Shown: positions 1-64,000 of the stretch, piece by piece
How positions within the stretch are numbered: position 1 is the first letter of the stretch
Layout: each line of letters begins with the position of its first letter
From: Ferranicluibacter rubi
GTDB taxonomy: Bacteria; Pseudomonadota; Alphaproteobacteria; Rhizobiales; Rhizobiaceae
Assembly (NCBI RefSeq): GCF_011603255.1
Contig: NZ_JAANCM010000013.1
Coordinates: 1 to 64,000 of the forward strand
Direction: 5' to 3'
DNA length: 64,000 nucleotides
Program-made: the position numbers and the translations under genes
The notes under the pieces: generated by a model
Told to the model about the DNA's origin: nothing
Databases searched by the model: none
Seen by the model: the letters and a program-made list of their open reading frames with translations, nothing else

Positions 1-188
1 CCCGTGTGGCGGAGCCGATCGATTTCGGGGTCGGCTGCAGCTTCCGCAACCGCTGTCCGCTGGCCGTGGCGCGGTGTACGGTCGAGCGGCCGGAACTGCG
101 TGAGCTTGAGGGCGGGCCGGAGATGCGCGAACGGCAGACCGCCTGCCACCGCGCCGAAGTGCTGCTGGAAACGAACACCCCGGGATGA
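1..188 (+). CDS. Peptide ABC transporter ATPase, C-terminal end (partial)
   Basis: This is the last 60 or so codons of a gene that begins upstream of the window; the frame reads from base 3. It contains the cysteine-rich tail typical of oligopeptide/dipeptide importer ATPases of the Opp/Dpp type: GCSFRNRCPLA, then a second Cys, a P-E-L segment and a terminal A-C pair before the stop. This is the oligo_HPY C-terminal extension found after the nucleotide-binding domain in that family. The amidase follows 10 bases later on the same strand, so the two are probably co-transcribed, suggesting that an imported amide or peptide-like substrate is hydrolysed. The substrate cannot be told from this fragment. 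Confidence 0.85.
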   Translation, partial: RVAEPIDFGVGCSFRNRCPLAVARCTVERPELRELEGGPEMRERQTACHRAEVLLETNTPG

Positions 189-198
189 TGGAGACGAT

Positions 199-1587
199 AT
201 GACCGACCTTCTCGACACCACCATCCCGCAGCTGCGCGCCCGTTTCGCGGATCGCTCTTTGTCGCCTTCCGAGTATTGGCTGGCGGTCGAGGCGCGCATC
301 GCGGCCTTCGAGCCGTCCGTGGCGGCGCTTTATGCCTATGATCCGGACGACGCGCGCGTGCAGGCGGCGGCCTCCACCGCGCGCTGGCTGAGGGCCGAGC
401 CGCTCGGGCCTCTCGACGGCATCCCCGTGACGCTGAAGGAATTGATCGCGACGAAGGGCACGCCGGTGCCGCTCGGCACGGCCGCGACGGTCTTGACGCC
501 GGCGGAGGCGGATTCTCCCGTCGCCGCCCGGATGCGAGAGGACGGTGCGGTCATCTTCGCCAAGACCACCTGTCCCGACTACGGCATGCTCTCCTCCGGT
601 CTGTCGAGCTTTCACCCCTTGAGCCGCAACCCGTGGAATACGGCCATGAATCCCGGCGGATCGAGCGCCGGAGCCGCCGCAGCCGGTGCCGCCGGCTATG
701 GGCCGCTGCATATCGGCACGGATATCGGCGGCTCTGTTCGCCTGCCGGCCGGCTGGACGGGGCTGTTCGGCTTCAAGCCGAGCAATGGCCGCATCCCGAT
801 CGATCCCTACTACGTCGGCCGATGCGCCGGGCCGATGACGCGGACGGTCGAGGATGCGGCCTTCGCCATGGCCACGCTGTCGCGGCCGGACGAGCGGGAT
901 GCCACGAGCCTGCCACCGAACGCGATCGACTGGATGGATCTCGACATAGACGTCAAGGGCATGCGCATCGGCCTGATGCTCGATGCCGGCTGCGGGCTGG
1001 AAGCCGAGCCGGAGGTGAAGGCGGCCGTGACCGCCGGCGCCCGGCAGTTCGAGGCGGCGGGGGCCGAGATCGTCGAGGTCGGGCCGGTGATGACGCGGGG
1101 GATGCTGGATGGGCTCGACCATTTCTGGCGGGCGAAGTTCTGGGGCGATATCCGGGGCCTTCCCGCCGAGCGCCGGGCGATGATCCTGCCCTATATCCAT
1201 GCCTGGGCGGAAAAGGGCGCCGACGTTACCGGGGTAGAGGCGGTCGCGGGCTTCGGACAGACGATGGAGATGCGCAAGGCGGCGGCACAGCTGTTTTCGA
1301 CCGTGGATGTCGTCCTCTCGCCCACCAATCCGGTCGTGTCCTACCCGGCCGATTGGGCTTCGCCCACCAACGATCCGGAACGGCCGTTCGAGCACATCGC
1401 CTTCACCGTGCCGTGGAACATGTCGGAGCAGCCGGCAGCCTCGATCAATGCCGGCTTTTCCACCTCCGGCATGCCGATCGGCCTGCAGATCGTCGGTCCG
1501 CGCTTTGCGGATCTCACGGTGCTAAAACTCTCGAAGCTGTTCGAGACCCTGACGGGCGGGATCCCCAGCTGGCCGCGCCCAAGCTGA
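199..1587 (+). CDS. Amidase-signature family amidase
   Basis: A 462-residue amidase of the amidase-signature family, which hydrolyses carboxamides through a Ser-cisSer-Lys triad. The triad is readable: Lys79 in TLKEL, cis-Ser155 in the GGSSAG motif and nucleophile Ser179 in GTDIGGSVRLPA; the spacing of 24 between the two serines is the family norm. The start at ATG 199 is preceded by GGAGAC and gives a normal family length; an in-frame extension to the window edge has no conserved content. It lies just downstream of a peptide-importer ATPase and probably belongs to that operon. The physiological amide is unknown; GatA is unlikely because no gatB or gatC is nearby. Confidence 0.9.
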   Translation: MTDLLDTTIPQLRARFADRSLSPSEYWLAVEARIAAFEPSVAALYAYDPDDARVQAAASTARWLRAEPLGPLDGIPVTLKELIATKGTPVPLGTAATVLTPAEADSPVAARMREDGAVIFAKTTCPDYGMLSSGLSSFHPLSRNPWNTAMNPGGSSAGAAAAGAAGYGPLHIGTDIGGSVRLPAGWTGLFGFKPSNGRIPIDPYYVGRCAGPMTRTVEDAAFAMATLSRPDERDATSLPPNAIDWMDLDIDVKGMRIGLMLDAGCGLEAEPEVKAAVTAGARQFEAAGAEIVEVGPVMTRGMLDGLDHFWRAKFWGDIRGLPAERRAMILPYIHAWAEKGADVTGVEAVAGFGQTMEMRKAAAQLFSTVDVVLSPTNPVVSYPADWASPTNDPERPFEHIAFTVPWNMSEQPAASINAGFSTSGMPIGLQIVGPRFADLTVLKLSKLFETLTGGIPSWPRPS

Positions 1588-1593
1588 GCGGCT

Positions 1594-2400
1594 TTACTCG
1601 GCGGCCACGATATCCGGGCGTTCGAGATTGACGGCGATGTGCGGCCAGAGCGGTTCGGTGTCGGCGATCAGCGCCGTCGTGCCGGCCGCGATCCAGGGAA
1701 TGTCGGTGCCGGGCCGCGTGCCGATACGCACCTCCAGCCCGGCCTCACGGGCAATGACGGCGCCGCCGGCGATGTCCCACATGGTCGTGTACATCTGCAG
1801 ATGGCCATCATAGGTGCCGCGTGCGGCAAAGAGCAGGCCGATCGAGGTGGAGCGGATCGACTGCACGACCCAGCCGGCATGGCGCAGGCCGACCGTGAGG
1901 GCGGCAACCTCCTCGGCCTCGTTCGGCGAGGCATCGCCCAGCGACATGACCCTGACATCCTCGAACGGCACGGTGCGGGTGAAGGGCTTGCCGTTGCACA
2001 TCAGGCCGGTGCCGTCGGCCGCGGCATAGATCTCGCGGAACACCGGCATGGCGACGACGCCGAGATCGGGCCGGCCATGGGTAACATGGCCGAGCGAGAT
2101 GCCCCAGAGCGGCGAGCCGCGCAGGAAGTTGGCAGTCCCGTCGATCGGATCGATGATCCAGTAGGCATCGCCGCCCGTGCCGCCCATCTCCTCGCCGACC
2201 ACCGGCTCGCCCGGAAAGGCTTCCGCCAGACGCGCGCGCACCAGTCGCTCGACACTCGTATCGGCCTCGGTCACGAAATCCTGAAAGCCTTTGCTTCCCG
2301 TGGCGATGGTGGCGCGGGCCTCGAAGAAGCCGAGCGCCATCTCCATCGCCTCCTCGATCACAGCAACGGCCTTCTCCAGACGGGTCTGCGTCGTCGTCAT
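1594..2400 (-). CDS. Inositol monophosphatase family protein
   Basis: A 268-residue member of the inositol monophosphatase / Li-sensitive, Mg-dependent phosphatase superfamily. The metal-binding motifs are intact: VVGEE at about residue 70, IIDPIDGTANF at about 80-90 and WDIAGGAVIAREAG near the C-terminus. Substrates in the family include inositol phosphates, fructose-1,6-bisphosphate, 3'-phosphoadenosine phosphate and histidinol phosphate; nothing nearby chooses between them. The start was placed at the ATG whose complement is 2398-2400 (MTTTQTRLE); upstream in-frame sequence does not resemble the family. It converges on the amidase with 6 bases between the stops. Confidence 0.88.
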   Translation of the reverse strand: MTTTQTRLEKAVAVIEEAMEMALGFFEARATIATGSKGFQDFVTEADTSVERLVRARLAEAFPGEPVVGEEMGGTGGDAYWIIDPIDGTANFLRGSPLWGISLGHVTHGRPDLGVVAMPVFREIYAAADGTGLMCNGKPFTRTVPFEDVRVMSLGDASPNEAEEVAALTVGLRHAGWVVQSIRSTSIGLLFAARGTYDGHLQMYTTMWDIAGGAVIAREAGLEVRIGTRPGTDIPWIAAGTTALIADTEPLWPHIAVNLERPDIVAAE

Positions 2401-2566
2401 GTCGGTATCCTCTGATGTTTCGGACGATGCACCCTGTCGCCTTCCGTCGTCTCTATCGCGGGTTTTGTGCACTGCGCAAGAGCTTCGCGAACCTCTGTTT
2501 CGCTCCGTGCCATCCCGTTGCGCGATGCGTCGAACGACCTTCCAAACGCATGCGATGCCGCCGTGA

Positions 2567-2601
2567 TTGACAGCATCAAGACTGTTAACTACAGTTAACA
2601 G
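2567..2601 (+). promoter_or_regulatory. Promoter and palindromic operator of the higBA-type operon
   Basis: A perfect TTGACA -35 box (2567-2572) is followed 17 bases later by TACAGT (2590-2595). Overlapping the -10 is an inverted repeat with 9-base arms, CTGTTAACT (2582-2590) and AGTTAACAG (2593-2601), separated by AC. The right arm ends one base before the toxin ATG. This is the expected layout for autorepression by the antitoxin or the toxin-antitoxin complex. The predicted transcription start falls on or next to the ATG at 2602, so the mRNA may be leaderless; no Shine-Dalgarno is present. The stretch 2401-2566 shows nothing recognisable. Confidence 0.7.
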
Positions 2602-2892
2602 ATGATCGAAGTCCGCCAAACCTCTGTCTTTGCCAAATGGGTCGGCGACCTTCGCGATCAAAACGCCGTGGCACGAATCGTCATGCGCATTCGCCGGATG
2701 GAAACCGGCAATTTCGGTGATGTGAAGCCAGTCGGCGAGGGTATCAGCGAATTGCGGATTCCCTACGGTCCCGGATATCGCGTCTATTTCGTACAGCAAG
2801 GCCGTCAGGTCGTTATCCTCCTGTGTGGTGGCAATAAATCGAGCCAGGCCCGGGACGTCGTTGAAGCCAGGAGACTGGCAAAGGAGATTTGA
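2602..2892 (+). CDS. higB: HigB/RelE-type toxin (Gp49-like killer protein)
   Basis: A 96-residue protein of the phage-derived Gp49-like / RelE superfamily, addiction-module killer type. The family pattern is visible: an N-terminal FAKWVGDLRD helix, ARIVMRIRRMETGNFGDVKPV, then ELRIPYGPGYRVYF and the C-terminal CGGNKSSQARDVVEA segment. Such toxins are ribosome-associated mRNA interferases. The antitoxin follows with its ATG 3 bases after this stop, toxin first, as is usual for the HigBA arrangement. No ribosome binding site precedes the ATG, fitting the leaderless promoter described separately. Identity is confident at family level; the chromosomal role (stabilisation or persistence) is not known. 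Confidence 0.88.
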   Translation: MIEVRQTSVFAKWVGDLRDQNAVARIVMRIRRMETGNFGDVKPVGEGISELRIPYGPGYRVYFVQQGRQVVILLCGGNKSSQARDVVEARRLAKEI

Positions 2893-2894
2893 AC

Positions 2895-3176
2895 ATGTCC
2901 ACCGAAACGACGAAATTCGATATTCAGGACCACCTGAAGAGCGATGAACAGCGGCTTGCTTATCTTGAAGCAGCCCTTGAAGACGGTGATGCGAAGTTCG
3001 TGGCGGTGGCGCTTGGCGACATCGCCCGTGCGAAGGGTATGTCAGCGGTCGCCAGAGATAGCGGTCTTACCCGTGAAGCGCTGTACAAGGCGCTGAGTGA
3101 AAAGGGCGACCCCAAGCTTTCGACCCTCTTCAGTGTCGTGAAGGCTCTTGGTCTGAAGGTTTCCATTACCGCGTAG
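2895..3176 (+). CDS. higA: HigA-type antitoxin (helix-turn-helix)
   Basis: A 93-residue addiction-module antidote protein. After a short acidic N-terminal part (FDIQDHLKSDEQRLAYLEAAL) it carries a Cro/C1-type helix-turn-helix, AVALGDIARAKGMSAVARDSGLTREALYKALS, ending with the family pattern of a conserved GDPKLSTLFSVVKALGLK. It should neutralise the upstream toxin and bind the palindrome at 2582-2601. Start at ATG 2895 is supported by AAGGAG at 2881-2886, inside the end of the toxin gene, which couples translation of the two proteins. Confidence 0.88.
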   Translation: MSTETTKFDIQDHLKSDEQRLAYLEAALEDGDAKFVAVALGDIARAKGMSAVARDSGLTREALYKALSEKGDPKLSTLFSVVKALGLKVSITA

Positions 3177-3309
3177 ACGACGGTGATCGCTCTGTTGTTC
3201 GAACGTGTTCGCGACGTGGAGACGGGCTCGAGCGGCCAAAGCTTGCGGTGCTGAAATGAGCTCTTTCAGACGCATGAGCGGTGGTGCGAAGGCAGTGTGC
3301 GGAAGGGTG

Positions 3310-3337
3310 TTGACAAAAACCGTTTTGTTTTCATAGG
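3310..3337 (+). promoter_or_regulatory. Promoter upstream of the TPP riboswitch
   Basis: TTGACA at 3310-3315 is a perfect -35 hexamer. The best -10 at a suitable distance is CATAGG (3332-3337, 16-base spacer), a weak match, so the box assignment is tentative. Transcription from here would begin just before the first stem of the riboswitch at 3347. The preceding stretch 3177-3309 after the antitoxin shows no gene and no clear terminator. Confidence 0.5.
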
Positions 3338-3346
3338 TAGACGGCA

Positions 3347-3433
3347 TTCCGACGGGTGTCCTTTTGAGGGCTGAGATGGCGAGAGCCGAACCGTTATGAA
3401 CCTGATCCGGGTCATACCGGCGTAGGAACGGAA
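3347..3433 (+). ncRNA. TPP (THI element) riboswitch
   Basis: The conserved thiamine pyrophosphate aptamer is present: GGCTGAGA on the 5' side (3369-3376), then GAACCTGATCCGG (3398-3410) and the GTCATACCGGCGTAGGAA core (3411-3428). A P1 closing stem pairs TTCCG (3347-3351) with CGGAA (3429-3433). In Proteobacteria this element usually represses translation or causes early termination when TPP is abundant. It precedes thiX-thiY-thiM-thiE-thiD and, with no terminator in between, the TRAP transporter genes, placing the whole operon under thiamine control. Confidence 0.95.
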
Positions 3434-3491
3434 ACAGGTGTCCGCCCACGGCCCTTTCTCTCTTCTCCGCTCGCCTGGATCTCCGTCGTCA

Positions 3492-4358
3492 ATGTTGGAG
3501 ATCGCTCATGCCGTTCCTCGTCCGTCCACTATTCCCGCCGCGCGTTCGCTGCGTCTAGCCGTGCGCGCCTTTCACGCGGCGCTCGGGCTCTGTGTGCTGG
3601 TTCTGCTGTGGCAGGCCGGAACAGCCGGGTTTTCGCCGCCGGCCTATCTGCTGCCGTCGCCGCTGGCGGTCGCCAAGGTGTTCCGGGACCAGTGGGATTT
3701 CCTGCTGGCGCAAAGCCTCGTCACGCTTTCGGAAATCCTGATCGGGCTCGTGGCCGGCGCGGTGCTCGGTGCGGGAACGGCATTCGTGCTGGCGGCGAGC
3801 CCGCGCATCGGGCCGTTCGTGTGGCCGACGATTCTCATCCTGCAGGCGCTGCCGGTCTTCGTGCTGGCGCCGATCCTCGTCGTCTGGCTCGGATTCGGCA
3901 TGGCGTCGAAGGTTGCCATGACCGTGCTGATCATCTTTTTTCCCGTCGCCTCCGCCTTTGCCGACGGGCTGAACCGGACGGAGCGGGACATCGTGGATGC
4001 GGTGTCCTTGACGCAGGCCTCGCACTGGCAGGCGCTGGTGTCGGTGCGTGCGCCATTGGCACTTCCGAGCCTCGTCTCCGGTCTGCGCGTTGCCGCCCCT
4101 CTGGCGCCGCTGGGGGCCGTGGTCGGCGAGTGGGTCGGCGCATCGGCCGGCCTCGGCTTCGTCATGGTGCAGGCCAATGCCCGCATGCAGACCGCGACCG
4201 TCTTTGCCGCCATGGTCGTGCTCGCCGTCATGACGTTGCTCCTGCGCCTGCTGGTCGATCTCCTCACCGCCCGCCTCGCGCCCTGGGCGCGGGACGGCGT
4301 GCGCCTTCATCCCGAACGTCGAACCACTCAAACCGTCTCATCCTGGAGATCTTCATGA
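3492..4358 (+). CDS. thiX: ThiX-type ABC transporter permease (thiamine precursor uptake)
   Basis: A 288-residue BPD_transp_1 permease of the nitrate/taurine/HMP group with about six membrane segments and the EAA-type loop around SQA/TQASHWQALVSVRAPLALPSL. Next to thiY it matches the ThiXYZ system that imports pyrimidine precursors of thiamine. The start is uncertain. ATG 3492 gives a normal length but has no Shine-Dalgarno. GTG 3438, preceded by AGGA inside the riboswitch, would add 18 residues and would explain translational control. A third signal, GGAG before an ATG at 3508 in another frame, opens a 16-codon ORF only. The stop overlaps thiY by ATGA. No ThiZ ATPase gene is found in the operon. 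Confidence 0.87.
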   Translation: MLEIAHAVPRPSTIPAARSLRLAVRAFHAALGLCVLVLLWQAGTAGFSPPAYLLPSPLAVAKVFRDQWDFLLAQSLVTLSEILIGLVAGAVLGAGTAFVLAASPRIGPFVWPTILILQALPVFVLAPILVVWLGFGMASKVAMTVLIIFFPVASAFADGLNRTERDIVDAVSLTQASHWQALVSVRAPLALPSLVSGLRVAAPLAPLGAVVGEWVGASAGLGFVMVQANARMQTATVFAAMVVLAVMTLLLRLLVDLLTARLAPWARDGVRLHPERRTTQTVSSWRSS

Positions 4359-5299
4359 TCCGTCTTTTCATCGCGACGATGCTTGGCCTGTCCAGCCTTT
4401 TCGCCTCCACCTCCGCGCAGGCCGCCGACAAGCTGACCGTGCTGCTCGAATGGTTCGTCAACCCCGACCATGCACCCATGGTGATCGCCCAGGAAAAGGG
4501 CCTCTTTGCCAAAGCAGGGCTCGATGTCACACTCATGCCGCCGGCCGATCCTTCCGTCGTACCGCGGCTCGTGGCCGCCAAGCAGGCGGATATCGGCATC
4601 CACTACCAGCCCAATCTTTACCGCGATCATGAAGCCGGGCTGCCGCTCGTGCGCTTCGGCACGCTGGTGGAAACGCCGCTGAACACGGTGACGGTGCTGG
4701 CCGATGGGCCGATCAAGAGCCTGAAGGATTTGAAGGGCCGGAAGGTCGGTTATTCCGTTTCCGGTTTCGAGGATGTGCTGCTGCAGCGGATGCTGGCGTC
4801 CGAAGGCCTTTCGAAAGGCGATGTCGAGCTCATCAACGTCAACTTTTCGCTGTCGCCGTCGCTGATTTCGGGTGCGGTGGATGCAACGATCGGCGGCTAT
4901 CGCAATTTCGAACTGACGCAGATGAAGCTCGAGGGACATCCCGGCCGCGCCTTCTTTCTGGAAGAGCATGGTATCCCGGTCTATGACGAGCTGGTCTTCG
5001 TCACCCATCGCGACCTCGTGAACGACGCCCGTCTGCCGCGCTTCCTGTCGGCCGTCGAGGAGGCGTCGATCTTCCTCACCAATCACCCTCAGGAGGCCTG
5101 GGCGCTGTTTACCAAGGCCTATCCGAACCTCGACGACGAACTGAACCGCACCGCCTTCTTCGACACGCTGCCGCGCTTCGCCAAGCGTCCCTTCGCGCTC
5201 GATACCGGCCGCTACGCGCGGTTCGGCGCCTTCATGCAGGAGGAGGGGCTGATCGCGAAGGCGCCCGACGTTACCGATATCGCGGTGGAGCTGAAATGA
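4355..5299 (+). CDS. thiY: ThiY-type periplasmic pyrimidine-precursor-binding protein
   Basis: A 314-residue solute-binding protein of the NMT1/THI5-like family. A signal peptide runs to about residue 23 (FASTSAQAA-DKLTVLLEW). The signature LEWFVNPDHAPMVIAQEKGLF is the classic start of ThiY, which binds formyl-aminopyrimidine or HMP and delivers it to ThiX. The start ATG overlaps the thiX stop (ATGA, 4355-4358) and has GGAGAT upstream at 4345-4350. The stop overlaps thiM by 4 bases. Function as precursor importer component is inferred from family and riboswitch control. Confidence 0.9.
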   Translation: MIRLFIATMLGLSSLFASTSAQAADKLTVLLEWFVNPDHAPMVIAQEKGLFAKAGLDVTLMPPADPSVVPRLVAAKQADIGIHYQPNLYRDHEAGLPLVRFGTLVETPLNTVTVLADGPIKSLKDLKGRKVGYSVSGFEDVLLQRMLASEGLSKGDVELINVNFSLSPSLISGAVDATIGGYRNFELTQMKLEGHPGRAFFLEEHGIPVYDELVFVTHRDLVNDARLPRFLSAVEEASIFLTNHPQEAWALFTKAYPNLDDELNRTAFFDTLPRFAKRPFALDTGRYARFGAFMQEEGLIAKAPDVTDIAVELK

Positions 5300-6039
5300 G
5301 CGAGATCACGCCACAGGCCGTGGCAGGCATGCTGGCGCGGGTACGGCAGGCGCGGCCGCGTGTGCATTGCCTCATGAACAGCGTGGTGCAGAAGTTCACC
5401 GCCGACGGCATCACGGTCATCGGCGGCATTCCCTCGATGACCGGCTCGCTGGAGGAAGTCGAGAGCTTCGTCGGCCGCGCGGATGCGCTGACCGTCAATC
5501 TCGGCACGCTGGATGCGGAGCGCCGCGAGGCGATCCGGCTTGGCGTCGCGGTCGCGCGGGGACAGGGCAGGCCGTGGATCGTCGATCCCGTCCATTGCGA
5601 TTATTCGCCGTCACGGCTCGCCTTTGCGCGGGAACTGATCGCGCTGCAGCCGACCGTCGTGCGCGGCAATCGTGCCGAGATGGCGCTGATCGGTGAGACG
5701 CCCGGAATCTTGCGGATCGTCACCGGCCCTGTCGATCTGCTGCAGCTCGGAGAGGCCTCCGTCGAGATCGGCAACGGGCATCCCTTCATGGCGCAGGTGA
5801 CGGGCACCGGTTGCCTTTCGGGCGGCGTCATCGCCGCGTTTATGGCCGTCGAGCCGGATGCGCTTGCGGCCGCTGCGGCGGCGCTGACGGTGACCGGGGT
5901 CGCGGCGGAACGGGCGGCGCCCCATGCGCGCGGGCCCGGCACCTTCGCTGCGGCCTTTCTCGATGCGCTGGCAACGGTCGGCGACACCGACATTCTTCAT
6001 CACGCAAGGATCCGACATGACCAACCCGAACACGAATAA
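5296..6039 (+). CDS. thiM: Hydroxyethylthiazole kinase
   Basis: A 247-residue ThiM, phosphorylating 4-methyl-5-hydroxyethylthiazole to feed the salvage branch of thiamine synthesis. Diagnostic parts are the N-terminal VHCLMNSVVQKFTADGI segment, the GGIPSM turn, a WIVDPVH phosphate-binding strand and the VTGTGCLSGG anion hole with the conserved Cys near residue 170. The usual FTANG motif reads FTADG here, a mild substitution. It overlaps thiY by ATGA and thiE by 23 bases, so translation is coupled through the operon. Ribokinase-like fold; cytoplasmic. Confidence 0.93.
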   Translation: MSEITPQAVAGMLARVRQARPRVHCLMNSVVQKFTADGITVIGGIPSMTGSLEEVESFVGRADALTVNLGTLDAERREAIRLGVAVARGQGRPWIVDPVHCDYSPSRLAFARELIALQPTVVRGNRAEMALIGETPGILRIVTGPVDLLQLGEASVEIGNGHPFMAQVTGTGCLSGGVIAAFMAVEPDALAAAAAALTVTGVAAERAAPHARGPGTFAAAFLDALATVGDTDILHHARIRHDQPEHE

Positions 6040-6691
6040 GGTCGATGACCGCCTGAACGCGATCGTCGATGCATCGCTGGCGGACATCGCACCGCTGCCG
6101 GAGCTGGCGCTGCTTGCCGCCCGCAATGGCGCGACGCTGATCCAGTACCGCGACAAAACGGCCTCCACGCGCGTCATGGTCGAACGCGCCATCGCCATCC
6201 GCGAGGCCCTTGCCGGCACCGGCGTTGCCTTCGTCGTCAACGATCGGGTGGACGTGGCGCTGGCAGCCGGCGCTGCCGGCGTGCATCTCGGGGCCGACGA
6301 CATAGATGCGGAGACGGCGCGGCGGTTGCTGGGCGACGCCGCGATTATTGGCCTTACGGTGAAAACGGCTGAAGATGCGGAGCGTGCGGGTCGTGCGCCG
6401 GTGGACTATGCCTGCATCGGCGGCGTGTTCGAGACGCTCTCCAAGGTCAATCCGGATGCCCCAGTCGGGCTTGACGGGTTGCGCGCGCTGCGCGAGACGA
6501 TCCGCGCCCTTCGGCCGGATCTGCCCGTGAGCGCCATCGCCGGCATCGACCTGTCGCGTGTGCCGGAGGTGATCGCGGCCGGTGCCGACGGCGTGGCGGT
6601 GATCTCGGCGATCTTCCGGGCGAGCGATATCGCCGGGGCGACAGGCGCGTTCCGCACGGCGGTGGATGCCGCGCTGGAGAGCAAAGCATGA
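6017..6691 (+). CDS. thiE: Thiamine-phosphate synthase
   Basis: A 224-residue ThiE, a TIM-barrel enzyme joining HMP-PP and thiazole phosphate into thiamine monophosphate. Motifs: IQYRDK near residue 42, VNDRVDVALAAGAAGVHLGADD, the GLTVKT and YACIGGVFETLSK strands, and AIAGIDLSRVPEVIAAGADGVAVISAIF at the C-terminus. The start at ATG 6017 lies inside the end of thiM and is preceded by AAGGA; longer in-frame starts upstream would only read thiM sequence in the wrong frame. The stop overlaps thiD by ATGA. Confidence 0.93.
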   Translation: MTNPNTNKVDDRLNAIVDASLADIAPLPELALLAARNGATLIQYRDKTASTRVMVERAIAIREALAGTGVAFVVNDRVDVALAAGAAGVHLGADDIDAETARRLLGDAAIIGLTVKTAEDAERAGRAPVDYACIGGVFETLSKVNPDAPVGLDGLRALRETIRALRPDLPVSAIAGIDLSRVPEVIAAGADGVAVISAIFRASDIAGATGAFRTAVDAALESKA

Positions 6692-7488
6692 CGGCGATTG
6701 CGCTCACCATTGCCGGCTCCGACAGCGGCGGCGGTGCCGGCATCCAGGCCGACATCAAGACCTTTTCCGCGCTCGAAACCTTCGCCACGAGCGTCATCAC
6801 CGCCGTGACGGCGCAGAATACGACGGGCGTGACGGCGGTCGAGGATATCTCGTGCGGCCTGATCGCCGCGCAGATGGCGGCGGTGTTTTCCGACATGGAT
6901 GTCCGGGCGCTGAAGATCGGCATGGTATCGCGGGTCGAGACCATCGAGACTATCGCGGCCGGCCTGGTGGGTTTTGCGGGGCCCGTCGTCCTCGACCCTG
7001 TCATGGTCGCGACATCGGGCGACCGGCTGCTGCGGGAAGAGGCGATCGATGCGCTCCGGACCGTGCTGGTGCCGCGGGCCGCGATCGTGACGCCGAACCT
7101 GCCGGAGGCATCCCTCCTGACGGGACTGCCGATCGCGCATGACCGCGCCGCCGTGACCAAGCAGGCGGAGGCCATTCTGAAGGCCGGGGCGGCGACCGTG
7201 CTCATCAAAGGCGGGCATGGTGACGGGCCCGAGAGCATCGACCTGCTGTTCGATGGCGAGAGCGTGCGGGCCTTCGCCGCACCGCGCATCGCCACGCGCA
7301 ACGACCACGGCACGGGCTGCACGCTCGCTGCCGCCATCACCGCCCATCTCGCGCGCGGCTACGCGCTGGTCGAGGCCGTCAGCCTGTCGAAGACCTATCT
7401 CCATCAGGCGCTGGAAGCGGGGCGTGGTGTTGCGATCGGCAAGGGGCGGGGGCCCGTGCACCATTTCTACAGGTGGTGGACGGCGTGA
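6688..7488 (+). CDS. thiD: Hydroxymethylpyrimidine / phosphomethylpyrimidine kinase
   Basis: A 266-residue ThiD that phosphorylates HMP and HMP-P. It opens with ALTIAGSDSGGGAGIQADIKTF, the family hallmark, has VLDPVMVATSGDRLL in the middle and the NDHGTGCTLAAAI anion-hole motif around residues 204-216. With ThiM and ThiE it completes a salvage route that uses imported pyrimidine and thiazole moieties. There is no ThiC or ThiG here. Its TGA stop is overlapped by a GTG start of the TRAP permease (GTGA, 7485-7488). Confidence 0.94.
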   Translation: MTAIALTIAGSDSGGGAGIQADIKTFSALETFATSVITAVTAQNTTGVTAVEDISCGLIAAQMAAVFSDMDVRALKIGMVSRVETIETIAAGLVGFAGPVVLDPVMVATSGDRLLREEAIDALRTVLVPRAAIVTPNLPEASLLTGLPIAHDRAAVTKQAEAILKAGAATVLIKGGHGDGPESIDLLFDGESVRAFAAPRIATRNDHGTGCTLAAAITAHLARGYALVEAVSLSKTYLHQALEAGRGVAIGKGRGPVHHFYRWWTA

Positions 7489-9335
7489 CGGCCGCGCCGG
7501 GCCAGGGGGATATCGGGACCGGCGTCCGCCACCTCGGTGTGCCGGCGCGCATCGCTGGTGCTATCCTGCGCGTGCTCGACCGTGTTCTCGGGACCTTGGC
7601 CGGCCTCGTTCTCGCGATCATGCTCGTGGTGGTGCTGGCCGGTGTCGTGCTGCGTTATGGGTTCGGAACCGGACTGATGGGCGCGGAGGATCTGGGGATC
7701 TGGCTGCATATCGCCCTTATCGCGCTTGGTGCGCCGCTGGCGCTGAACGGGCCGCTGGCCATGCGGCTCGATATTCTGGTGTCGCGGCTGCCGCTTTTGC
7801 CGCAGCGGCTTGCCGGTATCGGGGCGGATGCGGTCTCTGTGCTCGCCGGCCTCGTGCTCGTCTTCGGCGGCGGGGCTGTCATGGAGATGGTTGGGGGCAC
7901 GTCGCCGACGCTGGGCGTGCCGGAAGCCTTGCGCTTCGGCTTGCCCATGCTTGGCGGTGCGGCCCTGCTCGTGATGCTGGTTCTCACCCGCATTGCCGAG
8001 CGGGACATGTTGCGGGCAGTCGCGGGACCATTGCTGGGCGCGGCGGCGCATCTTCTCGCGGGCCATGTTGTCATCGAGACGTCCTGGCCGCCGAGCGTCT
8101 GGCTGGCGCTCGTCGCCGGGCTCGGGCTTCTGTTGTCGGCGCCGCTGGCGCATGCGTTCCTGGCGGCGGCAGCGGTGGCGATCGCCTTCGGCAGCAGCCT
8201 GCCGGAGCCGGCGATCCTGTCCACGACCGTTGCCGGCCTGTCCAAGTTCCTGCTGCTCGCGGTGCCGTTCTTCCTGCTCACCGGGGCGCTCCTGACGGCG
8301 TCGGGGGCTGCCGACCGGCTGGTGCGGTTCGCGGCAAGCCTCGTCGGGCACCGCCGTGCCGGTCTTGCGCAGACGGTGCTTCTCACCGGCGTGTTGTTTT
8401 CAGGCGCTTCAGGCTCTTCGGTCGCGAACGCGGCCTTCGGCGCGGCGACGTTCCAGCCGGAACTGGTGCGCCATGGCTATCCACCGGCGCAGGCCGGCGC
8501 CATCGTCGCGGCGACCTCCGTGCTCGACAATGTCATTCCACCCTCCATCGCCTTCCTGCTTCTCGCTGCCGCGACCAACCTGTCGATCGGCGCGCTGCTG
8601 ACCGGCGGCTTTTTTGCCGGCGGGCTGATGGCGTTGTGCCTTGCTGTGGCGATTGCGCTCACGGACGGTGATCACGGGCGCATGCCGCGCGTCGGTCGCG
8701 GCGTCCAGATGCGTGCGGCGCTGTCGGCCTTGCCCGCCTTTGGGCTCGGGCTCATCGTCGTCTTCGGCATCCGCATCGGCATCGTCACGACGACGGAGGC
8801 GGCAGCGCTGGCGGCGGCCTATACGCTCATTCTTGCATGTCTCGCTCGGCGCGGTGTCGCCAGCATCGCCAGCGTTTTCCGACAGGCCGCGGTGGAAGCG
8901 TCCGCCATCGGGCTCCTCATCGGCACGGCCGCGCCCTTCGCTTTTCTACTCGCGGTCGATGATATTGCGGGGGTGATGCAGTCCGTGGTGACGCTGCTCG
9001 GGGGCAGCGCGCTTGCGGTGCTTCTGCTCTCCAACCTCGTCCTGCTGGCGCTAGGGCTGATCCTCGATATCGGCGCAGCGATCCTCCTGATCGGGCCGGT
9101 GCTGCTACCGGCGGCCGTTGCCGCGGGCATCGATCCCGTACATTTCGGGGTGATCCTCGTGGTCAACTTGATGATCCACGGGCTGACGCCGCCGCTCGGC
9201 CTGCTCGTCTATGTCGTCTCCGGCGTCACCGGCGTGCCGGCATCCGCTCTGTTCCGGGCCGTGCTTCCCTATCTCACCGCGCTTCTCGTCTCGCTTTTCA
9301 TCCTGTCCGCGCTCGCGCTCGTCTTCCGTCCCTGA
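7485..9335 (+). CDS. TRAP transporter fused small and large permease (DctQM)
   Basis: About 616 residues, all membrane. Residues 1 to about 165 form a four-helix DctQ-type small subunit; the rest is a DctM-type large subunit with PFFLLTGALL, FSGASGSSVANAAFG and NVIPPSIAFLLLAA, the conserved TRAP motifs. Together with the next gene it makes a sodium-driven tripartite transporter with a periplasmic binding protein. The GTG at 7485 is preferred because it overlaps the thiD stop; GTGs at 7473 and 7476 are in frame as well. Its place inside the TPP-riboswitch operon suggests a thiamine-related substrate, such as a thiazole or pyrimidine precursor; this is inference from context. Confidence 0.88.
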   Translation: MTAAPGQGDIGTGVRHLGVPARIAGAILRVLDRVLGTLAGLVLAIMLVVVLAGVVLRYGFGTGLMGAEDLGIWLHIALIALGAPLALNGPLAMRLDILVSRLPLLPQRLAGIGADAVSVLAGLVLVFGGGAVMEMVGGTSPTLGVPEALRFGLPMLGGAALLVMLVLTRIAERDMLRAVAGPLLGAAAHLLAGHVVIETSWPPSVWLALVAGLGLLLSAPLAHAFLAAAAVAIAFGSSLPEPAILSTTVAGLSKFLLLAVPFFLLTGALLTASGAADRLVRFAASLVGHRRAGLAQTVLLTGVLFSGASGSSVANAAFGAATFQPELVRHGYPPAQAGAIVAATSVLDNVIPPSIAFLLLAAATNLSIGALLTGGFFAGGLMALCLAVAIALTDGDHGRMPRVGRGVQMRAALSALPAFGLGLIVVFGIRIGIVTTTEAAALAAAYTLILACLARRGVASIASVFRQAAVEASAIGLLIGTAAPFAFLLAVDDIAGVMQSVVTLLGGSALAVLLLSNLVLLALGLILDIGAAILLIGPVLLPAAVAAGIDPVHFGVILVVNLMIHGLTPPLGLLVYVVSGVTGVPASALFRAVLPYLTALLVSLFILSALALVFRP

Positions 9336-9349
9336 GGATATCAACGCCC

Positions 9350-10339
9350 ATGTCCACCACCCGCCGTACCTTCCTCACGTCAACCTTGGCCGCCGGCCTG
9401 TTCGCCCCGGCGCTCATCCGCCCTGCGCTCGCAAAAACCACGAGCATCACGGTCGCCTCGCTGCTCGGCGAGGACAAGCCGGAAACGAAGATCTGGCGGC
9501 ATATCGCCGAGCGGGTGGAAAGCCGCATGCCCGGCCGCTTCCGGTTCAACATCGTCGCCAATGGCGCCTTGGGCGGGGAAAAGGAGGTGGCCGAGGCGAG
9601 CCGGCTCGGAGCCGTGCAGGCGAGCCTGTCCACGGTCTCCTCGCTGTCCGGCTGGGTGCCGGAGCTGCAGATCCTCGACCTGCCGTTTCTCTATCGCGAT
9701 GCCGCGCATGTGGCGCGCGTCGTGAACGGCGAGATCGGGGCCGACCTCCAGGCCAAGCTCAAGTCTCAGAACTTCGTCGCCACCGGCTTTATCGATTACG
9801 GCGCACGGCATCTTCTGGCCAAGGAGCCGATCCTGCGTCCGCAGGAGATGGCCGGGCGGAAGATCCGGGTGATCCAGAGCCCGCTGCACATCAAGCTCTG
9901 GTCCGGCTTCGGCGCGGTGCCGGTCGGCATTCCCATCACCGAAACCTACAATGCTCTATCGACCGGCGTTGCCGATGCGATGGACCTGACGAAGTCCGCC
10001 TATGCCGGCTTCAAGCTCTATGAGGTCGTGCCGGTGATGATGCTGACCGGCCATATCCGGGCCTCCGGCGTCGTCTATTTCGCCGGCAGCTTCTGGAACG
10101 GGCTCTCACCCGAGGAGCAGCAGGTGCTGTCGGATGCCTCGAAAGAGGGTGCGGCCGCGTTCAATGCGCTGATCGTCGCCGACGAGGAAAAGAGCGTCGC
10201 AACGGCGCTGTCCCACGGCGGGCAGGTGTTGGATGTGCCGGATATCGCAGAATGGCGGCAGAGCGCGCGCGGCGTCTGGGAGGCGTTCGCGCCTGTCGTC
10301 GGCGGGCAGGCGCGTATCGATGCGGTGGAGACGATCTAA
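9350..10339 (+). CDS. TRAP transporter periplasmic binding protein (DctP family)
   Basis: A 329-residue DctP-type solute receptor. The N-terminus TTRRTFLTSTLAAG has a twin-arginine motif and a hydrophobic stretch ending near residue 28 (RPALA-KTT), so Tat export is likely. The family core includes NIVANGALGGEKEVAEASRLG, LPFLYRDAAHVARVVNG, and the arginine region GARHLLAKEPILRPQEMAGRKIRV; in characterised members an Arg there binds a carboxylate. It starts 14 bases after the permease with GAGGATATC upstream, and is the last gene of the operon before the hairpin at 10342. Confidence 0.88.
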   Translation: MSTTRRTFLTSTLAAGLFAPALIRPALAKTTSITVASLLGEDKPETKIWRHIAERVESRMPGRFRFNIVANGALGGEKEVAEASRLGAVQASLSTVSSLSGWVPELQILDLPFLYRDAAHVARVVNGEIGADLQAKLKSQNFVATGFIDYGARHLLAKEPILRPQEMAGRKIRVIQSPLHIKLWSGFGAVPVGIPITETYNALSTGVADAMDLTKSAYAGFKLYEVVPVMMLTGHIRASGVVYFAGSFWNGLSPEEQQVLSDASKEGAAAFNALIVADEEKSVATALSHGGQVLDVPDIAEWRQSARGVWEAFAPVVGGQARIDAVETI

Positions 10340-10341
10340 AG

Positions 10342-10377
10342 CCGGTGGGGGCGAAGCGAGTGCTTCGCCCCCACCGG
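10342..10377. terminator. Strong hairpin between convergent operons
   Basis: A perfect 16-bp stem (10342-10357 with 10362-10377) closes on a GAGT loop. It lies directly between the TRAP binding-protein stop and the stop of the minus-strand peptidase. No T run follows on either strand, so it may act as a bidirectional, partly factor-dependent terminator or as an mRNA end stabiliser. Confidence 0.75.
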
Positions 10378-10382
10378 ATACA

Positions 10383-11531
10383 TTATGCGACGGGTTGCGT
10401 GGGGCCAGGGGCCGGCTCGGTGAACCATTTCGGGCCCGTTTCGGTCATGTAGATGTGGTCCTCGAGGCGAATGCCGAAGCGGTCGGGGAACACGACCATC
10501 GGCTCGTTGGAGAACACCATGCCGGCGCTGAGGGCCAAGGTGTTGCCGCGTACGATATAGGGATGCTCGTGGATTTCGAGCCCGAGGCCGTGGCCGGCGC
10601 GGTGGGGCAGGCCAGGCAGCGTGTAGTCGGGGCCGAGGCCGTGGCGCATGAGCACCGCGCGGGCGGCATCGTCGAGGCTGTGGCAGGGCGCGCCGATGTG
10701 CGCGGCATCGAACACCGCCTGCTGCGCCTCCCGCTCGATTGCCCAAGCCCGGGCGAATTCCGGCGTCGCTTCGCCCAGCATATAGGTGCGGGTGAGGTCC
10801 GAGTGGTAGCCGTCGATCCGCGTGCCGGTGTCCACGAGGATCGCATCGCCTTCCGAAAGCACCTGATCGCCATCCGCGCCGTGGGGCAGGGAAGTGGCCG
10901 TGCCGAAGGAGACGATGCAGAAAGTGGAGCCGGAGCCGGCCAGAGTGCGATGCTCGCGGTCGATGAAGCGCACGATGTCTGACGCCCGCACGCCCGGCGC
11001 CATCTGCGCATGCGCACGCTTGTGTACCTCCAGCGTGATGTTCATCGCATGCTGGATGATGGCGATTTCGGCCGCGGACTTGACGATCCTGATGTCGCGA
11101 ATGACGGGGCCGCCATCCACGAGGCGCTCCGACCCGAAGGCTGTCGCCAGCGGATGATAGATGGCGAGAGGCAGGGCATCGTCGAGCGCGAGCGTGCCGT
11201 CCGCACCGATGATGCGGCGGACGAGGTCGGCGGGGCTCTCCTCCTCCTGCCAGACGGCGATCTCGCCCGACAGATGCGGCAGCGTCTCGACCCGGCTCTG
11301 CTCGAAGCCGGGGACGATGTAGTGCAGCGCGGTCGGGGTGACCAAGGCGCCGAGCAGCCGCTCGCTCGCATGCCAGTGAAGGCCGGTGAAATATTGCAGG
11401 CTCTTCGAAGAACCGAGCAGGAGACCGGCAAGGCCCTGGGCGTCGAGGCTTGCACGCAGTTTGTCGAGGCGCTCCCGCCGCTCGGCATCGGAAATGAACG
11501 CGGGAAGGCCGAGATCGGTGTGGGGCATCAT
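10383..11531 (-). CDS. M24 family Xaa-Pro aminopeptidase/dipeptidase-type protein
   Basis: A 382-residue protein with an N-terminal creatinase-like domain (to about residue 145) and a pita-bread M24 catalytic domain. All five metal ligands are readable: the two Asp in ILVDTGTRIDGYHSDLTRTY (about 236 and 247), His in RAGHGLGLEIHEH (about 313), Glu in GMVFSNEP and Glu in IRLEDHIY. This predicts a two-metal peptidase acting on Xaa-Pro or related dipeptides; creatinase-like C-N hydrolysis cannot be excluded. Two ATGs in a row open it (11531 and 11528). It follows the GntR regulator gene by 54 bases on the same strand. Confidence 0.88.
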   Translation of the reverse strand: MMPHTDLGLPAFISDAERRERLDKLRASLDAQGLAGLLLGSSKSLQYFTGLHWHASERLLGALVTPTALHYIVPGFEQSRVETLPHLSGEIAVWQEEESPADLVRRIIGADGTLALDDALPLAIYHPLATAFGSERLVDGGPVIRDIRIVKSAAEIAIIQHAMNITLEVHKRAHAQMAPGVRASDIVRFIDREHRTLAGSGSTFCIVSFGTATSLPHGADGDQVLSEGDAILVDTGTRIDGYHSDLTRTYMLGEATPEFARAWAIEREAQQAVFDAAHIGAPCHSLDDAARAVLMRHGLGPDYTLPGLPHRAGHGLGLEIHEHPYIVRGNTLALSAGMVFSNEPMVVFPDRFGIRLEDHIYMTETGPKWFTEPAPGPTQPVA

Positions 11532-11585
11532 ATGCTTTCTGTCTGTAGGGTGCGGTGAGATGCGGGGCCAGCGTTGCCAGGCCGC

Positions 11586-12296
11586 TCAGAGGTTCTGGAT
11601 GGCGGTCGCCTTGCTCATGTCGCGGGCGACGTATTCCTGGATCTGCCGCACGATCTGGGCTGCGTGAGCGATGGCGAGCCGGTCGCACTCTTCCACGTCG
11701 CCCGCTTCGATCGCGACGATGAATGCCTCGTGCTCATCGACATATTGCCGGGGAAGACGGTCGTCAAAGGTCGAGTAATAGAGCCGCAGGATGCGCCGTC
11801 CCTCGTCCAGCAGGCGGCTGAAGAAGGTGACGTAATAGGGATTGCCGCCGAGCACGGCGATGGCGACATGGAATTCGCGGTTCGCTTCGATCATGCCATA
11901 GGCATCATGGGCTTCGACCGCCTCGGCAAAGGCCCGCTGATGCCGGCGGATCTCTGCCATCTGCACGGCGTCGCGTCGCGAGGCGGCGGCGCGGGTGGTT
12001 ACGCGGTACATGAGAGTGAGCGCGTCGAAATAGGTGGGAAGCTCGGCGAAATCGATGGTGGCGACGATGGTGTTGCGGTTCGGTAGCGTCGTCACAAGAC
12101 CGTCGGCGGACAGGCGCAGCAGCGCTTCGCGGATCGGCGTTCGGGACATGCCGAAGCGTTCGGACAGCCGGACCTCATCGAGCGGGCTGCCGGGCGACAG
12201 CGCCATGGAGAGGATTTCGGCACGCAAGGCGGCATAGACGCTCTGCGTTCCCGAGCCGCGGGCGCGAACCGTTTCCGGGGAGATCGCTTCCGTCAT
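11586..12296 (-). CDS. GntR family (FadR/FCD) transcriptional regulator
   Basis: A 236-residue regulator with an N-terminal winged helix (about residues 17-80; SVYAALRAEILSMALSPGSPLDEVRLSERFGMSRTPIREALLRL) and an all-helical FCD ligand domain. The His ligands of a metal-binding FCD are present (REFHVAI, VDEHEAFIVAIEAGD, AIAHAAQI). It is transcribed into the M24 peptidase gene and most likely controls it, possibly together with the convergent TRAP/thiamine operon, though the riboswitch is the obvious control there. The effector is unknown. Confidence 0.88.
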   Translation of the reverse strand: MTEAISPETVRARGSGTQSVYAALRAEILSMALSPGSPLDEVRLSERFGMSRTPIREALLRLSADGLVTTLPNRNTIVATIDFAELPTYFDALTLMYRVTTRAAASRRDAVQMAEIRRHQRAFAEAVEAHDAYGMIEANREFHVAIAVLGGNPYYVTFFSRLLDEGRRILRLYYSTFDDRLPRQYVDEHEAFIVAIEAGDVEECDRLAIAHAAQIVRQIQEYVARDMSKATAIQNL

Positions 12297-12406
12297 GAGA
12301 CCCCTTTTGGCGTTCCGATGCGCCCTGCATCACCAAGGCCTGCGCCGGTTCTACCACGGGGTAATACAGGATGTCGACATAATGGGCGCGTTTGGCACAA
12401 CGAAAA

Positions 12407-12432
12407 ACGGCGCGGCAGGTGTGCCGCGCCGT
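12407..12432 (-). terminator. Rho-independent terminator of the PPOX stress gene
   Basis: An 11-bp GC-rich stem (12407-12417 with 12422-12432) closes on GGTG. Read on the minus strand it is followed by a run of T (complement of AAAAA at 12403-12407), directly after the stop of the PPOX-fold gene at 12461. It also separates that gene from gntR. Confidence 0.85.
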
Positions 12433-12460
12433 TGGTGATTGAGCGGTTACGGGGAACCGA

Positions 12461-12940
12461 TCAGAGATTGACCTTGGCGTTTTCGCCCATGTCGGGCTTG
12501 GTGTTCGAGACGGCGGCTGCGGCCATCTTGATGTAGCTGATGACGGTGCCCGGGCTATCCCAGTATTCGGCGAAGGACGGGGTGACGCGCAGGATGCGGA
12601 TCTTCGGATCATCCGGGCTGTCCCACCAGGCCTTGGCCGGGGTGCCCCAGAGTTCCTTGATCTTTTCGCGGTCGTTCTCGACGGTGGCGGTGCCGGACAG
12701 CGAGACGTATTTCTGGCCCTTGGTGTCGGCGAAGGCGAGGCAGACGTTGGGGTGGGCTTCGACCTCGTCGTCCTTGTGGCTGTCGGCATCCGTCAGGAAG
12801 TAGACGGAATTTTCCATACGCTCCACATAGGCCGCCATCGGCCGGGCGCGGATGTCATTGCCGGTTTCGGTCGCCAGCATGCAGAAGCCGATCTTGTCGA
12901 TCAGGTCCCAGACCTTCGTCGTGTCATCGGTATGCGCCAT
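12461..12940 (-). CDS. Pyridoxamine 5'-phosphate oxidase-fold general stress protein
   Basis: A 159-residue split-barrel flavin-binding protein of the general stress protein 26 type (COG3871). Recognisable are KIGFCMLATETGNDIRARPMAAYVE at the N-terminus, SVYFLTDADSHKDDEVEAHPNVCLAFADTKGQKYVSLSGTA in the middle, and the EYWDSPG segment near the end. The fold binds FMN or a deazaflavin, with poorly known redox roles. An EcfG-like promoter box lies 33 to 58 bases upstream, in keeping with a stress role. Monocistronic, with its own terminator. Confidence 0.86.
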   Translation of the reverse strand: MAHTDDTTKVWDLIDKIGFCMLATETGNDIRARPMAAYVERMENSVYFLTDADSHKDDEVEAHPNVCLAFADTKGQKYVSLSGTATVENDREKIKELWGTPAKAWWDSPDDPKIRILRVTPSFAEYWDSPGTVISYIKMAAAAVSNTKPDMGENAKVNL

Positions 12941-12972
12941 GTGTGTCTCCTTGCGTTCGTTTCGCGAGAAGA

Positions 12973-12998
12973 ACAGCGGAGACCGGCTTTCTGTTCCC
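12973..12998 (-). promoter_or_regulatory. EcfG-type (general stress sigma) promoter candidate
   Basis: On the minus strand the sequence reads GGAAC (12994-12998), 17 bases, then TGTT (12973-12976). The alphaproteobacterial EcfG/RpoE2 consensus is GGAAC-N16/17-CGTT, so there is one mismatch in the -10. The predicted start lies about 25 bases before the ATG of the stress protein. Confidence 0.5.
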
Positions 12999-13020
12999 TG
13001 ACGGGTGGCGGTCTGCGGTA

Positions 13021-13989
13021 TCAGACCAGTTCCAGCAAACCCCGGGCCGCGGCTTCATCGGTGATCAGCGTGTGACAGCCGGTGCGGGCCATGGTGGCGC
13101 GGATGGCCGCGACGCGCTTTCGACCGCCCGACGCGATGACGACGTGGCGGGCCTTGGCGACGGCCGAGAGGCCGACGGACATGACGCGCCGGTTCAGCGG
13201 ATGATCGACGCTGTTTCCCGCCGCATCGAGGAAATGACAGAGCGTGTCGCAGACCGTTCCGGCGGCGAGCAGCGCCTTCAGGTCCTCCGGCAGCAGGAAG
13301 CCCGGGGAGAGCGAGGAGCCATTCGCGCTGAAGTCGCCGCAGCTGACGACGGCGATGTCGAGCATTTCGGCGGTGGCGAACAGCCGGTCCAGTCCGCAGC
13401 GCTCGATCAGGCGCGCTTTGGTCTCCTCCGAATCCACGATCAGCGGCGCCAGCATCAGCATGCAATCCGCACCGAGCGCGCTCGCCAGCCGCCAGGAATA
13501 ATCGACCGGATTGAGCGTCGAGGTCTCCACCAGCCCGCCCAGCAGCGAGACGATCTTGGCCTTTTCCATGCGCGGCGGACGGAAGGTCTGGAGCGAGGCG
13601 CTGAGCGTGCGCCCCCAGCCGACGCCGACGACATTGCCGTCGCGGATCACCTCCGACAGGAAGGTGCCGAGCGCCGCTCCGACATCGCGGGCCGTTTCAT
13701 CCACATCGCCTTCGCCCGGCACGACGATCGCCTCGTCCAGCCCCAGCTTTTCCTCCAGACGCAGTGCGAGGCCGGTGCAGTCCTCCGGCGTCTCGTTGAT
13801 CCAGATCTGCACTTCGGCGCGCTTTACCGCCTCGTCCAGCATGCGGATGACGGTCGCGCGGCTGATGCCGAGGTTTTCGGCGATGTCCTTCTGCGTCAGG
13901 CCCCTGTTGTAATAGAGCCAGGCGGCCCGCAGGCGCAGCGAGCGCGTGTCGAGCAGGATGTTGGGGTTGGTGCGGTCCAGTCTGGCCAA
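13021..13989 (-). CDS. SorC family sugar-responsive transcriptional regulator
   Basis: A 322-residue SorC/DeoR-type regulator. A helix-turn-helix sits at about residues 22-55 (AAWLYYNRGLTQKDIAENLGISRATVIRMLDEA), followed by the sugar-phosphate-binding domain with VVGVGWGRTLSA and the C-terminal VIASGGRKRVAAIRATM effector loop. Relatives bind phosphorylated sugars. It is divergent from transaldolase and near araBAD, so pentose metabolism is the likely target; that link is inference. A palindromic region between the two genes is a candidate operator. Confidence 0.88.
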   Translation of the reverse strand: MARLDRTNPNILLDTRSLRLRAAWLYYNRGLTQKDIAENLGISRATVIRMLDEAVKRAEVQIWINETPEDCTGLALRLEEKLGLDEAIVVPGEGDVDETARDVGAALGTFLSEVIRDGNVVGVGWGRTLSASLQTFRPPRMEKAKIVSLLGGLVETSTLNPVDYSWRLASALGADCMLMLAPLIVDSEETKARLIERCGLDRLFATAEMLDIAVVSCGDFSANGSSLSPGFLLPEDLKALLAAGTVCDTLCHFLDAAGNSVDHPLNRRVMSVGLSAVAKARHVVIASGGRKRVAAIRATMARTGCHTLITDEAAARGLLELV

Positions 13990-14086
13990 GGCTTCGATCC
14001 CTCCGCGTCAGCGGTTTGCCGCGTCAGCGGTCTCACGTGTCGTCACGATCCGTTTGATAGCCCCGAAATCCGAGGGTGGTGGCACA

Positions 14087-14114
14087 ACTTTTGAATAAAC
14101 GATTTGACAAAAGT
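14087..14114. promoter_or_regulatory. Candidate SorC operator and transaldolase promoter
   Basis: ACTTTTG (14087-14093) and CAAAAGT (14108-14114) form an inverted repeat with a 14-base spacer in the 293-base gap between the divergent regulator and transaldolase genes. A perfect TTGACA (14104-14109) lies in the right part; a weak CATATC -10 follows at 14127-14132. The overlap of repeat and -35 fits a repressor site. The rest of the gap, 14133-14270, shows nothing recognisable. Confidence 0.45.
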
Positions 14115-14282
14115 CATCAAGCTACTCATATCCAGACGTGCCGGAAGCGGAACCCGAAGCTCGTATTCCCGTTCGGTCTCACGATCCGTCGCGCCGCGGC
14201 GGAGGTCCTATCGAGGGCAGCAACGACGCGCCGCAGAGGCCGCCTGCCGACCCTCCTGACAAAAAGATGACGAAAGGCGAAG

Positions 14283-15239
14283 ATGATGTCCAAGCTGGAA
14301 CAATTACGCGGCATCACGACCGTCGTGGCCGACACGGGTGATATCGAGGCCGTTGCCCGCCTCAAGCCGGTGGATTGCACGACCAACCCGACCATCGTGC
14401 TGAAGGCACTGGGAACGCCGCTGTTCGACGAGATCAATGCGGAAGCCGTGACCTGGGCGAAGAGCCAGTCGACCTCGGGCGATGCGCTGGTGAGCGCCGT
14501 TGCCGACCGTCTGGCCGTGTCCGTTGGCGCCGAGCTTTCCAAGCTCGTTCCCGGCCGTGTCTCGACCGAAGTCGATGCCGACCTGTCCTTCGACACCGAA
14601 GGCTCGATCGCCAAGGGCCGCGCCATCATCGCCGCCTACAAGGAGCGCGGCATCGAACGCGACCGCATCCTGATCAAGCTCGCCTCCACCTGGGAAGGCA
14701 TCCGCGCTGCGGAAGTGCTGCAGAAGGAAGGCATCGACTGCAACCTGACCCTGCTCTTCAGCATGGCCCAGGCGGTCGCCTGCGCCGACGCGAAGGCCTT
14801 CCTCATCTCGCCCTTCGTCGGCCGTATCCTCGACTGGTACGTCAAGTCCACGGGCGAAAAGTACACGTCCGAAACCGATCCGGGCGTCGTCTCCGTTCGT
14901 GAGATCTACAACTACTACAAGGCCAACGACATCAAGACCGTCGTCATGGGCGCCTCGTTCCGCAATATCGGCGAGATCGAAGCCCTTGCCGGCTGCGACC
15001 GCCTGACGATCAACCCGGCGCTGCTTGAAGAGCTGTCCAAGGATGAGGGCAAGCTGGAGCGCAAGCTTTCGCCGGAAAACATTACGCCGGTGGACAAGAT
15101 CCACATGGACGAAAAGACGTTCCGCTGGATGCTGAACGAGGATGCGATGGCGACCGAAAAGCTCTCGGAAGGCATCCGCGCCTTCGCCAAGGACCTGCAG
15201 GCGCTTCGCGACCAGGTTTCCAAGCGTCTGGCTGTCTGA
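14283..15239 (+). CDS. tal: Transaldolase
   Basis: A 318-residue TalB-type transaldolase of the non-oxidative pentose phosphate pathway. It shows the N-terminal [13 protein letters not shown] motif, [17 protein letters not shown], and the Schiff-base lysine in [20 protein letters not shown] near residue 131. Two ATGs start it (14283, 14286), preceded by AAAGGCGAAG. Placed beside the arabinose genes it would draw off the xylulose 5-phosphate and other pentose phosphates made from arabinose. Codon use is strongly biased, as expected for a well-expressed gene. Confidence 0.94.
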
Positions 15240-15269
15240 GCAGGCGGTAACGCTGATGGACGTTGAAGG

Positions 15270-15297
15270 AGGCCGGTGCATTTCGATGCATCGGCCT
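15270..15297 (+). terminator. Hairpin after transaldolase
   Basis: A 12-bp stem with one G-T pair (15270-15281 with 15286-15297) closes on a TTCG tetraloop, 30 bases after the tal stop. Only a short TTCT follows, so it is a likely but not textbook terminator. Confidence 0.6.
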
Positions 15298-15372
15298 TCT
15301 CGCTGTCATGCTCTTGTGCCAATTTGCACGGGCTCCCGCAGGCCACATCATGTCCATGCGGAAAAGCGAACG

Positions 15373-15404
15373 TTCCCTGTTTACAAAAGTATTACAATAT
15401 GATT
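15373..15404 (+). promoter_or_regulatory. araBAD promoter region with operator-like palindrome
   Basis: TTCCCT (15373-15378), TTTAC (15380-15384) and AAAGT (15386-15390) occur in the same order as before the sugar-binding-protein gene at 19721-19735. The 17 bases at 15388-15404, read on the minus strand, match the palindrome at 19733-19749 at 14 of 17 positions. TATGAT at 15398-15403 is a possible -10. The leader from 15405 to 15654 (250 bases) contains no gene or motif that I can name. Confidence 0.55.
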
Positions 15405-15654
15405 TTTCTGTCCGCGCCGTTCGCGGAACGGCATTCTTCGGGAGGGGAATCAGGATATGGGTGCATGCGGGATCGGCGGCTTCAAGGTCGCTGGGATTGT
15501 CATGCACGATGGGCGTTGTCGATCCCGAGGTTCGGATCGGGGATCGCACCTGACGTCTCTGCTGCGATCCCAGCGCGTGTCGGCAGGACGCGTTGCGGTC
15601 GCAGCAGTCCGTGACATCTTGGCAGGCTGACATTCGCATTTTTCTGGAGCTTTC

Positions 15655-17316
15655 ATGTTCACTCTCGGTATCGACTACGGCACCAACTCGGTTCGCGCCC
15701 TCATCGTGCGCGCGTCCGATGGCAAGGAATACGGCACGGGCGTCGTGGATTATCCGAGCGGGACGCAGGGCGTGCTGCTCGATCCCCGCGACCACAATGT
15801 CGCCCGCCAGAGCCCGGCCGATTATCTCTACGGCCTGCAGGAAAGCGTCGCGCGCGCCCTGAAACAGGCCGTCGCCCAGCCGGATTTCGAGGTCTCCAAG
15901 GTTGCCGGCATCGGCGTGGACAGCACGGGGTCGAGCCCGCTTCCGGTGGATGCGACGAACCAGGCGCTCGGCATGCTGCCGGAATTCCAGTCCAATCCGA
16001 ACGCCCAGTGCTGGCTATGGAAGGACCATACGAGCTGGCGGGAGGCGGCCCGCATCACCGAGCTTGCCGGTGAGCATCGCCCGCAATACATCGCCATGGT
16101 CGGCTCGACCTATTCGTCGGAATGGTGGTGGTCGAAGATCTGGCGCTGCCTGACGGTCGCCCCCGACGTGTTCGCAGCGGCGCATTCCTGGGTCGAGCTG
16201 GCCGATTGGGTTCCCTCTGTCCTCTCCGGCGTCAAGAACCCCAGCGACATCGTGCGCGGCGTCTGCGCGGCCGGTCACAAGGCGCTCTACAACAAGGCGT
16301 GGAACGGGCTGCCGGACAAGGAATTCCTGGCGATGCTCGATCCTGAGATTGCCGAACTGCGCGACCGTCTCTACGACAACGCCTATGATGCCGCGACGCC
16401 GGCTGGTGCGCTGTCCACGGAGTGGGCCGAGAAGCTGGGTCTTCCCGCGGGCATCCCCATCGCCGTCGGCGCGTTCGACGTCCATTACGGTGCCATCGGC
16501 TGCGGTGTCGAGGAGGGCACGCTGGTCAAGGTCATCGGCACGTCCACCTGCGACTGCGCCGTCGTGCCGGTGAAGACGCAGCCGGGCGACATCCCCGGCA
16601 TCTGCGGCATCGTGGAAGGCTCGATCCTGCCTGGCTTCTTCGGCGTCGAGGCCGGACAGTCGGCCGTGGGCGATATCTTCAAGTGGTGGGTCGAGGGCGT
16701 CTGCGGCGGCTCCGGCGCGCTGCATGGCGAATTGACGGCGGAAGCCGAGCAGCTGAAGCCCGGCCAGACCGGCCTGCTGGCGCTCGACTGGAACAATGGC
16801 AACCGCACGATCCTCGTCGATCAGCGCCTGTCGGGCCTGATCCTCGGGCAGACGCTCTACACGACCCGCGCCGAGATCTATCGCGCCCTGGTCGAGGCAA
16901 CGGCCTTCGGCGCGCGTGCCATCATCGAACGCATCCGGGAATACGGCGTCGCGGTCGACCGCGTCGTCTGCACGGGCGGCATTGCCGAGAAGAACCCGAT
17001 GCTGATGCAGATCTATGCCGACGTCACCGGCTGCACCATGCTGGTCGCCGGCTCCAGCCAGACCTGCGCGCTCGGCGGCGCCATTGCCGCATCGGTTCTG
17101 GCTGGCGCGCACACCGATTTCGAGGCCGCACAGTCGGCCATGACCTCGCTGCGCGACGAGCGTTACACGCCGATCGCCGAAAACCAGGCCGTCTACGACG
17201 ACCTCTACAGGCTCTACCGCGATCTGCATGACAGCTTCGGCGGTCTCAACAAGCAGGCGGATCTCTCCGGCCTGATGAAGAGCCTGATCGACATCAAGTA
17301 CGCCGCCAACAGCTGA
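15655..17316 (+). CDS. araB: L-ribulokinase (FGGY family)
   Basis: A 553-residue FGGY kinase with the features of ribulokinase: N-terminal FTLGIDYGTNSVRALIVR phosphate-binding loop, GIGVDSTGSSPLPVD, WLWKDHTSWREA, and the C-terminal ATPase half with IGTSTCDCAVV and VCTGGIAEKNPMLMQIYADV. The length fits AraB (about 550-570), longer than xylulokinase. It phosphorylates L-ribulose made by the isomerase of the next gene. CTGGAG precedes ATG 15655. It leads an araBAD operon ending at the terminator at 19612. Confidence 0.93.
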   Translation: MFTLGIDYGTNSVRALIVRASDGKEYGTGVVDYPSGTQGVLLDPRDHNVARQSPADYLYGLQESVARALKQAVAQPDFEVSKVAGIGVDSTGSSPLPVDATNQALGMLPEFQSNPNAQCWLWKDHTSWREAARITELAGEHRPQYIAMVGSTYSSEWWWSKIWRCLTVAPDVFAAAHSWVELADWVPSVLSGVKNPSDIVRGVCAAGHKALYNKAWNGLPDKEFLAMLDPEIAELRDRLYDNAYDAATPAGALSTEWAEKLGLPAGIPIAVGAFDVHYGAIGCGVEEGTLVKVIGTSTCDCAVVPVKTQPGDIPGICGIVEGSILPGFFGVEAGQSAVGDIFKWWVEGVCGGSGALHGELTAEAEQLKPGQTGLLALDWNNGNRTILVDQRLSGLILGQTLYTTRAEIYRALVEATAFGARAIIERIREYGVAVDRVVCTGGIAEKNPMLMQIYADVTGCTMLVAGSSQTCALGGAIAASVLAGAHTDFEAAQSAMTSLRDERYTPIAENQAVYDDLYRLYRDLHDSFGGLNKQADLSGLMKSLIDIKYAANS

Positions 17317-17367
17317 CAATTCCGCACCCTCAAAGGTGCGACAGGATAGACAACAAGGACTGATACG

Positions 17368-18876
17368 ATGTTTGGTTTGAAGCCCGCTAAAATCTGGTTC
17401 GTCTGCGGATCGCAGCATCTCTATGGCCCGGAAGCGCTGCAGCAGGTCACGGCGCATGCCGAGGAAATCGCCAAGGCGCTCGACGCCACCGGCAATTTCC
17501 CGCTGGAAATCGTCTGCCGCCCGATCGTGACGACGCCGGAACAGGCCGCCGATCTCTGCATCGAGGCCAATGCCGATGCGGAATGCGCCGGCCTCATCCT
17601 TTGGATGCACACCTTCTCGCCCGCCAAAATGTGGATCCGCGGCCTCGCGCAGCTGAACAAGCCGTTCCTGCACCTGCACACCCAGTACGATCGCGAACTG
17701 CCCTGGGCGACGATCGACATGGACTACATGAACCTCAACCAGTCGGCACATGGCGACCGCGAAGCTGGCTTCCTGCACACCCGCCTGCGCCTCGGCCGCA
17801 AGGTCGTCGTCGGTCACTGGACGGACCCGGAAGTCCATCAGCGCATCGACGCCTGGATCCGTGCCGTTCGCGCCTGGCATGACTGGCAGGGTGCGCGCTT
17901 CTGCCGTTTCGGCGACAACATGCGCTTCGTTTCCGTCACAGACGGCGACAAGGTCTCGGCCGAAATGGCCTTCGGCTTCTCGGTCAACACCTACGGCATC
18001 GGCGATCTCGCTGCCCGCATGAACGCCGTCAGCGACGAAGACGTGAAGGCGCTCGCCGCCGAATACGTCAAGCTCTACAATGTCGTGCCAGAGCTTGCCG
18101 AAGGCGGCGCCAGTCATGAATCGCTGCTTTACAACGCCCGCCAGGAACTCGGCATCCGCGCCTTCCTCGAAGAAGGCGGCTTCAAGGGCTTCACCACCAC
18201 CTTCGAAGACCTGCACGGCCTGACCCAGCTGCCCGGCATGGCGCCTCAGCGCCTGATGGCCGATGGCTACGGCTTTGCCGGCGAAGGCGACTGGAAGACG
18301 TCGGCTCTGCTGCGCGCGCTGAAGGTGATGGGCGAAGGCCTGACCGGCGCGACCTCCTTCATGGAAGACTACACCTACCATATGGCGCCCGGCTCCGAGC
18401 AGGTGCTCGGCTCGCACATGCTGGAAATCTGCCCGACGATCGCCAGCGGCACGCCGTCGGTCGAGATCCACGCGCTCGGCATCGGCGGCAAGGACGATCC
18501 GGTCCGCCTCGTGTTCGACGCCGTCAAGGGCCCGGCGCTGAATGCGTCGCTGATCGATCTCGGCAACCGCTTCCGCCTGCTCGTCAACGAAGTCACGTCC
18601 GTCGAGCATCCCGATCTGCCGAAGCTGCCGGTCGCCCGCGCCGTCTGGGAATGCAAGCCGGACTTCAAGACCGCCTGCACCTCCTGGATTCTCGCCGGCG
18701 GCGCGCACCACACGGTCTACAGCTACGACGTGACCACCGAGATGCTGGAAGACTTCGCCACCATCGCCGGCATCGAGCTTGCCCTCATCAACGACGACAC
18801 GACGCTGCCCGCCTTCAAGCAGGACCTTCGCAACAACGAGGTGTATTACCACTTCGCCCGCGGCATCCGGGGCTGA
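17368..18876 (+). CDS. araA: L-arabinose isomerase
   Basis: A 502-residue AraA, converting L-arabinose to L-ribulose with Mn2+. Typical segments are [17 protein letters not shown] near the N-terminus, [19 protein letters not shown], the [11 protein letters not shown] motif, [11 protein letters not shown] and the C-terminal [12 protein letters not shown] with metal-binding His. Length is the family norm. It starts 51 bases after araB with AAGGAC upstream. Rhizobia often degrade arabinose oxidatively through 2-oxoglutarate, so a full isomerase route is worth noting. Confidence 0.96.
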
Positions 18877-18883
18877 GGGCGTC

Positions 18884-19597
18884 ATGTCGATCTATACGGA
18901 ACTGAAGCGCGAAGCCTACGAGGCCAATGTCTCGCTGCCGCGCCACGGCCTGATCAACCTGACCTTCGGCAATGCGAGCGCAGTCGATCGCGCCCGCGGC
19001 GTCTTCGCGATCAAGCCGAGCGGCGTGGACTATACCGCGATGACGGTCGAGGACATGGTCATCGTCGATTTCGACGGCAAGCGGGTGGAGGGAACACTCA
19101 ACCCGTCGTCCGACACGCCGACGCATCGTCGTCTGCTGATGGCCTTCGAGGAGATCGGCGGCGTCGTGCACACGCACTCCTCGCACGCGACGGCCTTTGC
19201 CCAGGCCGGCATGCCGATCCCGATTTTCGGGACGACGCATGCCGACTATTTCAACGGCGAAATCCCCGTGACCCGCAAGATGACGGCCGAGGAAATCGGC
19301 ACGGCTTACGAGTGGGAGACCGGCAACGTCATCGTCGAGCGTCTCGGCAATGTCGATCCGCTCGATTTTCCAGGCGTCCTCGTCAACCGCCACGCCCCGT
19401 TCACCTGGGGCAAGACGGTGGCGAAGGCGGTGGAAGTCGCCGTCGCCGTCGAGTGCATCGCGCATATGGCGATGATGTCGCTGCAACTCGCGCCGAAGCT
19501 GCCGCAGATCGAGCCGGAACTGCTCGCCAAGCACTTCAAGCGTAAGCATGGGCCTGGCGCCTATTACGGCCAGAGCGACACCAAAACCAAGTCCTAA
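18884..19597 (+). CDS. araD: L-ribulose-5-phosphate 4-epimerase
   Basis: A 237-residue class II aldolase-fold epimerase producing D-xylulose 5-phosphate. It shows LPRHGLINLTFGNASAVDR, the phosphate-binding IKPSGVDY, and the zinc ligands HTHSSHATAFAQAG. A third His lies in VLVNRHAPFTWG. It begins 7 bases after araA and closes the araBAD operon; the rho-independent terminator follows 14 bases after the stop. Product feeds directly into transaldolase/transketolase metabolism. Confidence 0.94.
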   Translation: MSIYTELKREAYEANVSLPRHGLINLTFGNASAVDRARGVFAIKPSGVDYTAMTVEDMVIVDFDGKRVEGTLNPSSDTPTHRRLLMAFEEIGGVVHTHSSHATAFAQAGMPIPIFGTTHADYFNGEIPVTRKMTAEEIGTAYEWETGNVIVERLGNVDPLDFPGVLVNRHAPFTWGKTVAKAVEVAVAVECIAHMAMMSLQLAPKLPQIEPELLAKHFKRKHGPGAYYGQSDTKTKS

Positions 19598-19611
19598 GTG
19601 CCTGAAACCAT

Positions 19612-19642
19612 AACACCCGCGTCTCACAACGCGGGTGTTTTT
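19612..19642 (+). terminator. Rho-independent terminator after araBAD
   Basis: An 11-bp stem (19612-19622 with 19629-19639), six-base loop CTCACA and a run of T ending at 19642. It isolates araBAD from the transporter operon, which then has its own promoter. Confidence 0.9.
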
Positions 19643-19724
19643 GCATGCGCCGGTGGAGGTCGAATGGCGCGTAAAAACGTGCGTGAAAAATGTCGAATGG
19701 TTGCATTTTGGCGCACGCATTCCC

Positions 19725-19754
19725 TTTACTAAAGTCATATTGTATGACTATATA
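19725..19754 (+). promoter_or_regulatory. Transporter promoter with 17-bp palindromic operator
   Basis: A -35-like TTTACT (19725-19730) and a -10-like TATATA (19749-19754) are separated by 18 bases. Filling the spacer is a palindrome, AGTCATA TTG TATGACT (19733-19749), perfect over 7-base arms. This is a standard repressor position. A 14 of 17 match lies before araB at 15388-15404, suggesting one regulator for both operons. Confidence 0.65.
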
Positions 19755-19790
19755 CGGCCATCGCTGAGGAGCGATTTTTGGGAGGAAATC

Positions 19791-20753
19791 ATGAAGTTTG
19801 TTAAGGCACTTAGCTGTGCAACGGTTCTCGCTGGCTGCGTTTTCTCGAGCGTATCCGCTGCCGACATGACGGTCGGCTTTTCGCAGATCGGCTCGGAGTC
19901 CGGCTGGCGCGCGGCAGAAACCACGGTGACGAAGCAGGAAGCCGAAAAGCGCGGCATCGACCTGAAATTCGCCGATGCCCAGCAGAAGCAGGAAAACCAG
20001 ATCAAGGCGCTGCGTTCGTTCATCGCGCAGGGCGTCGATGCGATCTTCGTCGCGCCCGTCGTCGCGACAGGTTGGGACGAAGTGCTCGGCGAAGCCAAGG
20101 ATGCCGAAATTCCGGTCATCCTGCTCGACCGTACCGTCGATGCCGACAAGAGCCTCTACATGACGGCCGTCACATCGGACCTCGTGCATGAAGGCAATGT
20201 CGCCGGCAAGTGGTTGGTCGATACGACCGCTGGCAAGCCGTGCAACGTCGTCGAGCTTCAGGGCACGACCGGCTCCTCGCCCGCCATCGACCGCAAGAAG
20301 GGCTTCGAAGAAGCGCTGAAGGGCCACGACAATCTCAAGATCGTCCGCTCGCAGACCGGTGACTTCACCCGCACCAAGGGCAAGGAAGTCATGGAAAGTT
20401 TCCTGAAGGCCGAGAACGGTGGCAAGAACATCTGCGCCCTCTACGCCCACAATGATGACATGGCCGTCGGTGCGATCCAGGCCATCAAGGAAGCCGGCCT
20501 GAAGCCGGGCACCGACATTCTCGTCGTCTCCATCGACGCCGTGCCGGATATCTTCCAGGCGATGGCAGCCGGTGAAGCCAATGCGACGGTCGAACTGACC
20601 CCGAACATGGCCGGCCCCGCCTTCGACGCTCTCGCCGCCTTCAAGAAGGACGGCAAGGAGCCGCCGAAGTGGATCCAGACGGAATCCAAGCTCTACACCC
20701 AGGCCGACGAGCCGCAGAAGGTGTACGAAGCCAAGAAGGGCCTCGGCTACTAA
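19791..20753 (+). CDS. ytfQ: YtfQ-type periplasmic furanose-sugar-binding protein
   Basis: A 320-residue periplasmic binding protein with a signal peptide to about residue 23 (SSVSA-ADMTVGF). It is highly similar along its length to what I recall of E. coli YtfQ (GFSQIGSESGWRAAET, QQKQENQIKALRSF, DFTRTKGKEVMESF, YAHNDDM), which binds galactofuranose. Given araBAD next door the natural ligand here is probably the furanose form of L-arabinose. Start at ATG 19791 with GGAGG 5 bases upstream. A hairpin pair follows in the 265-base gap before the ATPase gene, as expected for higher expression of the binding protein. Confidence 0.92.
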   Translation: MKFVKALSCATVLAGCVFSSVSAADMTVGFSQIGSESGWRAAETTVTKQEAEKRGIDLKFADAQQKQENQIKALRSFIAQGVDAIFVAPVVATGWDEVLGEAKDAEIPVILLDRTVDADKSLYMTAVTSDLVHEGNVAGKWLVDTTAGKPCNVVELQGTTGSSPAIDRKKGFEEALKGHDNLKIVRSQTGDFTRTKGKEVMESFLKAENGGKNICALYAHNDDMAVGAIQAIKEAGLKPGTDILVVSIDAVPDIFQAMAAGEANATVELTPNMAGPAFDALAAFKKDGKEPPKWIQTESKLYTQADEPQKVYEAKKGLGY

Positions 20754-20765
20754 GACATCTCCCAA

Positions 20766-20835
20766 GCCCGGATTCATAGATCCGGGCGAAGGGTTTCCAG
20801 CATGCAACCGGCGGGAGCGGAGGCCTCCGCCGGTT
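20766..20835 (+). repeat. Two hairpins between binding-protein and ATPase genes
   Basis: First hairpin: 8-bp perfect stem (20766-20773 with 20780-20787). Second: 9-bp stem AACCGGCGG (20806-20814) with its complement (20827-20835), extendable with a bulged G. Neither has a T run. They probably protect the 3' end of the binding-protein message or attenuate read-through to the ATPase. The remainder to 21018 shows nothing else. Confidence 0.55.
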
Positions 20836-21018
20836 CATTTCTGCCGGTCGGCAATGACGCGCTTCGTTCCAGCGCTCCCGGCCGCCGTCGCCCCGTATAT
20901 CCCGCCTTTCCGACTCCGTATGCCGGAGGGGGCGGGCCCAACCGGGCGACACAGCATCCACTGACAGCATTGGAGCGATCCGGGCGCATGACCGCCGGCG
21001 GGTGCTCCGGGAGGGATC

Positions 21019-22569
21019 ATGCAGGCAGATCGGGATACCGTTCTATCCGCCAACCGCATCGACAAGGTATTTCCGGGTGCCAAGGCGCTCAGCCAGGTCG
21101 ATTTCTCGCTCCGGCGCGGCGAGGTGCATGCGCTTCTCGGCGAAAACGGCGCGGGCAAGTCCACGCTGGTGAAGTGCCTGACGGGTGCCTATCACCGCGA
21201 CGGCGGCACGATCCTGCTCGATGGCACCGAAATCGACCCGCGCGACACGCTGGACGCGCAGCGTCTGGGCATCGGCACGGTTTATCAGGAGGTCAACCTC
21301 CTGCCCAATCTGAGCGTTGCCGAAAATCTCTTCCTCGGGCGCCAGCCGCGCCGGTTCGGCCTGATCGACACGGGCGCGGTCAACCGCAAGGCCCGGGCGC
21401 TGCTTGCCGAATACGAGCTCGACATCGATGTGACCGCCGGTCTCGACAGTTTTTCCGTCGCCATCCAGCAGGTGATCGCCATTGCCCGCGCCGTCGATGT
21501 GTCGGGCAAGGTGCTGATCCTCGACGAACCCACCGCCAGCCTCGATGCCCATGAAGTCGCCATGCTGTTTCGCGTCGTGCGGCGGCTGAAGGCGAGGGGG
21601 CTCGGCATCATCTTCATCACCCACTTCCTCGAGCAGGTCTACGAGATCACCGATCGCGTCACCATCCTGCGCAACGGCCAGCTGGTCGGCACGCGCGACA
21701 CGGCGAGCCTCGAGCGGCGCGAGCTGATCGCGATGATGCTGGGACGCGAGCTTGCGGCGGAAGTGCATGACGAGGCAGGCGCCGCAAAGGTCGCCGATGG
21801 CTCCGTGCGCTTCCAGTTCCGCGATTTCGGCCGCAAGGGCCGCATCAATCCGTTCAATCTCGACGTCAAGGCGGGCGAGGTCATCGGCATTGCCGGGCTG
21901 CTCGGTTCCGGCCGCACCGAAACGGCCGAGGTCATGTTCGGCGCCCGACGTGCCGACAGCGGCACCGCGACGATCGACGGCAAGGTGGCGGATCTGTCGT
22001 CGCCGCGTGCCGCCATCCGCCAGAAGTTCGGCTTCTGCCCCGAGGACCGCAAGACGGATGGGATCATCGGCGACCTCTCGGTGCGCGAGAATATCGCGCT
22101 GGCCCTTCAGGCCCGGCGTGGCTGGGCGCGACCGATCGCGCGTGCCGAACAGGATCGACTGGCCGCCGAGTACATCAAGGCGCTCGACATACGCACGACC
22201 GACGCGGAAAAGCCGATCCGGCTTCTTTCGGGCGGCAACCAGCAGAAGGCGATCCTTGCCCGCTGGCTCGCAACCAACCCCGAATTCCTCATTCTTGATG
22301 AGCCGACGCGTGGCATCGATGTCGGTGCCCATGCCGAAATCATCCGGCTCATCGAAACGCTCTGCGAGAAAGGCATGTCGCTCATCGTGATCTCGTCCGA
22401 AATCGAGGAACTGGTGGTCTACAGCCACCGCGTGATCGTGCTGCGCGACCACCAGCACGTGGCCGAACTGACGGGCGCCGAAATCACCACGGACAGCATC
22501 GTCAATACGATTGCCGGGCCGGCGAAGACGCCGGCCGAGCTATCGGCCACCGCCGGGGAGATCGCGTAA
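21019..22569 (+). CDS. ytfR: Sugar ABC transporter ATPase (YtfR type, two NBDs)
   Basis: A 516-residue fused ATPase of the ribose/galactofuranose class. The first domain has Walker A GENGAGKST near residue 43 and Walker B VLILDEPTASLD; the second has a degenerate Walker A region (GLLGSGRTE, as is usual in this class), signature LLSGGNQQKAILARWL and Walker B FLILDEPTRGID. It couples ATP hydrolysis to the two permeases that follow. The permease gene overlaps its stop (TAATG, 22567-22571). Confidence 0.94.
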   Translation: MQADRDTVLSANRIDKVFPGAKALSQVDFSLRRGEVHALLGENGAGKSTLVKCLTGAYHRDGGTILLDGTEIDPRDTLDAQRLGIGTVYQEVNLLPNLSVAENLFLGRQPRRFGLIDTGAVNRKARALLAEYELDIDVTAGLDSFSVAIQQVIAIARAVDVSGKVLILDEPTASLDAHEVAMLFRVVRRLKARGLGIIFITHFLEQVYEITDRVTILRNGQLVGTRDTASLERRELIAMMLGRELAAEVHDEAGAAKVADGSVRFQFRDFGRKGRINPFNLDVKAGEVIGIAGLLGSGRTETAEVMFGARRADSGTATIDGKVADLSSPRAAIRQKFGFCPEDRKTDGIIGDLSVRENIALALQARRGWARPIARAEQDRLAAEYIKALDIRTTDAEKPIRLLSGGNQQKAILARWLATNPEFLILDEPTRGIDVGAHAEIIRLIETLCEKGMSLIVISSEIEELVVYSHRVIVLRDHQHVAELTGAEITTDSIVNTIAGPAKTPAELSATAGEIA

Positions 22570-23591
22570 TGTCCATGCTCGGCCTCTACGGCAGGCGGCT
22601 CCTGCCGCAGTTCATCGCGCTCGCTATCATCCTCGGCCTGGTATCGATCGCTTTTCCCGGCTTCTTCAATCTCCAGATCCAGAACGGTCGGCTCTACGGC
22701 TCGCTGATCGACATTCTCAATCGCGGCGCGCCGGTCGCGCTTCTGGCGATCGGCATGACCGTGGTCATCGCCACCAAGGGTATCGACCTTTCCGTCGGTG
22801 CCGTCATGGCGATCTGCGGGGCCGTCGCGGCATCCGCGATCACCTCCGGCTACTCGCTGCCAGCGACGCTGCTGCTCACGGTCGGCGTCGGCGTTCTCTG
22901 CGGCTTGTGGAACGGCATCCTCGTCGCCATTCTCGATATCCAGCCGATCATCGCCACGCTGGTGCTGATGGTGGCCGGGCGCGGCATCGCGCAGATGGTA
23001 ACCAACGGCGCCATCCTGACCTTCAACGACGAAGGCCTGATCTTCATCGGTAGTGGCTCTCTGTTCGGCCTGCCCATGCCGATCGTCATCTGGATCACGG
23101 CCGGCATTCTCGTCGCGCTGCTGGTGCGGCGCACCGCGCTCGGCATGCTGATCGAAGCCGTCGGGGTCAACCGCCGGGCGAGCACGCTTGCGGGTGTCTC
23201 GACCCCTGTGCTGCTGATTGCGGCCTATGTCCTCTCCGGCCTCTGCGCCTCCGTTGCCGGTATCATCGCGGCCGCCGATATTCGCGGTGCCGATGCCAAC
23301 AATGCCGGGCTCTGGCTCGAACTCGACGCGATCCTGGCGGTCGTTATCGGCGGCACGTCGCTGCTCGGCGGCCGGTTCTCGATCGCGGCCTCGCTGCTCG
23401 GCGCCATGATCATCCAGTCGATCAATACCGGCATTCTCCTGTCGGGCTTCCCGCCCGAGTTCAACCTGATCATCAAGGCGGCGATCATCGTCTTCATTCT
23501 GGTGCTGCAATCGCCCAAGCTGCAAGGCACGCTTGCCTTCTTCTCCCGATCGAATGCCGCCACCAAGCCTGCGGAGAGCAAAGCGAAATGA
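22569..23591 (+). CDS. ytfT: Sugar ABC transporter permease (YtfT type)
   Basis: A 340-residue BPD_transp_2 permease with about 8-10 membrane helices. Class motifs include NRGAPVALLAIGMTVVIATKGIDLSVGAVMA and the loop VVIGGTSLLGGRFSIAASLLGAMII. Residues 1-40 include a hydrophobic first helix, and the C-terminus is short and cytoplasmic. It forms a heterodimer with the next gene product, as in E. coli YtfT-YjfF. Starts overlap on both sides indicate tight co-translation. Confidence 0.93.
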   Translation: MSMLGLYGRRLLPQFIALAIILGLVSIAFPGFFNLQIQNGRLYGSLIDILNRGAPVALLAIGMTVVIATKGIDLSVGAVMAICGAVAASAITSGYSLPATLLLTVGVGVLCGLWNGILVAILDIQPIIATLVLMVAGRGIAQMVTNGAILTFNDEGLIFIGSGSLFGLPMPIVIWITAGILVALLVRRTALGMLIEAVGVNRRASTLAGVSTPVLLIAAYVLSGLCASVAGIIAAADIRGADANNAGLWLELDAILAVVIGGTSLLGGRFSIAASLLGAMIIQSINTGILLSGFPPEFNLIIKAAIIVFILVLQSPKLQGTLAFFSRSNAATKPAESKAK

Positions 23592-24556
23592 AAGCCAAAC
23601 ATCTTCCGCTGGCGGCGACGATCCTTATCTTCGTTCTGTCCTATGCGCTCTGCGCCTTCCAGTACCCCAACATCCTGTCGACGCGCGTCATCGGCAATCT
23701 GCTAACGGACAATGCCTTCCTCGGCATCGCGGCGGTCGGCATGACCTTCGTCATCCTCTCGGGCGGTATCGATCTCTCGATCGGCTCCGTTATCGCCTTT
23801 ACCGGCGTCTTCCTTGCGGTGATGATGGAGAACACCTCGATCCATCCGCTGGCCGCCTTCGTGCTGGTGCTGATCATCACCACCAGCTTCGGCGCGCTGA
23901 TGGGCGCTATCATCCATCATCTGGAGATGCCCGCCTTCATCGTGACGCTCGCCGGCATGTTCCTCGCTCGCGGCATGGCCTTCGTGCTATCCATCGACAG
24001 CATCCCGATCCGCCATCCGTTCTATGCGACGATGAAGAGCTTCTACCTCAAGCTTCCGGGCGGCGGGCGGTTGACGCTGATCGGTGGCGTCATGCTGCTG
24101 GTCTTCGCGCTCGGCATTCTCATTGCCCACCGCACCCGCTTCGGCACGAATGTCTATGCGCTCGGCGGCGGCGCGCAGACGGCGCGGCTGATGGGGGTTC
24201 CCACGGGCCTGACGACGATCATGATCTATGCGCTCTCGGGCCTGCTCGCCGGCCTCTCGGGCATCGTGTTCTCGCTCTACACCTCGGCCGGCTATTCGTT
24301 GGCGACTGTCGGCGTCGAGCTGGATGCGATTGCGGCTGTGGTCATCGGGGGAACGCTTCTGTCCGGTGGGTCGGGCTTCGTGGCGGGAACGCTGATCGGC
24401 ATTCTCATCCAGGGGCTCATTCAGACCTATATCACATTCGACGGATCGCTCTCCAGCTGGTGGACGAAGATCCTCATCGGCTTCCTCCTCTTCGCCTTCA
24501 TCCTGCTGCAGAAGGGCATTTTGTACCTATCGCGCAACAACCGCGCGCTGGCCTGA
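23588..24556 (+). CDS. yjfF: Sugar ABC transporter permease (YjfF type)
   Basis: A 322-residue second permease of the same class, with AVGMTFVILSGGIDLSIGSVIAFTG and AVVIGGTLLSGGSGFVAGTLIGILI. It overlaps ytfT by ATGA. With YtfQ, YtfR and YtfT the set is a complete four-component furanose importer. It ends 8 bases before the terminator hairpin at 24564. Confidence 0.93.
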   Translation: MKAKHLPLAATILIFVLSYALCAFQYPNILSTRVIGNLLTDNAFLGIAAVGMTFVILSGGIDLSIGSVIAFTGVFLAVMMENTSIHPLAAFVLVLIITTSFGALMGAIIHHLEMPAFIVTLAGMFLARGMAFVLSIDSIPIRHPFYATMKSFYLKLPGGGRLTLIGGVMLLVFALGILIAHRTRFGTNVYALGGGAQTARLMGVPTGLTTIMIYALSGLLAGLSGIVFSLYTSAGYSLATVGVELDAIAAVVIGGTLLSGGSGFVAGTLIGILIQGLIQTYITFDGSLSSWWTKILIGFLLFAFILLQKGILYLSRNNRALA

Positions 24557-24563
24557 TACGAAA

Positions 24564-24594
24564 CGGCCCCGTCAGTTCACACTGGACGGGGCCG
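24564..24594 (+). terminator. Terminator of the sugar transporter operon
   Basis: A 10-bp perfect stem (24564-24573 with 24585-24594), extendable inward with one bulge, followed by CTTTGCTTT. It stands between the convergent permease gene and a small minus-strand gene. Confidence 0.8.
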
Positions 24595-24618
24595 CTTTGC
24601 TTTGCGCTCTAAGGGGCC

Positions 24619-24852
24619 TCAGGATGCCTTGCCGGGGTCGCCGGCGCTGGCGTCGCGCTCCTCGTAGTTCAGGTCAAAGTCCTTGCCCTCGCGCTTGCTC
24701 CCGCCCGGACCGCTGTTGACGGTGCTGTCCTCGGAGCCGGTGATCACGGTGGGCTTTGCGCTCGTGACGCCGTTGTTGTCGCGGCCGATCGTCGGACGCG
24801 TGAATGCGCCCTTGGCATCGGTTTCGGCTGCGGGTTTCTGATACTCGGCCAT
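24619..24852 (-). CDS. Small hydrophilic hypothetical protein
   Basis: A 77-residue protein with no family I recognise. It is rich in Gly, Ser, Asp, Lys and Thr, with no membrane segment, and looks intrinsically disordered (MAEYQKPAAETDAKGAF at the start, GGSKREGKDFDLNYEERD near the end). The ATG at 24850-24852 has GAGGAAACC before it, a good ribosome binding site. It follows the next small gene by 40 bases and is probably its operon partner. The surrounding stress genes and an EcfG-like box upstream hint at a desiccation or general-stress role; that is inference only. Confidence 0.7.
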   Translation of the reverse strand: MAEYQKPAAETDAKGAFTRPTIGRDNNGVTSAKPTVITGSEDSTVNSGPGGSKREGKDFDLNYEERDASAGDPGKAS

Positions 24853-24892
24853 GATGGTTTCCTCTCCGCGTTTATCCGGTGTCGAACGTCTG

Positions 24893-25084
24893 TCAGACGA
24901 TATGGTCCGTGGTCTTCCAGTGATCGGCGATCTCGATGAAAGCCGCCTTGATCTCCTCGCGGGTCCAGCCGGCATGCATGGCGGCTTCCGTCACCTGCTG
25001 TACCTTCGCTCCGATCGCCTCGCGGCAGTCGAGCGTCCGATCGGCATAATCGTCTTTTTCCCGTGGTTCCTTGATGGGCTGCAT
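24893..25084 (-). CDS. Small hypothetical protein, 63 residues
   Basis: A 63-residue, mostly helical, charged protein (VTEAAMHAGWTREEIKAAFIEIADHW in its C-terminal half). I do not recognise a named family. The start codon at 25082-25084 is preceded by AAAGGAACC, and length and codon use are convincing. It is divergent from the molybdoenzyme at 25326, with an EcfG-like promoter about 100 bases upstream, and appears to lead a two-gene operon. Confidence 0.68.
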   Translation of the reverse strand: MQPIKEPREKDDYADRTLDCREAIGAKVQQVTEAAMHAGWTREEIKAAFIEIADHWKTTDHIV

Positions 25085-25181
25085 GGCGGTTCCTTTTGCT
25101 TTTCCTGCATCGGCAAGTGCCGCCGTCCCGACGGATGGCTTCCCGGTGCGTCGGCTCTCGATGGGCCGGCTCTGACAAGAG

Positions 25182-25206
25182 AACCGCCGGCTGCGGGATA
25201 GGTTCC
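25182..25206 (-). promoter_or_regulatory. EcfG-like promoter for the small-protein operon
   Basis: On the minus strand GGAAC (25202-25206), 16 bases, then GGTT (25182-25185). This differs from the GGAAC-N16-CGTT consensus at one position. It would drive the two small genes to the left, back to back with the promoter of the molybdoenzyme. Confidence 0.45.
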
Positions 25207-25270
25207 TGTTGAGGCTGCACTGCCCGGTCCCGCCTGGGACGTTGCCCGCACGGGAAGTTGATGGCGTTGC

Positions 25271-25295
25271 GGAACTGGCATCGCTTTAGGCCGTT
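25271..25295 (+). promoter_or_regulatory. EcfG-type promoter of the YdeP-like gene
   Basis: GGAAC (25271-25275), exactly 16 bases, then CGTT (25292-25295): a full match to the alphaproteobacterial general-stress sigma (EcfG/RpoE2) consensus. Predicted start about 24 bases before ATG 25326, which has its own GGAG. Confidence 0.7.
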
Positions 25296-25325
25296 GCTGT
25301 TCTTCCCGCCTCTGGAGCTTCCGAT

Positions 25326-27611
25326 ATGTCCAACGTGCCCAAGATCACGACCTACACAGCGCCTGCCGGCGGATGGGGGTCGGTCAAGTCGCTGATGCGC
25401 CAGGCGCGACAGAGCAAGCGGCCGATCTCTATCCTGCCGGGTCTTGCCAAGATCAACAAGCCGGACGGGTTTGCCTGTGTCAGCTGCGCTTGGGCCAAGC
25501 CCGCCAAGCCCCATCCGGCCGAGTTCTGCGAGAACGGCGCCAAGGCGACCTTCTGGGAGCTGACGGCCGACCGCGCAACGCCCGCGTTGTTTGCGCGGCA
25601 TACCCTGACCGAAATGAAGGGCTGGGACGACTTCAAGCTCGAATCCACTGGCCGGCTCACGCACCCGATGCGCTACGAAGCTGCGACCGACCGCTATGTC
25701 GAGACCACCTGGGAAGAGGCCTATGCGGCAATTGGCGCCGAGATGAAGGCGATCCAGGCGGAGGATCCGAAGCGCACCGTGTTCTACGCATCCGGCCGCG
25801 CCTCGCTCGAAACGTCCTATATGTATGCGCTGCTGGCCCGGCTCTACGGCAACAACAACCTGCCGGACAGTTCCAACATGTGCCACGAGTCGACCTCCGT
25901 CGGGCTGCTGGAAAGCATCGGGCAGCCTGTCGGTACCGTGCGGCTGGATGATTTCGAGGCGGCGGATGCGATGTTCTTCTTCGGGCAGAACCCGGGATCG
26001 AACAGCCCGCGCATGCTGCACCAGTTGCAGGAGGCCGTGCAGCGCGGCGCGCGGATCGTGACGTTTAACCCGCTGAAGGAGCGGGGGCTCGAGCGGTTCG
26101 TCAATCCGCAGGACCCGGTGCAGATGCTGACGCAAAATGCGACCCAGATCTCCTGCCAGTATCATCAGGTCAAGGCCGGCGGCGACATCGCCGTCATCGT
26201 CGGCATGGCAAAGGCGCTGCTGGAGGCCGACGATGCCGACCTGCAGCGCGGCGGCAAGGGCGTGCTCGACCGGGAATTCCTCGCCCAGCACACCACGGGC
26301 GCCGAAGAGTTCATCGCCTATGTCAGGGCGCAGGACTGGCTGGCGCTGGAGCGGGAATCGGGTCTCAGCCGCAGCGCAATCACGGAAGCCGCCGGCGTCT
26401 ATATGACCGCGAAGAGCGTTATGGGCATCTACGGCATGGGTCTGACCCAGCACAAGCTCGGGGTTCAGACGGTTCAGGTGCTCGTCAACCTGCTGCTGCT
26501 GCGCGGCAATTTCGGCCGGCCGGGTGCCGGTATCTGTCCCGTGCGCGGCCATTCCAACGTGCAGGGCCAGCGCACCGTCGGGATTTCGGAAAAGCCCGAG
26601 CTGGTGCCATTGGACAAGCTTGCGGAACTCTACGGCTTCGAGCCGCCGCGCGAAGAAGGGCTTGCAACCGTGGATGCCTGCAAGGGCATCATCGAGGGAA
26701 CGGTGGATGCCTTCATAGGCCTCGGCGGCAATTTCCTGCGGGCCGTGCCGGAACAGGGACTGATGGAAGAGGCGTGGCCGCGTATGCGGCTGACGGTGCA
26801 GATCGCGACCAAGCTCAACCGGGGCCACCTGTTCAACGGTCGTGTCGCCTATCTCTTGCCGTGCCTCGGACGCACCGAGATCGATCAACAGGCGAGCGGG
26901 CCGCAGACCGTGACGATGGAGGACAGCACGTCCTGCTTCCACGGATCGAAGGGTTTTCACGCGCCAGCCGCCGATACGCTGCAGTCGGAAATCCGCATTG
27001 TCGCCGAGCTGGCAAAGGCGTCGCTGGCGCCGAACCTGCGTGTTCCCTGGGACCGGTGGGTGGACGACTATGCCACGGTGCGCGACGCGATCGAGGCCAC
27101 CTATCCCGACCTCTTCAAGGATTTCAACAAGCGGATGCACACGCCCGGCGGCATGGAAAAGCCGCTGCCGGTGCGCGATTTGATCTGGAAGACGGAGAGC
27201 GGCAAGGCCGAGTTCAAGCTGCCGAAATCCCTATCGGCAAGTTTTGCCGGGGACGGTCCCGATGTGTTGCGGCTGATGACGCTGCGCTCGAACGATCAGT
27301 TCAACACGACGGTCTATGGCTATGACGACCGTTTTCGCGGGGTAGATGGTACGCGCATGGTGTTGTTCCTAAACAAAAAAGAGATGGCGCGGATCGGCGC
27401 GCGGGCAGGCGAGACGATCGCGCTCGAAACCGTTGCCAACGACGGTGTGGCGCGCCGCATCGACGGGCTGCAGATCGTGCCCTACGACATTCCGGACGGG
27501 TGCTGTGGCGCCTATTATCCCGAATGCAACGTGCTGATTCCGCTCTGGCAGCATGCCGAGCGGAGCAAAGTGCCCGCGGCGAAATCGGTTCCGGTGCGGA
27601 TCGTGCGATAG
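25326..27611 (+). CDS. FdhF/YdeP family molybdopterin oxidoreductase
   Basis: A 761-residue alpha-subunit-like molybdopterin oxidoreductase of the YdeP type. An N-terminal cluster-binding region (FACVSCAWAKPAKPHPAEFC, about residues 50-70) precedes the molybdopterin domains: NLPDSSNMCHESTSVGL, MFFFGQNPGSNSPRM, LLLRGNFGRPGAGICPVRGHSNVQG and a C-terminal dinucleotide-binding domain (RSNDQFNTTVYGYDDRFRG). E. coli YdeP is linked to acid resistance; the true substrate is not known and no beta subunit gene is adjacent. Start has GGAG upstream. Monocistronic, with a terminator after it. Confidence 0.9.
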   Translation: MSNVPKITTYTAPAGGWGSVKSLMRQARQSKRPISILPGLAKINKPDGFACVSCAWAKPAKPHPAEFCENGAKATFWELTADRATPALFARHTLTEMKGWDDFKLESTGRLTHPMRYEAATDRYVETTWEEAYAAIGAEMKAIQAEDPKRTVFYASGRASLETSYMYALLARLYGNNNLPDSSNMCHESTSVGLLESIGQPVGTVRLDDFEAADAMFFFGQNPGSNSPRMLHQLQEAVQRGARIVTFNPLKERGLERFVNPQDPVQMLTQNATQISCQYHQVKAGGDIAVIVGMAKALLEADDADLQRGGKGVLDREFLAQHTTGAEEFIAYVRAQDWLALERESGLSRSAITEAAGVYMTAKSVMGIYGMGLTQHKLGVQTVQVLVNLLLLRGNFGRPGAGICPVRGHSNVQGQRTVGISEKPELVPLDKLAELYGFEPPREEGLATVDACKGIIEGTVDAFIGLGGNFLRAVPEQGLMEEAWPRMRLTVQIATKLNRGHLFNGRVAYLLPCLGRTEIDQQASGPQTVTMEDSTSCFHGSKGFHAPAADTLQSEIRIVAELAKASLAPNLRVPWDRWVDDYATVRDAIEATYPDLFKDFNKRMHTPGGMEKPLPVRDLIWKTESGKAEFKLPKSLSASFAGDGPDVLRLMTLRSNDQFNTTVYGYDDRFRGVDGTRMVLFLNKKEMARIGARAGETIALETVANDGVARRIDGLQIVPYDIPDGCCGAYYPECNVLIPLWQHAERSKVPAAKSVPVRIVR

Positions 27612-27622
27612 CTTAAAGACAA

Positions 27623-27659
27623 AAAGCCCGCTTGCCGGAGGGGACGGTAGGCGGGCTTT
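27623..27659. terminator. Bidirectional terminator after the YdeP-like gene
   Basis: A 9-bp stem AAAGCCCGC (27623-27631) with GCGGGCTTT (27651-27659), extended inward by several further pairs including wobbles. A run of A precedes it and a short T run follows, so it can serve both the YdeP-like gene and the convergent PPC-domain gene. Confidence 0.85.
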
Positions 27660-27680
27660 CGCATTTCGACGTATCTTTGA

Positions 27681-28127
27681 TCAGGCCGCGTTGGGATCAA
27701 TCAGGGCGAAACCCATGCCCGGCTGTTTGCGCCGGCGTAGGACGGCGGGTGTTTCCGTCAGGATGACTTCGAGCGTCGGATTGACGATACCCGACACGAA
27801 ATGTCCGCCACGCGTGGTGCAGTCCCTGAGGCCTAGGACCGCGTGGAGATGCAGGCTCGGCTTGCCGTCATCGTCCTCCGCCACGTCGCCGAGGAGGCTC
27901 AGAACCTCGCTCTGCTCCGCGACGTCTGTGTTCACGTAGGATTTCTCCGCCATGTCGAACCAGGCGATGGTGGCCTCAGAGAACGCGCCAATCGCGGTGA
28001 TCGACGCGCCGCTGATGGCGTTCTCGGCAGCGAACTGCGTGATGGCGGCGAAGGCTTCCTCTTCTTTTTCGAGGATCAGCACGAACATGCGATCTGTTGT
28101 GCCGCTGGAGATCTCGCGGCTCTTCAT
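27681..28127 (-). CDS. PPC (DUF296) domain protein
   Basis: A 148-residue single-domain PPC/DUF296 protein. The family core is visible: FVLILEKEEEAFAAITQFAAENAISGASITAIGAFSEATIAWFD, then PSLHLHAVLGLRDCTTRGGHFVSGIVNPTLEVILTE. Plant relatives are AT-hook DNA-binding proteins, whereas bacterial stand-alone members have conserved His residues and no known activity. It overlaps the SDR gene by ATGA and forms a two-gene operon with it. Confidence 0.85.
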   Translation of the reverse strand: MKSREISSGTTDRMFVLILEKEEEAFAAITQFAAENAISGASITAIGAFSEATIAWFDMAEKSYVNTDVAEQSEVLSLLGDVAEDDDGKPSLHLHAVLGLRDCTTRGGHFVSGIVNPTLEVILTETPAVLRRRKQPGMGFALIDPNAA

Positions 28128-28885
28128 TGCAGCGGCTGCCCGTTGGAGGCGGAGAGGCCGCCATCGACGGCGATATTGGCGCCGGTGATGAAGCTGGCAT
28201 CGGGGCTGGCGAGGAAGGCAATGACGGCGGCGACCTCTTCCGGCTCGCAGACGCGGCCAAGAGGGATGCGCTCGTAGAAGGTCTCAAGCAGCGGCTCGTC
28301 GTCCATCATGTCCTCGGTCATGCCGGTGCGGGTGAGGCTCGGGCAGACCGCGTTGACGCGAATGCCGCGCTTGCCGAGGTCCATGGCGAGCGCGCGGGTG
28401 AAGTTGACGACGGCGCCCTTGGCGGCATTGTAGGGGCTCATGCCCCAGTCGCCGCCCATGCCGGAGACGGAGGCCGTGTTGATGATAGAGCCGCCGGTCT
28501 TTTCGAGATGCGGGATTGCGGCGCGGCAGCCGTAGAAGACGCCGTCCGCATCCGTTGCCATGACCTTGCGCCAGGCGTCGTCGGTGATTTCTTCCGGCTT
28601 GCCGCTTTCTGCCGTTCCCGCATTGTTGACGAGCACGTCGATCTGTCCGAAGCGATGAACGGCGGTTTCCACCAGCGCATCCACGGAGGTGGATTGGGAG
28701 ACGTCGGCCACCTGCACCAGCGTACGATCTTTCGGGAAGGCCTGTGCGGTGGTTGTCAGCGTCTCCCCATCCTTGTCTACCATGACGACGCGAGCGCCTT
28801 CATCGGAGAAGCGACGGGCGGTGGCCGCGCCAATGCCGGAGGCCGCACCGGTGACGATGACGACCTTGTCTTCGAAGCGATTCAT
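28124..28885 (-). CDS. Short-chain dehydrogenase/reductase
   Basis: A 253-residue classical SDR with the cofactor motif TGAASGIG near residue 12, VNNAGTAESG, catalytic Ser in NTASVSGMGG and the YNAAKG (YxxxK) pair, plus the C-terminal IAVDGGLSASNG. The acidic residue after beta2 (VVMVDKDG) favours NAD(H). The ATG at 28883-28885 was chosen because AAGGAAG precedes it. Another in-frame ATG lies 15 bases upstream. Substrate unknown; the operon partner is the PPC protein. Confidence 0.9.
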   Translation of the reverse strand: MNRFEDKVVIVTGAASGIGAATARRFSDEGARVVMVDKDGETLTTTAQAFPKDRTLVQVADVSQSTSVDALVETAVHRFGQIDVLVNNAGTAESGKPEEITDDAWRKVMATDADGVFYGCRAAIPHLEKTGGSIINTASVSGMGGDWGMSPYNAAKGAVVNFTRALAMDLGKRGIRVNAVCPSLTRTGMTEDMMDDEPLLETFYERIPLGRVCEPEEVAAVIAFLASPDASFITGANIAVDGGLSASNGQPLQ

Positions 28886-28958
28886 GCAATCTTCCTTCAT
28901 GTCAGTCTCTGCCGCAGCGCCGAGACGCTGCGGCACGTATTTTGTCGCCGCCGCCGCC

Positions 28959-30068
28959 TTACCCGGCAGCGACGGGACAGCGGGCACCGGGCTCACTTAC
29001 GGGCACGGGATTGCGTTCCGAGCGGAAGGCCGCCGATGAGTCGTAGGCCTGACGGCGCATGCGCATGATGGAGCCAAGCGGCTGGTGCTCAACAATGCCG
29101 TTCCAGGGGCGGAAGGACAGGCCGTCATCGATGCGCTTCTGCTTCTCCTCCGTCCAGGCATCCTGCGGCTTCACAGTCAGCCGTGCCACGGGAATGAACG
29201 GGCTTTGGTCTTCATCCCACAGCGCGGAGGCGTCCTCGACCGGCATGGCTTCCAGATCCGTGCAGAGCTGCACCCGAAGTTCCCATGTCGCGGTCTCGCC
29301 GCCGAAAAAGCTCCGGACGGCGTTTCTCAGCGCGTTCTCGTCCTTATCGGCGTCGATCGGCTGGTCCTTCAGAGCTTTCAGGTTCTCGGTCACCGGCACC
29401 AGTGTAAATTTGGCGATGTAGTCGCCATAGCGGTGCGGCAGCTGCGTAAAGAAGCTTTCGCCGAGAATATGGGTCTCGGGATGGCCGCCGAGGCTCTTCA
29501 GCGTAGCACTTTCGGCGCCGAATTTCTCCAGCGCACTTTCCACGACGCGGAAGACCTTCGATGCCACCTCCTTGGTTCGCTCCATGCGGTCGGTCGTTAG
29601 CGCCAAGCCTTTGAGGTTCGTCAGGAAGGCCTTGGCGCTCGGGGAGTTGAACAGCTTGCCATTGACCATCAGGAAATCCTGGCTGGTCGAACCTTCCAGC
29701 CCGCCGGGCAGGCGCTCGCCTTCGACATCGAGGATCTTCAGCGAGAAGCCGCGCGGGGTCGATACGCTGTCATGGAGGATATCGCCCGGCGAGGTGGACA
29801 GGCGGATGACCGCCTTGTGCCGGCCGGGCTTGGCGAAGATGCCTTGCGCGAGAGGCTCCGGCAGATCGGGCAGAATGTCCAGCTCGCCATCGAGCAAGCC
29901 GTGGCTCTTCGCATGCACGCTGCGCACGGCATGGCCGCCATTGCGCCAAGTGGTGTGGGCGATGGAGAGCAGGGTTTCGGCCAGCGCCCGGGACGTCTCC
30001 GGCTCGTCCTTTTCGATGGTTTCGACATCGGGGCGGTAGCGTTCAAGTTTCGTGGGGAGCTGGGTCAT
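28959..30068 (-). CDS. Catalase-family heme protein (small, catalase-like)
   Basis: A 369-residue protein of the small catalase-like group. Catalase-fold landmarks are HAKSHGLLDGELDI (distal His region), VIRLSTSPGDILHDSVSTPRGFSLKI, SQDFLMVNGKLF and a C-terminal SIMRMRRQAYDSSAAFR, whose Tyr is in the place of the heme-ligand tyrosine. It is shorter than monofunctional catalases (about 480), so peroxidase or other heme-peroxide chemistry is possible. Its ATG overlaps the stop of the molybdenum subunit gene, meaning it is a fourth gene of the PaoABC-like operon. Confidence 0.85.
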   Translation of the reverse strand: MTQLPTKLERYRPDVETIEKDEPETSRALAETLLSIAHTTWRNGGHAVRSVHAKSHGLLDGELDILPDLPEPLAQGIFAKPGRHKAVIRLSTSPGDILHDSVSTPRGFSLKILDVEGERLPGGLEGSTSQDFLMVNGKLFNSPSAKAFLTNLKGLALTTDRMERTKEVASKVFRVVESALEKFGAESATLKSLGGHPETHILGESFFTQLPHRYGDYIAKFTLVPVTENLKALKDQPIDADKDENALRNAVRSFFGGETATWELRVQLCTDLEAMPVEDASALWDEDQSPFIPVARLTVKPQDAWTEEKQKRIDDGLSFRPWNGIVEHQPLGSIMRMRRQAYDSSAAFRSERNPVPVSEPGARCPVAAG

Positions 30069-32320
30069 GCGTGCTTCAACTGGCTTTCAAGAATCTTGTC
30101 GATGGTGATGGGGAAATGGCGGAAGCGCGTGCCGGTCGCGTGGTAGATCGCGTTGGCAACGGCTGCGGCAACGCCAACGATGCCGATCTCGCCGAGGCCT
30201 TTCACGCCGATCGGGCTTGCCTTGTCGTCATGCTCATCGACGAAAATGACCTCCAGATCGGAAATGTCGGCGTGCGCCGGCACGTGATATTCGGCGAGAT
30301 TGTGGTTCATGATCCGGCCGGTGCGGTGGTCGATCATGCTTTCCTCGTGCAGCGCCATGCCGATGCCCATGACGATGCCACCCAGGATCTGGCTGCGGGC
30401 CGTCTTGGGGTTGAGGATGCGGCCGGCGCCGATGGCGCTGACGACGCGGGTTACCCTGATGACGCCCAGCTGCTCGTCGATCTTGACCTCCACGAACACG
30501 GCGGAGTGGGTGTAGCTGACGAACTTTCGCATCTGCAGCATGTCCGGCCCGGCCTTGCCCGGCTCCTCGACGGAGGATAGCTGCTTGGAGGCGAGGATAT
30601 CCGACAAAGCGATACCCACCTGGCTGTTGACGTCCAGCACCAGCCGGCCGTCGCGGATCACGACCTCCTCGGGCTTTGCTTTTCCAAGCGGCGAGTTCTC
30701 CATGTCCTGCGCCATGTCGAGCAGCGTCGCCTTCACCGCTTCCGCGGCGATCTGCACGGCGGAACCGGTGGAGGCCGCAGTCCAGGATCCGCCTTCCACA
30801 CCCGTGGTCGGAAGCGTCGAGTCGGCGATCGCGACATGGACGGCCTCGATCGGCACGTCAAAGGCCTCGGCACCGAGCTGGGCGAGGATCGTGTAGGTGC
30901 CGGTACCGATGTCGGTTGCGGCGGCAGACACGGTGACCTTGCCGTCGATCGCGTAGCGGACCTTCGCTTCGGCCGGCGCCATGCCGGCCTCCCAGAAGCC
31001 GGTGGCCATGCCCCAGCCGACGAGATCGTGCCCGTCGCGCATAGAGCGGGGCGCCGCGGACCGCTCGCTCCAGCCGAAGGCTTCAGCGCCTTCGCGGTAG
31101 CAGGCGTGCAGCGCCTTGGAGGTCAGCTGTTTGTCGCCGTTCTGGTCGAAGTGGATGAAGTTCTTCACCCGCAGGTCCAGCGGATCCATGCCGATTTCGG
31201 TAGCAAGCTCGTCCATGGCGGATTCGAGCGCGAGAACGCCGGTGGCCGCCCCCGGTGCGCGCATGTCGCCGGGCGTGGACATATCGACCTGAGCGAGTTC
31301 GTAGGTCAGCTTGGCATTGTCGCACTTGTAGGCGAGGCCCGACCAGTTGACGACGACCTCCTGATAATCCTCGTAGCGCGACGTTGCCTGCACGGCGTGG
31401 TGCATGACCGATTGCAGCATGCCGTCCGCGTCGGCTGCGAGCGACACCGTCTGCAGGGAGGAAGGCCGCCATGTCAGGGCGAACATTTCCTGACGCGACA
31501 TTTCCACCTTCACCGAGCGCTTCAGGTCGAGGCTCGCCATGACGGCGAGAAACAGCTGGTGCTTGGGACGCAGGCCTTGTCCGAAAGCGCCGCCGACATA
31601 AGCGTTCTTGACGACGACATCGTCCGGATCGAGCCCGAAAATGTTGCAGATATAGTCGCGCGAGGCCTGCGACCCTTGCGTCTTGTCGTGCACGGTCAGC
31701 TGCTGGTCGCTCTCCCAGAGCACCGTGGTAGCAAACAGCTCCATCGGATTATGGTGCTCACCCTCCATCACGTATTCCGCGGAGATCCTGTAGGCAGCAC
31801 CCGCGAAAGCCTCTTCCGGTTCGCCGCGCGGCTTCGGCGGCGGCTGGATGCCGGAACGCTTCTTCTTCGGCTCGTAGGCGTTCGGGTAGACGGTGTGCAG
31901 GTTCGTCTCCGGCGTCTCCGCCTTGTATTCCACCGTCACGAGCGACGCCGCATCGCGTGCGGCCTCGTAGGTTTCCGCGATGACGAGCGTCACCGGCTGT
32001 CCATCGAACTGGATGTGAGGCTTTTCGAGCGGGCGGAACGGGCTGCCGGGCGGGGCCACGCTGTCCTGCCACTTGCTGTCCCACCAGGCCGCACTTGGGC
32101 GGTTCTCATGCGTGTAGATCTTGACAACGCCGGGGACGGCCTCGGCCTTCGACGTGTCGATGTTGCGGATCTTGCCGGTGGCGATGGCGGACAGGACGAT
32201 AGCGCCATGCAGCATGCCGGGCTCGTAATGCTCGGCCGCGTAAGGCGCGGTGCCGGAGACCTTTAGCGGGCCATCGATCCGGGAGACCGGGAGCCCTACG
32301 ATTTTGGAGGGGTTGAACAT
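30065..32320 (-). CDS. paoC: Aldehyde oxidoreductase molybdenum-binding subunit (PaoC-like)
   Basis: A 751-residue xanthine-oxidase-family large subunit. The N-terminal part carries GLPVSRIDGPLKVSGTAPYAAEH; molybdopterin-binding stretches include VGGAFGQGLRPKHQLFLAVMAS and GDMRAPGAATGVLALESAMDEL; near the end GVKGLGEIGIVGVAAAVANAI supplies the catalytic glutamate (GLGE). It fits the PaoC/YagR type, oxidising aldehydes. ATG 32318-32320 has AGGAG upstream. The FAD-subunit gene is 9 bases upstream and the catalase-like gene overlaps its end. Confidence 0.9.
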   Translation of the reverse strand: MFNPSKIVGLPVSRIDGPLKVSGTAPYAAEHYEPGMLHGAIVLSAIATGKIRNIDTSKAEAVPGVVKIYTHENRPSAAWWDSKWQDSVAPPGSPFRPLEKPHIQFDGQPVTLVIAETYEAARDAASLVTVEYKAETPETNLHTVYPNAYEPKKKRSGIQPPPKPRGEPEEAFAGAAYRISAEYVMEGEHHNPMELFATTVLWESDQQLTVHDKTQGSQASRDYICNIFGLDPDDVVVKNAYVGGAFGQGLRPKHQLFLAVMASLDLKRSVKVEMSRQEMFALTWRPSSLQTVSLAADADGMLQSVMHHAVQATSRYEDYQEVVVNWSGLAYKCDNAKLTYELAQVDMSTPGDMRAPGAATGVLALESAMDELATEIGMDPLDLRVKNFIHFDQNGDKQLTSKALHACYREGAEAFGWSERSAAPRSMRDGHDLVGWGMATGFWEAGMAPAEAKVRYAIDGKVTVSAAATDIGTGTYTILAQLGAEAFDVPIEAVHVAIADSTLPTTGVEGGSWTAASTGSAVQIAAEAVKATLLDMAQDMENSPLGKAKPEEVVIRDGRLVLDVNSQVGIALSDILASKQLSSVEEPGKAGPDMLQMRKFVSYTHSAVFVEVKIDEQLGVIRVTRVVSAIGAGRILNPKTARSQILGGIVMGIGMALHEESMIDHRTGRIMNHNLAEYHVPAHADISDLEVIFVDEHDDKASPIGVKGLGEIGIVGVAAAVANAIYHATGTRFRHFPITIDKILESQLKHA

Positions 32321-32329
32321 GGAATTCTC

Positions 32330-33346
32330 CTAGCGAATGGCTTTTTCGGACTGCACCTGCGGCGTGCCGCTGGCGGCCTGCGTCAGGGCGCGGATGATCG
32401 TCCGCTCGGCCATCGGGATCTTGAAATCATTGCCGCCTTGTCCCTGGGCGCCGGCAAGAAGCCGCTGCGCCAACTGGCGGAACGTGGCCTCGTCGGCAGG
32501 CTTGCCGGCGCATTCGGCCTCCGCGAGCGGATTACGCCACGGCTTGTGCGCGACGCCGCCGAGCGCCACACGGATATCGACGATCGCGCCGTCCTTCATG
32601 TCGATCGCGGCTGCGACCGAGACGAGAGCGAAGGCGTAGGACAGGCGGTCGCGGATCTTCAGATAGCTGTGGTTCGCGGCGAAGTGATCCGGATGCAAGC
32701 GGATGGCGACGACCATTTCGTCCGGCGCCAGCGTGTTGTCATATTGCGGCTCGTCGCCGGGAAGGCGGTGGAAGTCGAGGAAGGGAATATCGCGCCGGCC
32801 ATCGGGGCCCTCCACCTCGACCACGGCATCGAGCGCGGCGAGAGCGACGCACATGTCGGACGGGTGCGTGGCGATACAGGAGGCGCTTGTGCCGAGGATC
32901 GCATGGATGCGGTTCACGCCGCCGATCGCGCCGCAGCCGGAACCTGGCTCGCGCTTGTTGCACGGGCTCGACGGGTCGTAAAAGTAGTAGCAGCGGGTGC
33001 GCTGGAGCAGGTTTCCGCCCGTGGTCGCGGCGTTGCGCAACTGCGGGGAGGCGCCTGCCAAAAGTGCGCTGGCGAGCAGCGGAAAGCGATCGATGACGGT
33101 TGGATCATAGGCGAGCGCCGCATTGCTCACCAGCGCGCCGATTCTCAACGAACCGTCTTCAAGCGTTTCGATGTCCTTCAACGGCAGGCGGTTGATGTCG
33201 ATGACGGTGGCTGGGCTCATGACGTCGTACTTCATAAGGTCCACGAGATTTGTGCCGCCGGCAAGAAGCCGAGCCTGCGGATCTGCCGATAACGCCGCCA
33301 CGGCGCCGGCAACATCTTCGGCGCGAATGTAGGAGAACTGTTTCAT
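32330..33346 (-). CDS. paoB: Aldehyde oxidoreductase FAD subunit (PaoB-like)
   Basis: A 338-residue FAD-binding subunit. ARLLAGGTNLVDLMK is the FAD-binding loop; GASPQLRNAATTGGNLLQ follows. The Cys-rich insertion QRTRCYYFYDPSSPCNKR, then PGSGCG and ASCIATHP, matches the segment that in E. coli PaoB holds an extra [4Fe-4S] cluster, a trait that separates PaoB from ordinary xanthine dehydrogenase FAD subunits. Start ATG at 33344-33346 is preceded by AAGGAGG and overlaps the Fe-S gene by ATGA. Confidence 0.9.
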   Translation of the reverse strand: MKQFSYIRAEDVAGAVAALSADPQARLLAGGTNLVDLMKYDVMSPATVIDINRLPLKDIETLEDGSLRIGALVSNAALAYDPTVIDRFPLLASALLAGASPQLRNAATTGGNLLQRTRCYYFYDPSSPCNKREPGSGCGAIGGVNRIHAILGTSASCIATHPSDMCVALAALDAVVEVEGPDGRRDIPFLDFHRLPGDEPQYDNTLAPDEMVVAIRLHPDHFAANHSYLKIRDRLSYAFALVSVAAAIDMKDGAIVDIRVALGGVAHKPWRNPLAEAECAGKPADEATFRQLAQRLLAGAQGQGGNDFKIPMAERTIIRALTQAASGTPQVQSEKAIR

Positions 33347-33861
33347 TCCGCAGCCTCCTTGTAGCTCTTGCCGGACCGCTGGCCCATCACCTGTTCGATC
33401 GCATCCGCGATGTTGGTGTAGGCCCCGCATCGACAGAGGTTGCCGCTCATCAGTTCACGGATTTCTTCGCGGGAGTGCGCATGGCCTTCGTTCATAAGGC
33501 CGGCGGCGGAACAGATCTGTCCGGGCGTGCAGTAGCCGCACTGGTAGGCATCGTGATCGACGAAGGCCTGCTGGAGCGCGTGAAGATTGCCGGGCTGCCC
33601 AAGACCTTCGATCGTAGTGATTTCGGCACCGTCGAGCGTGACGGCGAGTTTCAGGCAGGAATTGACCCGCTGTCCGTCGATGAGGACGGTGCAGGCGCCA
33701 CACTGGCCGTGGTCGCAGCCTTTCTTGGTGCCAGGCAGTTCCATTGGGCCCCGCAGCAGGTCGAGAAGCGTGACCCAGGGGGCAACGTTCAGCCGCTCCT
33801 GCCTCCCGTTCAGCGTGATCACGATCGGAATGGCCATTCGTTCGGCATCGGCGTGAAGCAT
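33343..33861 (-). CDS. paoA: Aldehyde oxidoreductase [2Fe-2S] subunit (PaoA-like, no Tat signal)
   Basis: A 172-residue iron-sulfur subunit with both clusters: the plant-ferredoxin-like one in KKGCDHGQCGACTVLIDGQ plus SCLKL, and the helical one in YQCGYCTPGQI with NLCRCGAY. E. coli PaoA is longer because of a twin-arginine signal; no such signal exists here, so the complex is expected in the cytoplasm. AAGGG precedes the ATG at 33859-33861; a second ATG eight codons on is possible. First gene of the operon. No PaoD/XdhC insertion chaperone is found beside it. Confidence 0.9.
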   Translation of the reverse strand: MLHADAERMAIPIVITLNGRQERLNVAPWVTLLDLLRGPMELPGTKKGCDHGQCGACTVLIDGQRVNSCLKLAVTLDGAEITTIEGLGQPGNLHALQQAFVDHDAYQCGYCTPGQICSAAGLMNEGHAHSREEIRELMSGNLCRCGAYTNIADAIEQVMGQRSGKSYKEAAE

Positions 33862-33900
33862 AGCAAACCCTTTCTCGCCCTAAATTTGGAGATGGATCAC

Positions 33901-33925
33901 AACTGTATGCGGGTCGGAATGTTCC
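33901..33925 (-). promoter_or_regulatory. EcfG-like promoter of the PaoABC-like operon
   Basis: Minus strand: GGAAC (33921-33925), 16 bases, AGTT (33901-33904), one mismatch to the CGTT -10. The predicted start is about 33 bases before the Fe-S subunit ATG. It is back to back with the full-consensus promoter of ku-ligD. Confidence 0.5.
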
Positions 33926-33929
33926 GACC

Positions 33930-33954
33930 GGAACCTCTGCCCGGTCATTCCGTT
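33930..33954 (+). promoter_or_regulatory. EcfG-type promoter of ku-ligD
   Basis: GGAAC (33930-33934), 16 bases, CGTT (33951-33954): a full match to the EcfG/RpoE2 general-stress consensus, about 45 bases before the Ku ATG. Stress-sigma control of some Ku genes is known in Sinorhizobium meliloti, which supports the reading. Confidence 0.75.
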
Positions 33955-33997
33955 TGGTTCGCACACGGTAATCAGAAGAGTAGCGAGGACGCAGCGG

Positions 33998-34837
33998 ATG
34001 GCACGACGAGCGAGCTGGAAAGGCCAGTTGAAATTGCGGGATCTCACCTGCGCGGTTGGGCTCTACACCGCCATTTCCTCGTCTGAAAAAATCTCGTTCA
34101 ACATCATCAACCGCAAGACCGGCCACCGGGTCGAGCGGCAGTTCGTGGACAGCGAAACCGGCAAGCCGGTGGAGCGAGACGACCAGATCAAGGGTTATCC
34201 CCTCGACAATGGCGACTATATCGCGATCGAAGGCGACGAACTGGCGGCATTGATGCCCGACAGCGACAAGGTGCTGAAGGTGACACGCTTCATCGCTCTC
34301 GATGCGGTCGATACGCTCTATTTCGACAAGCCCTACCATCTGGTGCCTGTCGAGGATCACGACGCGGAAACGCTGGCACTGCTGGCGCGCACCATGCGGG
34401 ATGAAAATGTTGCGGCGATCGCGGAGGCCATCCTCTTTCGGCGCAACCGCACCGTCTTGATCCGCCCGCAGGACGACACGCTGATCGCGACGACGCTCAA
34501 CTTCGACTACGAGGTCCGCTCGGCCAAGACGGCTTTCAAGTCCGTCCCGGAGATCGAATTCGACGAGGAAATGCTGGAGCTGGCCGGGCATATCATAGGC
34601 ACGAAATCCGGCACCTTCGAACCGGAGAGTTACACCGACCGCTATAATGATGCACTGGCCGAACTGATGAAGGCGAAGATCGAGGGGCGGACCATCGAGA
34701 AGAAGGCGCCGCCGAAGCACGACAATGTCGTCGATCTTAAGGAGGCGCTCCGGCAGAGTTTGGGCGGTACGGGTTCCAAGACCAAATCGACCGGTAAGGC
34801 CAAGGCTGCGGGTTCGCGGCAGAAGAAGGCGAGCTGA
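33998..34837 (+). CDS. ku: Ku protein (non-homologous end joining)
   Basis: A 279-residue bacterial Ku homodimer/heterodimer subunit. Core ring-forming sequence: ASWKGQLKLRDLTCAVGLYTA, SFNIINRKTGHRVERQFVDSETGKPV, DQIKGYPLDNGDYIAIEGDEL and YFDKPYHLVPV. The C-terminal tail from about residue 255 is Lys-rich (SKTKSTGKAKAAGSRQKK), the extended tail that aids DNA threading and LigD stimulation. It binds double-strand ends and recruits LigD, whose gene starts 2 bases after this stop. Confidence 0.95.
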   Translation: MARRASWKGQLKLRDLTCAVGLYTAISSSEKISFNIINRKTGHRVERQFVDSETGKPVERDDQIKGYPLDNGDYIAIEGDELAALMPDSDKVLKVTRFIALDAVDTLYFDKPYHLVPVEDHDAETLALLARTMRDENVAAIAEAILFRRNRTVLIRPQDDTLIATTLNFDYEVRSAKTAFKSVPEIEFDEEMLELAGHIIGTKSGTFEPESYTDRYNDALAELMKAKIEGRTIEKKAPPKHDNVVDLKEALRQSLGGTGSKTKSTGKAKAAGSRQKKAS

Positions 34838-34839
34838 CG

Positions 34840-37383
34840 ATGAGTCTGGACACCTACAATGCCAAGCGACGCTTCGATGCGACGCCGGAGCCGAAAGGCG
34901 AGGCTGCCAAAGCTGCAAAGCGGAAGGCCGCCACTGATAGCGCGAGCTTCGTCATCCAGAAGCATGACGCCACACGATTGCATTATGATTTCCGGCTCGA
35001 AATGGATGGTGTGCTGAAAAGCTGGGCCGTGACCAAGGGGCCAAGCCTCAACCCCGAGGACAAGCGGCTGGCGGTCCATGTCGAGGACCATCCGCTGTCC
35101 TATGGCGATTTCGAGGGCGTGATCCCCAAGGGGCAATATGGCGGCGGTACTGTCATCGTCTGGGACCGCGGCACATGGACGCCGATCGGCGATCTCGCCA
35201 AGGCCTACGCCAAGGGGCATCTGGAATTCACCCTGGACGGTGAGAAGCTCCAGGGGCGCTGGCATCTGGTGCGCATGCATGGCAAGCCGGGCGAGACGCG
35301 CGAGAACTGGCTGCTGATCAAGGGCGACGATGAGGCGGCGCGGGACGACAGCTTCGACATTCTCAAGGAGCTACCGGAATCGGTGAAGTCTGGACGCGAC
35401 CTGAAAGACGTCGCCAAGAATCCCGGCGATACCTGGAACTCGAAGAGCACGTCGAAGGCAAGCAACACAAAACGGGGCAAGCCCGCCAAGGTAACGACAG
35501 CTGCCGAGGGACAGGCGCATGCCTGGCCGAAGGGCGCGAGGAAGGCTGTTCTTCCGGATTTCGTGGAGCCGGCGCTGGCGACGCTGAAGCCGAAGGCGCC
35601 TTCAGGCGACCGGTGGGTGCACGAGATCAAGTTCGACGGCTATCGCCTGCAGGCGCGTATCGAGATGGGCAATGTCCGGCTGCTCACCCGCAGCGGGCTC
35701 GACTGGACGGAGCGGTTCGGCGATCAGGTCGCCGCCGCCTTTACGGGCCTACCGGTGGAGACGGCGCTGATCGATGGCGAAATCGTAGTTCATAAGGACA
35801 ATGGCGCGTCCGATTTCTCCGCCCTACAGGAGGATCTGAGCCTCGGGCGCAGCGACCGGTTCATCTATTACGCTTTCGACATCCTGCATCTCGACGGTCA
35901 TGACCTGACCAAAGCAACGCTGATCGACCGCAAAAACCTGTTGCAGAAGCTCATCCTCGCCGACAGCCCCATCGTCCGCTTCAGCGAGCATTTCGAGGAC
36001 AATGGCGATCTCGTGCTGACGCATGCCTGCCGGTTGAGTCTGGAAGGCGTGGTGTCCAAAGAGCGTTCCGGCCTCTATGTCTCGGGCCGCAAGGGTAGCT
36101 GGGTCAAATCGAAGTGCTCCGAGCGGCAGGAGTTCGTGATCGGCGGCTATGCGCCGTCTTCCACCTCGGATCATGCGATCGGCGCGCTGGCGCTCGGGGT
36201 CTACGAGGAAGGTGCGCTGCGCCATGTCGGGCGTGTCGGCACCGGGTTCAGCCATGCGACGGCGGATATGCTGTTCGAGGCGTTGTCGGCCATCGAGCGC
36301 TCGGACAGCCCGTTCCGCGACAAGCTGACGGCGGATGCGCGGCGCGGCCTGCATTATGTGGAGCCGACTCTGGTGGCGGAGGTCGAGTTTCGCGCATGGT
36401 CGGCCGATGGCAACCTGCGCCACGCGTCGTTCCGCGGCCTGCGGGAGGACAAGCCGGCAAGCGAGGTGCGGCAGGAACGTCCGGCCGCGGAAAAGGGCCG
36501 GACATCGCCCGCTCTTCCCAAGGCGGCGATCACCTTGACGCATCCCGACAGGGTCTACTGGCCGAAGGAGGGCGTGACGAAGCAGGGGCTTGCCGAATAT
36601 TACGCGCAGGTCTGGTCGTTCATGGCACCCTATGTGGTCGATCGGCCGCTCTCGCTGTTGCGCTGCCCGGATGGCATCGACGGCAAGCAGCGCTTCTTCC
36701 AGAAACATGCCTGGCGCGGGATCAACAAGGCAATCGATCAGATCCAGGATCCGAAGGACAAGGCAGGCGAGCCGTCCTTGCGCATCACGAATTTCGACGG
36801 GCTGATCGCACTCGTGCAGTCCGCGGCACTCGAAATCCACCCCTGGGGTACGACGACGCGGAACTGGGAAAAGCCCGACATGATCACCATGGACCTCGAC
36901 CCCGGCGAGGATGTGAGCTGGGCCGAGATCATCGAGGCCGCTCTTCTGCTGAAGGGAGAGATCGAGGCGAAGGGGCTTGCTGCCTTCGTCAAGACATCCG
37001 GCGGCAAAGGACTGCATGTGGTCGTTCCCCTGAAGCCTTCCGCAGGGTGGCCGGCAGTCAAGGCTTTCGCCAAGGCACTGGCGACGGATGCGGCGAAAAA
37101 GGATCCGGACCGCTATCTCGCGGTGGCCACCAAGGCGAAGCGCCGCGGGCGGATCTTCATCGACTATCTTCGCAACGGGCGCGGGGCGACGGCGGTTGCG
37201 CCATATTCCACGCGCGCGCGACCGGGCGCAGCCGTCTCCGCGCCGCTCGCATGGTCGGAACTGTCGGAGGCGATCGGACCCGATTATTTCACGGTGGAAA
37301 ATATGCCGGCGCGGCTGACGTCGTTGAAGAAGGACCCATGGGACGGGTTCTTCGCAGCGGCCAAGGTGCTGCCGAAGGCTTGA
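34840..37383 (+). CDS. ligD: DNA ligase D (PE-LIG-POL, multifunctional NHEJ enzyme)
   Basis: An 847-residue LigD. Order of domains: 3'-phosphoesterase (about 35-190; QKHDATRLHYDFRLEMDGVLKSWAV in this part), ATP-dependent ligase (about 230-530; catalytic Lys264 in EIKFDGYR, later LEGVVSKER and KSKCSERQEFVIGGY) and AEP primase-polymerase (about 565-845; metal ligands in MITMDLDPGED, and the KTSGGKGLHVVVPL strand). All three activities look intact. A low-complexity Lys/Thr/Ser linker lies at about 198-222. Co-transcribed with Ku from a stress promoter. Confidence 0.95.
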   Translation: MSLDTYNAKRRFDATPEPKGEAAKAAKRKAATDSASFVIQKHDATRLHYDFRLEMDGVLKSWAVTKGPSLNPEDKRLAVHVEDHPLSYGDFEGVIPKGQYGGGTVIVWDRGTWTPIGDLAKAYAKGHLEFTLDGEKLQGRWHLVRMHGKPGETRENWLLIKGDDEAARDDSFDILKELPESVKSGRDLKDVAKNPGDTWNSKSTSKASNTKRGKPAKVTTAAEGQAHAWPKGARKAVLPDFVEPALATLKPKAPSGDRWVHEIKFDGYRLQARIEMGNVRLLTRSGLDWTERFGDQVAAAFTGLPVETALIDGEIVVHKDNGASDFSALQEDLSLGRSDRFIYYAFDILHLDGHDLTKATLIDRKNLLQKLILADSPIVRFSEHFEDNGDLVLTHACRLSLEGVVSKERSGLYVSGRKGSWVKSKCSERQEFVIGGYAPSSTSDHAIGALALGVYEEGALRHVGRVGTGFSHATADMLFEALSAIERSDSPFRDKLTADARRGLHYVEPTLVAEVEFRAWSADGNLRHASFRGLREDKPASEVRQERPAAEKGRTSPALPKAAITLTHPDRVYWPKEGVTKQGLAEYYAQVWSFMAPYVVDRPLSLLRCPDGIDGKQRFFQKHAWRGINKAIDQIQDPKDKAGEPSLRITNFDGLIALVQSAALEIHPWGTTTRNWEKPDMITMDLDPGEDVSWAEIIEAALLLKGEIEAKGLAAFVKTSGGKGLHVVVPLKPSAGWPAVKAFAKALATDAAKKDPDRYLAVATKAKRRGRIFIDYLRNGRGATAVAPYSTRARPGAAVSAPLAWSELSEAIGPDYFTVENMPARLTSLKKDPWDGFFAAAKVLPKA

Positions 37384-37407
37384 GGCATCGACTATTGGGA
37401 GGAGGGC

Positions 37408-38199
37408 TTAGCCGCTCTTCTCCTGTTGCAGGCTCTTCTTCAGCGCGTCCATGATGTTGATGACGTTGCCCGATGACTTGACGGGTGCGCGCGACGTCTT
37501 GGCCGGCTTACCATCCTTTTTCTGGCGGCTCTTGATGAAGGCCTTGATCTTCTTCTGGACAGGGTCCTGAACCAGCGTCGGGCTCCATGCGCCCTTGTCC
37601 TTCTCGACCAGCTTTGCGAGCGCTGCCATTTCCGCCTTGCCGCCCTTGGCCTTCATGTCGAGGTCGGCGACGGCCTCGCGGACATCTTCGCCGTAATGCA
37701 GCGTCCAGAGCACGATGCCCTTGCCGTTCGGCACGAGCAGCACGGCGCGCTCGCGGCGATAGAGGACGAGGCGGGCGATGCCGACGACGTTGTTGCGGGT
37801 CATGGCCTCGCGAATGACGCAGAAGGCCTCGGCGCCGACCTTGTCCTCGGGCACGAGGAAATGCGGTTTGTCGTACCAGAGCCAATCGATGGAATCGCGC
37901 GGCACGAAGGTGGAGATGTCGATCGTGCGCGTGCTTTCCAGCCCGACGCCCTCGATCTCGTCGTCCTCCAGCAGGACATAATCGTCCTCACCTTTGGGGA
38001 AGCCCTTTACCTGATCCTTGTCCGCGACCTTCTTATGCGTCACACTGTCGATGTAGCGGCTTTCGACCCGGTTTTTCGTGGCGCGGTTGAGAACATGGAA
38101 ACGCACCTTCTCGCTTTCCGTGGTCGCGGGCGTCAACGATACGGATGCGGTGACGAGCGAGAGCCGCAGGTAGCCTTTCCAGAAACTGTTGCGGGCCAT
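37408..38199 (-). CDS. ku: Second Ku protein
   Basis: A 263-residue Ku paralogue, clearly diverged from the one at 33998 but with the same ring core (SFWKGYLRLSLVTASVSLTPA, RYIDSVTHKKVADKDQVKGFPKGEDDYVLLEDDEIEG, YDKPHFLVPEDK). It also ends in a Lys-rich stretch with SSGNVINIMDALKKSLQQEK, a tail shared in part with the first Ku. It converges on ligD with 24 bases between stops. Two different Ku proteins could form a heterodimer, as reported for rhizobia. A poor EcfG-like box, GCAAC-N16-GGTT, lies at 38231-38255. Confidence 0.94.
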   Translation of the reverse strand: MARNSFWKGYLRLSLVTASVSLTPATTESEKVRFHVLNRATKNRVESRYIDSVTHKKVADKDQVKGFPKGEDDYVLLEDDEIEGVGLESTRTIDISTFVPRDSIDWLWYDKPHFLVPEDKVGAEAFCVIREAMTRNNVVGIARLVLYRRERAVLLVPNGKGIVLWTLHYGEDVREAVADLDMKAKGGKAEMAALAKLVEKDKGAWSPTLVQDPVQKKIKAFIKSRQKKDGKPAKTSRAPVKSSGNVINIMDALKKSLQQEKSG

Positions 38200-38267
38200 G
38201 TCTTATCCTCGATAGCGGTGGCGAATCATCAACCCGCCACCGCCGAAAAGGTTGCCGTGCCAGTGTC

Positions 38268-38302
38268 ATACGGTTTCCGGTCTGATTTACTGGAAACCGT
38301 AT
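38268..38302. repeat. Intergenic inverted repeat between the second ku gene and the sugar dehydrogenase gene
   Basis: ATACGGTTTCC (38268-38278) pairs perfectly with 38292-38302, and three more inner pairs leave a seven-base loop. No T run follows on either strand. It may end the sugar dehydrogenase transcript, or be a copy of a dispersed palindromic element; one window cannot tell. Confidence 0.5.
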
Positions 38303-38309
38303 CAGACGA

Positions 38310-39605
38310 TCAGCCCTGACGCGCCAGCTTCAGGATCGCCGACGTTCCCTCTTTCGGGTTTTCGGTGACGGCGTAGATCGCGCCGTCGGGGCCGATCTTT
38401 ACGTCGCGGATCCGGGCTTCGAGCGGAATTCGCTCCTCGTGGCTGACCTTGTCGCCATCCATGTGCAGGACGACGAGACCGGTGGAGACGAGGCCGCCGA
38501 TGAGGGCCGCGCCGTCCCATTCCGGAAACTCGGCGCCGCTGTAGAACACCATGCCGGAGGGGCCGATGACCGGATCCCAGTAGTAGACTGGCTGCTCCAT
38601 GCCGTCTTTGGCGGTGATGCCGTCGCCGATGGCCGAGCCGCTATAATCGATGCCATAGGTAATGACCGGCCAGCCATAGTTAAGGCCAGCCTGCGGCATG
38701 TTCAGCTCGTCGCCGCCCTTAGGCCCGTGCTCGACGGTCCAAAGCCGGCCCTTCGCATCCAGTGCCGCCGATTGCAGGTTGCGGTGGCCGTAGCTCCAGA
38801 TTTCCGGCTGGGCATCCCCCTTGCCCGCAAACGGGTTGTCGGCAAGGGCCTTGCCGGAGGTGTCGATGCGGAAGACCTTACCGAAGCCGCTCTTCAGGTC
38901 CTGCGCGAAGACGCGGGTCTCGCGGTCGGAGCGCTCGCCGACGGTTACGTAGAGTTCGCCATTGTTGCCGAAGACAAGGCGGGAGCCGTAGTGCTTGGTG
39001 TTGTCGTAGCCGGGCATCTGGCGGAAGACGACGTTGACGTCCTCCAGCGCCGCGCCGCCCTGATCGTCCGCTACCAGTTTGGCCGAGGCGACGGAGGTGC
39101 CGTTGCCTTCGTCACGCGGCTCTGAGAAGGAGAAGAAGATGCGGTTGGAGGTGGCGAAATCCGGTGCGATCGCGATATCGAGCAGGCCGGCCTGACCGTC
39201 CGAGATCACGGCGGGCACGCCCTTCAGCGCCGTGCTTGGCTTGCCGTCCGCACCGACGATATGCATGGAGCCCTTCTTGGCGGCGACCAGCATGCGGCCA
39301 TCCGGCAGGAACTCCATCGACCAGAGCTGCGGCAGGCCTTCAGCGACGGCCTGATGGGTCACGGTCGGCATCTTGTCCGGCTGCGGCGCGCGGGTCTGAT
39401 TCTCGAAGGCAGGTCTCTGGTCGGGTGCGTTCGCCGCTTCCGTCTCGACCGGCTTGCCGGCGGCCTTTACCTCGCCGGTTGCGGGCGGCTGGCCTTCGAC
39501 ATGGTCGATGGGGGAGGTGTCGCCCGTGGACTGGGCCATCAGGGGGCTCGCGGTCAGGAGTGCGGTCAGGACGGTTCCGGCAAGGAGGCAAGCACGCATT
39601 TTCAT
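38310..39605 (-). CDS. PQQ-dependent aldose sugar dehydrogenase-type protein
   Basis: A 431-residue periplasmic protein with a signal peptide (LLAGTVLTALLTASPLMA-QST) and, after a Pro/Ala-rich linker to about residue 80, a soluble glucose/sorbosone dehydrogenase beta-propeller: LWSMEFLPDGRMLVAAKKG, GLLDIAIAPDFATSNRIFFSFSE, KHYGSRLVFGNNGELYVTVGER, EIWSYGHRNLQSAALD and WTVEHGPKGGDELN. E. coli YliI (Asd) is the closest characterised type, a PQQ-dependent aldose dehydrogenase. No PQQ synthesis genes are in the window. ATG 39605 has AGGAAC upstream. Confidence 0.88.
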   Translation of the reverse strand: MKMRACLLAGTVLTALLTASPLMAQSTGDTSPIDHVEGQPPATGEVKAAGKPVETEAANAPDQRPAFENQTRAPQPDKMPTVTHQAVAEGLPQLWSMEFLPDGRMLVAAKKGSMHIVGADGKPSTALKGVPAVISDGQAGLLDIAIAPDFATSNRIFFSFSEPRDEGNGTSVASAKLVADDQGGAALEDVNVVFRQMPGYDNTKHYGSRLVFGNNGELYVTVGERSDRETRVFAQDLKSGFGKVFRIDTSGKALADNPFAGKGDAQPEIWSYGHRNLQSAALDAKGRLWTVEHGPKGGDELNMPQAGLNYGWPVITYGIDYSGSAIGDGITAKDGMEQPVYYWDPVIGPSGMVFYSGAEFPEWDGAALIGGLVSTGLVVLHMDGDKVSHEERIPLEARIRDVKIGPDGAIYAVTENPKEGTSAILKLARQG

Positions 39606-39810
39606 CGATGTTCCTGTCTTGATGACGGCGTCGGGCGACGCATTGACGATGGAAACGATGTAGAGCGTCGGTTACGGATTGCTCATCGCGCCGCGTTCAA
39701 GATTATTTTATCGCCGTGTCGGTAAGGTTCCGGCAATCGTCTGACACTTGCAGCCATGTCCGGGCAGAAGCGTTTGGAGGCCGGGGTGGGGATGGTGTAG
39801 ATCAGGGCGC

Positions 39811-40911
39811 ATGAAGATCGCATTCTACGCTCCCCTCAAGTCTCCCCGTCACCCGGTACCCTCGGGCGACCGGCTGATGTCGCGGCTGATGATGCAGGCG
39901 CTCGAGCTTGCCGGCCATCAGGTCGCGCTCGTCTCGGAATTGCGCAGCTTCACGCGCACGCCGGCGGAGATCAACGATCTCGAGGCGGTGGCCGCTGCCG
40001 AGCGTGATCGCATCGCGGCGGACTGGCAAGCGCACGGCGTGCCCGATTGCTGGTTCTGTTATCATCCCTATTACAAGGCGCCGGACCTCCTTGGGCCGTC
40101 ACTCTCGCGCGCTTACGGCATCGGTTACGTCACGGTCGAGGCCTCCTATTCGGCGCGGCGCGACAAGGATGGTTGGGCGGCGGCGCAGGCGGCGCTTTTG
40201 GAAACGCTGACGGCGGCGTCGGTCAATATCTGCATGACCGAGCGGGACAAGGTCGGCATTCTCGACGGTGCGCCGCATGCGCGCGTCGAGCGCTTGCAGC
40301 CGTTCATCGATCCTGCTCTTTTCCTCGCCCGCGATCCCGCGCCGCATCCCGGCCGTCTCGTGACCGTGGCGATGATGCGTCCGGGCGATAAGATGGACAG
40401 TTACCGGATGCTGGCTGACGCGCTGTCGCGCCTGCTGCATCTACCCTTCACGTTGTCGATCGTGGGCGATGGCAAGGCGCGTTCCGAGGTGGAGGCCCTG
40501 TTCGCGCCGCTCGGGTCCGGCCGGGTCGTGTGGTGCGGAGAGCGAAGTGCGCAAGAAGTGGCGGCGCTGTTGTCGACTTCCGCGCTTTATGTCTGGCCCG
40601 GCTGCGGCGAGGCCTACGGGCTTGCCTATCTGGAAGCACAGGCGGCGGGTCTGCCCGTGGTGGCGCAGGCCATTGCAGGCGTTCCCGAAGTGGTGGTGCA
40701 TGGGCGCACGGGCGTGCTGACGCCGCCGGGCGATGTCGAGGCCTATGCGGAGGCCATTGCCGGCTTTCTCAAGGATGAGACGCGACGACAGGCCATGGGA
40801 GCGGAGGCTCGATTGTTTGCGGGGACGGAGCGTGGACTTGCGCCCGCCGCGTCCCGGCTCGGCGATATTCTCGACCGGCATGTGCAGGTGAAGCGGGAGC
40901 CGCGGTCATGA
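39811..40911 (+). CDS. Glycosyltransferase family 4 protein
   Basis: A 366-residue GT-B glycosyltransferase. Start MKIAFYAPLKSPRHPVPSGDRLMSRLMMQALELAGH is typical; the C-terminal half has the nucleotide-sugar site with EAYGLAYLEAQAAGLPVVAQAIAGVPEVV (EX7E). It starts at ATG 39811; upstream in-frame codons do not look coding. The acceptor and sugar cannot be predicted. It overlaps the polysaccharide deacetylase gene by ATGA, so the two act in one pathway, probably making or editing a surface glycan. Confidence 0.88.
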   Translation: MKIAFYAPLKSPRHPVPSGDRLMSRLMMQALELAGHQVALVSELRSFTRTPAEINDLEAVAAAERDRIAADWQAHGVPDCWFCYHPYYKAPDLLGPSLSRAYGIGYVTVEASYSARRDKDGWAAAQAALLETLTAASVNICMTERDKVGILDGAPHARVERLQPFIDPALFLARDPAPHPGRLVTVAMMRPGDKMDSYRMLADALSRLLHLPFTLSIVGDGKARSEVEALFAPLGSGRVVWCGERSAQEVAALLSTSALYVWPGCGEAYGLAYLEAQAAGLPVVAQAIAGVPEVVVHGRTGVLTPPGDVEAYAEAIAGFLKDETRRQAMGAEARLFAGTERGLAPAASRLGDILDRHVQVKREPRS

Positions 40912-41660
40912 ACACCGATATCACCACCGTCCTCGATCGCTTTCAGGAGGGGGGACGTGTCGCCCGCTTCTGGCTGCGCGACGATGACGCCATCGAGCCG
41001 ACGCCGGCCCTCGATCGTCTGCTGGAGCTGACGGAGGCTAATGATGTTCCATTGACGCTCGCCGTCATACCGGAGCCGACGGGCGAGGCGCTTGCCGAGC
41101 GGTTGACGCGCGCGCGCCATGTCAGCGTGACGGTGCACGGCTGGCGGCATGCCAATCATGCGCTGGAAACGTCCAAAAAGCGGGAACTCGGAGCCGATCG
41201 TCCTGCGGATGTCGTTCTCGGGGAGCTTTCGGCGGGTTTTACCAAGCTTGCAGACCTGCATGGCGACCGGTTCCAGCCGGTGCTGGTGCCGCCGTGGAAC
41301 CGGATCGATCCGGGCCTTCTGCCCCGTCTCTCCGGCCTGGGCTTCCGGGCCTTCTCGGTTTATGGGCCGGAGAAGCCCGCCGTGCTGCCGATGATCAACA
41401 CGCATGTCGACGTGATGGACTGGCACGGCACGCGCGGCTGCCGCGACCGGGACGCGTTGTGGCGCGAGATCGCCGCACGGCTGACCGTCTGCCTGGAAAG
41501 CGGCGGCAGCATCGGCCTGCTCACGCATCATCTCGTTCATGATGAGGCCGTGTGGGCGTTTCTTGGCGATCTGTTCGACGCGACGACCGCGCATCCTGCC
41601 TGCCGCTGGGTGGGGCTTGCCGAGCTTGTCGAAGAGATGGCTGTCGATCAGAAACGGTAG
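40908..41660 (+). CDS. Polysaccharide deacetylase family protein
   Basis: A 250-residue NodB-fold protein without a signal peptide. Metal and catalytic motifs are ARFWLRDDDAIEP (the Asp pair) and VTVHGWRHANH (HxxxH); a later GLLTHHLVHDEAVW fits the catalytic His motif. It should remove acyl groups from a sugar in the cytoplasm, perhaps on a lipid-linked or nucleotide-linked intermediate. It is coupled to the GT4 gene by ATGA. Its last 13 bases overlap the convergent outer-membrane protein gene. Confidence 0.82.
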   Translation: MNTDITTVLDRFQEGGRVARFWLRDDDAIEPTPALDRLLELTEANDVPLTLAVIPEPTGEALAERLTRARHVSVTVHGWRHANHALETSKKRELGADRPADVVLGELSAGFTKLADLHGDRFQPVLVPPWNRIDPGLLPRLSGLGFRAFSVYGPEKPAVLPMINTHVDVMDWHGTRGCRDRDALWREIAARLTVCLESGGSIGLLTHHLVHDEAVWAFLGDLFDATTAHPACRWVGLAELVEEMAVDQKR

Positions 41661-42421
41661 CTGACGCCGAAACCGAGCGAGAGGCTTTTCACGTCCGTGC
41701 GCGCCGTGACGCCGGAATTGGTCAGGACCTGCGTGGGTGGCAGGACCAGCCGCATTTCGGTGTTGGCAAGCCATGTCTCGGTTATCTGCACATCCATGCC
41801 GGCGCGGATCATCGGCGAGATCTGGCGTTCCACGCTGAAGTCCTTGACAAGGGGGCTCGCAGGCTTTGCGCCCTTGTACCACGTCGCAACCGCGCCGAGA
41901 CCGATATAGGGGTTGATGCGGGCGTCCGGCAGCAGGTGATAATCCGCCGATAGCGCCAGCGGCAGCGCCCAGATGGAGCCGACGTCGATATCGCCATAGA
42001 GGCTGTCGCGGATCTTGAACCGCGTCTTCAGCGCGCCGGCCTGGCCCGTGATGGCGATGTGGTCGGTGAGGAAATAGCTGACATCCAGATCCGGCAGCAC
42101 CAGGCGCGGAACCTCGATCGTGCCGCCGATCAGGTCGATGCGCGAGTGCAGATCGTAGGGCAACACGCCGGAGATACGGGCCCGTATCAAAAGATCGCCG
42201 GCACCGAGACCGGATATGGGAGCGGCGCTCGTCTCATGGTTTCCGGCTGTGTCGAGTGCGGCATCCTGAGCCGACGCAGATTGTCCCGGAGCCAGAAAGC
42301 CGATGATTCCAGACAGAATGATCCCGAAGTGGATGGTGTGGAATGCTACCTGTCTGTCGTCTCCCGATGGTGGTGAAAGAACTCGGTTGTCCTGTTCGTA
42401 GAGCCTGCCCATCGTCGTCAT
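41648..42421 (-). CDS. OmpW family outer membrane protein
   Basis: A 257-residue protein with a long N-terminal region, a signal anchor (FHTIHFGIILSGIIGFLAPGQSASA-QD), and an eight-stranded OmpW-type barrel: GDLLIRARISGVLP, DLDVSYFLTDHIAITGQAG, INPYIGLGAVATWYKG and the terminal LSLGFGVSYRF with its C-terminal Phe. OmpW proteins form small pores for hydrophobic compounds. The signal peptide begins unusually late if ATG 42421 is right; an internal start near the hydrophobic stretch is possible. Confidence 0.84.
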   Translation of the reverse strand: MTTMGRLYEQDNRVLSPPSGDDRQVAFHTIHFGIILSGIIGFLAPGQSASAQDAALDTAGNHETSAAPISGLGAGDLLIRARISGVLPYDLHSRIDLIGGTIEVPRLVLPDLDVSYFLTDHIAITGQAGALKTRFKIRDSLYGDIDVGSIWALPLALSADYHLLPDARINPYIGLGAVATWYKGAKPASPLVKDFSVERQISPMIRAGMDVQITETWLANTEMRLVLPPTQVLTNSGVTARTDVKSLSLGFGVSYRF

Positions 42422-42546
42422 TGCAGTTCCAAATCACGCATTGATCTAATATCTATTATTCTATTTAAGCTCTATCGATCATACATGATAGCGCGTGTTT
42501 TGACGGAAGGATTCTGGGGGCTTTTCCCGGAAATGAAGGGGTGTTT

Positions 42547-43746
42547 ATGGTAGACGTGCAGACGCTGCTCGTCTCGAGCGTAACGGCACGTGCGGGGTTT
42601 CTTCTCGTCTTCCTGCTCTACAGTTTTCGCCCGGGTGCGACGAACGCTTACCGGTTCTGGACGCTGAGCATCCTCTGTTCCGCGCTTGGCATCTGGCTGA
42701 CCTACCAGGACGCCGGCTATCCGAACTTCAGCGCGGAAAAAGGCGCTCTGGTCTACTTCGTCGTCGGTCTGAGCATCGTGTCGGTGGAGGCGGGGGCGAA
42801 GTCGTTCTTCGACTTGCCGCTCGATCGCGTCAAGTTCGTCGCGACGTGGATCGCGCCGGGGCTGACCTACTGGACGGCCGCGAGCATCGGCCTTTCCCCA
42901 AGTTACGTGCTGGCGTTGACCATGAGCACGCTCGTCTACATCCTCATCACCGCATCCTCGAGCTTCCTCAAGGGGCGCCGGCAGAAGCGCCTGCCATCCC
43001 AGATCCTGATCAGCTCGTCGCTCGCCTTCTATGCCGTTGCTCTCGTGGGAACGATCCTCTCGCTGATCGTCGGCCATCTCTTCGGTTATGAAGGCCTCGG
43101 CCCAAGCAGTCGCAACATCTACCTCTCCGTGTTCATCGACCAGACCGTCAGCGTCCTCATCTATGTGGGGCTGGTGGCCATGACGCTCGAGGAGGCGCAG
43201 CGCCAGATGCAGATCGCCGCGACCACGGACCCGCTGACAGGCCTTGCCAATCGCCGTGGGCTGCAGGAGCGCGCGCTGGCGATTATCGGCGTCGGGCAGC
43301 GGCTGCAGCGGCCGATGGCGGTGCTGATCGCGGATATCGACCACTTCAAATCGATCAACGACCGTTACGGCCATGCCTATGGCGATCGCGTGCTGCAACA
43401 GTTTGCCGAGCGACTGCCCGTCGTCGTCAAGCGCCAGCAGGATGTGCTTGCCCGCTGGGGTGGCGAGGAGTTCGTCGCCGTCCTTCACGGTGCGTCGCTG
43501 GAGGATGCCACGCATCTTGCCGAGCTGCTCTGCCGGACGATCGAGGAACGGCCGTTCGACGTCGACGGCACGAAGGTCACGGTGACCACCAGCATCGGCG
43601 TCGCGCCCTTCGGGGGTGAGGAGCCGCTGCTGGAACAGGCGATCCACATCGCCGACGCCGCGCTCTACAAGGCCAAGCGCACCGGGCGCAACCGGGTTTG
43701 CGTCAGCACCGCGATGCAGGATCTTGTGGCAGAAGCTGCTGGCTGA
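42547..43746 (+). CDS. Membrane-bound diguanylate cyclase (GGDEF)
   Basis: A 399-residue protein. Residues 1 to about 210 hold some six membrane helices; residues 225-390 form a GGDEF domain (TTDPLTGLANRRGLQER, then ARWGGEEF at about 303-309). The GGEEF active site and the RxxD I-site five residues earlier (RQQD) are both intact, so active and product-inhibited c-di-GMP synthesis is predicted. ATG 42547 with GAAGGGG before it is preferred over the GTG at 42541. Its stop lies in the first unit of a tandem repeat. Confidence 0.9.
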   Translation: MVDVQTLLVSSVTARAGFLLVFLLYSFRPGATNAYRFWTLSILCSALGIWLTYQDAGYPNFSAEKGALVYFVVGLSIVSVEAGAKSFFDLPLDRVKFVATWIAPGLTYWTAASIGLSPSYVLALTMSTLVYILITASSSFLKGRRQKRLPSQILISSSLAFYAVALVGTILSLIVGHLFGYEGLGPSSRNIYLSVFIDQTVSVLIYVGLVAMTLEEAQRQMQIAATTDPLTGLANRRGLQERALAIIGVGQRLQRPMAVLIADIDHFKSINDRYGHAYGDRVLQQFAERLPVVVKRQQDVLARWGGEEFVAVLHGASLEDATHLAELLCRTIEERPFDVDGTKVTVTTSIGVAPFGGEEPLLEQAIHIADAALYKAKRTGRNRVCVSTAMQDLVAEAAG

Positions 43747-43843
43747 TCAGAGATCGACGCTCTGGCCTTGCCCGGTCGATCAGAGATCGACGGTCTCGCT
43801 GTGTCGGGTCGATCAGAGATCGACGACCTGCCCGTCGAACGCA
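43745..43843. repeat. Three 33-bp tandem repeat units at a convergent gene end
   Basis: Units start at 43745, 43778 and 43811. A 15-base core, GATCAGAGATCGACG, is identical in all three; the other 18 bases of units 1 and 2 agree at 12 positions, while unit 3 diverges. The first unit contains the stop of the cyclase gene and the third encodes, on the minus strand, the VDL-stop end of the MBL hydrolase. Each unit would encode VDL-stop, so the array looks like tandem duplication of that gene tail. Confidence 0.85.
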
Positions 43844-44643
43844 GAAAAGGCGCCGGGGAAGAGGATCTTTGCCTGTTTCTCCACGGCATCGAGCGCGTCG
43901 TCGGTGCGGAACGGGGCGTGATGCATGAAGGCGACGCGTTTGGCGCCGGCAGCTTTCGCAAGACGGATGCCCTGTTCCCAGGAGGAGTGGCCGTAGCCGA
44001 CATGCCGTTCCATCTCGGCGTCGTCATACATGGCGTCGTAGATGAAGAGGTCGCAGCCTTCGATCAGTTCGAGCACGGCGGGGTCGAGCGTTCCGGGGTG
44101 ATGTTCCGTATCGGTGATGAGCGCGCAGGCGCGTCCGCCCCATTCGACGCGGTAGCCGACGGCACCGCCGGGATGGTTGAGGCTGCCGGTGCGGATCTCG
44201 ACGCCGCGGACGGGGGTGAGCAGATCGCCCGAGCGGAAATCGCGCGCGTCCAGCGCCGCGCGGCAGATATCGGGCTCGACCGGAAACCAGGGCGGCCGCA
44301 TGAATTCGCCGATCATCTGGCGCGTCGACATGCGCCCGGCGAGATGCCCCGACCAGAGCGTCACGTCGGCGGAATGGTCATAGAGCGGCGGGAAGAACGG
44401 CAGGCCGATGATGTGGTCGTAATGACAGTGCGTGAAGAACAGGTTGAACGCGGACACACCTTCGGCCTTGAGCGCGACGCCGGCCGGCATCAGGCCCGAG
44501 CCTGCATCGAAGATCAGGCGTTCGCTACCGCATTGCATCTCGATGCACACGGTCCGGCCGCCATAGCGCTGGAACTCGGCCCCCGCCACCGGCAGGCTTC
44601 CCCGAACGCCCCAGAAACGTACGCGAAACAGATTGTCGTTCAC
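43813..44643 (-). CDS. MBL-fold metallo-hydrolase
   Basis: A 276-residue metallo-beta-lactamase-fold hydrolase. It opens with VRFWGVRGSLPVAGAEFQRYGG and has the zinc motif THCHYDHIIGLP, a later SLNHPGGAVGYRVEWGG, ITDTEHHP, and a terminal FMHHAPFRTDD His. This subgroup resembles the cAMP-phosphodiesterase/RNase Z-like MBL proteins often linked to signalling, but the substrate is not established. The start is uncertain: GTG at 44641-44643 gives a family-like N-terminus, with only weak AAGCAAAG before it; the frame stays open upstream to 44880. The 226 bases to the divergent phosphoesterase hold both promoters. Confidence 0.82.
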   Translation of the reverse strand: MNDNLFRVRFWGVRGSLPVAGAEFQRYGGRTVCIEMQCGSERLIFDAGSGLMPAGVALKAEGVSAFNLFFTHCHYDHIIGLPFFPPLYDHSADVTLWSGHLAGRMSTRQMIGEFMRPPWFPVEPDICRAALDARDFRSGDLLTPVRGVEIRTGSLNHPGGAVGYRVEWGGRACALITDTEHHPGTLDPAVLELIEGCDLFIYDAMYDDAEMERHVGYGHSSWEQGIRLAKAAGAKRVAFMHHAPFRTDDALDAVEKQAKILFPGAFSAFDGQVVDL

Positions 44644-44869
44644 ACTTTGCTTCAGTTTCGACCCGCCCCTTTCGGTGGCTTGCCAACACTGTCCCTCTGC
44701 TGTTGCGTGGGTCAGGATCGACCCCGCCGGCTTCTGTGTCCGGCCGTATTTTTGACATGTTATCCAAACTGTCCACATGAAGCGAGACGGGCATTCGCTT
44801 TTTCTCGCTTCTCGTGTCAGAGACAGGGAAACGCTATCCGATCCCGCTTTCGAAACCGTTGCCTTCGTC

Positions 44870-46600
44870 ATGTCTTTCAAGGAATTTCCGCCGATCGCCG
44901 TGATCGCCGACGCTCATGTTCACGATCCCGCTACCGACTTCGGTTTTCCCGGTGCGGCCCATACGGGCGGTCTGTCCGTTCGGCCGCTGGCGGAGGCCGC
45001 ACGGTCCACACGGGTGTTCAACGAGAGCCTGCAGGCTTTCCGCACGGCGCTCGACGATGTCGCGTCGCGCGGCATCCGGCATGTTGTCCTGCTGGGCGAT
45101 TATACCGATGACGGGCAGGTTGCGACCACGGCGGCGGTTGCCGTGATCCTCAAGGACTATAATGCGCGGCACGGCATGGCGTTCTTCGCCTTGCCCGGAA
45201 ACCACGATATCTTCGCCGATGCCGGCCGGCATCGCACCAAGCGGTTTTTGGAAGCGGACGGATCGAGTGCGGTGGTGACGAGCCATCCGGTGAACACTTC
45301 GGGCGCCACCCTGCCGCCGGGGATCCCGCGCGATCTCGCGGTGACGGTGTCGCCCGGGATGTTCTGCCCCGGCTATCCCGACGGGCTGATGCCGTTCGGG
45401 GAGCACGGCTATTTCCCGCAGCCATCCTATCTTCACTGGGAGACGCCTTTCGGTCTCCAGGGCGATAACGAAAAGCGGATGTTCACCGCAATCTCATCGA
45501 GCGGAGCGACGCGACGGTCGCTGATGGAGGCCTCCTATCTGGTGGAGCCGGTCGAGGGGCTGTGGCTGCTGATGATCGACGCGAATGTGTTCGTGCCGAT
45601 CGATGGATCGGACGACTGGGTCGACAGCACCTCTGCCGGCTGGAATGCGATGATGGTGTACAAGCGTCATGTCATCGACTGGATGACCGATGTCGGTGCG
45701 CGGGCCGCGCGTCTCGGCAAGCGTCTCGTTGCCTTTTCCCATTATCCCGCGCTCGATCCGCTGGATGGAACCCGGGCGGCGGAGATCGCGCTGCTCGGGC
45801 CCACGGCAACATCGGGCCGTATTCCCGGCGGCGCGGTCGGAGAGGCGTTCATCGCGGCAGGGATACCCCTCCATTTCAGCGGACATCTTCACGTCAACGA
45901 CACGGCGCAGATGCGGCGCGAGGACGGGTTCTTCGTGAACGTCGCCGTCCCCTCGCTCGTCGGCTTTCCCCCGGCTTACAAGATCCTGACGCTGCGTGAG
46001 GGCACGGCCGAGATCGAGACGGTGTCGCTCGGAGATATGTCGATGGATGGGGCGATCGGAGCGCTCTATGCCGCCGAAGTGCGGCGCACCGGCGTGAAGA
46101 CCGGGGGAATGGCCGAGGCGACCCGCTATGGCGACTTCCTCTCGGCCCATATAGGTCATCTCGCCTGGCGGCGGCACCTGAAGCGGGAATGGCCGGCAGC
46201 GCTCGGCGCGTTGCTACGGGCTGCCACGCTTGGCGATCTCGCTCAGCTGGCAATGCGGCCCGCGGTTCCGATGGAGGATGTCGCTGCCATGCTTCCGGTC
46301 GCGCGTGGTCAGGCGAACGCTTCGGAGGAGGGCAGTCCGGAGGCACTGTCGGCCATCGCGTTCCTTGGCGACTGGTATCGCCTGCGGATGGCAAGCGATT
46401 TCGGGCTGGCTTCGGTCTCACGGCCGCGGCTGCGGTTCTACGACAAGCTCTCGGCGCTTTATCAGGCGCAGGCTTGGCCTGATGGCTCGGCGCAAAGCGG
46501 GATTGCGGCGATGCTGTCGCTCTTCGAGGCCTACCGCAGTGGGTTGCCCTCGAAGGATTTCCGGATCGACCTGCGCACCGGCGATATCACGGCGCGCTGA
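44870..46600 (+). CDS. Calcineurin-like metallophosphoesterase
   Basis: A 576-residue protein. The N-terminal half is a calcineurin-like phosphoesterase with all metal motifs: VIADAHVHD, LLGDYTDDG, LPGNHDIFAD, AFSHYPALD and FSGHLHVND. The domain contains a long insertion (about 115-215). From about residue 400 to the end there is a helical domain of no family I know. No signal peptide or membrane helix was seen. Such enzymes act on phosphodiesters including cyclic nucleotides; here it lies among cyclase and cNMP-binding genes. ATG 44870 was chosen at the first conserved residues. Confidence 0.85.
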   Translation: MSFKEFPPIAVIADAHVHDPATDFGFPGAAHTGGLSVRPLAEAARSTRVFNESLQAFRTALDDVASRGIRHVVLLGDYTDDGQVATTAAVAVILKDYNARHGMAFFALPGNHDIFADAGRHRTKRFLEADGSSAVVTSHPVNTSGATLPPGIPRDLAVTVSPGMFCPGYPDGLMPFGEHGYFPQPSYLHWETPFGLQGDNEKRMFTAISSSGATRRSLMEASYLVEPVEGLWLLMIDANVFVPIDGSDDWVDSTSAGWNAMMVYKRHVIDWMTDVGARAARLGKRLVAFSHYPALDPLDGTRAAEIALLGPTATSGRIPGGAVGEAFIAAGIPLHFSGHLHVNDTAQMRREDGFFVNVAVPSLVGFPPAYKILTLREGTAEIETVSLGDMSMDGAIGALYAAEVRRTGVKTGGMAEATRYGDFLSAHIGHLAWRRHLKREWPAALGALLRAATLGDLAQLAMRPAVPMEDVAAMLPVARGQANASEEGSPEALSAIAFLGDWYRLRMASDFGLASVSRPRLRFYDKLSALYQAQAWPDGSAQSGIAAMLSLFEAYRSGLPSKDFRIDLRTGDITAR

Positions 46601-46623
46601 GCTCTATTCCGCTGCTATCGAAG

Positions 46624-47085
46624 CTATTCGAGTTCGCGCACGCGGCTGCGGGCTTCCGTCAGCTCGCTCGTCGTGTGGCTCAGGCGGTCGGCCAGCACGC
46701 GCATGATCTCGATGGTGATTTCGGGAAAGTCCGTGAGGAGCTTGATGAAGTGGTCCTTGCGGATGCGCAGGGCCTCGACTGCCGTCGTCGTCTTCACGGT
46801 TGCCGTTCGCGAGACGTCGCAGAGGATGGCGATCTCACCGACGATCGAATTGCGCTCGACTTCGGCCACGCGGATCGGGCCGGTCGAGGATTCGACCAAA
46901 ATCTCTGCCTTGCCGTCCAGCACGACATAGGCCGCATCGCCGGCATCGCCCTGGTGGAAGAGCGTTTCGCCGATGCCGTAGCTTACGCGGTCGGAGGTGA
47001 AGGCCAGCAGCTTCAGCTTGCCGGCTTCCACACCGGAAAAGAGCGGCACCCGCCGCAGCATTTGCACTTCGTCCTTCAGCAACAT
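46624..47085 (-). CDS. Cyclic nucleotide-binding domain protein
   Basis: A 153-residue single cNMP-binding domain without an output domain. The phosphate-binding cassette IVGEIAILCDVSRTATV (about 83-100) holds the Glu and Arg that contact the ribose-phosphate of cAMP or cGMP. The C-terminal end (ADRLSHTTSELTEARSRVRELE) is a probable coiled coil for dimerisation or partner binding. It follows the degenerate ABC exporter by 109 bases on the same strand, closing the long operon; a direct repeat TGCCAGTCTT (47151-47160, 47169-47178) lies in the gap. It may be the regulatory subunit of that exporter. Confidence 0.87.
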   Translation of the reverse strand: MLLKDEVQMLRRVPLFSGVEAGKLKLLAFTSDRVSYGIGETLFHQGDAGDAAYVVLDGKAEILVESSTGPIRVAEVERNSIVGEIAILCDVSRTATVKTTTAVEALRIRKDHFIKLLTDFPEITIEIMRVLADRLSHTTSELTEARSRVRELE

Positions 47086-47194
47086 CAGCTTGTAAACTCC
47101 CCATGTTCGGCGCTGCCCGCCCGTGTCCTTCCGGGCGACGCATCGGTGTCTGCCAGTCTTTTCGTGCCTGCCAGTCTTCCGGTTCCCGCGCTTA

Positions 47195-49978
47195 TCACGC
47201 GGTTACCAACTGTTTAAAGACACCGTCATTGTTTACCAGATTGGCGTGCGTGTCATCCTCCACGAGCGCGCCGCGATCAAACACCAGCACACGCTCGAAC
47301 AATTTCGTCAGTCCGTTGTTCGACAGCACCCAGATAACCGCCGGATTGGCGCCGTTGCGTGTGAGCAGCTTCATCACGTCACGGACGACCTCGTCCTGCA
47401 AGCGGTGATCGAGGCTCGGGAGCGGGCGGTTGAAGACATAGTAGTCCGAGCGGCGAATAATCGCGCGGGCGAGGTTCAGTTTCTGGCGCTGGACAGCCGT
47501 CAGGCGCTTGCCGCCGGCGCCGAGATTGAAGTCGAGACCGATATCCAGCACCTGCTCGATCAGGCCCTGCGAATTCAGCAGCGACGACACGATGGCGCGG
47601 ATGCGCTTGGAGCCGTCGGTGTGCTTATGGCTGATACGGCCGAAGAGCACGTTGTCCATAAGGCTCGCGGAGGCGAGGTATTTTTCCGGATCGTAGCGCT
47701 CGATGTCGTGGGTCAGATCTTCCGGCATGTTCTCGTGGAACTGACGGCGGACCTCGACGATTTGCGCCATGAGTTCCTCGGTCAAGAGACCGAAGCGGTG
47801 GCGGGGCTCGACATAGTTGAAGCTCAGGCGGATGATCTGGTAGCGATCGTCCTCCGTCGCGGTCTCCAGCCCCTTGCCGGCATATTTCTGAAGCAGCAAC
47901 TGGTAGGCCGGGATGTCGTCGGCCGTCATGAAGGTCAGCTGCTGGAAGAAGGGGTGGTCCGGCGGCAGGTCGGCGAAGAGTTCCACCGCGTTCTCGGCGA
48001 TCTGGTAGCCCATGTCGAAGAGCACGCGGTCGATGCCGGTTTCCGAGACGACCTTTCGGAAATAGGGGTTCTTGGCGATGGCGCGGCCGGCCACGCTCGG
48101 GGCGGTCGCCGTGCCGAACAGCAGGTTCTCGCCGACGGTGGCTTCCATATTGTATTCGCCGGGTTCGAAATAGGCGATCAGCCCGTTGAGTCCGGCTTCT
48201 TCCAGCTCCTCGCGCAACGCCTGGCGCATGTCCACGATGCTGGCCGCAAATTCGGGCCGGTCCGCCGGGTCGATATTGGTGCGCAGCGCAAGGTCGAGAA
48301 TGTCCTTCGATAGCTGCACCGTGTCGAGCACGGCGAGGATCGAGGGGAAGAGATCCTCGGCCTGCGTCGCGCCGGCGGCAGTGTAGTCGATCCAGTCGCC
48401 ATTGACGTCATAGTCGGGATTTCCGGCGAGCTTGGCTTCCGTCACTTCCCATTTGCGATGGGCGGCAAGGCTGCCCTCGTAGGTGGCGGCCGCCAGCGGC
48501 GCGTGCTTCAGGCCGTAGAGCAGGTTGTCGCGCAGCGAACCGTAGAAGAAGTAGGTATCGGACGATGCATAGGTGATGGCCCGACCGACGACGGATTCCG
48601 GCATGTGCAGCAGGTCTTCGCCGCCAAGCGTCACCTTGCCGCCCTCCGGCCAGATCAGGCGGCCGAAGGCCTCGGCCAGCACGTCGCCACCGCTCGCGGC
48701 ACCGCCGATGATGGCCACCTTCTCTCCGGGTTTGATCTCGACCGAGACATGCTCCAGCAGGCGGGCGCCGCTGTCATCGGCAAGGGTGAGGCCGGAGGCC
48801 GCAAGGGCGCCAGACGCATCGTTTCCGCCATCGCTGCCGCCTGCCGCAGCACCGGCAAGGCCCGCACCGGCGGCCACGGCGCCAACGGCGACGGCACCCG
48901 TGGAAATGGCCTGGATCTTCGGATCGATCAGCGGCTCGACCGTGAACTGTTCGACCACCTGGACATATTTCACCTGCACGTCCTGACGCAGCTGGTCCCA
49001 GTCGATCAGCTCTTTCAGGGGCCCTGGCAGATCCTTGTAGGCGCTGATGACGGCCACGAGCTGGCCGATGTCGAGCTGTCCGCGCAGGGCAAGATAACCG
49101 CCGATGCAGTAGAACAGGAAGGGCGTCAGCTGCGCGAGGAAGTTGTTGATGAACTTCACCATGAACTTCCACTGGTAGAGATCGTAGCGGATCTTGTAGA
49201 TCCGCCCCAGCCGCGCGGCCACGTCGGCGCGCTCGTAGTTCGAGGTGTCGTAGGCGTGGATGGTGCTGATACCGTCAACGATCTCGCTGACGCGGCCGGC
49301 AAGCTCGCGCGCGGTGATCTGGCGCTCGCGGCCGAGCACCAGCAGGCGGCGGCGCATGCGCGGGATGATGGTCGCCTGGATGCCGACCATGAAGGCGGCG
49401 ATGAAGCCGAGCCACATGTTCTGCATGAAGATAAAGGCAAGCGCCGTCAGGGCCTGTCCGCCGAGCAGAGCCGGCGAGACGAAGGCGTCGCCCGTGAAGC
49501 CGCCGAGCGGTTCGACCTCGTCCTTCACCATCGAGGAGACTTCCGCCCCCTTCATGCGCTTGAACTGGGTCGGCGGGAATCGGAGGATGCGATCGATGAG
49601 TTCGAAGCGGATGCGGCGCAGCAGGCGCTCGCCGAGCCGGCCCTTGTAGGTGTTGATGTAGAGCTTGAAGAGGCCGTTGATGATGACGAGGAGGAGAAAG
49701 ATGACGCTCAGTGCATAGAGCGTTTCCATGCGCGTCAGGTCGATGCCGTTGAACAGTGTGACGTTGCCGATCCAGGGCAGGGAGAAGGAAATGTCGAAGA
49801 ACCGTTCGGTCGCGCCCGGCTGCTCGAAACCTTTGCCCTGTATGGGCCCGTTGACGATCTGCTTGGGCAGGTCGAACGATAGGAAGTAGGGGATCATCGA
49901 GATGGCGACGATCATAAGGATCCACATTTGCTGCTTGCGCGTGTGAGTCCAGATGTAACGGGTAAGGCGGATATCCAT
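47195..49978 (-). CDS. ABC exporter-like protein with degenerate, expanded nucleotide-binding domain
   Basis: A 927-residue protein. Residues 15-320 form an ABC-exporter membrane domain (six helices; KGRLGERLLRRIRFELIDR, GAEVSSMVKDEVEPLGG). The following NBD-like region is about 540 residues, over twice the norm. Its Walker A reads IIGGAASGGDV (about 423-432; no Lys or Ser/Thr), the signature LTAVQRQKLNLARA (about 825-838) lacks SGG, Walker B is YYVFNRPLPSLD (no D-E pair) and the H-loop reads LSNNG with no His. The post-Q-loop motif occurs three times: SLRDNLLYG, TVGENLLFG, SLMDNVLFG (about 483, 617, 774). ATP hydrolysis seems unlikely. A Gly/Ala-rich linker lies at about 365-400. Confidence 0.85.
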   Translation of the reverse strand: MDIRLTRYIWTHTRKQQMWILMIVAISMIPYFLSFDLPKQIVNGPIQGKGFEQPGATERFFDISFSLPWIGNVTLFNGIDLTRMETLYALSVIFLLLVIINGLFKLYINTYKGRLGERLLRRIRFELIDRILRFPPTQFKRMKGAEVSSMVKDEVEPLGGFTGDAFVSPALLGGQALTALAFIFMQNMWLGFIAAFMVGIQATIIPRMRRRLLVLGRERQITARELAGRVSEIVDGISTIHAYDTSNYERADVAARLGRIYKIRYDLYQWKFMVKFINNFLAQLTPFLFYCIGGYLALRGQLDIGQLVAVISAYKDLPGPLKELIDWDQLRQDVQVKYVQVVEQFTVEPLIDPKIQAISTGAVAVGAVAAGAGLAGAAAGGSDGGNDASGALAASGLTLADDSGARLLEHVSVEIKPGEKVAIIGGAASGGDVLAEAFGRLIWPEGGKVTLGGEDLLHMPESVVGRAITYASSDTYFFYGSLRDNLLYGLKHAPLAAATYEGSLAAHRKWEVTEAKLAGNPDYDVNGDWIDYTAAGATQAEDLFPSILAVLDTVQLSKDILDLALRTNIDPADRPEFAASIVDMRQALREELEEAGLNGLIAYFEPGEYNMEATVGENLLFGTATAPSVAGRAIAKNPYFRKVVSETGIDRVLFDMGYQIAENAVELFADLPPDHPFFQQLTFMTADDIPAYQLLLQKYAGKGLETATEDDRYQIIRLSFNYVEPRHRFGLLTEELMAQIVEVRRQFHENMPEDLTHDIERYDPEKYLASASLMDNVLFGRISHKHTDGSKRIRAIVSSLLNSQGLIEQVLDIGLDFNLGAGGKRLTAVQRQKLNLARAIIRRSDYYVFNRPLPSLDHRLQDEVVRDVMKLLTRNGANPAVIWVLSNNGLTKLFERVLVFDRGALVEDDTHANLVNNDGVFKQLVTA

Positions 49979-50126
49979 GAAGGGCTGCCATCGAGACGAA
50001 GCGGAGACGACGCGGCGGACCAGGTGCTCGTCTGTCTCCTCCGTTACGGTGGAATCTATAGCAGTGATGGCAGGAAAACCACCCGCAAACGCATCGTCCT
50101 GAAGCGTGCGAACGGCGATTTCGCCG

Positions 50127-51281
50127 TCACGCGTCCGACAGCATCTCGCGCAGGATATCGGCCGTCCTGTCGGCGCCCTCAAGGTCGATCGAGAGATCGC
50201 CTTGCTGGAAGGCCGGGGCATCGAGACCGGAGCGGATGGCCGCGGCGACCCGCTCGGCCGAAATGTCGGAATCGCTGAGCACTGTCACGAGGCCAAGGCG
50301 CTCCAGGCGTTCGGCACGGGCCGCCTGCTCGGTTTCGCCACCTGTCGTGAACGGCACGACGATCGCTCGGCAGCGCGCCCGCAGAATATCGCAGACCGTG
50401 TTGTAGCCGGCCTGCGACACCGAGAGGGTCGCGCCCGAAAGGAGGCTCGCGAAGTCTGGGCGAAAGCGGAAGACTTCGACATTGCCGACGACGCCGGCGG
50501 CGATCGCATCGTGGTCGGCCTGCGCGAGGTTGGGGCCTGTTATCAGCGCCCAGGGCTTTTCCGGCCAGAGGATGGCCGTCGCGCCCACGACCGCGTGCAG
50601 CACGTGCCGGCCCACAGCGCCGCCGCCGGCCGAGACGATCACCTCGAAACGGTCTGCCGGGGCGTCGGGCTGCGGCGGGGCGACGAGGCCGGTATAGACC
50701 ACCTTGTCGGCGATCTCGTCGGCATGGGGAAAGGTCTCCTCCAGCCGAGCGAAGGTCGGGTCGCCGTGGATGAGGATGCGGTCGAAGTAGCGCTCGATAT
50801 AGTCCACCGTCTCGCGGTCGCGCTCCGGCTTCGGGCGCTTTTGCAGGATATCGCGCACGGAAGCGAAGATTTTCGGCGGCTCGGGCATGGCGCGGGCGGC
50901 GTCGAGGAAGGGTAGAAGCTCGAAGCGCATCTGACGCCGGCCGAACGGGAAGGCCTCGGTGAGGATGGCATGCGGCTTGATCTCGTGGAGGATGGCGAGC
51001 AGCCGGTCGCGACGCATGTCGCGGAAGGCGTCATCGACCGGATTGCCGTCCATGTCCTGCAGGGCGGAAAAGCCCTCGTCGCTGGAGACGACGGGCGGCA
51101 GCGCGATGTGGCGGACGGTCGGGCCGGGGAAGCCGGACACGGGCTTGCCACCGGTGACGACCGTCACGTCGAAGCCGCGCACGGCCAGCGCGTTGGCAAT
51201 GCGGCTCGCGCGGGTCAGGTGGCCGATGCCGAGCAGGTGCTGGACGTAGAAGAGAACGCGTTTCGTGTCCGGATCGGTCAT
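50127..51281 (-). CDS. MurG/GT28-like glycosyltransferase
   Basis: A 384-residue GT-B enzyme. The N-terminal QHLLGIGHLTRASRIANAL is the acceptor-side loop, and the C-terminal VSQAGYNTVCDILRARCRAIVVPFTTGGETEQ is the donor-binding motif of the MurG-like group. ATG 51281 was chosen because it overlaps the GT4 stop as ATGA; a start at 51296 adds five residues. Third of three glycosyltransferases in one operon; substrate unknown. The gap 49979-50126 to the degenerate exporter has no recognisable feature. Confidence 0.86.
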   Translation of the reverse strand: MTDPDTKRVLFYVQHLLGIGHLTRASRIANALAVRGFDVTVVTGGKPVSGFPGPTVRHIALPPVVSSDEGFSALQDMDGNPVDDAFRDMRRDRLLAILHEIKPHAILTEAFPFGRRQMRFELLPFLDAARAMPEPPKIFASVRDILQKRPKPERDRETVDYIERYFDRILIHGDPTFARLEETFPHADEIADKVVYTGLVAPPQPDAPADRFEVIVSAGGGAVGRHVLHAVVGATAILWPEKPWALITGPNLAQADHDAIAAGVVGNVEVFRFRPDFASLLSGATLSVSQAGYNTVCDILRARCRAIVVPFTTGGETEQAARAERLERLGLVTVLSDSDISAERVAAAIRSGLDAPAFQQGDLSIDLEGADRTADILREMLSDA

Positions 51282-52522
51282 TCGGCTGTCCGCCATTCGG
51301 TTTCAAAGAGATTGCGAAGTTGGGTGATGCTGGTGTGGTAGTCGAAATTCTTGCGGACGCGCCGTTCGGCGGCGTCGCCCAGCTGCTTGCGGAGATCGGG
51401 ATCGCGGATGGCGCGCTCCAGGGCGTTCGCGATGGCTTCGGGGTCCTCGGGCGGCACCAGCAGGCCGTTTTCCCCGTCGGACAGAAGCTCCGGTACGCCG
51501 GAGATCGTGGTGGAGAGGCAGACGAGGCGCTGGCTGGAGGCCTCGACGATCACGTTCGGCAGGCCGTCGCGGTCGCCATCCGCGCCGATGCGGCAGGCAA
51601 GTGCGAAGATGTCGGAGGCCCGATAGCGCGCCAGAACGTCTTCCTGTGCCATGGCACCCAGCCAGTCGATGCGGTCGGCGATGCCGAGGTCGGTCGCCAT
51701 GCCCTTCAGGGATTTGGCGAGCGTGCCGCCGCCGATATGAACGAAGCGCCAGGCGAGATCGGCAGGCAGGCTTGCTAAGGCCTTGAGGAGCAGGTCGTAA
51801 CCCTTCTTCTCCACGGCGCGGCCGACGCTGAGAATGACGACGGGGTCGGCGGGATCGCTGCCGTCGCGCGGGCGGCGCTCTTGTGTGAAGGGTGCGAAGC
51901 GGGCCAGATCGAGGCCGTGATAGCTCAGATGCACGGTCGTCTTGTCGGCGGCCAGCGTGCGCAGGTGGTGGAAGCCGGTTTCGGTGCAGGTCACGGTCCA
52001 GCGGTTGGTGGCGAGCTTGTCGGCCAGCTCCCAGTCGGGCGAGGTCCAGATGTCCTTGGCATGGGCCGAGCATGTCCACGGGATGCCGGTCAGAAGGCTG
52101 GTATAGGCGGCGACGGATGCGGGCGTGTGGATGAAGTGGGCGTGCAGCCAGTCTCCACCCTCCGGCCATTCCGCGGCAAGGACGGCGGCCTGGCCGAAGC
52201 GGCGGACCCGGTTGCGCGAGACATCGCGCGCCAGGTCGCGGCGGAAGGCGGAGAGGGCCTTGCGGAAACCGGGACGCCGGACCGCCGCCCACAGGCCCCG
52301 CAGCACGCGCAGCGGCTCGTGATGCAGATATTCGGGGAGGTAGAGAACCGGCGCGCGGATCTCGTCGTGAACGGGATGGCGCTTCTTGTCGGTCGGGTGG
52401 CGCATCGAAATCAGCGACAGCTCCAGCCCCGATTGCTCCAGACCCAGCAGTTCCTGGGCGATGAAGGTTTCCGACAGGCGCGGATAACCCTTCAGGATGA
52501 CGACGATCTTGCGGCTTTGCAT
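51278..52522 (-). CDS. Glycosyltransferase family 4 protein
   Basis: A 414-residue GT4-type enzyme opening with VVILKGYPRLSETFIAQELLGLE, a hallmark of exopolysaccharide and colanic-acid-type transferases. It has AHFIHTPASVAAYTSLLTGIPWTCSAHAKDIW and a donor site DRDGLPNVIVEASS, where the first Glu of the EX7E motif is Asp. It lies 6 bases from the upstream transferase gene and overlaps the next, so the three are made together. Confidence 0.9.
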   Translation of the reverse strand: MQSRKIVVILKGYPRLSETFIAQELLGLEQSGLELSLISMRHPTDKKRHPVHDEIRAPVLYLPEYLHHEPLRVLRGLWAAVRRPGFRKALSAFRRDLARDVSRNRVRRFGQAAVLAAEWPEGGDWLHAHFIHTPASVAAYTSLLTGIPWTCSAHAKDIWTSPDWELADKLATNRWTVTCTETGFHHLRTLAADKTTVHLSYHGLDLARFAPFTQERRPRDGSDPADPVVILSVGRAVEKKGYDLLLKALASLPADLAWRFVHIGGGTLAKSLKGMATDLGIADRIDWLGAMAQEDVLARYRASDIFALACRIGADGDRDGLPNVIVEASSQRLVCLSTTISGVPELLSDGENGLLVPPEDPEAIANALERAIRDPDLRKQLGDAAERRVRKNFDYHTSITQLRNLFETEWRTAE

Positions 52523-52528
52523 GACGGT

Positions 52529-53737
52529 TCAGGCCTTGACGACGCTCAAATGGTCGCGTTCGCGCCCGTCTAGCATGTTGCCGACGATCCGGGAAATATT
52601 ACTCAGGCCGTCGAGATGCATGTTGCTGGCATGGTGGGAGGGCGGCGCGCGGTGCGGCAGGGCATGAAGCGCGGCAGCCAGCCGCTTGGGGTCCGCAGCC
52701 TCCTGCGGCAGCAGCATATCGACGAGCCCGAGTTCGCTGGCGCGGCGGGCACGGATCAGTTGCTCCTCGCGCGGGACGACGCGCGGCACGATCAGGGCCG
52801 GTTTGTCGAAGGAGAGGATTTCGCAATAGGTGTTGTAGCCGCCCATGGCGACGACGCCGCTGGCATTGGCGATCAGCTCTTCCATACGGTTGTCGAACTC
52901 GATCACCGTCAGGTGCGGGGTCAGCGCGCATTTCGACAGCAGCTTGTGGCGCTGCTTTGCCGGCATGTAGGGGCCGAGCACGACGAAGGAGGGGTGCGTC
53001 AATGTCGGGTCGGCGCGGTAGGCGTCCACCACGTCGTGGATGAGGTCGGAGCCATCGCCGCCGCCGCCGGTGGTGATGAGGATATAGTCGCCCTTCGGCT
53101 TGTGCTCCGAGCTGACGTCGAGCGAGACGCTGCGCTGGAGGAAACCGACGAAATCCATGCGGGCGCGGACCTGCGGCGGTACGTCGAGGCCGACCAGCGG
53201 ATCGTAGAAATCAGGCGGGCCGTAGACCCAGACCGTATCGTAGAACTGGCCGATCTTGCGCATCACGTCGTTGCGCTTCCACTCGGCGTCGAGCAGGTGC
53301 GGCGCGTCCATGACCTCGCGCAGGCCGAGCACCAGCGTCGTGCCCTGATGCTTGAGGTAGGACAGCGTGTCCTCGACCTCGCCGCGAAGCCCCATCGGCT
53401 CCTTGTCGACGATGAAGATGTCGGGCTTGAAGGTCTCCGCCGTGTGCCGGATGATCGACCGGCGCATCTTCAGCGTCTCGTTCAGATCGATATGCCGATC
53501 CATCGAGGTGTATTCGCCGTTGCGCAGCTTGATGACGCTCGGAATCTTCACGAAATCGACGCGGGCCCGGTAGTCATAGGCACCGGCGATGGTCGCGCCG
53601 GAGATGATCAGGACCTGCAGGCCGCGATAGTCCTCGACGAGCGCATGCGCGATCGCCCGGCACCGTCGCAGGTGGCCGAGACCGAACGTATCGTGGCTGT
53701 ACATGAGGATGCGGGCATTCTCGATGCGACGCGTCAT
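52529..53737 (-). CDS. Predicted glycosyltransferase (COG4671-like, MurG fold)
   Basis: A 402-residue protein with YSHDTFGLGHLRRCRAIAHAL at the N-terminus, ITTGGGGDGSDLIHDVVDAYR in the middle and GVVAMGGYNTYCEILSFDKPALIVPRVVPREEQLIRARRASELG near residue 295-340, the donor-site pattern of MurG-like transferases. It resembles the enzyme at 50127 in layout but not closely in sequence. ATG 53737 has GGAG eight bases upstream. It begins 45 bases after the peptide-ABC permease gene, so one long operon is possible. Confidence 0.85.
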   Translation of the reverse strand: MTRRIENARILMYSHDTFGLGHLRRCRAIAHALVEDYRGLQVLIISGATIAGAYDYRARVDFVKIPSVIKLRNGEYTSMDRHIDLNETLKMRRSIIRHTAETFKPDIFIVDKEPMGLRGEVEDTLSYLKHQGTTLVLGLREVMDAPHLLDAEWKRNDVMRKIGQFYDTVWVYGPPDFYDPLVGLDVPPQVRARMDFVGFLQRSVSLDVSSEHKPKGDYILITTGGGGDGSDLIHDVVDAYRADPTLTHPSFVVLGPYMPAKQRHKLLSKCALTPHLTVIEFDNRMEELIANASGVVAMGGYNTYCEILSFDKPALIVPRVVPREEQLIRARRASELGLVDMLLPQEAADPKRLAAALHALPHRAPPSHHASNMHLDGLSNISRIVGNMLDGRERDHLSVVKA

Positions 53738-53782
53738 CGGCACGGCTCCACGTACAGGGCAGGCTTCATCACCATGGAAAAC

Positions 53783-54994
53783 TCACTTGTACGGATCAGC
53801 CGCATCTCTAAGTCCATCGCCCAGAAAGTTAAAGGCCAGGATGACGAGAATGACCGGGATGGTTGGGTAGAGCAACCATGGATAAAAAGCGATGGTACTG
53901 ACGCTGCGCGCTTCCGTCAGGAGAATGCCCCAGCTGGTAATCGGAGGACGGAGGCCGAGGCCGAGGAAACTCAAGGCGGTTTCGCCGAGAATCATTGCCG
54001 GGATCGACATTGTCGCGCTGGCGATCAGATGCGACATGAAGCCGGGCACGAGGTGACGGCCGATGATGCGGCTGGTCTTTGCCCCCATCAGCTGTGCCGC
54101 AAGCACGTAGTCCTCCTCGCGCAAGGCCAGCAGCTTGGAGCGCACCGCGCGGGCAAGGCCGGTCCAGTCGAGAAGGCCGAGAATGGCGGTGATGCCGAGA
54201 TAGATGACGAGGGGGCTCCACGTCACCGGCATGATGGCCGCAAGCGCCATCCACAGCGGAATGCTCGGGATCGACTGCAGTACCTCGATGACGCGCTGGA
54301 CGATGAGGTCGAAGACGCCGCCCTTGTAGCCGGCAAGGCCGCCGATGACGATGCCGAGAATGAAGCTCATCGTCACGCCGAGCAGGCCGATGGTGAGCGA
54401 GATGCGGGCGCCGTAAAGAATGCGCGACAGCACGTCGCGACCGAGCCGATCGCTGCCGAGCATGAAGAACTGCCCGCCCTGTGCGGGACACACGAGATGG
54501 AGCGAGGCGGGAACGAGGCCCCAGAAATGATAGGCGTCGCCGCTGCAGAAGAAGCGCAGCTTTTCGATTCGCTCGGGATCTTCCGTATAGACGCGGCGCA
54601 GCGTGTCCATGTCGAGGTTCATCGTGCGGCCATAAACGAACGGGCCGACGAACTGGCCGTCATCGAACAGGTGCACCTGCTGCGGCGGCGCGTGGATGAA
54701 ATCGACGTTGCGGGTATGCAGGTTGTAGGGCGCCAGGAACTCGACGACCGTGACCATCGCATAGAGCAGAACGAGGAAGACCAGCGAGAGGACGGCAACC
54801 CGGTGCCGTTTGAACTTCCACCACATCAATCGAAGCTGGGACGCCTCATAGACGTGTTTCTGCTCCTCGCTCATCGTTTCCACGGCCATCGGATCGAAGG
54901 GGGCTGCGGAAACGAAGTGCGTCAGGGGCTGGCCGGGTGCGGGCAGGCAGGCGGGTGTGGGGGACGTCGTGGACGGCGGATGCGTTGCGGTCAC
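53783..54994 (-). CDS. Oligomer/peptide ABC transporter permease (OppC-like, long periplasmic loop)
   Basis: A 403-residue DppC/OppC permease with the usual C-terminal membrane domain (GSDRLGRDVLSRILYGARISLTIGLLGV, then LAREEDYV-like ALREEDYVLAAQLMGA). Between the first and second helices lies a loop of roughly 95 residues, twice the normal length, with two Cys (FCSGD and LVCPA) that may pair in the periplasm. A Pro/Thr-rich cytoplasmic N-terminus of about 45 residues precedes helix 1. Overlaps the partner permease by ATGA. Confidence 0.88.
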   Translation of the reverse strand: MTATHPPSTTSPTPACLPAPGQPLTHFVSAAPFDPMAVETMSEEQKHVYEASQLRLMWWKFKRHRVAVLSLVFLVLLYAMVTVVEFLAPYNLHTRNVDFIHAPPQQVHLFDDGQFVGPFVYGRTMNLDMDTLRRVYTEDPERIEKLRFFCSGDAYHFWGLVPASLHLVCPAQGGQFFMLGSDRLGRDVLSRILYGARISLTIGLLGVTMSFILGIVIGGLAGYKGGVFDLIVQRVIEVLQSIPSIPLWMALAAIMPVTWSPLVIYLGITAILGLLDWTGLARAVRSKLLALREEDYVLAAQLMGAKTSRIIGRHLVPGFMSHLIASATMSIPAMILGETALSFLGLGLRPPITSWGILLTEARSVSTIAFYPWLLYPTIPVILVILAFNFLGDGLRDAADPYK

Positions 54995-55989
54995 TTCGTG
55001 CTGCCCCCCTGGAGCCGGATGCGCGGATCGAGCAGCGCCAGCGCGATGTCGGAGACCAGCACGCCGATGACGGTGAGGAAGGCAAGGAACATCAGGAAGG
55101 ACCCGGCGAGATACATGTCCTGGCTCTGCAGCGCCTTGATGAGCATCGGCCCGGTGGTTTCCAGCGACAGCACGATGGCCGTGATTTCGGCACCGGAGAT
55201 GATCGCCGGCAGGATCGAGCCGATGTCGGCGATGAAGAAGTTGAGGGCCATGCGGAGTGGGTACTTCACCAGTGCCCGGAAGGGATGAAGACCCTTCGCC
55301 TTCGCCGTCACCACATATTGCTTCTGTAGTTCATCCAGAAGGTTGGCGCGCAGGCGACGGATCATGCCGGCCGTGCCCGCGGTGCCGATGATGATGACGG
55401 GGATCCAGAGATGCTCGAGGATCGACAGGAACTTGTCCCAGCTCATGGGCTGCGACAGATATTTCTGGTCCATGAGGTGCCCGATGGACGTGCCGAACCA
55501 CATGTTGGCGAAATACATCAGGATCAGCGCGAACATGAAATTGGGAATGGCAAGGCCAAGCAGGCCGAGGAAGGTCAGGCCGTAATCGCCCCAGCTGTAC
55601 TGGTGGGTGGCCGAGTAGATGCCGATCGGGAAGGCGATGAGCCAGGTGAAGATGATGGTCACGAAGGAGACGAGGACCGTCAGCCAGAGCCTGTCACCGA
55701 CGACGTCGGAAACTGGCAGCTGGTATTCGAACGAGTAGCCGAAATCGCCCTGCAACATGCCGGCGACCCAGTGGAAGTAGCGCATGATCGGCGGACGGTC
55801 GAAGCCGTATTCGGCCCGCAACGCCTCGATCTCCGCCATATCGACGCCTTCGCCCTGGGCGCGCATTTCCGAGATGTAGCTCTCGAAATAATCACCCGGA
55901 GGAAGTTCGATGATGGTGAAGACGAGGGCCGAGATAATGACGAGCGTCGGGATCATGGCACTGACGCGCCAGAGAATGTATCGCAGCAT
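54991..55989 (-). CDS. Oligomer/peptide ABC transporter permease (OppB-like)
   Basis: A 332-residue OppB/DppB-type permease: MLRYILWRVSAMIPTLVIISALVF at the N-terminus, GDFGYSFEYQLPVSDVV, six helices and the C-terminal FLAFLTVIGVLVSDIALALLDPRIRL. It forms the translocation channel with the OppC-like protein. It starts 3 bases from the stop of the binding-protein gene and ends overlapping its partner. Confidence 0.9.
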   Translation of the reverse strand: MLRYILWRVSAMIPTLVIISALVFTIIELPPGDYFESYISEMRAQGEGVDMAEIEALRAEYGFDRPPIMRYFHWVAGMLQGDFGYSFEYQLPVSDVVGDRLWLTVLVSFVTIIFTWLIAFPIGIYSATHQYSWGDYGLTFLGLLGLAIPNFMFALILMYFANMWFGTSIGHLMDQKYLSQPMSWDKFLSILEHLWIPVIIIGTAGTAGMIRRLRANLLDELQKQYVVTAKAKGLHPFRALVKYPLRMALNFFIADIGSILPAIISGAEITAIVLSLETTGPMLIKALQSQDMYLAGSFLMFLAFLTVIGVLVSDIALALLDPRIRLQGGSTK

Positions 55990-55992
55990 CGA

Positions 55993-57915
55993 TCAGCTCA
56001 CCTTGTCGCCGAGCCAGAACGTATCCGGCATGTAGACCCCGAAGAAGCAGGTCGGATCGAAGCCGTAGAGGCCGTGTTCCGGAACGTTCTGCATGCGCGA
56101 CGTATGAAGGATCGGCTGGAGCGTGGCGTTGACCATGCCGATGGAATAGACCTGATCTGTATAGATCGACAGCATCTCGTGCCAGATCCGCGTGCGGCCC
56201 GCATTGTCAGCCGTGCGGCGCCATTCCTTCAGCAGGTCCACCAGCTTCTGGGCCTCGGGGAGTTCCGGCGCGTGACCGAACTGGCCGAGCGACAGGTAAT
56301 GCATGCCCCAGACCGGCCATTGCAGCTGGTCGTCGGTGCTCGGGGCCAGCGGGCTCGGGCTCATGTCGGCCGTGGGCACGCCGTTGGGGAGTCCGAGCCA
56401 CATGGACATCATGATTTCGCCGCCCATGGTGCGGTTTCGGAAGACTTCGCGCTGGGAGGTCTTGATGAAGAGCGGAATGCCGATCTTCGCCCAGTGATCG
56501 GTCACGAGTTCGAGAACGTCGGTTTCCAGCGTGCTCTCGCCGGCGGTTTCCACCACGATCTGCGCGAGACGGCCATCCGGCAGAAGGCGCATGCCGTCCT
56601 CGTTGCGGCCGGTCAGGCCTGCCTCGTCCAGCAGGCGGTTGGCCTGCTCGGTGTCATGCTGCGACCAGGCGGCGGCATATTCCGGCTTGTAGAGTGGGCT
56701 CTCCGGCAGCACGGTATCGGCGCTTTCCTTGCCGAGGCCGTAGAAGGCAACCATGTTGATCTCGCGCCGGTCGATGGCGAGCGAAAGAGCGCGGCGGACG
56801 CGGACGTCGCGCAGGAGGCCCTGCCAGACAGGGTCGCCGTAATTGAGGTTCGGCAGCAGCGCGACGCGCGATCCTTGCGTGCGCTTCCACAGCTTCACCT
56901 TCACCGGATACCGCTTTTCGGAATCCTTGATGAAGGCATAGTCGGTAAAGTCGATGTTCTGCGCCTGCAGGTCTGCTTCGCCGCCACCGGTCTTTGCGGC
57001 GATGATGCCGGGTGTGGAGACGTTGAGGACGACGCGGTCGATATAGGGAAGCTGCATCCCGTTTTCGTCGACGCGGTGGAAGAAGGGGTTCCGGTCGAAG
57101 ATGAACTGTTCGGCGGGCGAGGCCGTCGTGTTCTGCCACGGGTCGAGCGTCGGCAGGTCAGGATTGTCGGGCCGGTTCTGGCGCGACATCTTGATGTGCA
57201 GGTCCACCCACTTCTTGACCCGGTACTTCTTCATGAATGTCTTGAGCTGTTCCTCGGTCTGGTAAGTCTTGTGGAACTGCTTCATGTAGGCGGCGGGCAA
57301 CAGCAGGATCAGCGGCAGTGCCGCCGCCAGGTTCGGCAGGAAATCGGGGTTGGGCGCATCCCAGCTGTAGCGCACGGTGCGCGCGTCGAGAACCTCGAAA
57401 CGCGGCGGCTTGCCGTCCGCCAGAAGCTCCTGCTGCACGCCGCCCTTGCGCAGGTCCTCGTTCAGGACCACGTCTTCCCAGGTATACCGGAAGTCTTCCG
57501 ACGTGAGCGGGCTTCCGTCCGACCAGCGATGGCCTTCGCGAATGCGGAAGGTGAAGACCTTCTCGCCCTCGACCTCGCAGGCCTCCAGAATATCCGGCTG
57601 GAAACTCAGCTTCTCGTCGTAGCCGACCAAGCGGGCATAGCCGTTGATGAACATCGCGCGGATGTCCTTTTGGCTGCCGATGAGGATGCGGATGGAACCG
57701 CCATAGCTGCCGGGCGTGCGGCCCATAGCGGCAAGGTTGACGATGCGCGGCGTCTTCGGCACGCGCTCGATCATCGGCGGCAGGGTTCCGGCAGTGATCT
57801 TTTCGAGAAGGATTTCGGGCTCTGTCCCCGCGGCCATGGCGTCGCGCGGAAGCATAAGCCGGGGCAGGGCGATGGCGGAGGCGAGGAGGCCGAGGGTGGT
57901 GCGGCGCTTGATCAC
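55993..57915 (-). CDS. Large periplasmic substrate-binding protein (SBP family 5)
   Basis: A 640-residue family 5 binding protein, long for the family and similar in size to YejA-type receptors. The signal MIKRRTTLGLLASAIALPRLM has a twin-arginine-like start and ends near residue 29 (AMA-AGTEPE). Core motifs: FTFRIREGHRWSDGSPLTSEDFRYTWEDVV, DVRVRRALSLAIDRREIN and a late GLPNGVPTADMSPSPLAP. It overlaps the ATPase stop by ATGA. The ligand may be a peptide, muropeptide or oligosaccharide; the neighbouring glycosyltransferases make a glycan plausible. Confidence 0.9.
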   Translation of the reverse strand: MIKRRTTLGLLASAIALPRLMLPRDAMAAGTEPEILLEKITAGTLPPMIERVPKTPRIVNLAAMGRTPGSYGGSIRILIGSQKDIRAMFINGYARLVGYDEKLSFQPDILEACEVEGEKVFTFRIREGHRWSDGSPLTSEDFRYTWEDVVLNEDLRKGGVQQELLADGKPPRFEVLDARTVRYSWDAPNPDFLPNLAAALPLILLLPAAYMKQFHKTYQTEEQLKTFMKKYRVKKWVDLHIKMSRQNRPDNPDLPTLDPWQNTTASPAEQFIFDRNPFFHRVDENGMQLPYIDRVVLNVSTPGIIAAKTGGGEADLQAQNIDFTDYAFIKDSEKRYPVKVKLWKRTQGSRVALLPNLNYGDPVWQGLLRDVRVRRALSLAIDRREINMVAFYGLGKESADTVLPESPLYKPEYAAAWSQHDTEQANRLLDEAGLTGRNEDGMRLLPDGRLAQIVVETAGESTLETDVLELVTDHWAKIGIPLFIKTSQREVFRNRTMGGEIMMSMWLGLPNGVPTADMSPSPLAPSTDDQLQWPVWGMHYLSLGQFGHAPELPEAQKLVDLLKEWRRTADNAGRTRIWHEMLSIYTDQVYSIGMVNATLQPILHTSRMQNVPEHGLYGFDPTCFFGVYMPDTFWLGDKVS

Positions 57916-59855
57916 GGCTGGAGCTCCTTCACGTCGGCATTCCGGCTCGCCAGCACCCAGTGACCATTGCCGAGATCGGCGGGCGCAAGGCCGGCATCGC
58001 TTTCGCCCGGCCGGAAGGCGGCGTTCCAGCGCTTCTTGTCGGAGGCCCCGCCGGCATTGAGCGCGACGAAGTCGAGCGGCCGGTCAAGATCCGGGAAGGG
58101 CACGGCGGCCAGCAGCGCCTTGGTGTAGGGGTGCACCGGCGCGCGCATCAGCTGTTCGCGCGGTGCAAGCTCGACGATCCGCCCGGCGCACATGACGGCG
58201 ATGCGGTCGGCCATGTAATCGACGACGGCGAGATTGTGCGAGATAAAGAGATAGGTCAGGCCGAGTTCCGCCTGCAGGTCCTTCAGGAGGTTGAGGATCT
58301 GCGCCTGCACGGACACGTCGAGTGCGGAGACCGGCTCGTCGCAGATCAGCAGTTCGGGGCCGAGTGCTAGAGCGCGGGCAATGCCAATGCGCTGGCGCTG
58401 CCCGCCGGAGAAGCTGTGGGGATAGCGGTTCATGTGCCGCTCATTGAGGCCGATGGCCTTCAGCAGCGCCTTCACCGTCTGCTGCCGGCTCTTCGGATCG
58501 CCGCGGCGGTGGATCTCGAGCGGTTCGCTGAGGATGTTCTGCACCGTCATGCGCGGCGAGAGCGATGAGACGGGATCCTGGAATATCATCTGCATGCGGG
58601 TGCGCAGTTTGGCCAGCGACTTGCCATGGGCCTCGCGGATGTCGATCGGGCCATCGGCCGAGTTCAGCATGATCGAGCCGGTGTCGGGAGAGAGCGCCCG
58701 CATCAGGATCTTGCTGAGCGTCGTCTTGCCGCAGCCGCTTTCGCCCACAAGCCCCAGACATTCGCCGCGACGTATGTCGAAGCTCACGTCGTCTACCGCA
58801 CGATACTGGTGGGCCTCCCCCTTCTTCCACCAGCCGGACTTGCGGCTGGAAAACGTCTTGCCGACATGGCGCACGGAGAGCAGCACATCCTCGCCCGGTG
58901 CCGGAAGCGTGTCCTCGACGCGGGGCAGCGGTCGCGCAGGCGCACGTTCGCCTTTGCGCCGCACGATCAGGCTCTCGACGTTGACGGGTACCTCGCGCAG
59001 CGCCTTCAGGCGCTCGCCGGGCTTCATGTCGAAATGCGGCACGGCTGCCATCAGCCCCTTGAGATAGGGGTGGGACGGATTGCGGAAGATATCCTCAACC
59101 GAACCCGCCTCCATGATTTCGCCGTGATAGATCACCACGACCTCGTCGGCCATGTTGGCGACGATTCCGAGATCGTGGGTGATGAGCAGCACGGCCATGT
59201 TGAAGGTCGATTGCAGGTCCTTGAGCAATTGCAGGATCTGCGCCTGGATGGTCACGTCGAGGGCCGTCGTCGGCTCGTCGGCAATGAGAAGCGACGGCTT
59301 GCAGATCAGCGCCATGGCAATCATCGCGCGCTGTCGCATGCCGCCGGAAAGCTCGAACGGATACATGCCGAAGGCACGCTTGGGGTCGGGGAACCCGACG
59401 AGACGCAGCATCTCTTCGGTCTGTTCCCGCTGTCCCGGCTTGTCGACGTTGCGGTGGATGCGCAGGCTTTCGCTGATCTGGTCGCCGATCGTGTGGAGTG
59501 GCGACAGCGAGGTCATCGGCTCCTGGAAGATCATGCCGATGCGGTTGCCGCGAAAGGCGCGCATATCGGCACCCTCGGGCGCGAGCGCTGCAAGATCGAT
59601 GACACCGCCGGGTGCCGTCTCATCCTTGAAGAGGATCTTGCCGCCGATCCTCGCCGATTTCGGCAGGATGCCCATGACGGCCTGGCTGATCACGGATTTT
59701 CCGGACCCGGACTCGCCCACGAGCGCCGTGACCTTGCCCGGCAGGACCCGGAGGCTGGCCTTTCGAACCGCGTCGATCTGGCCGCCGAACATGGCGAAAG
59801 AAACGCTCAGGTCCTCGATCCGCAGCAGGTCTCCGCCTGATGTCATGCCTGCCAT
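57912..59855 (-). CDS. Dual ATPase of the peptide/oligomer ABC importer (YejF-like)
   Basis: About 647 residues with two complete nucleotide-binding domains. First: Walker A GESGSGKS, signature ELSGGMRQRAMIAMAL, Walker B LLIADEPTTALD. Second: GESGCGKTT, FSGGQRQRIGIARAL, LLICDEPVSALD. Both halves look active, in sharp contrast to the degenerate exporter downstream. The start is unsure: ATG 59855 or 59846; the TTG at 59906 is less likely. First gene of the importer set, leading a minus-strand run that reaches 46624. Confidence 0.9.
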   Translation of the reverse strand: MAGMTSGGDLLRIEDLSVSFAMFGGQIDAVRKASLRVLPGKVTALVGESGSGKSVISQAVMGILPKSARIGGKILFKDETAPGGVIDLAALAPEGADMRAFRGNRIGMIFQEPMTSLSPLHTIGDQISESLRIHRNVDKPGQREQTEEMLRLVGFPDPKRAFGMYPFELSGGMRQRAMIAMALICKPSLLIADEPTTALDVTIQAQILQLLKDLQSTFNMAVLLITHDLGIVANMADEVVVIYHGEIMEAGSVEDIFRNPSHPYLKGLMAAVPHFDMKPGERLKALREVPVNVESLIVRRKGERAPARPLPRVEDTLPAPGEDVLLSVRHVGKTFSSRKSGWWKKGEAHQYRAVDDVSFDIRRGECLGLVGESGCGKTTLSKILMRALSPDTGSIMLNSADGPIDIREAHGKSLAKLRTRMQMIFQDPVSSLSPRMTVQNILSEPLEIHRRGDPKSRQQTVKALLKAIGLNERHMNRYPHSFSGGQRQRIGIARALALGPELLICDEPVSALDVSVQAQILNLLKDLQAELGLTYLFISHNLAVVDYMADRIAVMCAGRIVELAPREQLMRAPVHPYTKALLAAVPFPDLDRPLDFVALNAGGASDKKRWNAAFRPGESDAGLAPADLGNGHWVLASRNADVKELQP

Positions 59856-60052
59856 TCCCCACTTATTCTCTCCATCCGGTGCGGATGGTGGCTGGCTTTG
59901 CGCCAATACCTTATGGGAAGACTATCGCAGGCATTTCGGCCTGTCCATGACCGCAATGTAAACCGCACGGTCACGCCTTCCCGGCGTCGGCTGCGGGTCT
60001 AGCGTCGTCATGTATCGTTTTTTTGAAATGATGCCCCGCGGCTAAACAATTT

Positions 60053-61393
60053 CTATTGCAGCAGTTTGTTCCAGATGTCCCGTTGGGGCGTGTTGCGGTT
60101 GCGGTAAAGCAGCATGACCTGCTCCGCCTCGGAGCTGCTTTCCTGCGTCCGGTGGCGTATGGCCTCCGCCTGATCGATCTTCAGGAGCTTTTCGCTCGGC
60201 ACCAGCACCGTCAGTTTCTGCCTCACGCCGCGCAGCTTTTCCTCGCCGAGCGTCTCCCACTCGCCGCCGGCATAGGCGGTGAAGGCCTGGCTGGCGACGA
60301 TGTGGGTGGAATGCTTCTTGGTCAGCCCCTGCAGGCGGGAGACCTCGTTGACGGCGGTGCCGAAGGTGGAGAAGGTGAGGCGGTCGCGCAGGCCGACATT
60401 GCCGAACATGACGTTGCCGATATGCAGGCCGATGCCGTAGCCGACCTCGCTCAGCCCGTTTTCCCGCCGTTCGCTGTTCATCTCGGCCATGCGCGCCGTG
60501 GCCTGGCGCACGGCCTCCATGGCGGCAAGGGCCGCGGCCTGCGACGGTTCGCGGTGGCGCCCGCAGGGATAGACGGCGAGAAAGCCATCGCCGAGGAAGC
60601 TGAGAATCTCGCCACCGCCGCGGTTGAACGGCGTGGCGATGGCGTCGAAGAACTGGTTGAGCGTGTCGATATAGGCCTGACGGCCTTCGCGTTCGGCAAG
60701 GACGGTCGATTGGCGCATGTCGGCCATGACGAGCACGGCGCGGATGGTTTCACCGTCGCCGCGCCGGATCTGGCCGGACAGCACGCGCTTGCCGGCGTTT
60801 TCGCCGAGATAGGTGGTGAGCATGTTGTCAGCGAGCTTGCCGAGCACGGCCATTTTGGCGGCAACGGCCAGGCTGCTCTGGAGCCGCAGCATGGCCTCGA
60901 TCAGCTGGTCGGAGAAACCTTCCGGCGCGTCCGTGGTCCAGGAGCCGACCATGCCCTGTCCGTGGCTTTCGCTGAAGGACTGCACGAAGGCGAAGTAATC
61001 GGTCGCGCCGTCGCGCTTCAGTTCCTCGAAGATCGGGAACTCGATCGGAGACTCCGGCGTGATGCGGCGGCGCAGATGGTCGAGGTCGTGGGAATAGAGG
61101 TAGTAATAGGGGCTGCGCAGGAAGCGCTCTGCATCCGTCTCGCTCTGACCGGCGCGAAAGCCCTCGACGGTGACGCCCTTGCCGCGCTGCCAGGTGAAGC
61201 CGAGCGCGTCGTAAAGTGGATGGAGCATGGCGAAGCTCAGATGCACGCGCGACAGTGGCACGCCGGCGGCGGCCAGCCGTTCGCAGAAGCCCGTCACCAG
61301 CATTTCGAGCGAGGCGCCGTTGAGCGCCGTCTGCTTGAGCCATAGGGACACGCGATCGAGCAGATGGGTGGAAACCTGCTGCATCTGGGTCAT
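60053..61393 (-). CDS. Class III adenylate/guanylate cyclase
   Basis: A 446-residue protein. Residues 1-190 form a sensor-like region common in rhizobial cyclases (LDRVSLWLKQTALNGASLEMLVTGFCERLAAAGV). The catalytic homology domain spans about 210-390: metal Asp in VLVMADMRQST, second metal Asp in FLGDGFLAVYP, and FGTAVNEVSRLQ with the transition-state Asn and Arg. Thr in FGT points to class IIIb. The residue usually Lys before FxGDG is Ser (ILSFLGDG), which may weaken purine selectivity. No membrane helix. The gap 59856-60052 holds the divergence from the importer but no clear terminator. Confidence 0.88.
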   Translation of the reverse strand: MTQMQQVSTHLLDRVSLWLKQTALNGASLEMLVTGFCERLAAAGVPLSRVHLSFAMLHPLYDALGFTWQRGKGVTVEGFRAGQSETDAERFLRSPYYYLYSHDLDHLRRRITPESPIEFPIFEELKRDGATDYFAFVQSFSESHGQGMVGSWTTDAPEGFSDQLIEAMLRLQSSLAVAAKMAVLGKLADNMLTTYLGENAGKRVLSGQIRRGDGETIRAVLVMADMRQSTVLAEREGRQAYIDTLNQFFDAIATPFNRGGGEILSFLGDGFLAVYPCGRHREPSQAAALAAMEAVRQATARMAEMNSERRENGLSEVGYGIGLHIGNVMFGNVGLRDRLTFSTFGTAVNEVSRLQGLTKKHSTHIVASQAFTAYAGGEWETLGEEKLRGVRQKLTVLVPSEKLLKIDQAEAIRHRTQESSSEAEQVMLLYRNRNTPQRDIWNKLLQ

Positions 61394-61650
61394 GTCGATC
61401 TTCCCGCTGTTTGCTGCGAACGATCACCACAGGCCGATATCAACCCCCCGGCATGACGCGATCGTCTTCACGATATAATGACGCGGTATGGCGGAAACCA
61501 GAACGGCGACGACGAAAAGTTGGCGATGGCTGCCGCGAGGGAATTCGCATGATGGCCTGGCCCCGATATCCTGGCCTTGACAGCGGCAGGCCAAGTCCGC
61601 ATCTGCCATGGCTCCGGCGTGCGAGGCGCGCCCAACAGGCAAGGCACCCG

Positions 61651-62982
61651 ATGAGCACGTCCTCCCACGCGGTTCTTCTGTCGCGGATCGCCGATCGCAC
61701 GGCGCATGCCGGCGTCATCGGCCTTGGCTATGTCGGACTGCCGCTGGCCATCGCCATCGCGCGCAAGGGTTTCACCGTCACCGGCTTCGATATCGACCCC
61801 GGCAAGATCGTCGCCATCGAAGCGGGCCGGTCCTATATCGAGGCGGTTGGCGACGACGTTCTCTCCGCCGAGCGGGACGCCGGACGGTTTTCCGCGACGG
61901 TCGATTTCGATGGCCTTGCCGCCTGCGACGTCATCGTCATCTGCGTGCCGACACCGCTGACGCGGCATCGCGATCCCGACCTCACCTATATCGTGAAGAC
62001 CTGCCAGGAGATCGCCCTGCGGCTGCGGTCGGGGCAGCTCGTGGTGCTGGAATCCACCACCTATCCCGGCACGACGACGGATGTCGTGCGGCCAATCCTG
62101 GCCGCCACCGGGCTCGATATCGGGGGGGAGGTCTTCCTCGGCTTCTCGCCGGAACGCGAAGACCCCGGCAATCGCGATTTCTCGACCACCAGCATTCCGA
62201 AGATCGTCGCCGGTGACGGCGATGCGGCAGCGGAAGCGATGGAAGCGTTCTATTCGGCCGTGGTCGAGCGCGTCGTGCCCGTCTCCACGACGGCGACGGC
62301 GGAGGCTGTGAAGCTGACGGAGAACATTTTTCGGGCGGTCAATATCGCGCTGGTCAACGAGCTGAAGACCGTGTTCGAAGCCATGGGCATCGACATCTGG
62401 GAGGTGATCGACGCGGCGAAGACCAAGCCGTTCGGCTATATGCCGTTTTATCCCGGCCCCGGTCTCGGCGGGCACTGCATTCCGATCGATCCGTTCTATC
62501 TCACCTGGAAATCCCGTGAATACGACATGCCGACCCGCTTCATCGAGCTTGCGGGCGAGATCAATTCGGCCATGCCGAAACATATCGTCGGGCGGCTTGC
62601 GGAAGCGCTCGATATTCACCTCGGCAAGGCCCTCAGCCGGTCGCGCGTGCTGATCATTGGGCTCGCCTACAAGAAGAACGTGCCTGATATCCGCGAGAGC
62701 CCGTCGCTGAAACTGATTGAGCTGATCGAGGAGCGCGGCGGCAGCGCATCCTTCCATGATCCGCATGTGGACGAGATCCCGAGGACGCGCGAATATCTGT
62801 CGCTGAAGGGTCGGCGCTCTGTGCCGCTGAGCGAACTTGCCGGTTTCGATGCCGTGTTGGTCGCCACCGATCACGACGATGTCGATTATGCGCTGATCGC
62901 GCAGCAGGCGCCGCTGATCATCGACACGCGCAACGTCTTTGCCCGCCGCGGCCTTCAAGGTGGATTGATCGTGAAGGCCTGA
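61651..62982 (+). CDS. UDP-glucose/GDP-mannose dehydrogenase family (WbpA/TviB-type) protein
   Basis: A 443-residue nucleotide-sugar 6-dehydrogenase. It has the Rossmann start AGVIGLGYVGLPLAIAIARKG, the VICVPTPLTRHRDPDLTYI segment, ESTTYPGTTTDV, GFSPEREDPGN and the catalytic Cys in GGHCIPIDPFYLTWKSRE near residue 275. SPEREDPGN with GHCIPIDP fits the UDP-N-acetyl-hexosamine dehydrogenase subgroup more than UDP-glucose dehydrogenase. It would make a uronic acid donor for a surface polysaccharide. ATG 61651 follows AAGG at 61641; the region 61394-61650 shows nothing else. Confidence 0.9.
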   Translation: MSTSSHAVLLSRIADRTAHAGVIGLGYVGLPLAIAIARKGFTVTGFDIDPGKIVAIEAGRSYIEAVGDDVLSAERDAGRFSATVDFDGLAACDVIVICVPTPLTRHRDPDLTYIVKTCQEIALRLRSGQLVVLESTTYPGTTTDVVRPILAATGLDIGGEVFLGFSPEREDPGNRDFSTTSIPKIVAGDGDAAAEAMEAFYSAVVERVVPVSTTATAEAVKLTENIFRAVNIALVNELKTVFEAMGIDIWEVIDAAKTKPFGYMPFYPGPGLGGHCIPIDPFYLTWKSREYDMPTRFIELAGEINSAMPKHIVGRLAEALDIHLGKALSRSRVLIIGLAYKKNVPDIRESPSLKLIELIEERGGSASFHDPHVDEIPRTREYLSLKGRRSVPLSELAGFDAVLVATDHDDVDYALIAQQAPLIIDTRNVFARRGLQGGLIVKA

Positions 62983-62986
62983 GGCG

Positions 62987-64000
62987 TCAGGCCGCGGGTG
63001 CGGCCTGCATGGGTGCTTTCAGGTGGCTTGCCGCCATGGCATAGCCGCCATTGGCGCCGTCGATGAAGTGCATGTGGTCGCGGCTGAGCGCGGTCGGCAC
63101 GATGCAGGTCATCAGTGCCTCGTCCTGCCGGTGGAGGCCGTAGCGGCAGACGCCTTCGGACGCCGCGCGTTCCAGCCGCGCCTCCAGACTGACGAGGCGC
63201 CCCGCATCAATGTCGATGGTCATCTTCAAGCCATCGTCGAACTTGCGGAAGTCCGAATTGCTGGCGACATCTTGGCGGTAGATCTTCGGATCGAAGCGGC
63301 CGAGCGTCATTCCAAGTTTTGCCAAGCTGTAGGTCAGTGCCGCCTCCACGAGGATGCGGCCGCGCTGGCGCAGGCGGCCGGGTTTTCCGACCGTGCGCAC
63401 TTCCGTCTCCAGACCCTCGCGGGAGAGGCCGAGCGTCGGACCTTCCGCCGGGACCGGATGGCCTTCGCGTTCCTCGCCCGAGGCCAGCGCGACGACATCG
63501 GAAACCAGCGCCGAAAACGGTCCGGCCTCCTTGCCGGGGCAGGGCACCGCGATGATCGAGACGATGGCGCCGTGACGGGAGGCGATGGGGTTCCAGCGAC
63601 AGGAGAGCCCGGTGAGGTCGGGGCGGGCACCTGCGGGCGCGGGCGCGACGAGATAGCGTCCGGCCTTCATCTCCGTCTCCGCCCATGCGCCACCGCCGCC
63701 GGCAAACATCGCATAGGACACGTCCGGGCTGACCTGAAAGCGTGCCACGCGCACATCGAGCCCGGCTTTGCGGATGTCGGAGACCGGGACGAGGGCGGCC
63801 CGCAGGTCGAGATCGAGCTCTTCGCGGGCGTAAAGCTGCACGGCGGCCAGCGCCGATGTGGCCGCGACGAGGGCCGAGGGAGGAAGCGCCACGAGCGCGC
63901 CATCGCCGCCGAAGACGAAGGGAAGGTCGAAATGGCCGACCGCGTTGAGCACCGCCGAGATGACGCTGGCGCCGGCCATGTTTACGGCCTTGTATCGACC
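62987..64000 (-). CDS. DUF3095 domain protein (5' end outside the window)
   Basis: The reading frame stays open to the window edge on the minus strand; immediately before the internal MAGASVISAVLNA it reads GRYKAVN, the conserved DUF3095 context, so the true start lies beyond base 64000. At least 337 codons are present. FVFGGDGALVALPP near the N-terminus and the C-terminal RDHMHFIDGANGGYAMAA are family hallmarks. The GGDGA motif recalls the second metal site of class III cyclases. Biochemical role is unknown. Convergent with the dehydrogenase, 4 bases apart. Confidence 0.88.
   Translation of the reverse strand, partial: GRYKAVNMAGASVISAVLNAVGHFDLPFVFGGDGALVALPPSALVAATSALAAVQLYAREELDLDLRAALVPVSDIRKAGLDVRVARFQVSPDVSYAMFAGGGGAWAETEMKAGRYLVAPAPAGARPDLTGLSCRWNPIASRHGAIVSIIAVPCPGKEAGPFSALVSDVVALASGEEREGHPVPAEGPTLGLSREGLETEVRTVGKPGRLRQRGRILVEAALTYSLAKLGMTLGRFDPKIYRQDVASNSDFRKFDDGLKMTIDIDAGRLVSLEARLERAASEGVCRYGLHRQDEALMTCIVPTALSRDHMHFIDGANGGYAMAASHLKAPMQAAPAA

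Follow-up and report, generated by a model that had tools for sequence, protein, structure and literature searches.

The window, a 64,000-nt stretch of DNA from Ferranicluibacter rubi, contains a minus-strand gene for a 927-residue ABC exporter-like protein (ABCx, a pseudo-ATPase by the alignments below; 47195–49978, including the stop codon). The mechanically called open reading frame is longer (1008 aa); the start at 49978 is backed by relatives, and translation confirmed the intact 927-residue frame described by an earlier sequence-only reading. ABCx has both Pfam domains of a type I exporter, ABC_membrane (79.5 bits, cut-off 28) and ABC_tran (31.9 bits, cut-off 25), and no Pfam peptidase domain. 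Its exporter-type membrane domain (residues 1–345; 48944–49978, minus) matches PF00664 over residues 80–312 and has long helices in the predicted structure. The N-terminal half of its degenerate nucleotide-binding domain (NBD; residues 389–493; 48500–48814, minus) is modelled with a pLDDT of 77–92 in blocks of ten residues, and the PF00005 match there spans residues 408–505 only, the first 80 of 137 model positions.

We scored seven catalytic residues, namely the Walker A lysine and serine/threonine, the Q-loop glutamine, the signature SGG, the Walker B aspartate and glutamate, and the H-loop histidine, using an alignment with three canonical exporters encoded in the same genome as the only canonical controls. 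ABCx retains none of the seven. The Walker A lysine is replaced by glycine and the serine/threonine by aspartate (remnant GGAASGGD, 48683–48706), the Q-loop glutamine by serine, SGG by TAV (remnant LTAVQ, 47489–47503), the Walker B D-E pair by N-R (remnant YYVFNR, 47426–47443) and the H-loop histidine by serine, all remnants lying on the minus strand. Judged against the motif forms themselves (G-x-x-G-x-G-K-S/T for Walker A, LSGGQ, Walker B D-E and the H-loop histidine), ABCx lacks every one, and the alignment bears out the earlier report that the lysine, serine/threonine, SGG, D-E pair and histidine are replaced. On this sequence evidence, ABCx combines an exporter-type membrane domain with a single ABC domain devoid of the seven catalytic residues.

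The degeneration extends across the family. After two duplicate records were removed (L037 = L087 and L039 = L116), the sample comprised 157 proteins, 101 order-level or named loci and 121 loci in total, compared to 159 proteins and 103 and 123 loci before removal. Fifty of the proteins come from class- and phylum-level searches (30 best-scoring loci and 20 picked by hand, favouring divergent or long frames), and one partial protein (L161), excluded from the tree and from the hhalign comparisons, is counted among the 157. None of the seven residues is kept in 109 proteins, one in 15, two in 19, three in 9 and four in 5; the signature SGG occurs in 0 of the 157, and none keeps more than four residues. 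The sequence-only reading had proposed asking whether the degenerate residues are conserved across genera, and had named close homologues with canonical motifs as the case that would speak against it. The degeneration is conserved across families, and no close homologue with canonical motifs turned up among the 157, the more distant of which keep up to four of the seven.

Partial remnants of the motor are scattered through the family. The Walker A lysine is kept in 28 of 157 proteins, usually in the form GSGK[DE], the Walker B glutamate in 29 and the H-loop histidine in 16. The lysine and serine/threonine occur together once (L178) and the Walker B D-E pair twice (L150 and L178). A quick tree built from the membrane domains of 83 representatives, with long outgroup branches, requires at least eight changes of the lysine label, four of them forced by well-supported branches. 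These changes suggest that the family had a motor which decayed several times, and we infer that its loss was gradual and repeated. Because some relatives keep the lysine, glutamate or histidine, some family members may still bind nucleotides. The same remnants, GSGK[DE] and N-E-A-T-like Walker B forms, are what would favour ABCx still being an ATP-fuelled pump that works with unorthodox residues, an acid for the Walker A serine/threonine and an asparagine for the Walker B aspartate. However, ABCx and most of its close relatives lack the lysine, glutamine, SGG, D-E pair and histidine all together (zero of seven residues in 101 of 107 distinct named or order-level proteins), and we consider such a pump very improbable.

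The soluble part of ABCx, reported earlier as an enlarged NBD region, is indeed large at about 540 residues, of which about 270 (residues 494–765) form a family-specific, mostly helical insertion between the Q-loop helix and the signature helix (47684–48499, minus; profile A4). Three copies of the motif that normally follows the Q-loop once had been noted: SLRDNLLYG (copy 1, 48512–48538, within the N-terminal half of the NBD), TVGENLLFG (copy 2, 48113–48139) and SLMDNVLFG (copy 3, 47639–47665), all on the minus strand. Profile–profile comparison within the family aligned copies 2 and 3 with E = 2.8e-14 (probability 98), copies 1 and 3 with E = 2.7e-6 (88.5) and copies 1 and 2 with E = 2.4e-6 (89). 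The lead-in before copies 2 and 3 is likewise repeated (E = 4.6e-12), and in three relatives (G007, G010 and G016) the insertion profile matches a second time, in a shifted position, at copy 3. By these E-values the three copies are true repeats, beyond chance, with copy 1 the weaker member. A further homology, between the signature/Walker B segment and the lead-in of copies 2 and 3, was unsupported (best E 0.004).

The AlphaFold2 model of ABCx, a monomer that we used at the level of its summary, has a mean pLDDT of 80.8 (77–93 over residues 391–910, in blocks of ten), and residues 492–800 modelled alone reach 87.1. By Foldseek, the whole model matches ABC exporters (E ~2e-13), with a TM-score of ~0.36 by query length and a large rmsd. 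The insertion model alone had no convincing structural match; its residues 606–749 align weakly to the helical part of several ABC domains, with scores too low to stand alone, and these alignments agree with the sequence repeats.

We found that the degenerate protein is well maintained. Mean pairwise identity among the 83 representatives is 0.515 in the membrane domain, compared to 0.35–0.36 for the remaining folded parts and 0.21 for the linker, making the membrane domain the best conserved part, in line with the earlier remark on its conservation. Compared to two close congeners, dN/dS is 0.029–0.030 in the membrane domain, 0.032–0.076 in the first NBD part, 0.040–0.049 in the insertion and 0.021–0.022 in the last part; compared to a more distant congener (G006), the corresponding values are 0.10, 0.09, 0.19 and 0.13. 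The linker is loose throughout, with 0.39–0.68 across the three congeners. As judged from these substitution rates, the degenerate domain and the insertion are under purifying selection. A pseudogene or sequencing artefact was rejected, as dN/dS is low and there is no internal stop among the matches listed.

Of 61 genomes (its own and 60 related ones), 29 contain ABCx relatives with E-values of up to 1e-60, and the insertion profile recovered the same 29. That profile also matches 131 of 385 genomes of the class, taken as Alphaproteobacteria from its named relatives, and 31 of 398 phylum genomes, every one of the 31 a member of the class, the phylum figure carrying no statement of how many of the 398 lie outside it. 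Named relatives, from the best 80 of at least 575, include Rhizobium, Sinorhizobium, Agrobacterium, Mesorhizobium, Phyllobacterium, Shinella and environmental Brucella; many of the 80 are close Rhizobium species, and the neighbourhood counts below are non-independent. Relatives occur on 245 plasmid records, among them pSymB of Sinorhizobium meliloti, where ABCx lies at 842 kb in strain 2011.

The constant partner of ABCx is a 153-aa cyclic-nucleotide-binding protein without a helix-turn-helix (CNB; 46624–47085, minus), which matches PF00027 only, at 66.5 bits (cut-off 27.5). A CNB domain lies beside ABCx or is fused to it in 121 of 121 distinct loci, directly downstream in 107 and fused to the C-terminus in 14, a fused share that is not representative since the sample includes hand-picked divergent or long frames. 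Measured to where the CNB domain match begins, 105 of the 107 begin at most 322 nt downstream, and two overlap ABCx in another frame (L055 and L186); one fusion (L056) was confirmed by Pfam. In every locus the CNB match examined is the neighbour of ABCx itself. Across 123 loci, two of them duplicates, the ligand pocket keeps its glycine in 123, its glutamate in 117 (aspartate in 6) and its arginine in 123; the pocket is therefore intact while the ATP site of ABCx decays. The closest solved relatives of CNB include PKG, PKA regulatory subunits and the SthK channel.

Gene content follows the same pattern. High-scoring CNB proteins are present in 29 of 29 genomes with ABCx and in 0 of 32 without, at a cut-off of 1e-40 that was chosen after a gap between 9.9e-43 and 7.5e-34 had appeared; all other thresholds were preset for each search, and at the preset 1e-15 CNB-like proteins occur in 59 of the 61 genomes. 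By gene order and alignment, CNB is constantly linked to ABCx, sometimes fused to it, and has an intact pocket. With only PF00027 and a median of 7 residues after the domain (123 loci), it has no DNA-binding domain, which makes the label ‘Crp/Fnr family transcriptional regulator’ on the S. meliloti copy misleading.

Upstream of ABCx, on the same minus strand, are three glycosyltransferase genes: GT28a (50127–51296, PF04101), a family 4 enzyme (GT4; 51278–52522, PF00534) and GT28b (52529–53743, PF04101). Further upstream lies an oligopeptide-type importer (53783–59906, minus), made up of a first permease (53783–54994) and a double ATPase (57912–59906) assigned by Pfam, and a second permease (54991–55989) and a binding protein (55993–57915) named after the matching S. 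meliloti genes. On the other side of CNB lie a divergent calcineurin-like metallophosphoesterase (44777–46600, plus; PF00149), a metallo-beta-lactamase-fold hydrolase (43813–44880, minus; PF12706), a polysaccharide-deacetylase-like protein (40908–41660, plus; E 0.039, below cut-off) and a further glycosyltransferase found by domain scan (39748–40911, plus). Among the 101 distinct order-level or named loci, of which 26 hold less than 22 kb, the genes near ABCx include GT4 and GT28a in 73 each, GT28b in 72 (and so not in 29), the further glycosyltransferase in 55, the hydrolase and the deacetylase-like protein in 53 each and the metallophosphoesterase in 13. The corresponding locus of S. meliloti strain ml46 packs ABCx, CNB, three glycosyltransferase genes, the importer, a cyclase, the hydrolase, the deacetylase, another glycosyltransferase and a DUF3095 protein into ~23 kb.

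One set of neighbourhood loci comes wholly from relatives chosen for having ABCx. Comparing whole genomes with and without ABCx, GT28b is present in 28 of 29 and 0 of 32, respectively (P = 1.5e-16 by a Fisher test that ignores shared ancestry), GT28a in 27 and 1, the second importer permease in 28 and 3, and the hydrolase in 25 and 1. The control, the Ku gene of the window, is present in 16 of 29 and 13 of 32 (P = 0.31). The pattern persists after six extra genomes of the same genus are dropped, and in five draft genomes (G007, G010, G016, G025 and G054) the best GT28b lies on another contig than ABCx. By these co-occurrence counts, ABCx is linked to the glycosyltransferases, the hydrolase and the importer beyond adjacency. 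An anti-phage system was also considered and rejected: CNB is similar to the cyclic-nucleotide-binding portion of Pycsar TIR effectors, ABCx had no match in that comparison, and the stable link with glycosyltransferases disfavours such a role.

A canonical exporter half encoded elsewhere in the genome could be the partner of ABCx, which would then be the degenerate half of a heterodimer with CNB doing no more than tuning it. The genome does have other ABC genes that match ABCx, several of them in the membrane domain as well as in the ABC domain. In the usual head-to-tail dimer, the active site is completed by the signature of the degenerate half. ABCx, however, has no SGG to lend. Moreover, a tblastn search of the neighbourhoods alone with the three canonical exporters found another exporter-type gene near ABCx in only 1 of 101 distinct loci, which makes a canonical partner elsewhere less likely. 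Degenerate halves are well known, but in the exporters with one degenerate site that an excerpt of PMC7756269 describes, one site remains active. Altogether, we regard a heterodimer of this kind as quite unlikely. The conserved degeneration, the low dN/dS and the exporter-type neighbour in 1 of 101 loci support the part of the sequence-only reading in which the protein is repurposed and is not an ATP-driven pump; that reading had missed the CNB partner and the glycosyltransferase link.

A candidate source of ligand for CNB is present in many of the neighbourhoods. The window encodes a class III nucleotide cyclase (60053–61393, minus; PF00211), one of five in the whole 5.47-Mb genome, and a class III cyclase lies near ABCx in 42 of 101 distinct loci, while none was found near it in the other 59. 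In two loci (L039 and L042) a 2Fe-2S/cyclase protein directly upstream of ABCx appears, from its sequence, to be a membrane protein. The beta-lactamase fold of the hydrolase is shared by Rv1339. That mycobacterial phosphodiesterase is reported to lower cAMP (PMC9293780, in excerpt). By this precedent the hydrolase here is a candidate phosphodiesterase, though the RNase Z models of NCBIfam score higher (66 bits) than the cyclic-nucleotide phosphodiesterase model NF041851 (41.6 bits), all of them far below cut-off.

The CNB partner and the glycosyltransferase link point to cyclic-nucleotide control. We propose that ABCx and CNB form a pseudo-ATPase membrane complex that is controlled by a cyclic nucleotide and that gates or switches on a glycan pathway, a reading to which we assign a probability of roughly 45%. 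ABCx keeps its exporter membrane domain and would presumably dimerise as other half-exporters do, while its ABC domain, grown larger through two additional Q-loop/helical units, would no longer bind and hydrolyse ATP normally and would act as a docking and lever domain. Joined with ABCx in one membrane complex and attached, as the natural fusions suggest, to the C-terminal end of the pseudo-ATPase domain, CNB would bind the cyclic nucleotide made by a class III cyclase and switch the conformation of the membrane domain. The switch would gate a downhill path through the inner membrane for the glycan that the linked glycosyltransferases make, or turn on its synthesis, and the phosphodiesterase-like hydrolase would end the signal. 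Counting against this reading are the 59 loci in which no cyclase was found nearby, the 29 in which GT28b is not close to ABCx, the residues for nucleotide handling that part of the family keeps, a canonical partner half that may be encoded elsewhere, and the closer resemblance of the hydrolase to RNase Z. The physical complex, the binding of a cyclic nucleotide, the absence of ATP hydrolysis, the gating, the glycan substrate and the role of the hydrolase are all what we infer from genes and their neighbourhoods.

The nearest rival to this cyclic-nucleotide switch is a scaffold that moves nothing, in which ABCx and CNB would be a membrane platform for assembling the linked glycosyltransferases or controlling them allosterically, CNB again being the cyclic-nucleotide switch. 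The CNB linkage and the glycosyltransferase co-occurrence fit a scaffold equally, as does the loss of the motor from a protein that has nevertheless kept a large, constrained soluble domain. However, the membrane domain is the best conserved part of ABCx and has exporter-type helices, beyond the needs of a mere anchor, and we hold the scaffold to be rather unlikely.

Compared to known systems, ABCx resembles the type I exporters MsbA, PCAT1 and TmrAB in its membrane domain and part of its ABC domain, by profile and by fold, and differs from them in keeping none of the seven residues, in its insertion of ~270 residues with repeats and in its constant CNB partner. It shares degenerate nucleotide-binding motifs with TM287/288, TAP and CFTR. 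In those proteins, as an excerpt of PMC7756269 presents them, a second site stays active, whereas the only ABC domain of ABCx is degenerate; the same excerpt describes CFTR as an ABC exporter turned gated channel, an example of how ABC folds can be retuned. In the cyanobacterial peptidase-type exporter HetC, a CNB domain is needed for function (PMC10986499, in excerpt). HetC differs in having a peptidase domain, an essential ATPase residue and an N-terminal CNB domain, while ABCx has no peptidase and none of the seven residues. According to the same excerpt, the HetC domain bound ppGpp, and cAMP gave no stabilisation. CNB domains can thus bind other ligands, which counts against the cyclic-nucleotide reading.

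Within S. meliloti, MsbA2 (SMb21191) is, in the literature excerpts, likewise an MsbA-like rhizobial protein downstream of glycosyltransferase genes. Its identity with ABCx was rejected by operon and position rather than by sequence, as SMb21188 of the MsbA2 operon, which is another operon, lies at ~938 kb on pSymB of Rm1021 (PMC3687685, in excerpt) and ABCx at the strain 2011 position given above; an excerpt of PMC12239276 likewise has MsbA2 as a separate gene. SMb20813, termed an msbA homologue in an excerpt of PMC10945364, may be the S. meliloti ABCx. One of the papers found by locus tag links smb20804 and smb20805 to capsular polysaccharide. Searches by S. meliloti locus tag, which returned papers in excerpt, and searches aimed at the ABCx family found no description of the protein. 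The CyaC/cAMP chains of S. meliloti are similar in that a membrane cyclase with a haem-binding anchor feeds a defined cAMP target, and differ in that the target is the transcription factor Clr while CNB has no DNA-binding domain (PMC10463352, in excerpt). The same excerpt reports 28 adenylate cyclases in S. meliloti and describes the separation of their signals as unclear.

A broader proposal, which we consider doubtful, is that the control nucleotide was exchanged: the ATP motor would have died repeatedly in Alphaproteobacteria while CNB became a constant and in places fused subunit, leaving a cyclic-nucleotide-gated conduit for a cell-surface glycan or a lipid-linked precursor. ABCx and CNB offer a concrete candidate for a membrane target of cyclic-nucleotide signalling that is not a transcription factor. 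If the proposed mechanism is true, the annotations of the S. meliloti copies, ‘ABC transporter ATP-binding protein’ as well as the Crp/Fnr label, would both be misleading, and the family would clearly exemplify an exporter fold of the ABC type working without its ATPase.

Diverged copies of ABCx, the ABC exporter-like pseudo-ATPase, occur in three genomes of one family of the class, f49, which carry one, three and two copies (L171 to L176), and in all six the domain of its small cyclic-nucleotide-binding partner, CNB, is fused to ABCx. A distant, also fused relative at 31% identity (L178) retains both K-S of Walker A and D-E of Walker B and lacks SGG, Q and H, making it a possible intermediate state.

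At two relatives' loci, the gene directly upstream of ABCx encodes a 2Fe-2S/class III cyclase protein (L039, 6138–7829; L042, 6272–8131), whose class III cyclase domain is combined with a 2Fe-2S domain (PF00111) and a hydrophobic, probably membrane-spanning N-terminus. This arrangement suggests a redox input at both loci. In the window, a GGDEF protein, likely a diguanylate cyclase, is encoded between the metallo-beta-lactamase-fold hydrolase and an OmpW-like gene (42541–43746), a further second-messenger gene adjoining the cyclic-nucleotide locus.

Both ABCx-linked glycosyltransferases, GT28b and GT28a, occupy one frame each in S. meliloti 2011 (L137) and S. medicae (L139). In S. meliloti ml46, each matches in two frames (L138, 9420–10623 and 11898–13020) and both are missing from the gene table, which may reflect real breakage or an assembly error. 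A DUF3095 gene, found in the window at 62987–63979, is also present near the S. meliloti ABCx locus. The window additionally holds a group of non-homologous end-joining genes (33998–38199), comprising a LigD-type ligase (34840–37383) and two Ku genes (33998–34762 and 37411–38199).

The oligopeptide-type, binding-protein-dependent importer (window 53783–59906) closely tracks ABCx, its second permease being present in 28 of the 29 genomes with ABCx versus 3 of the 32 others. Within the glycan set, this importer may serve the recovery of glycan or peptidoglycan fragments.
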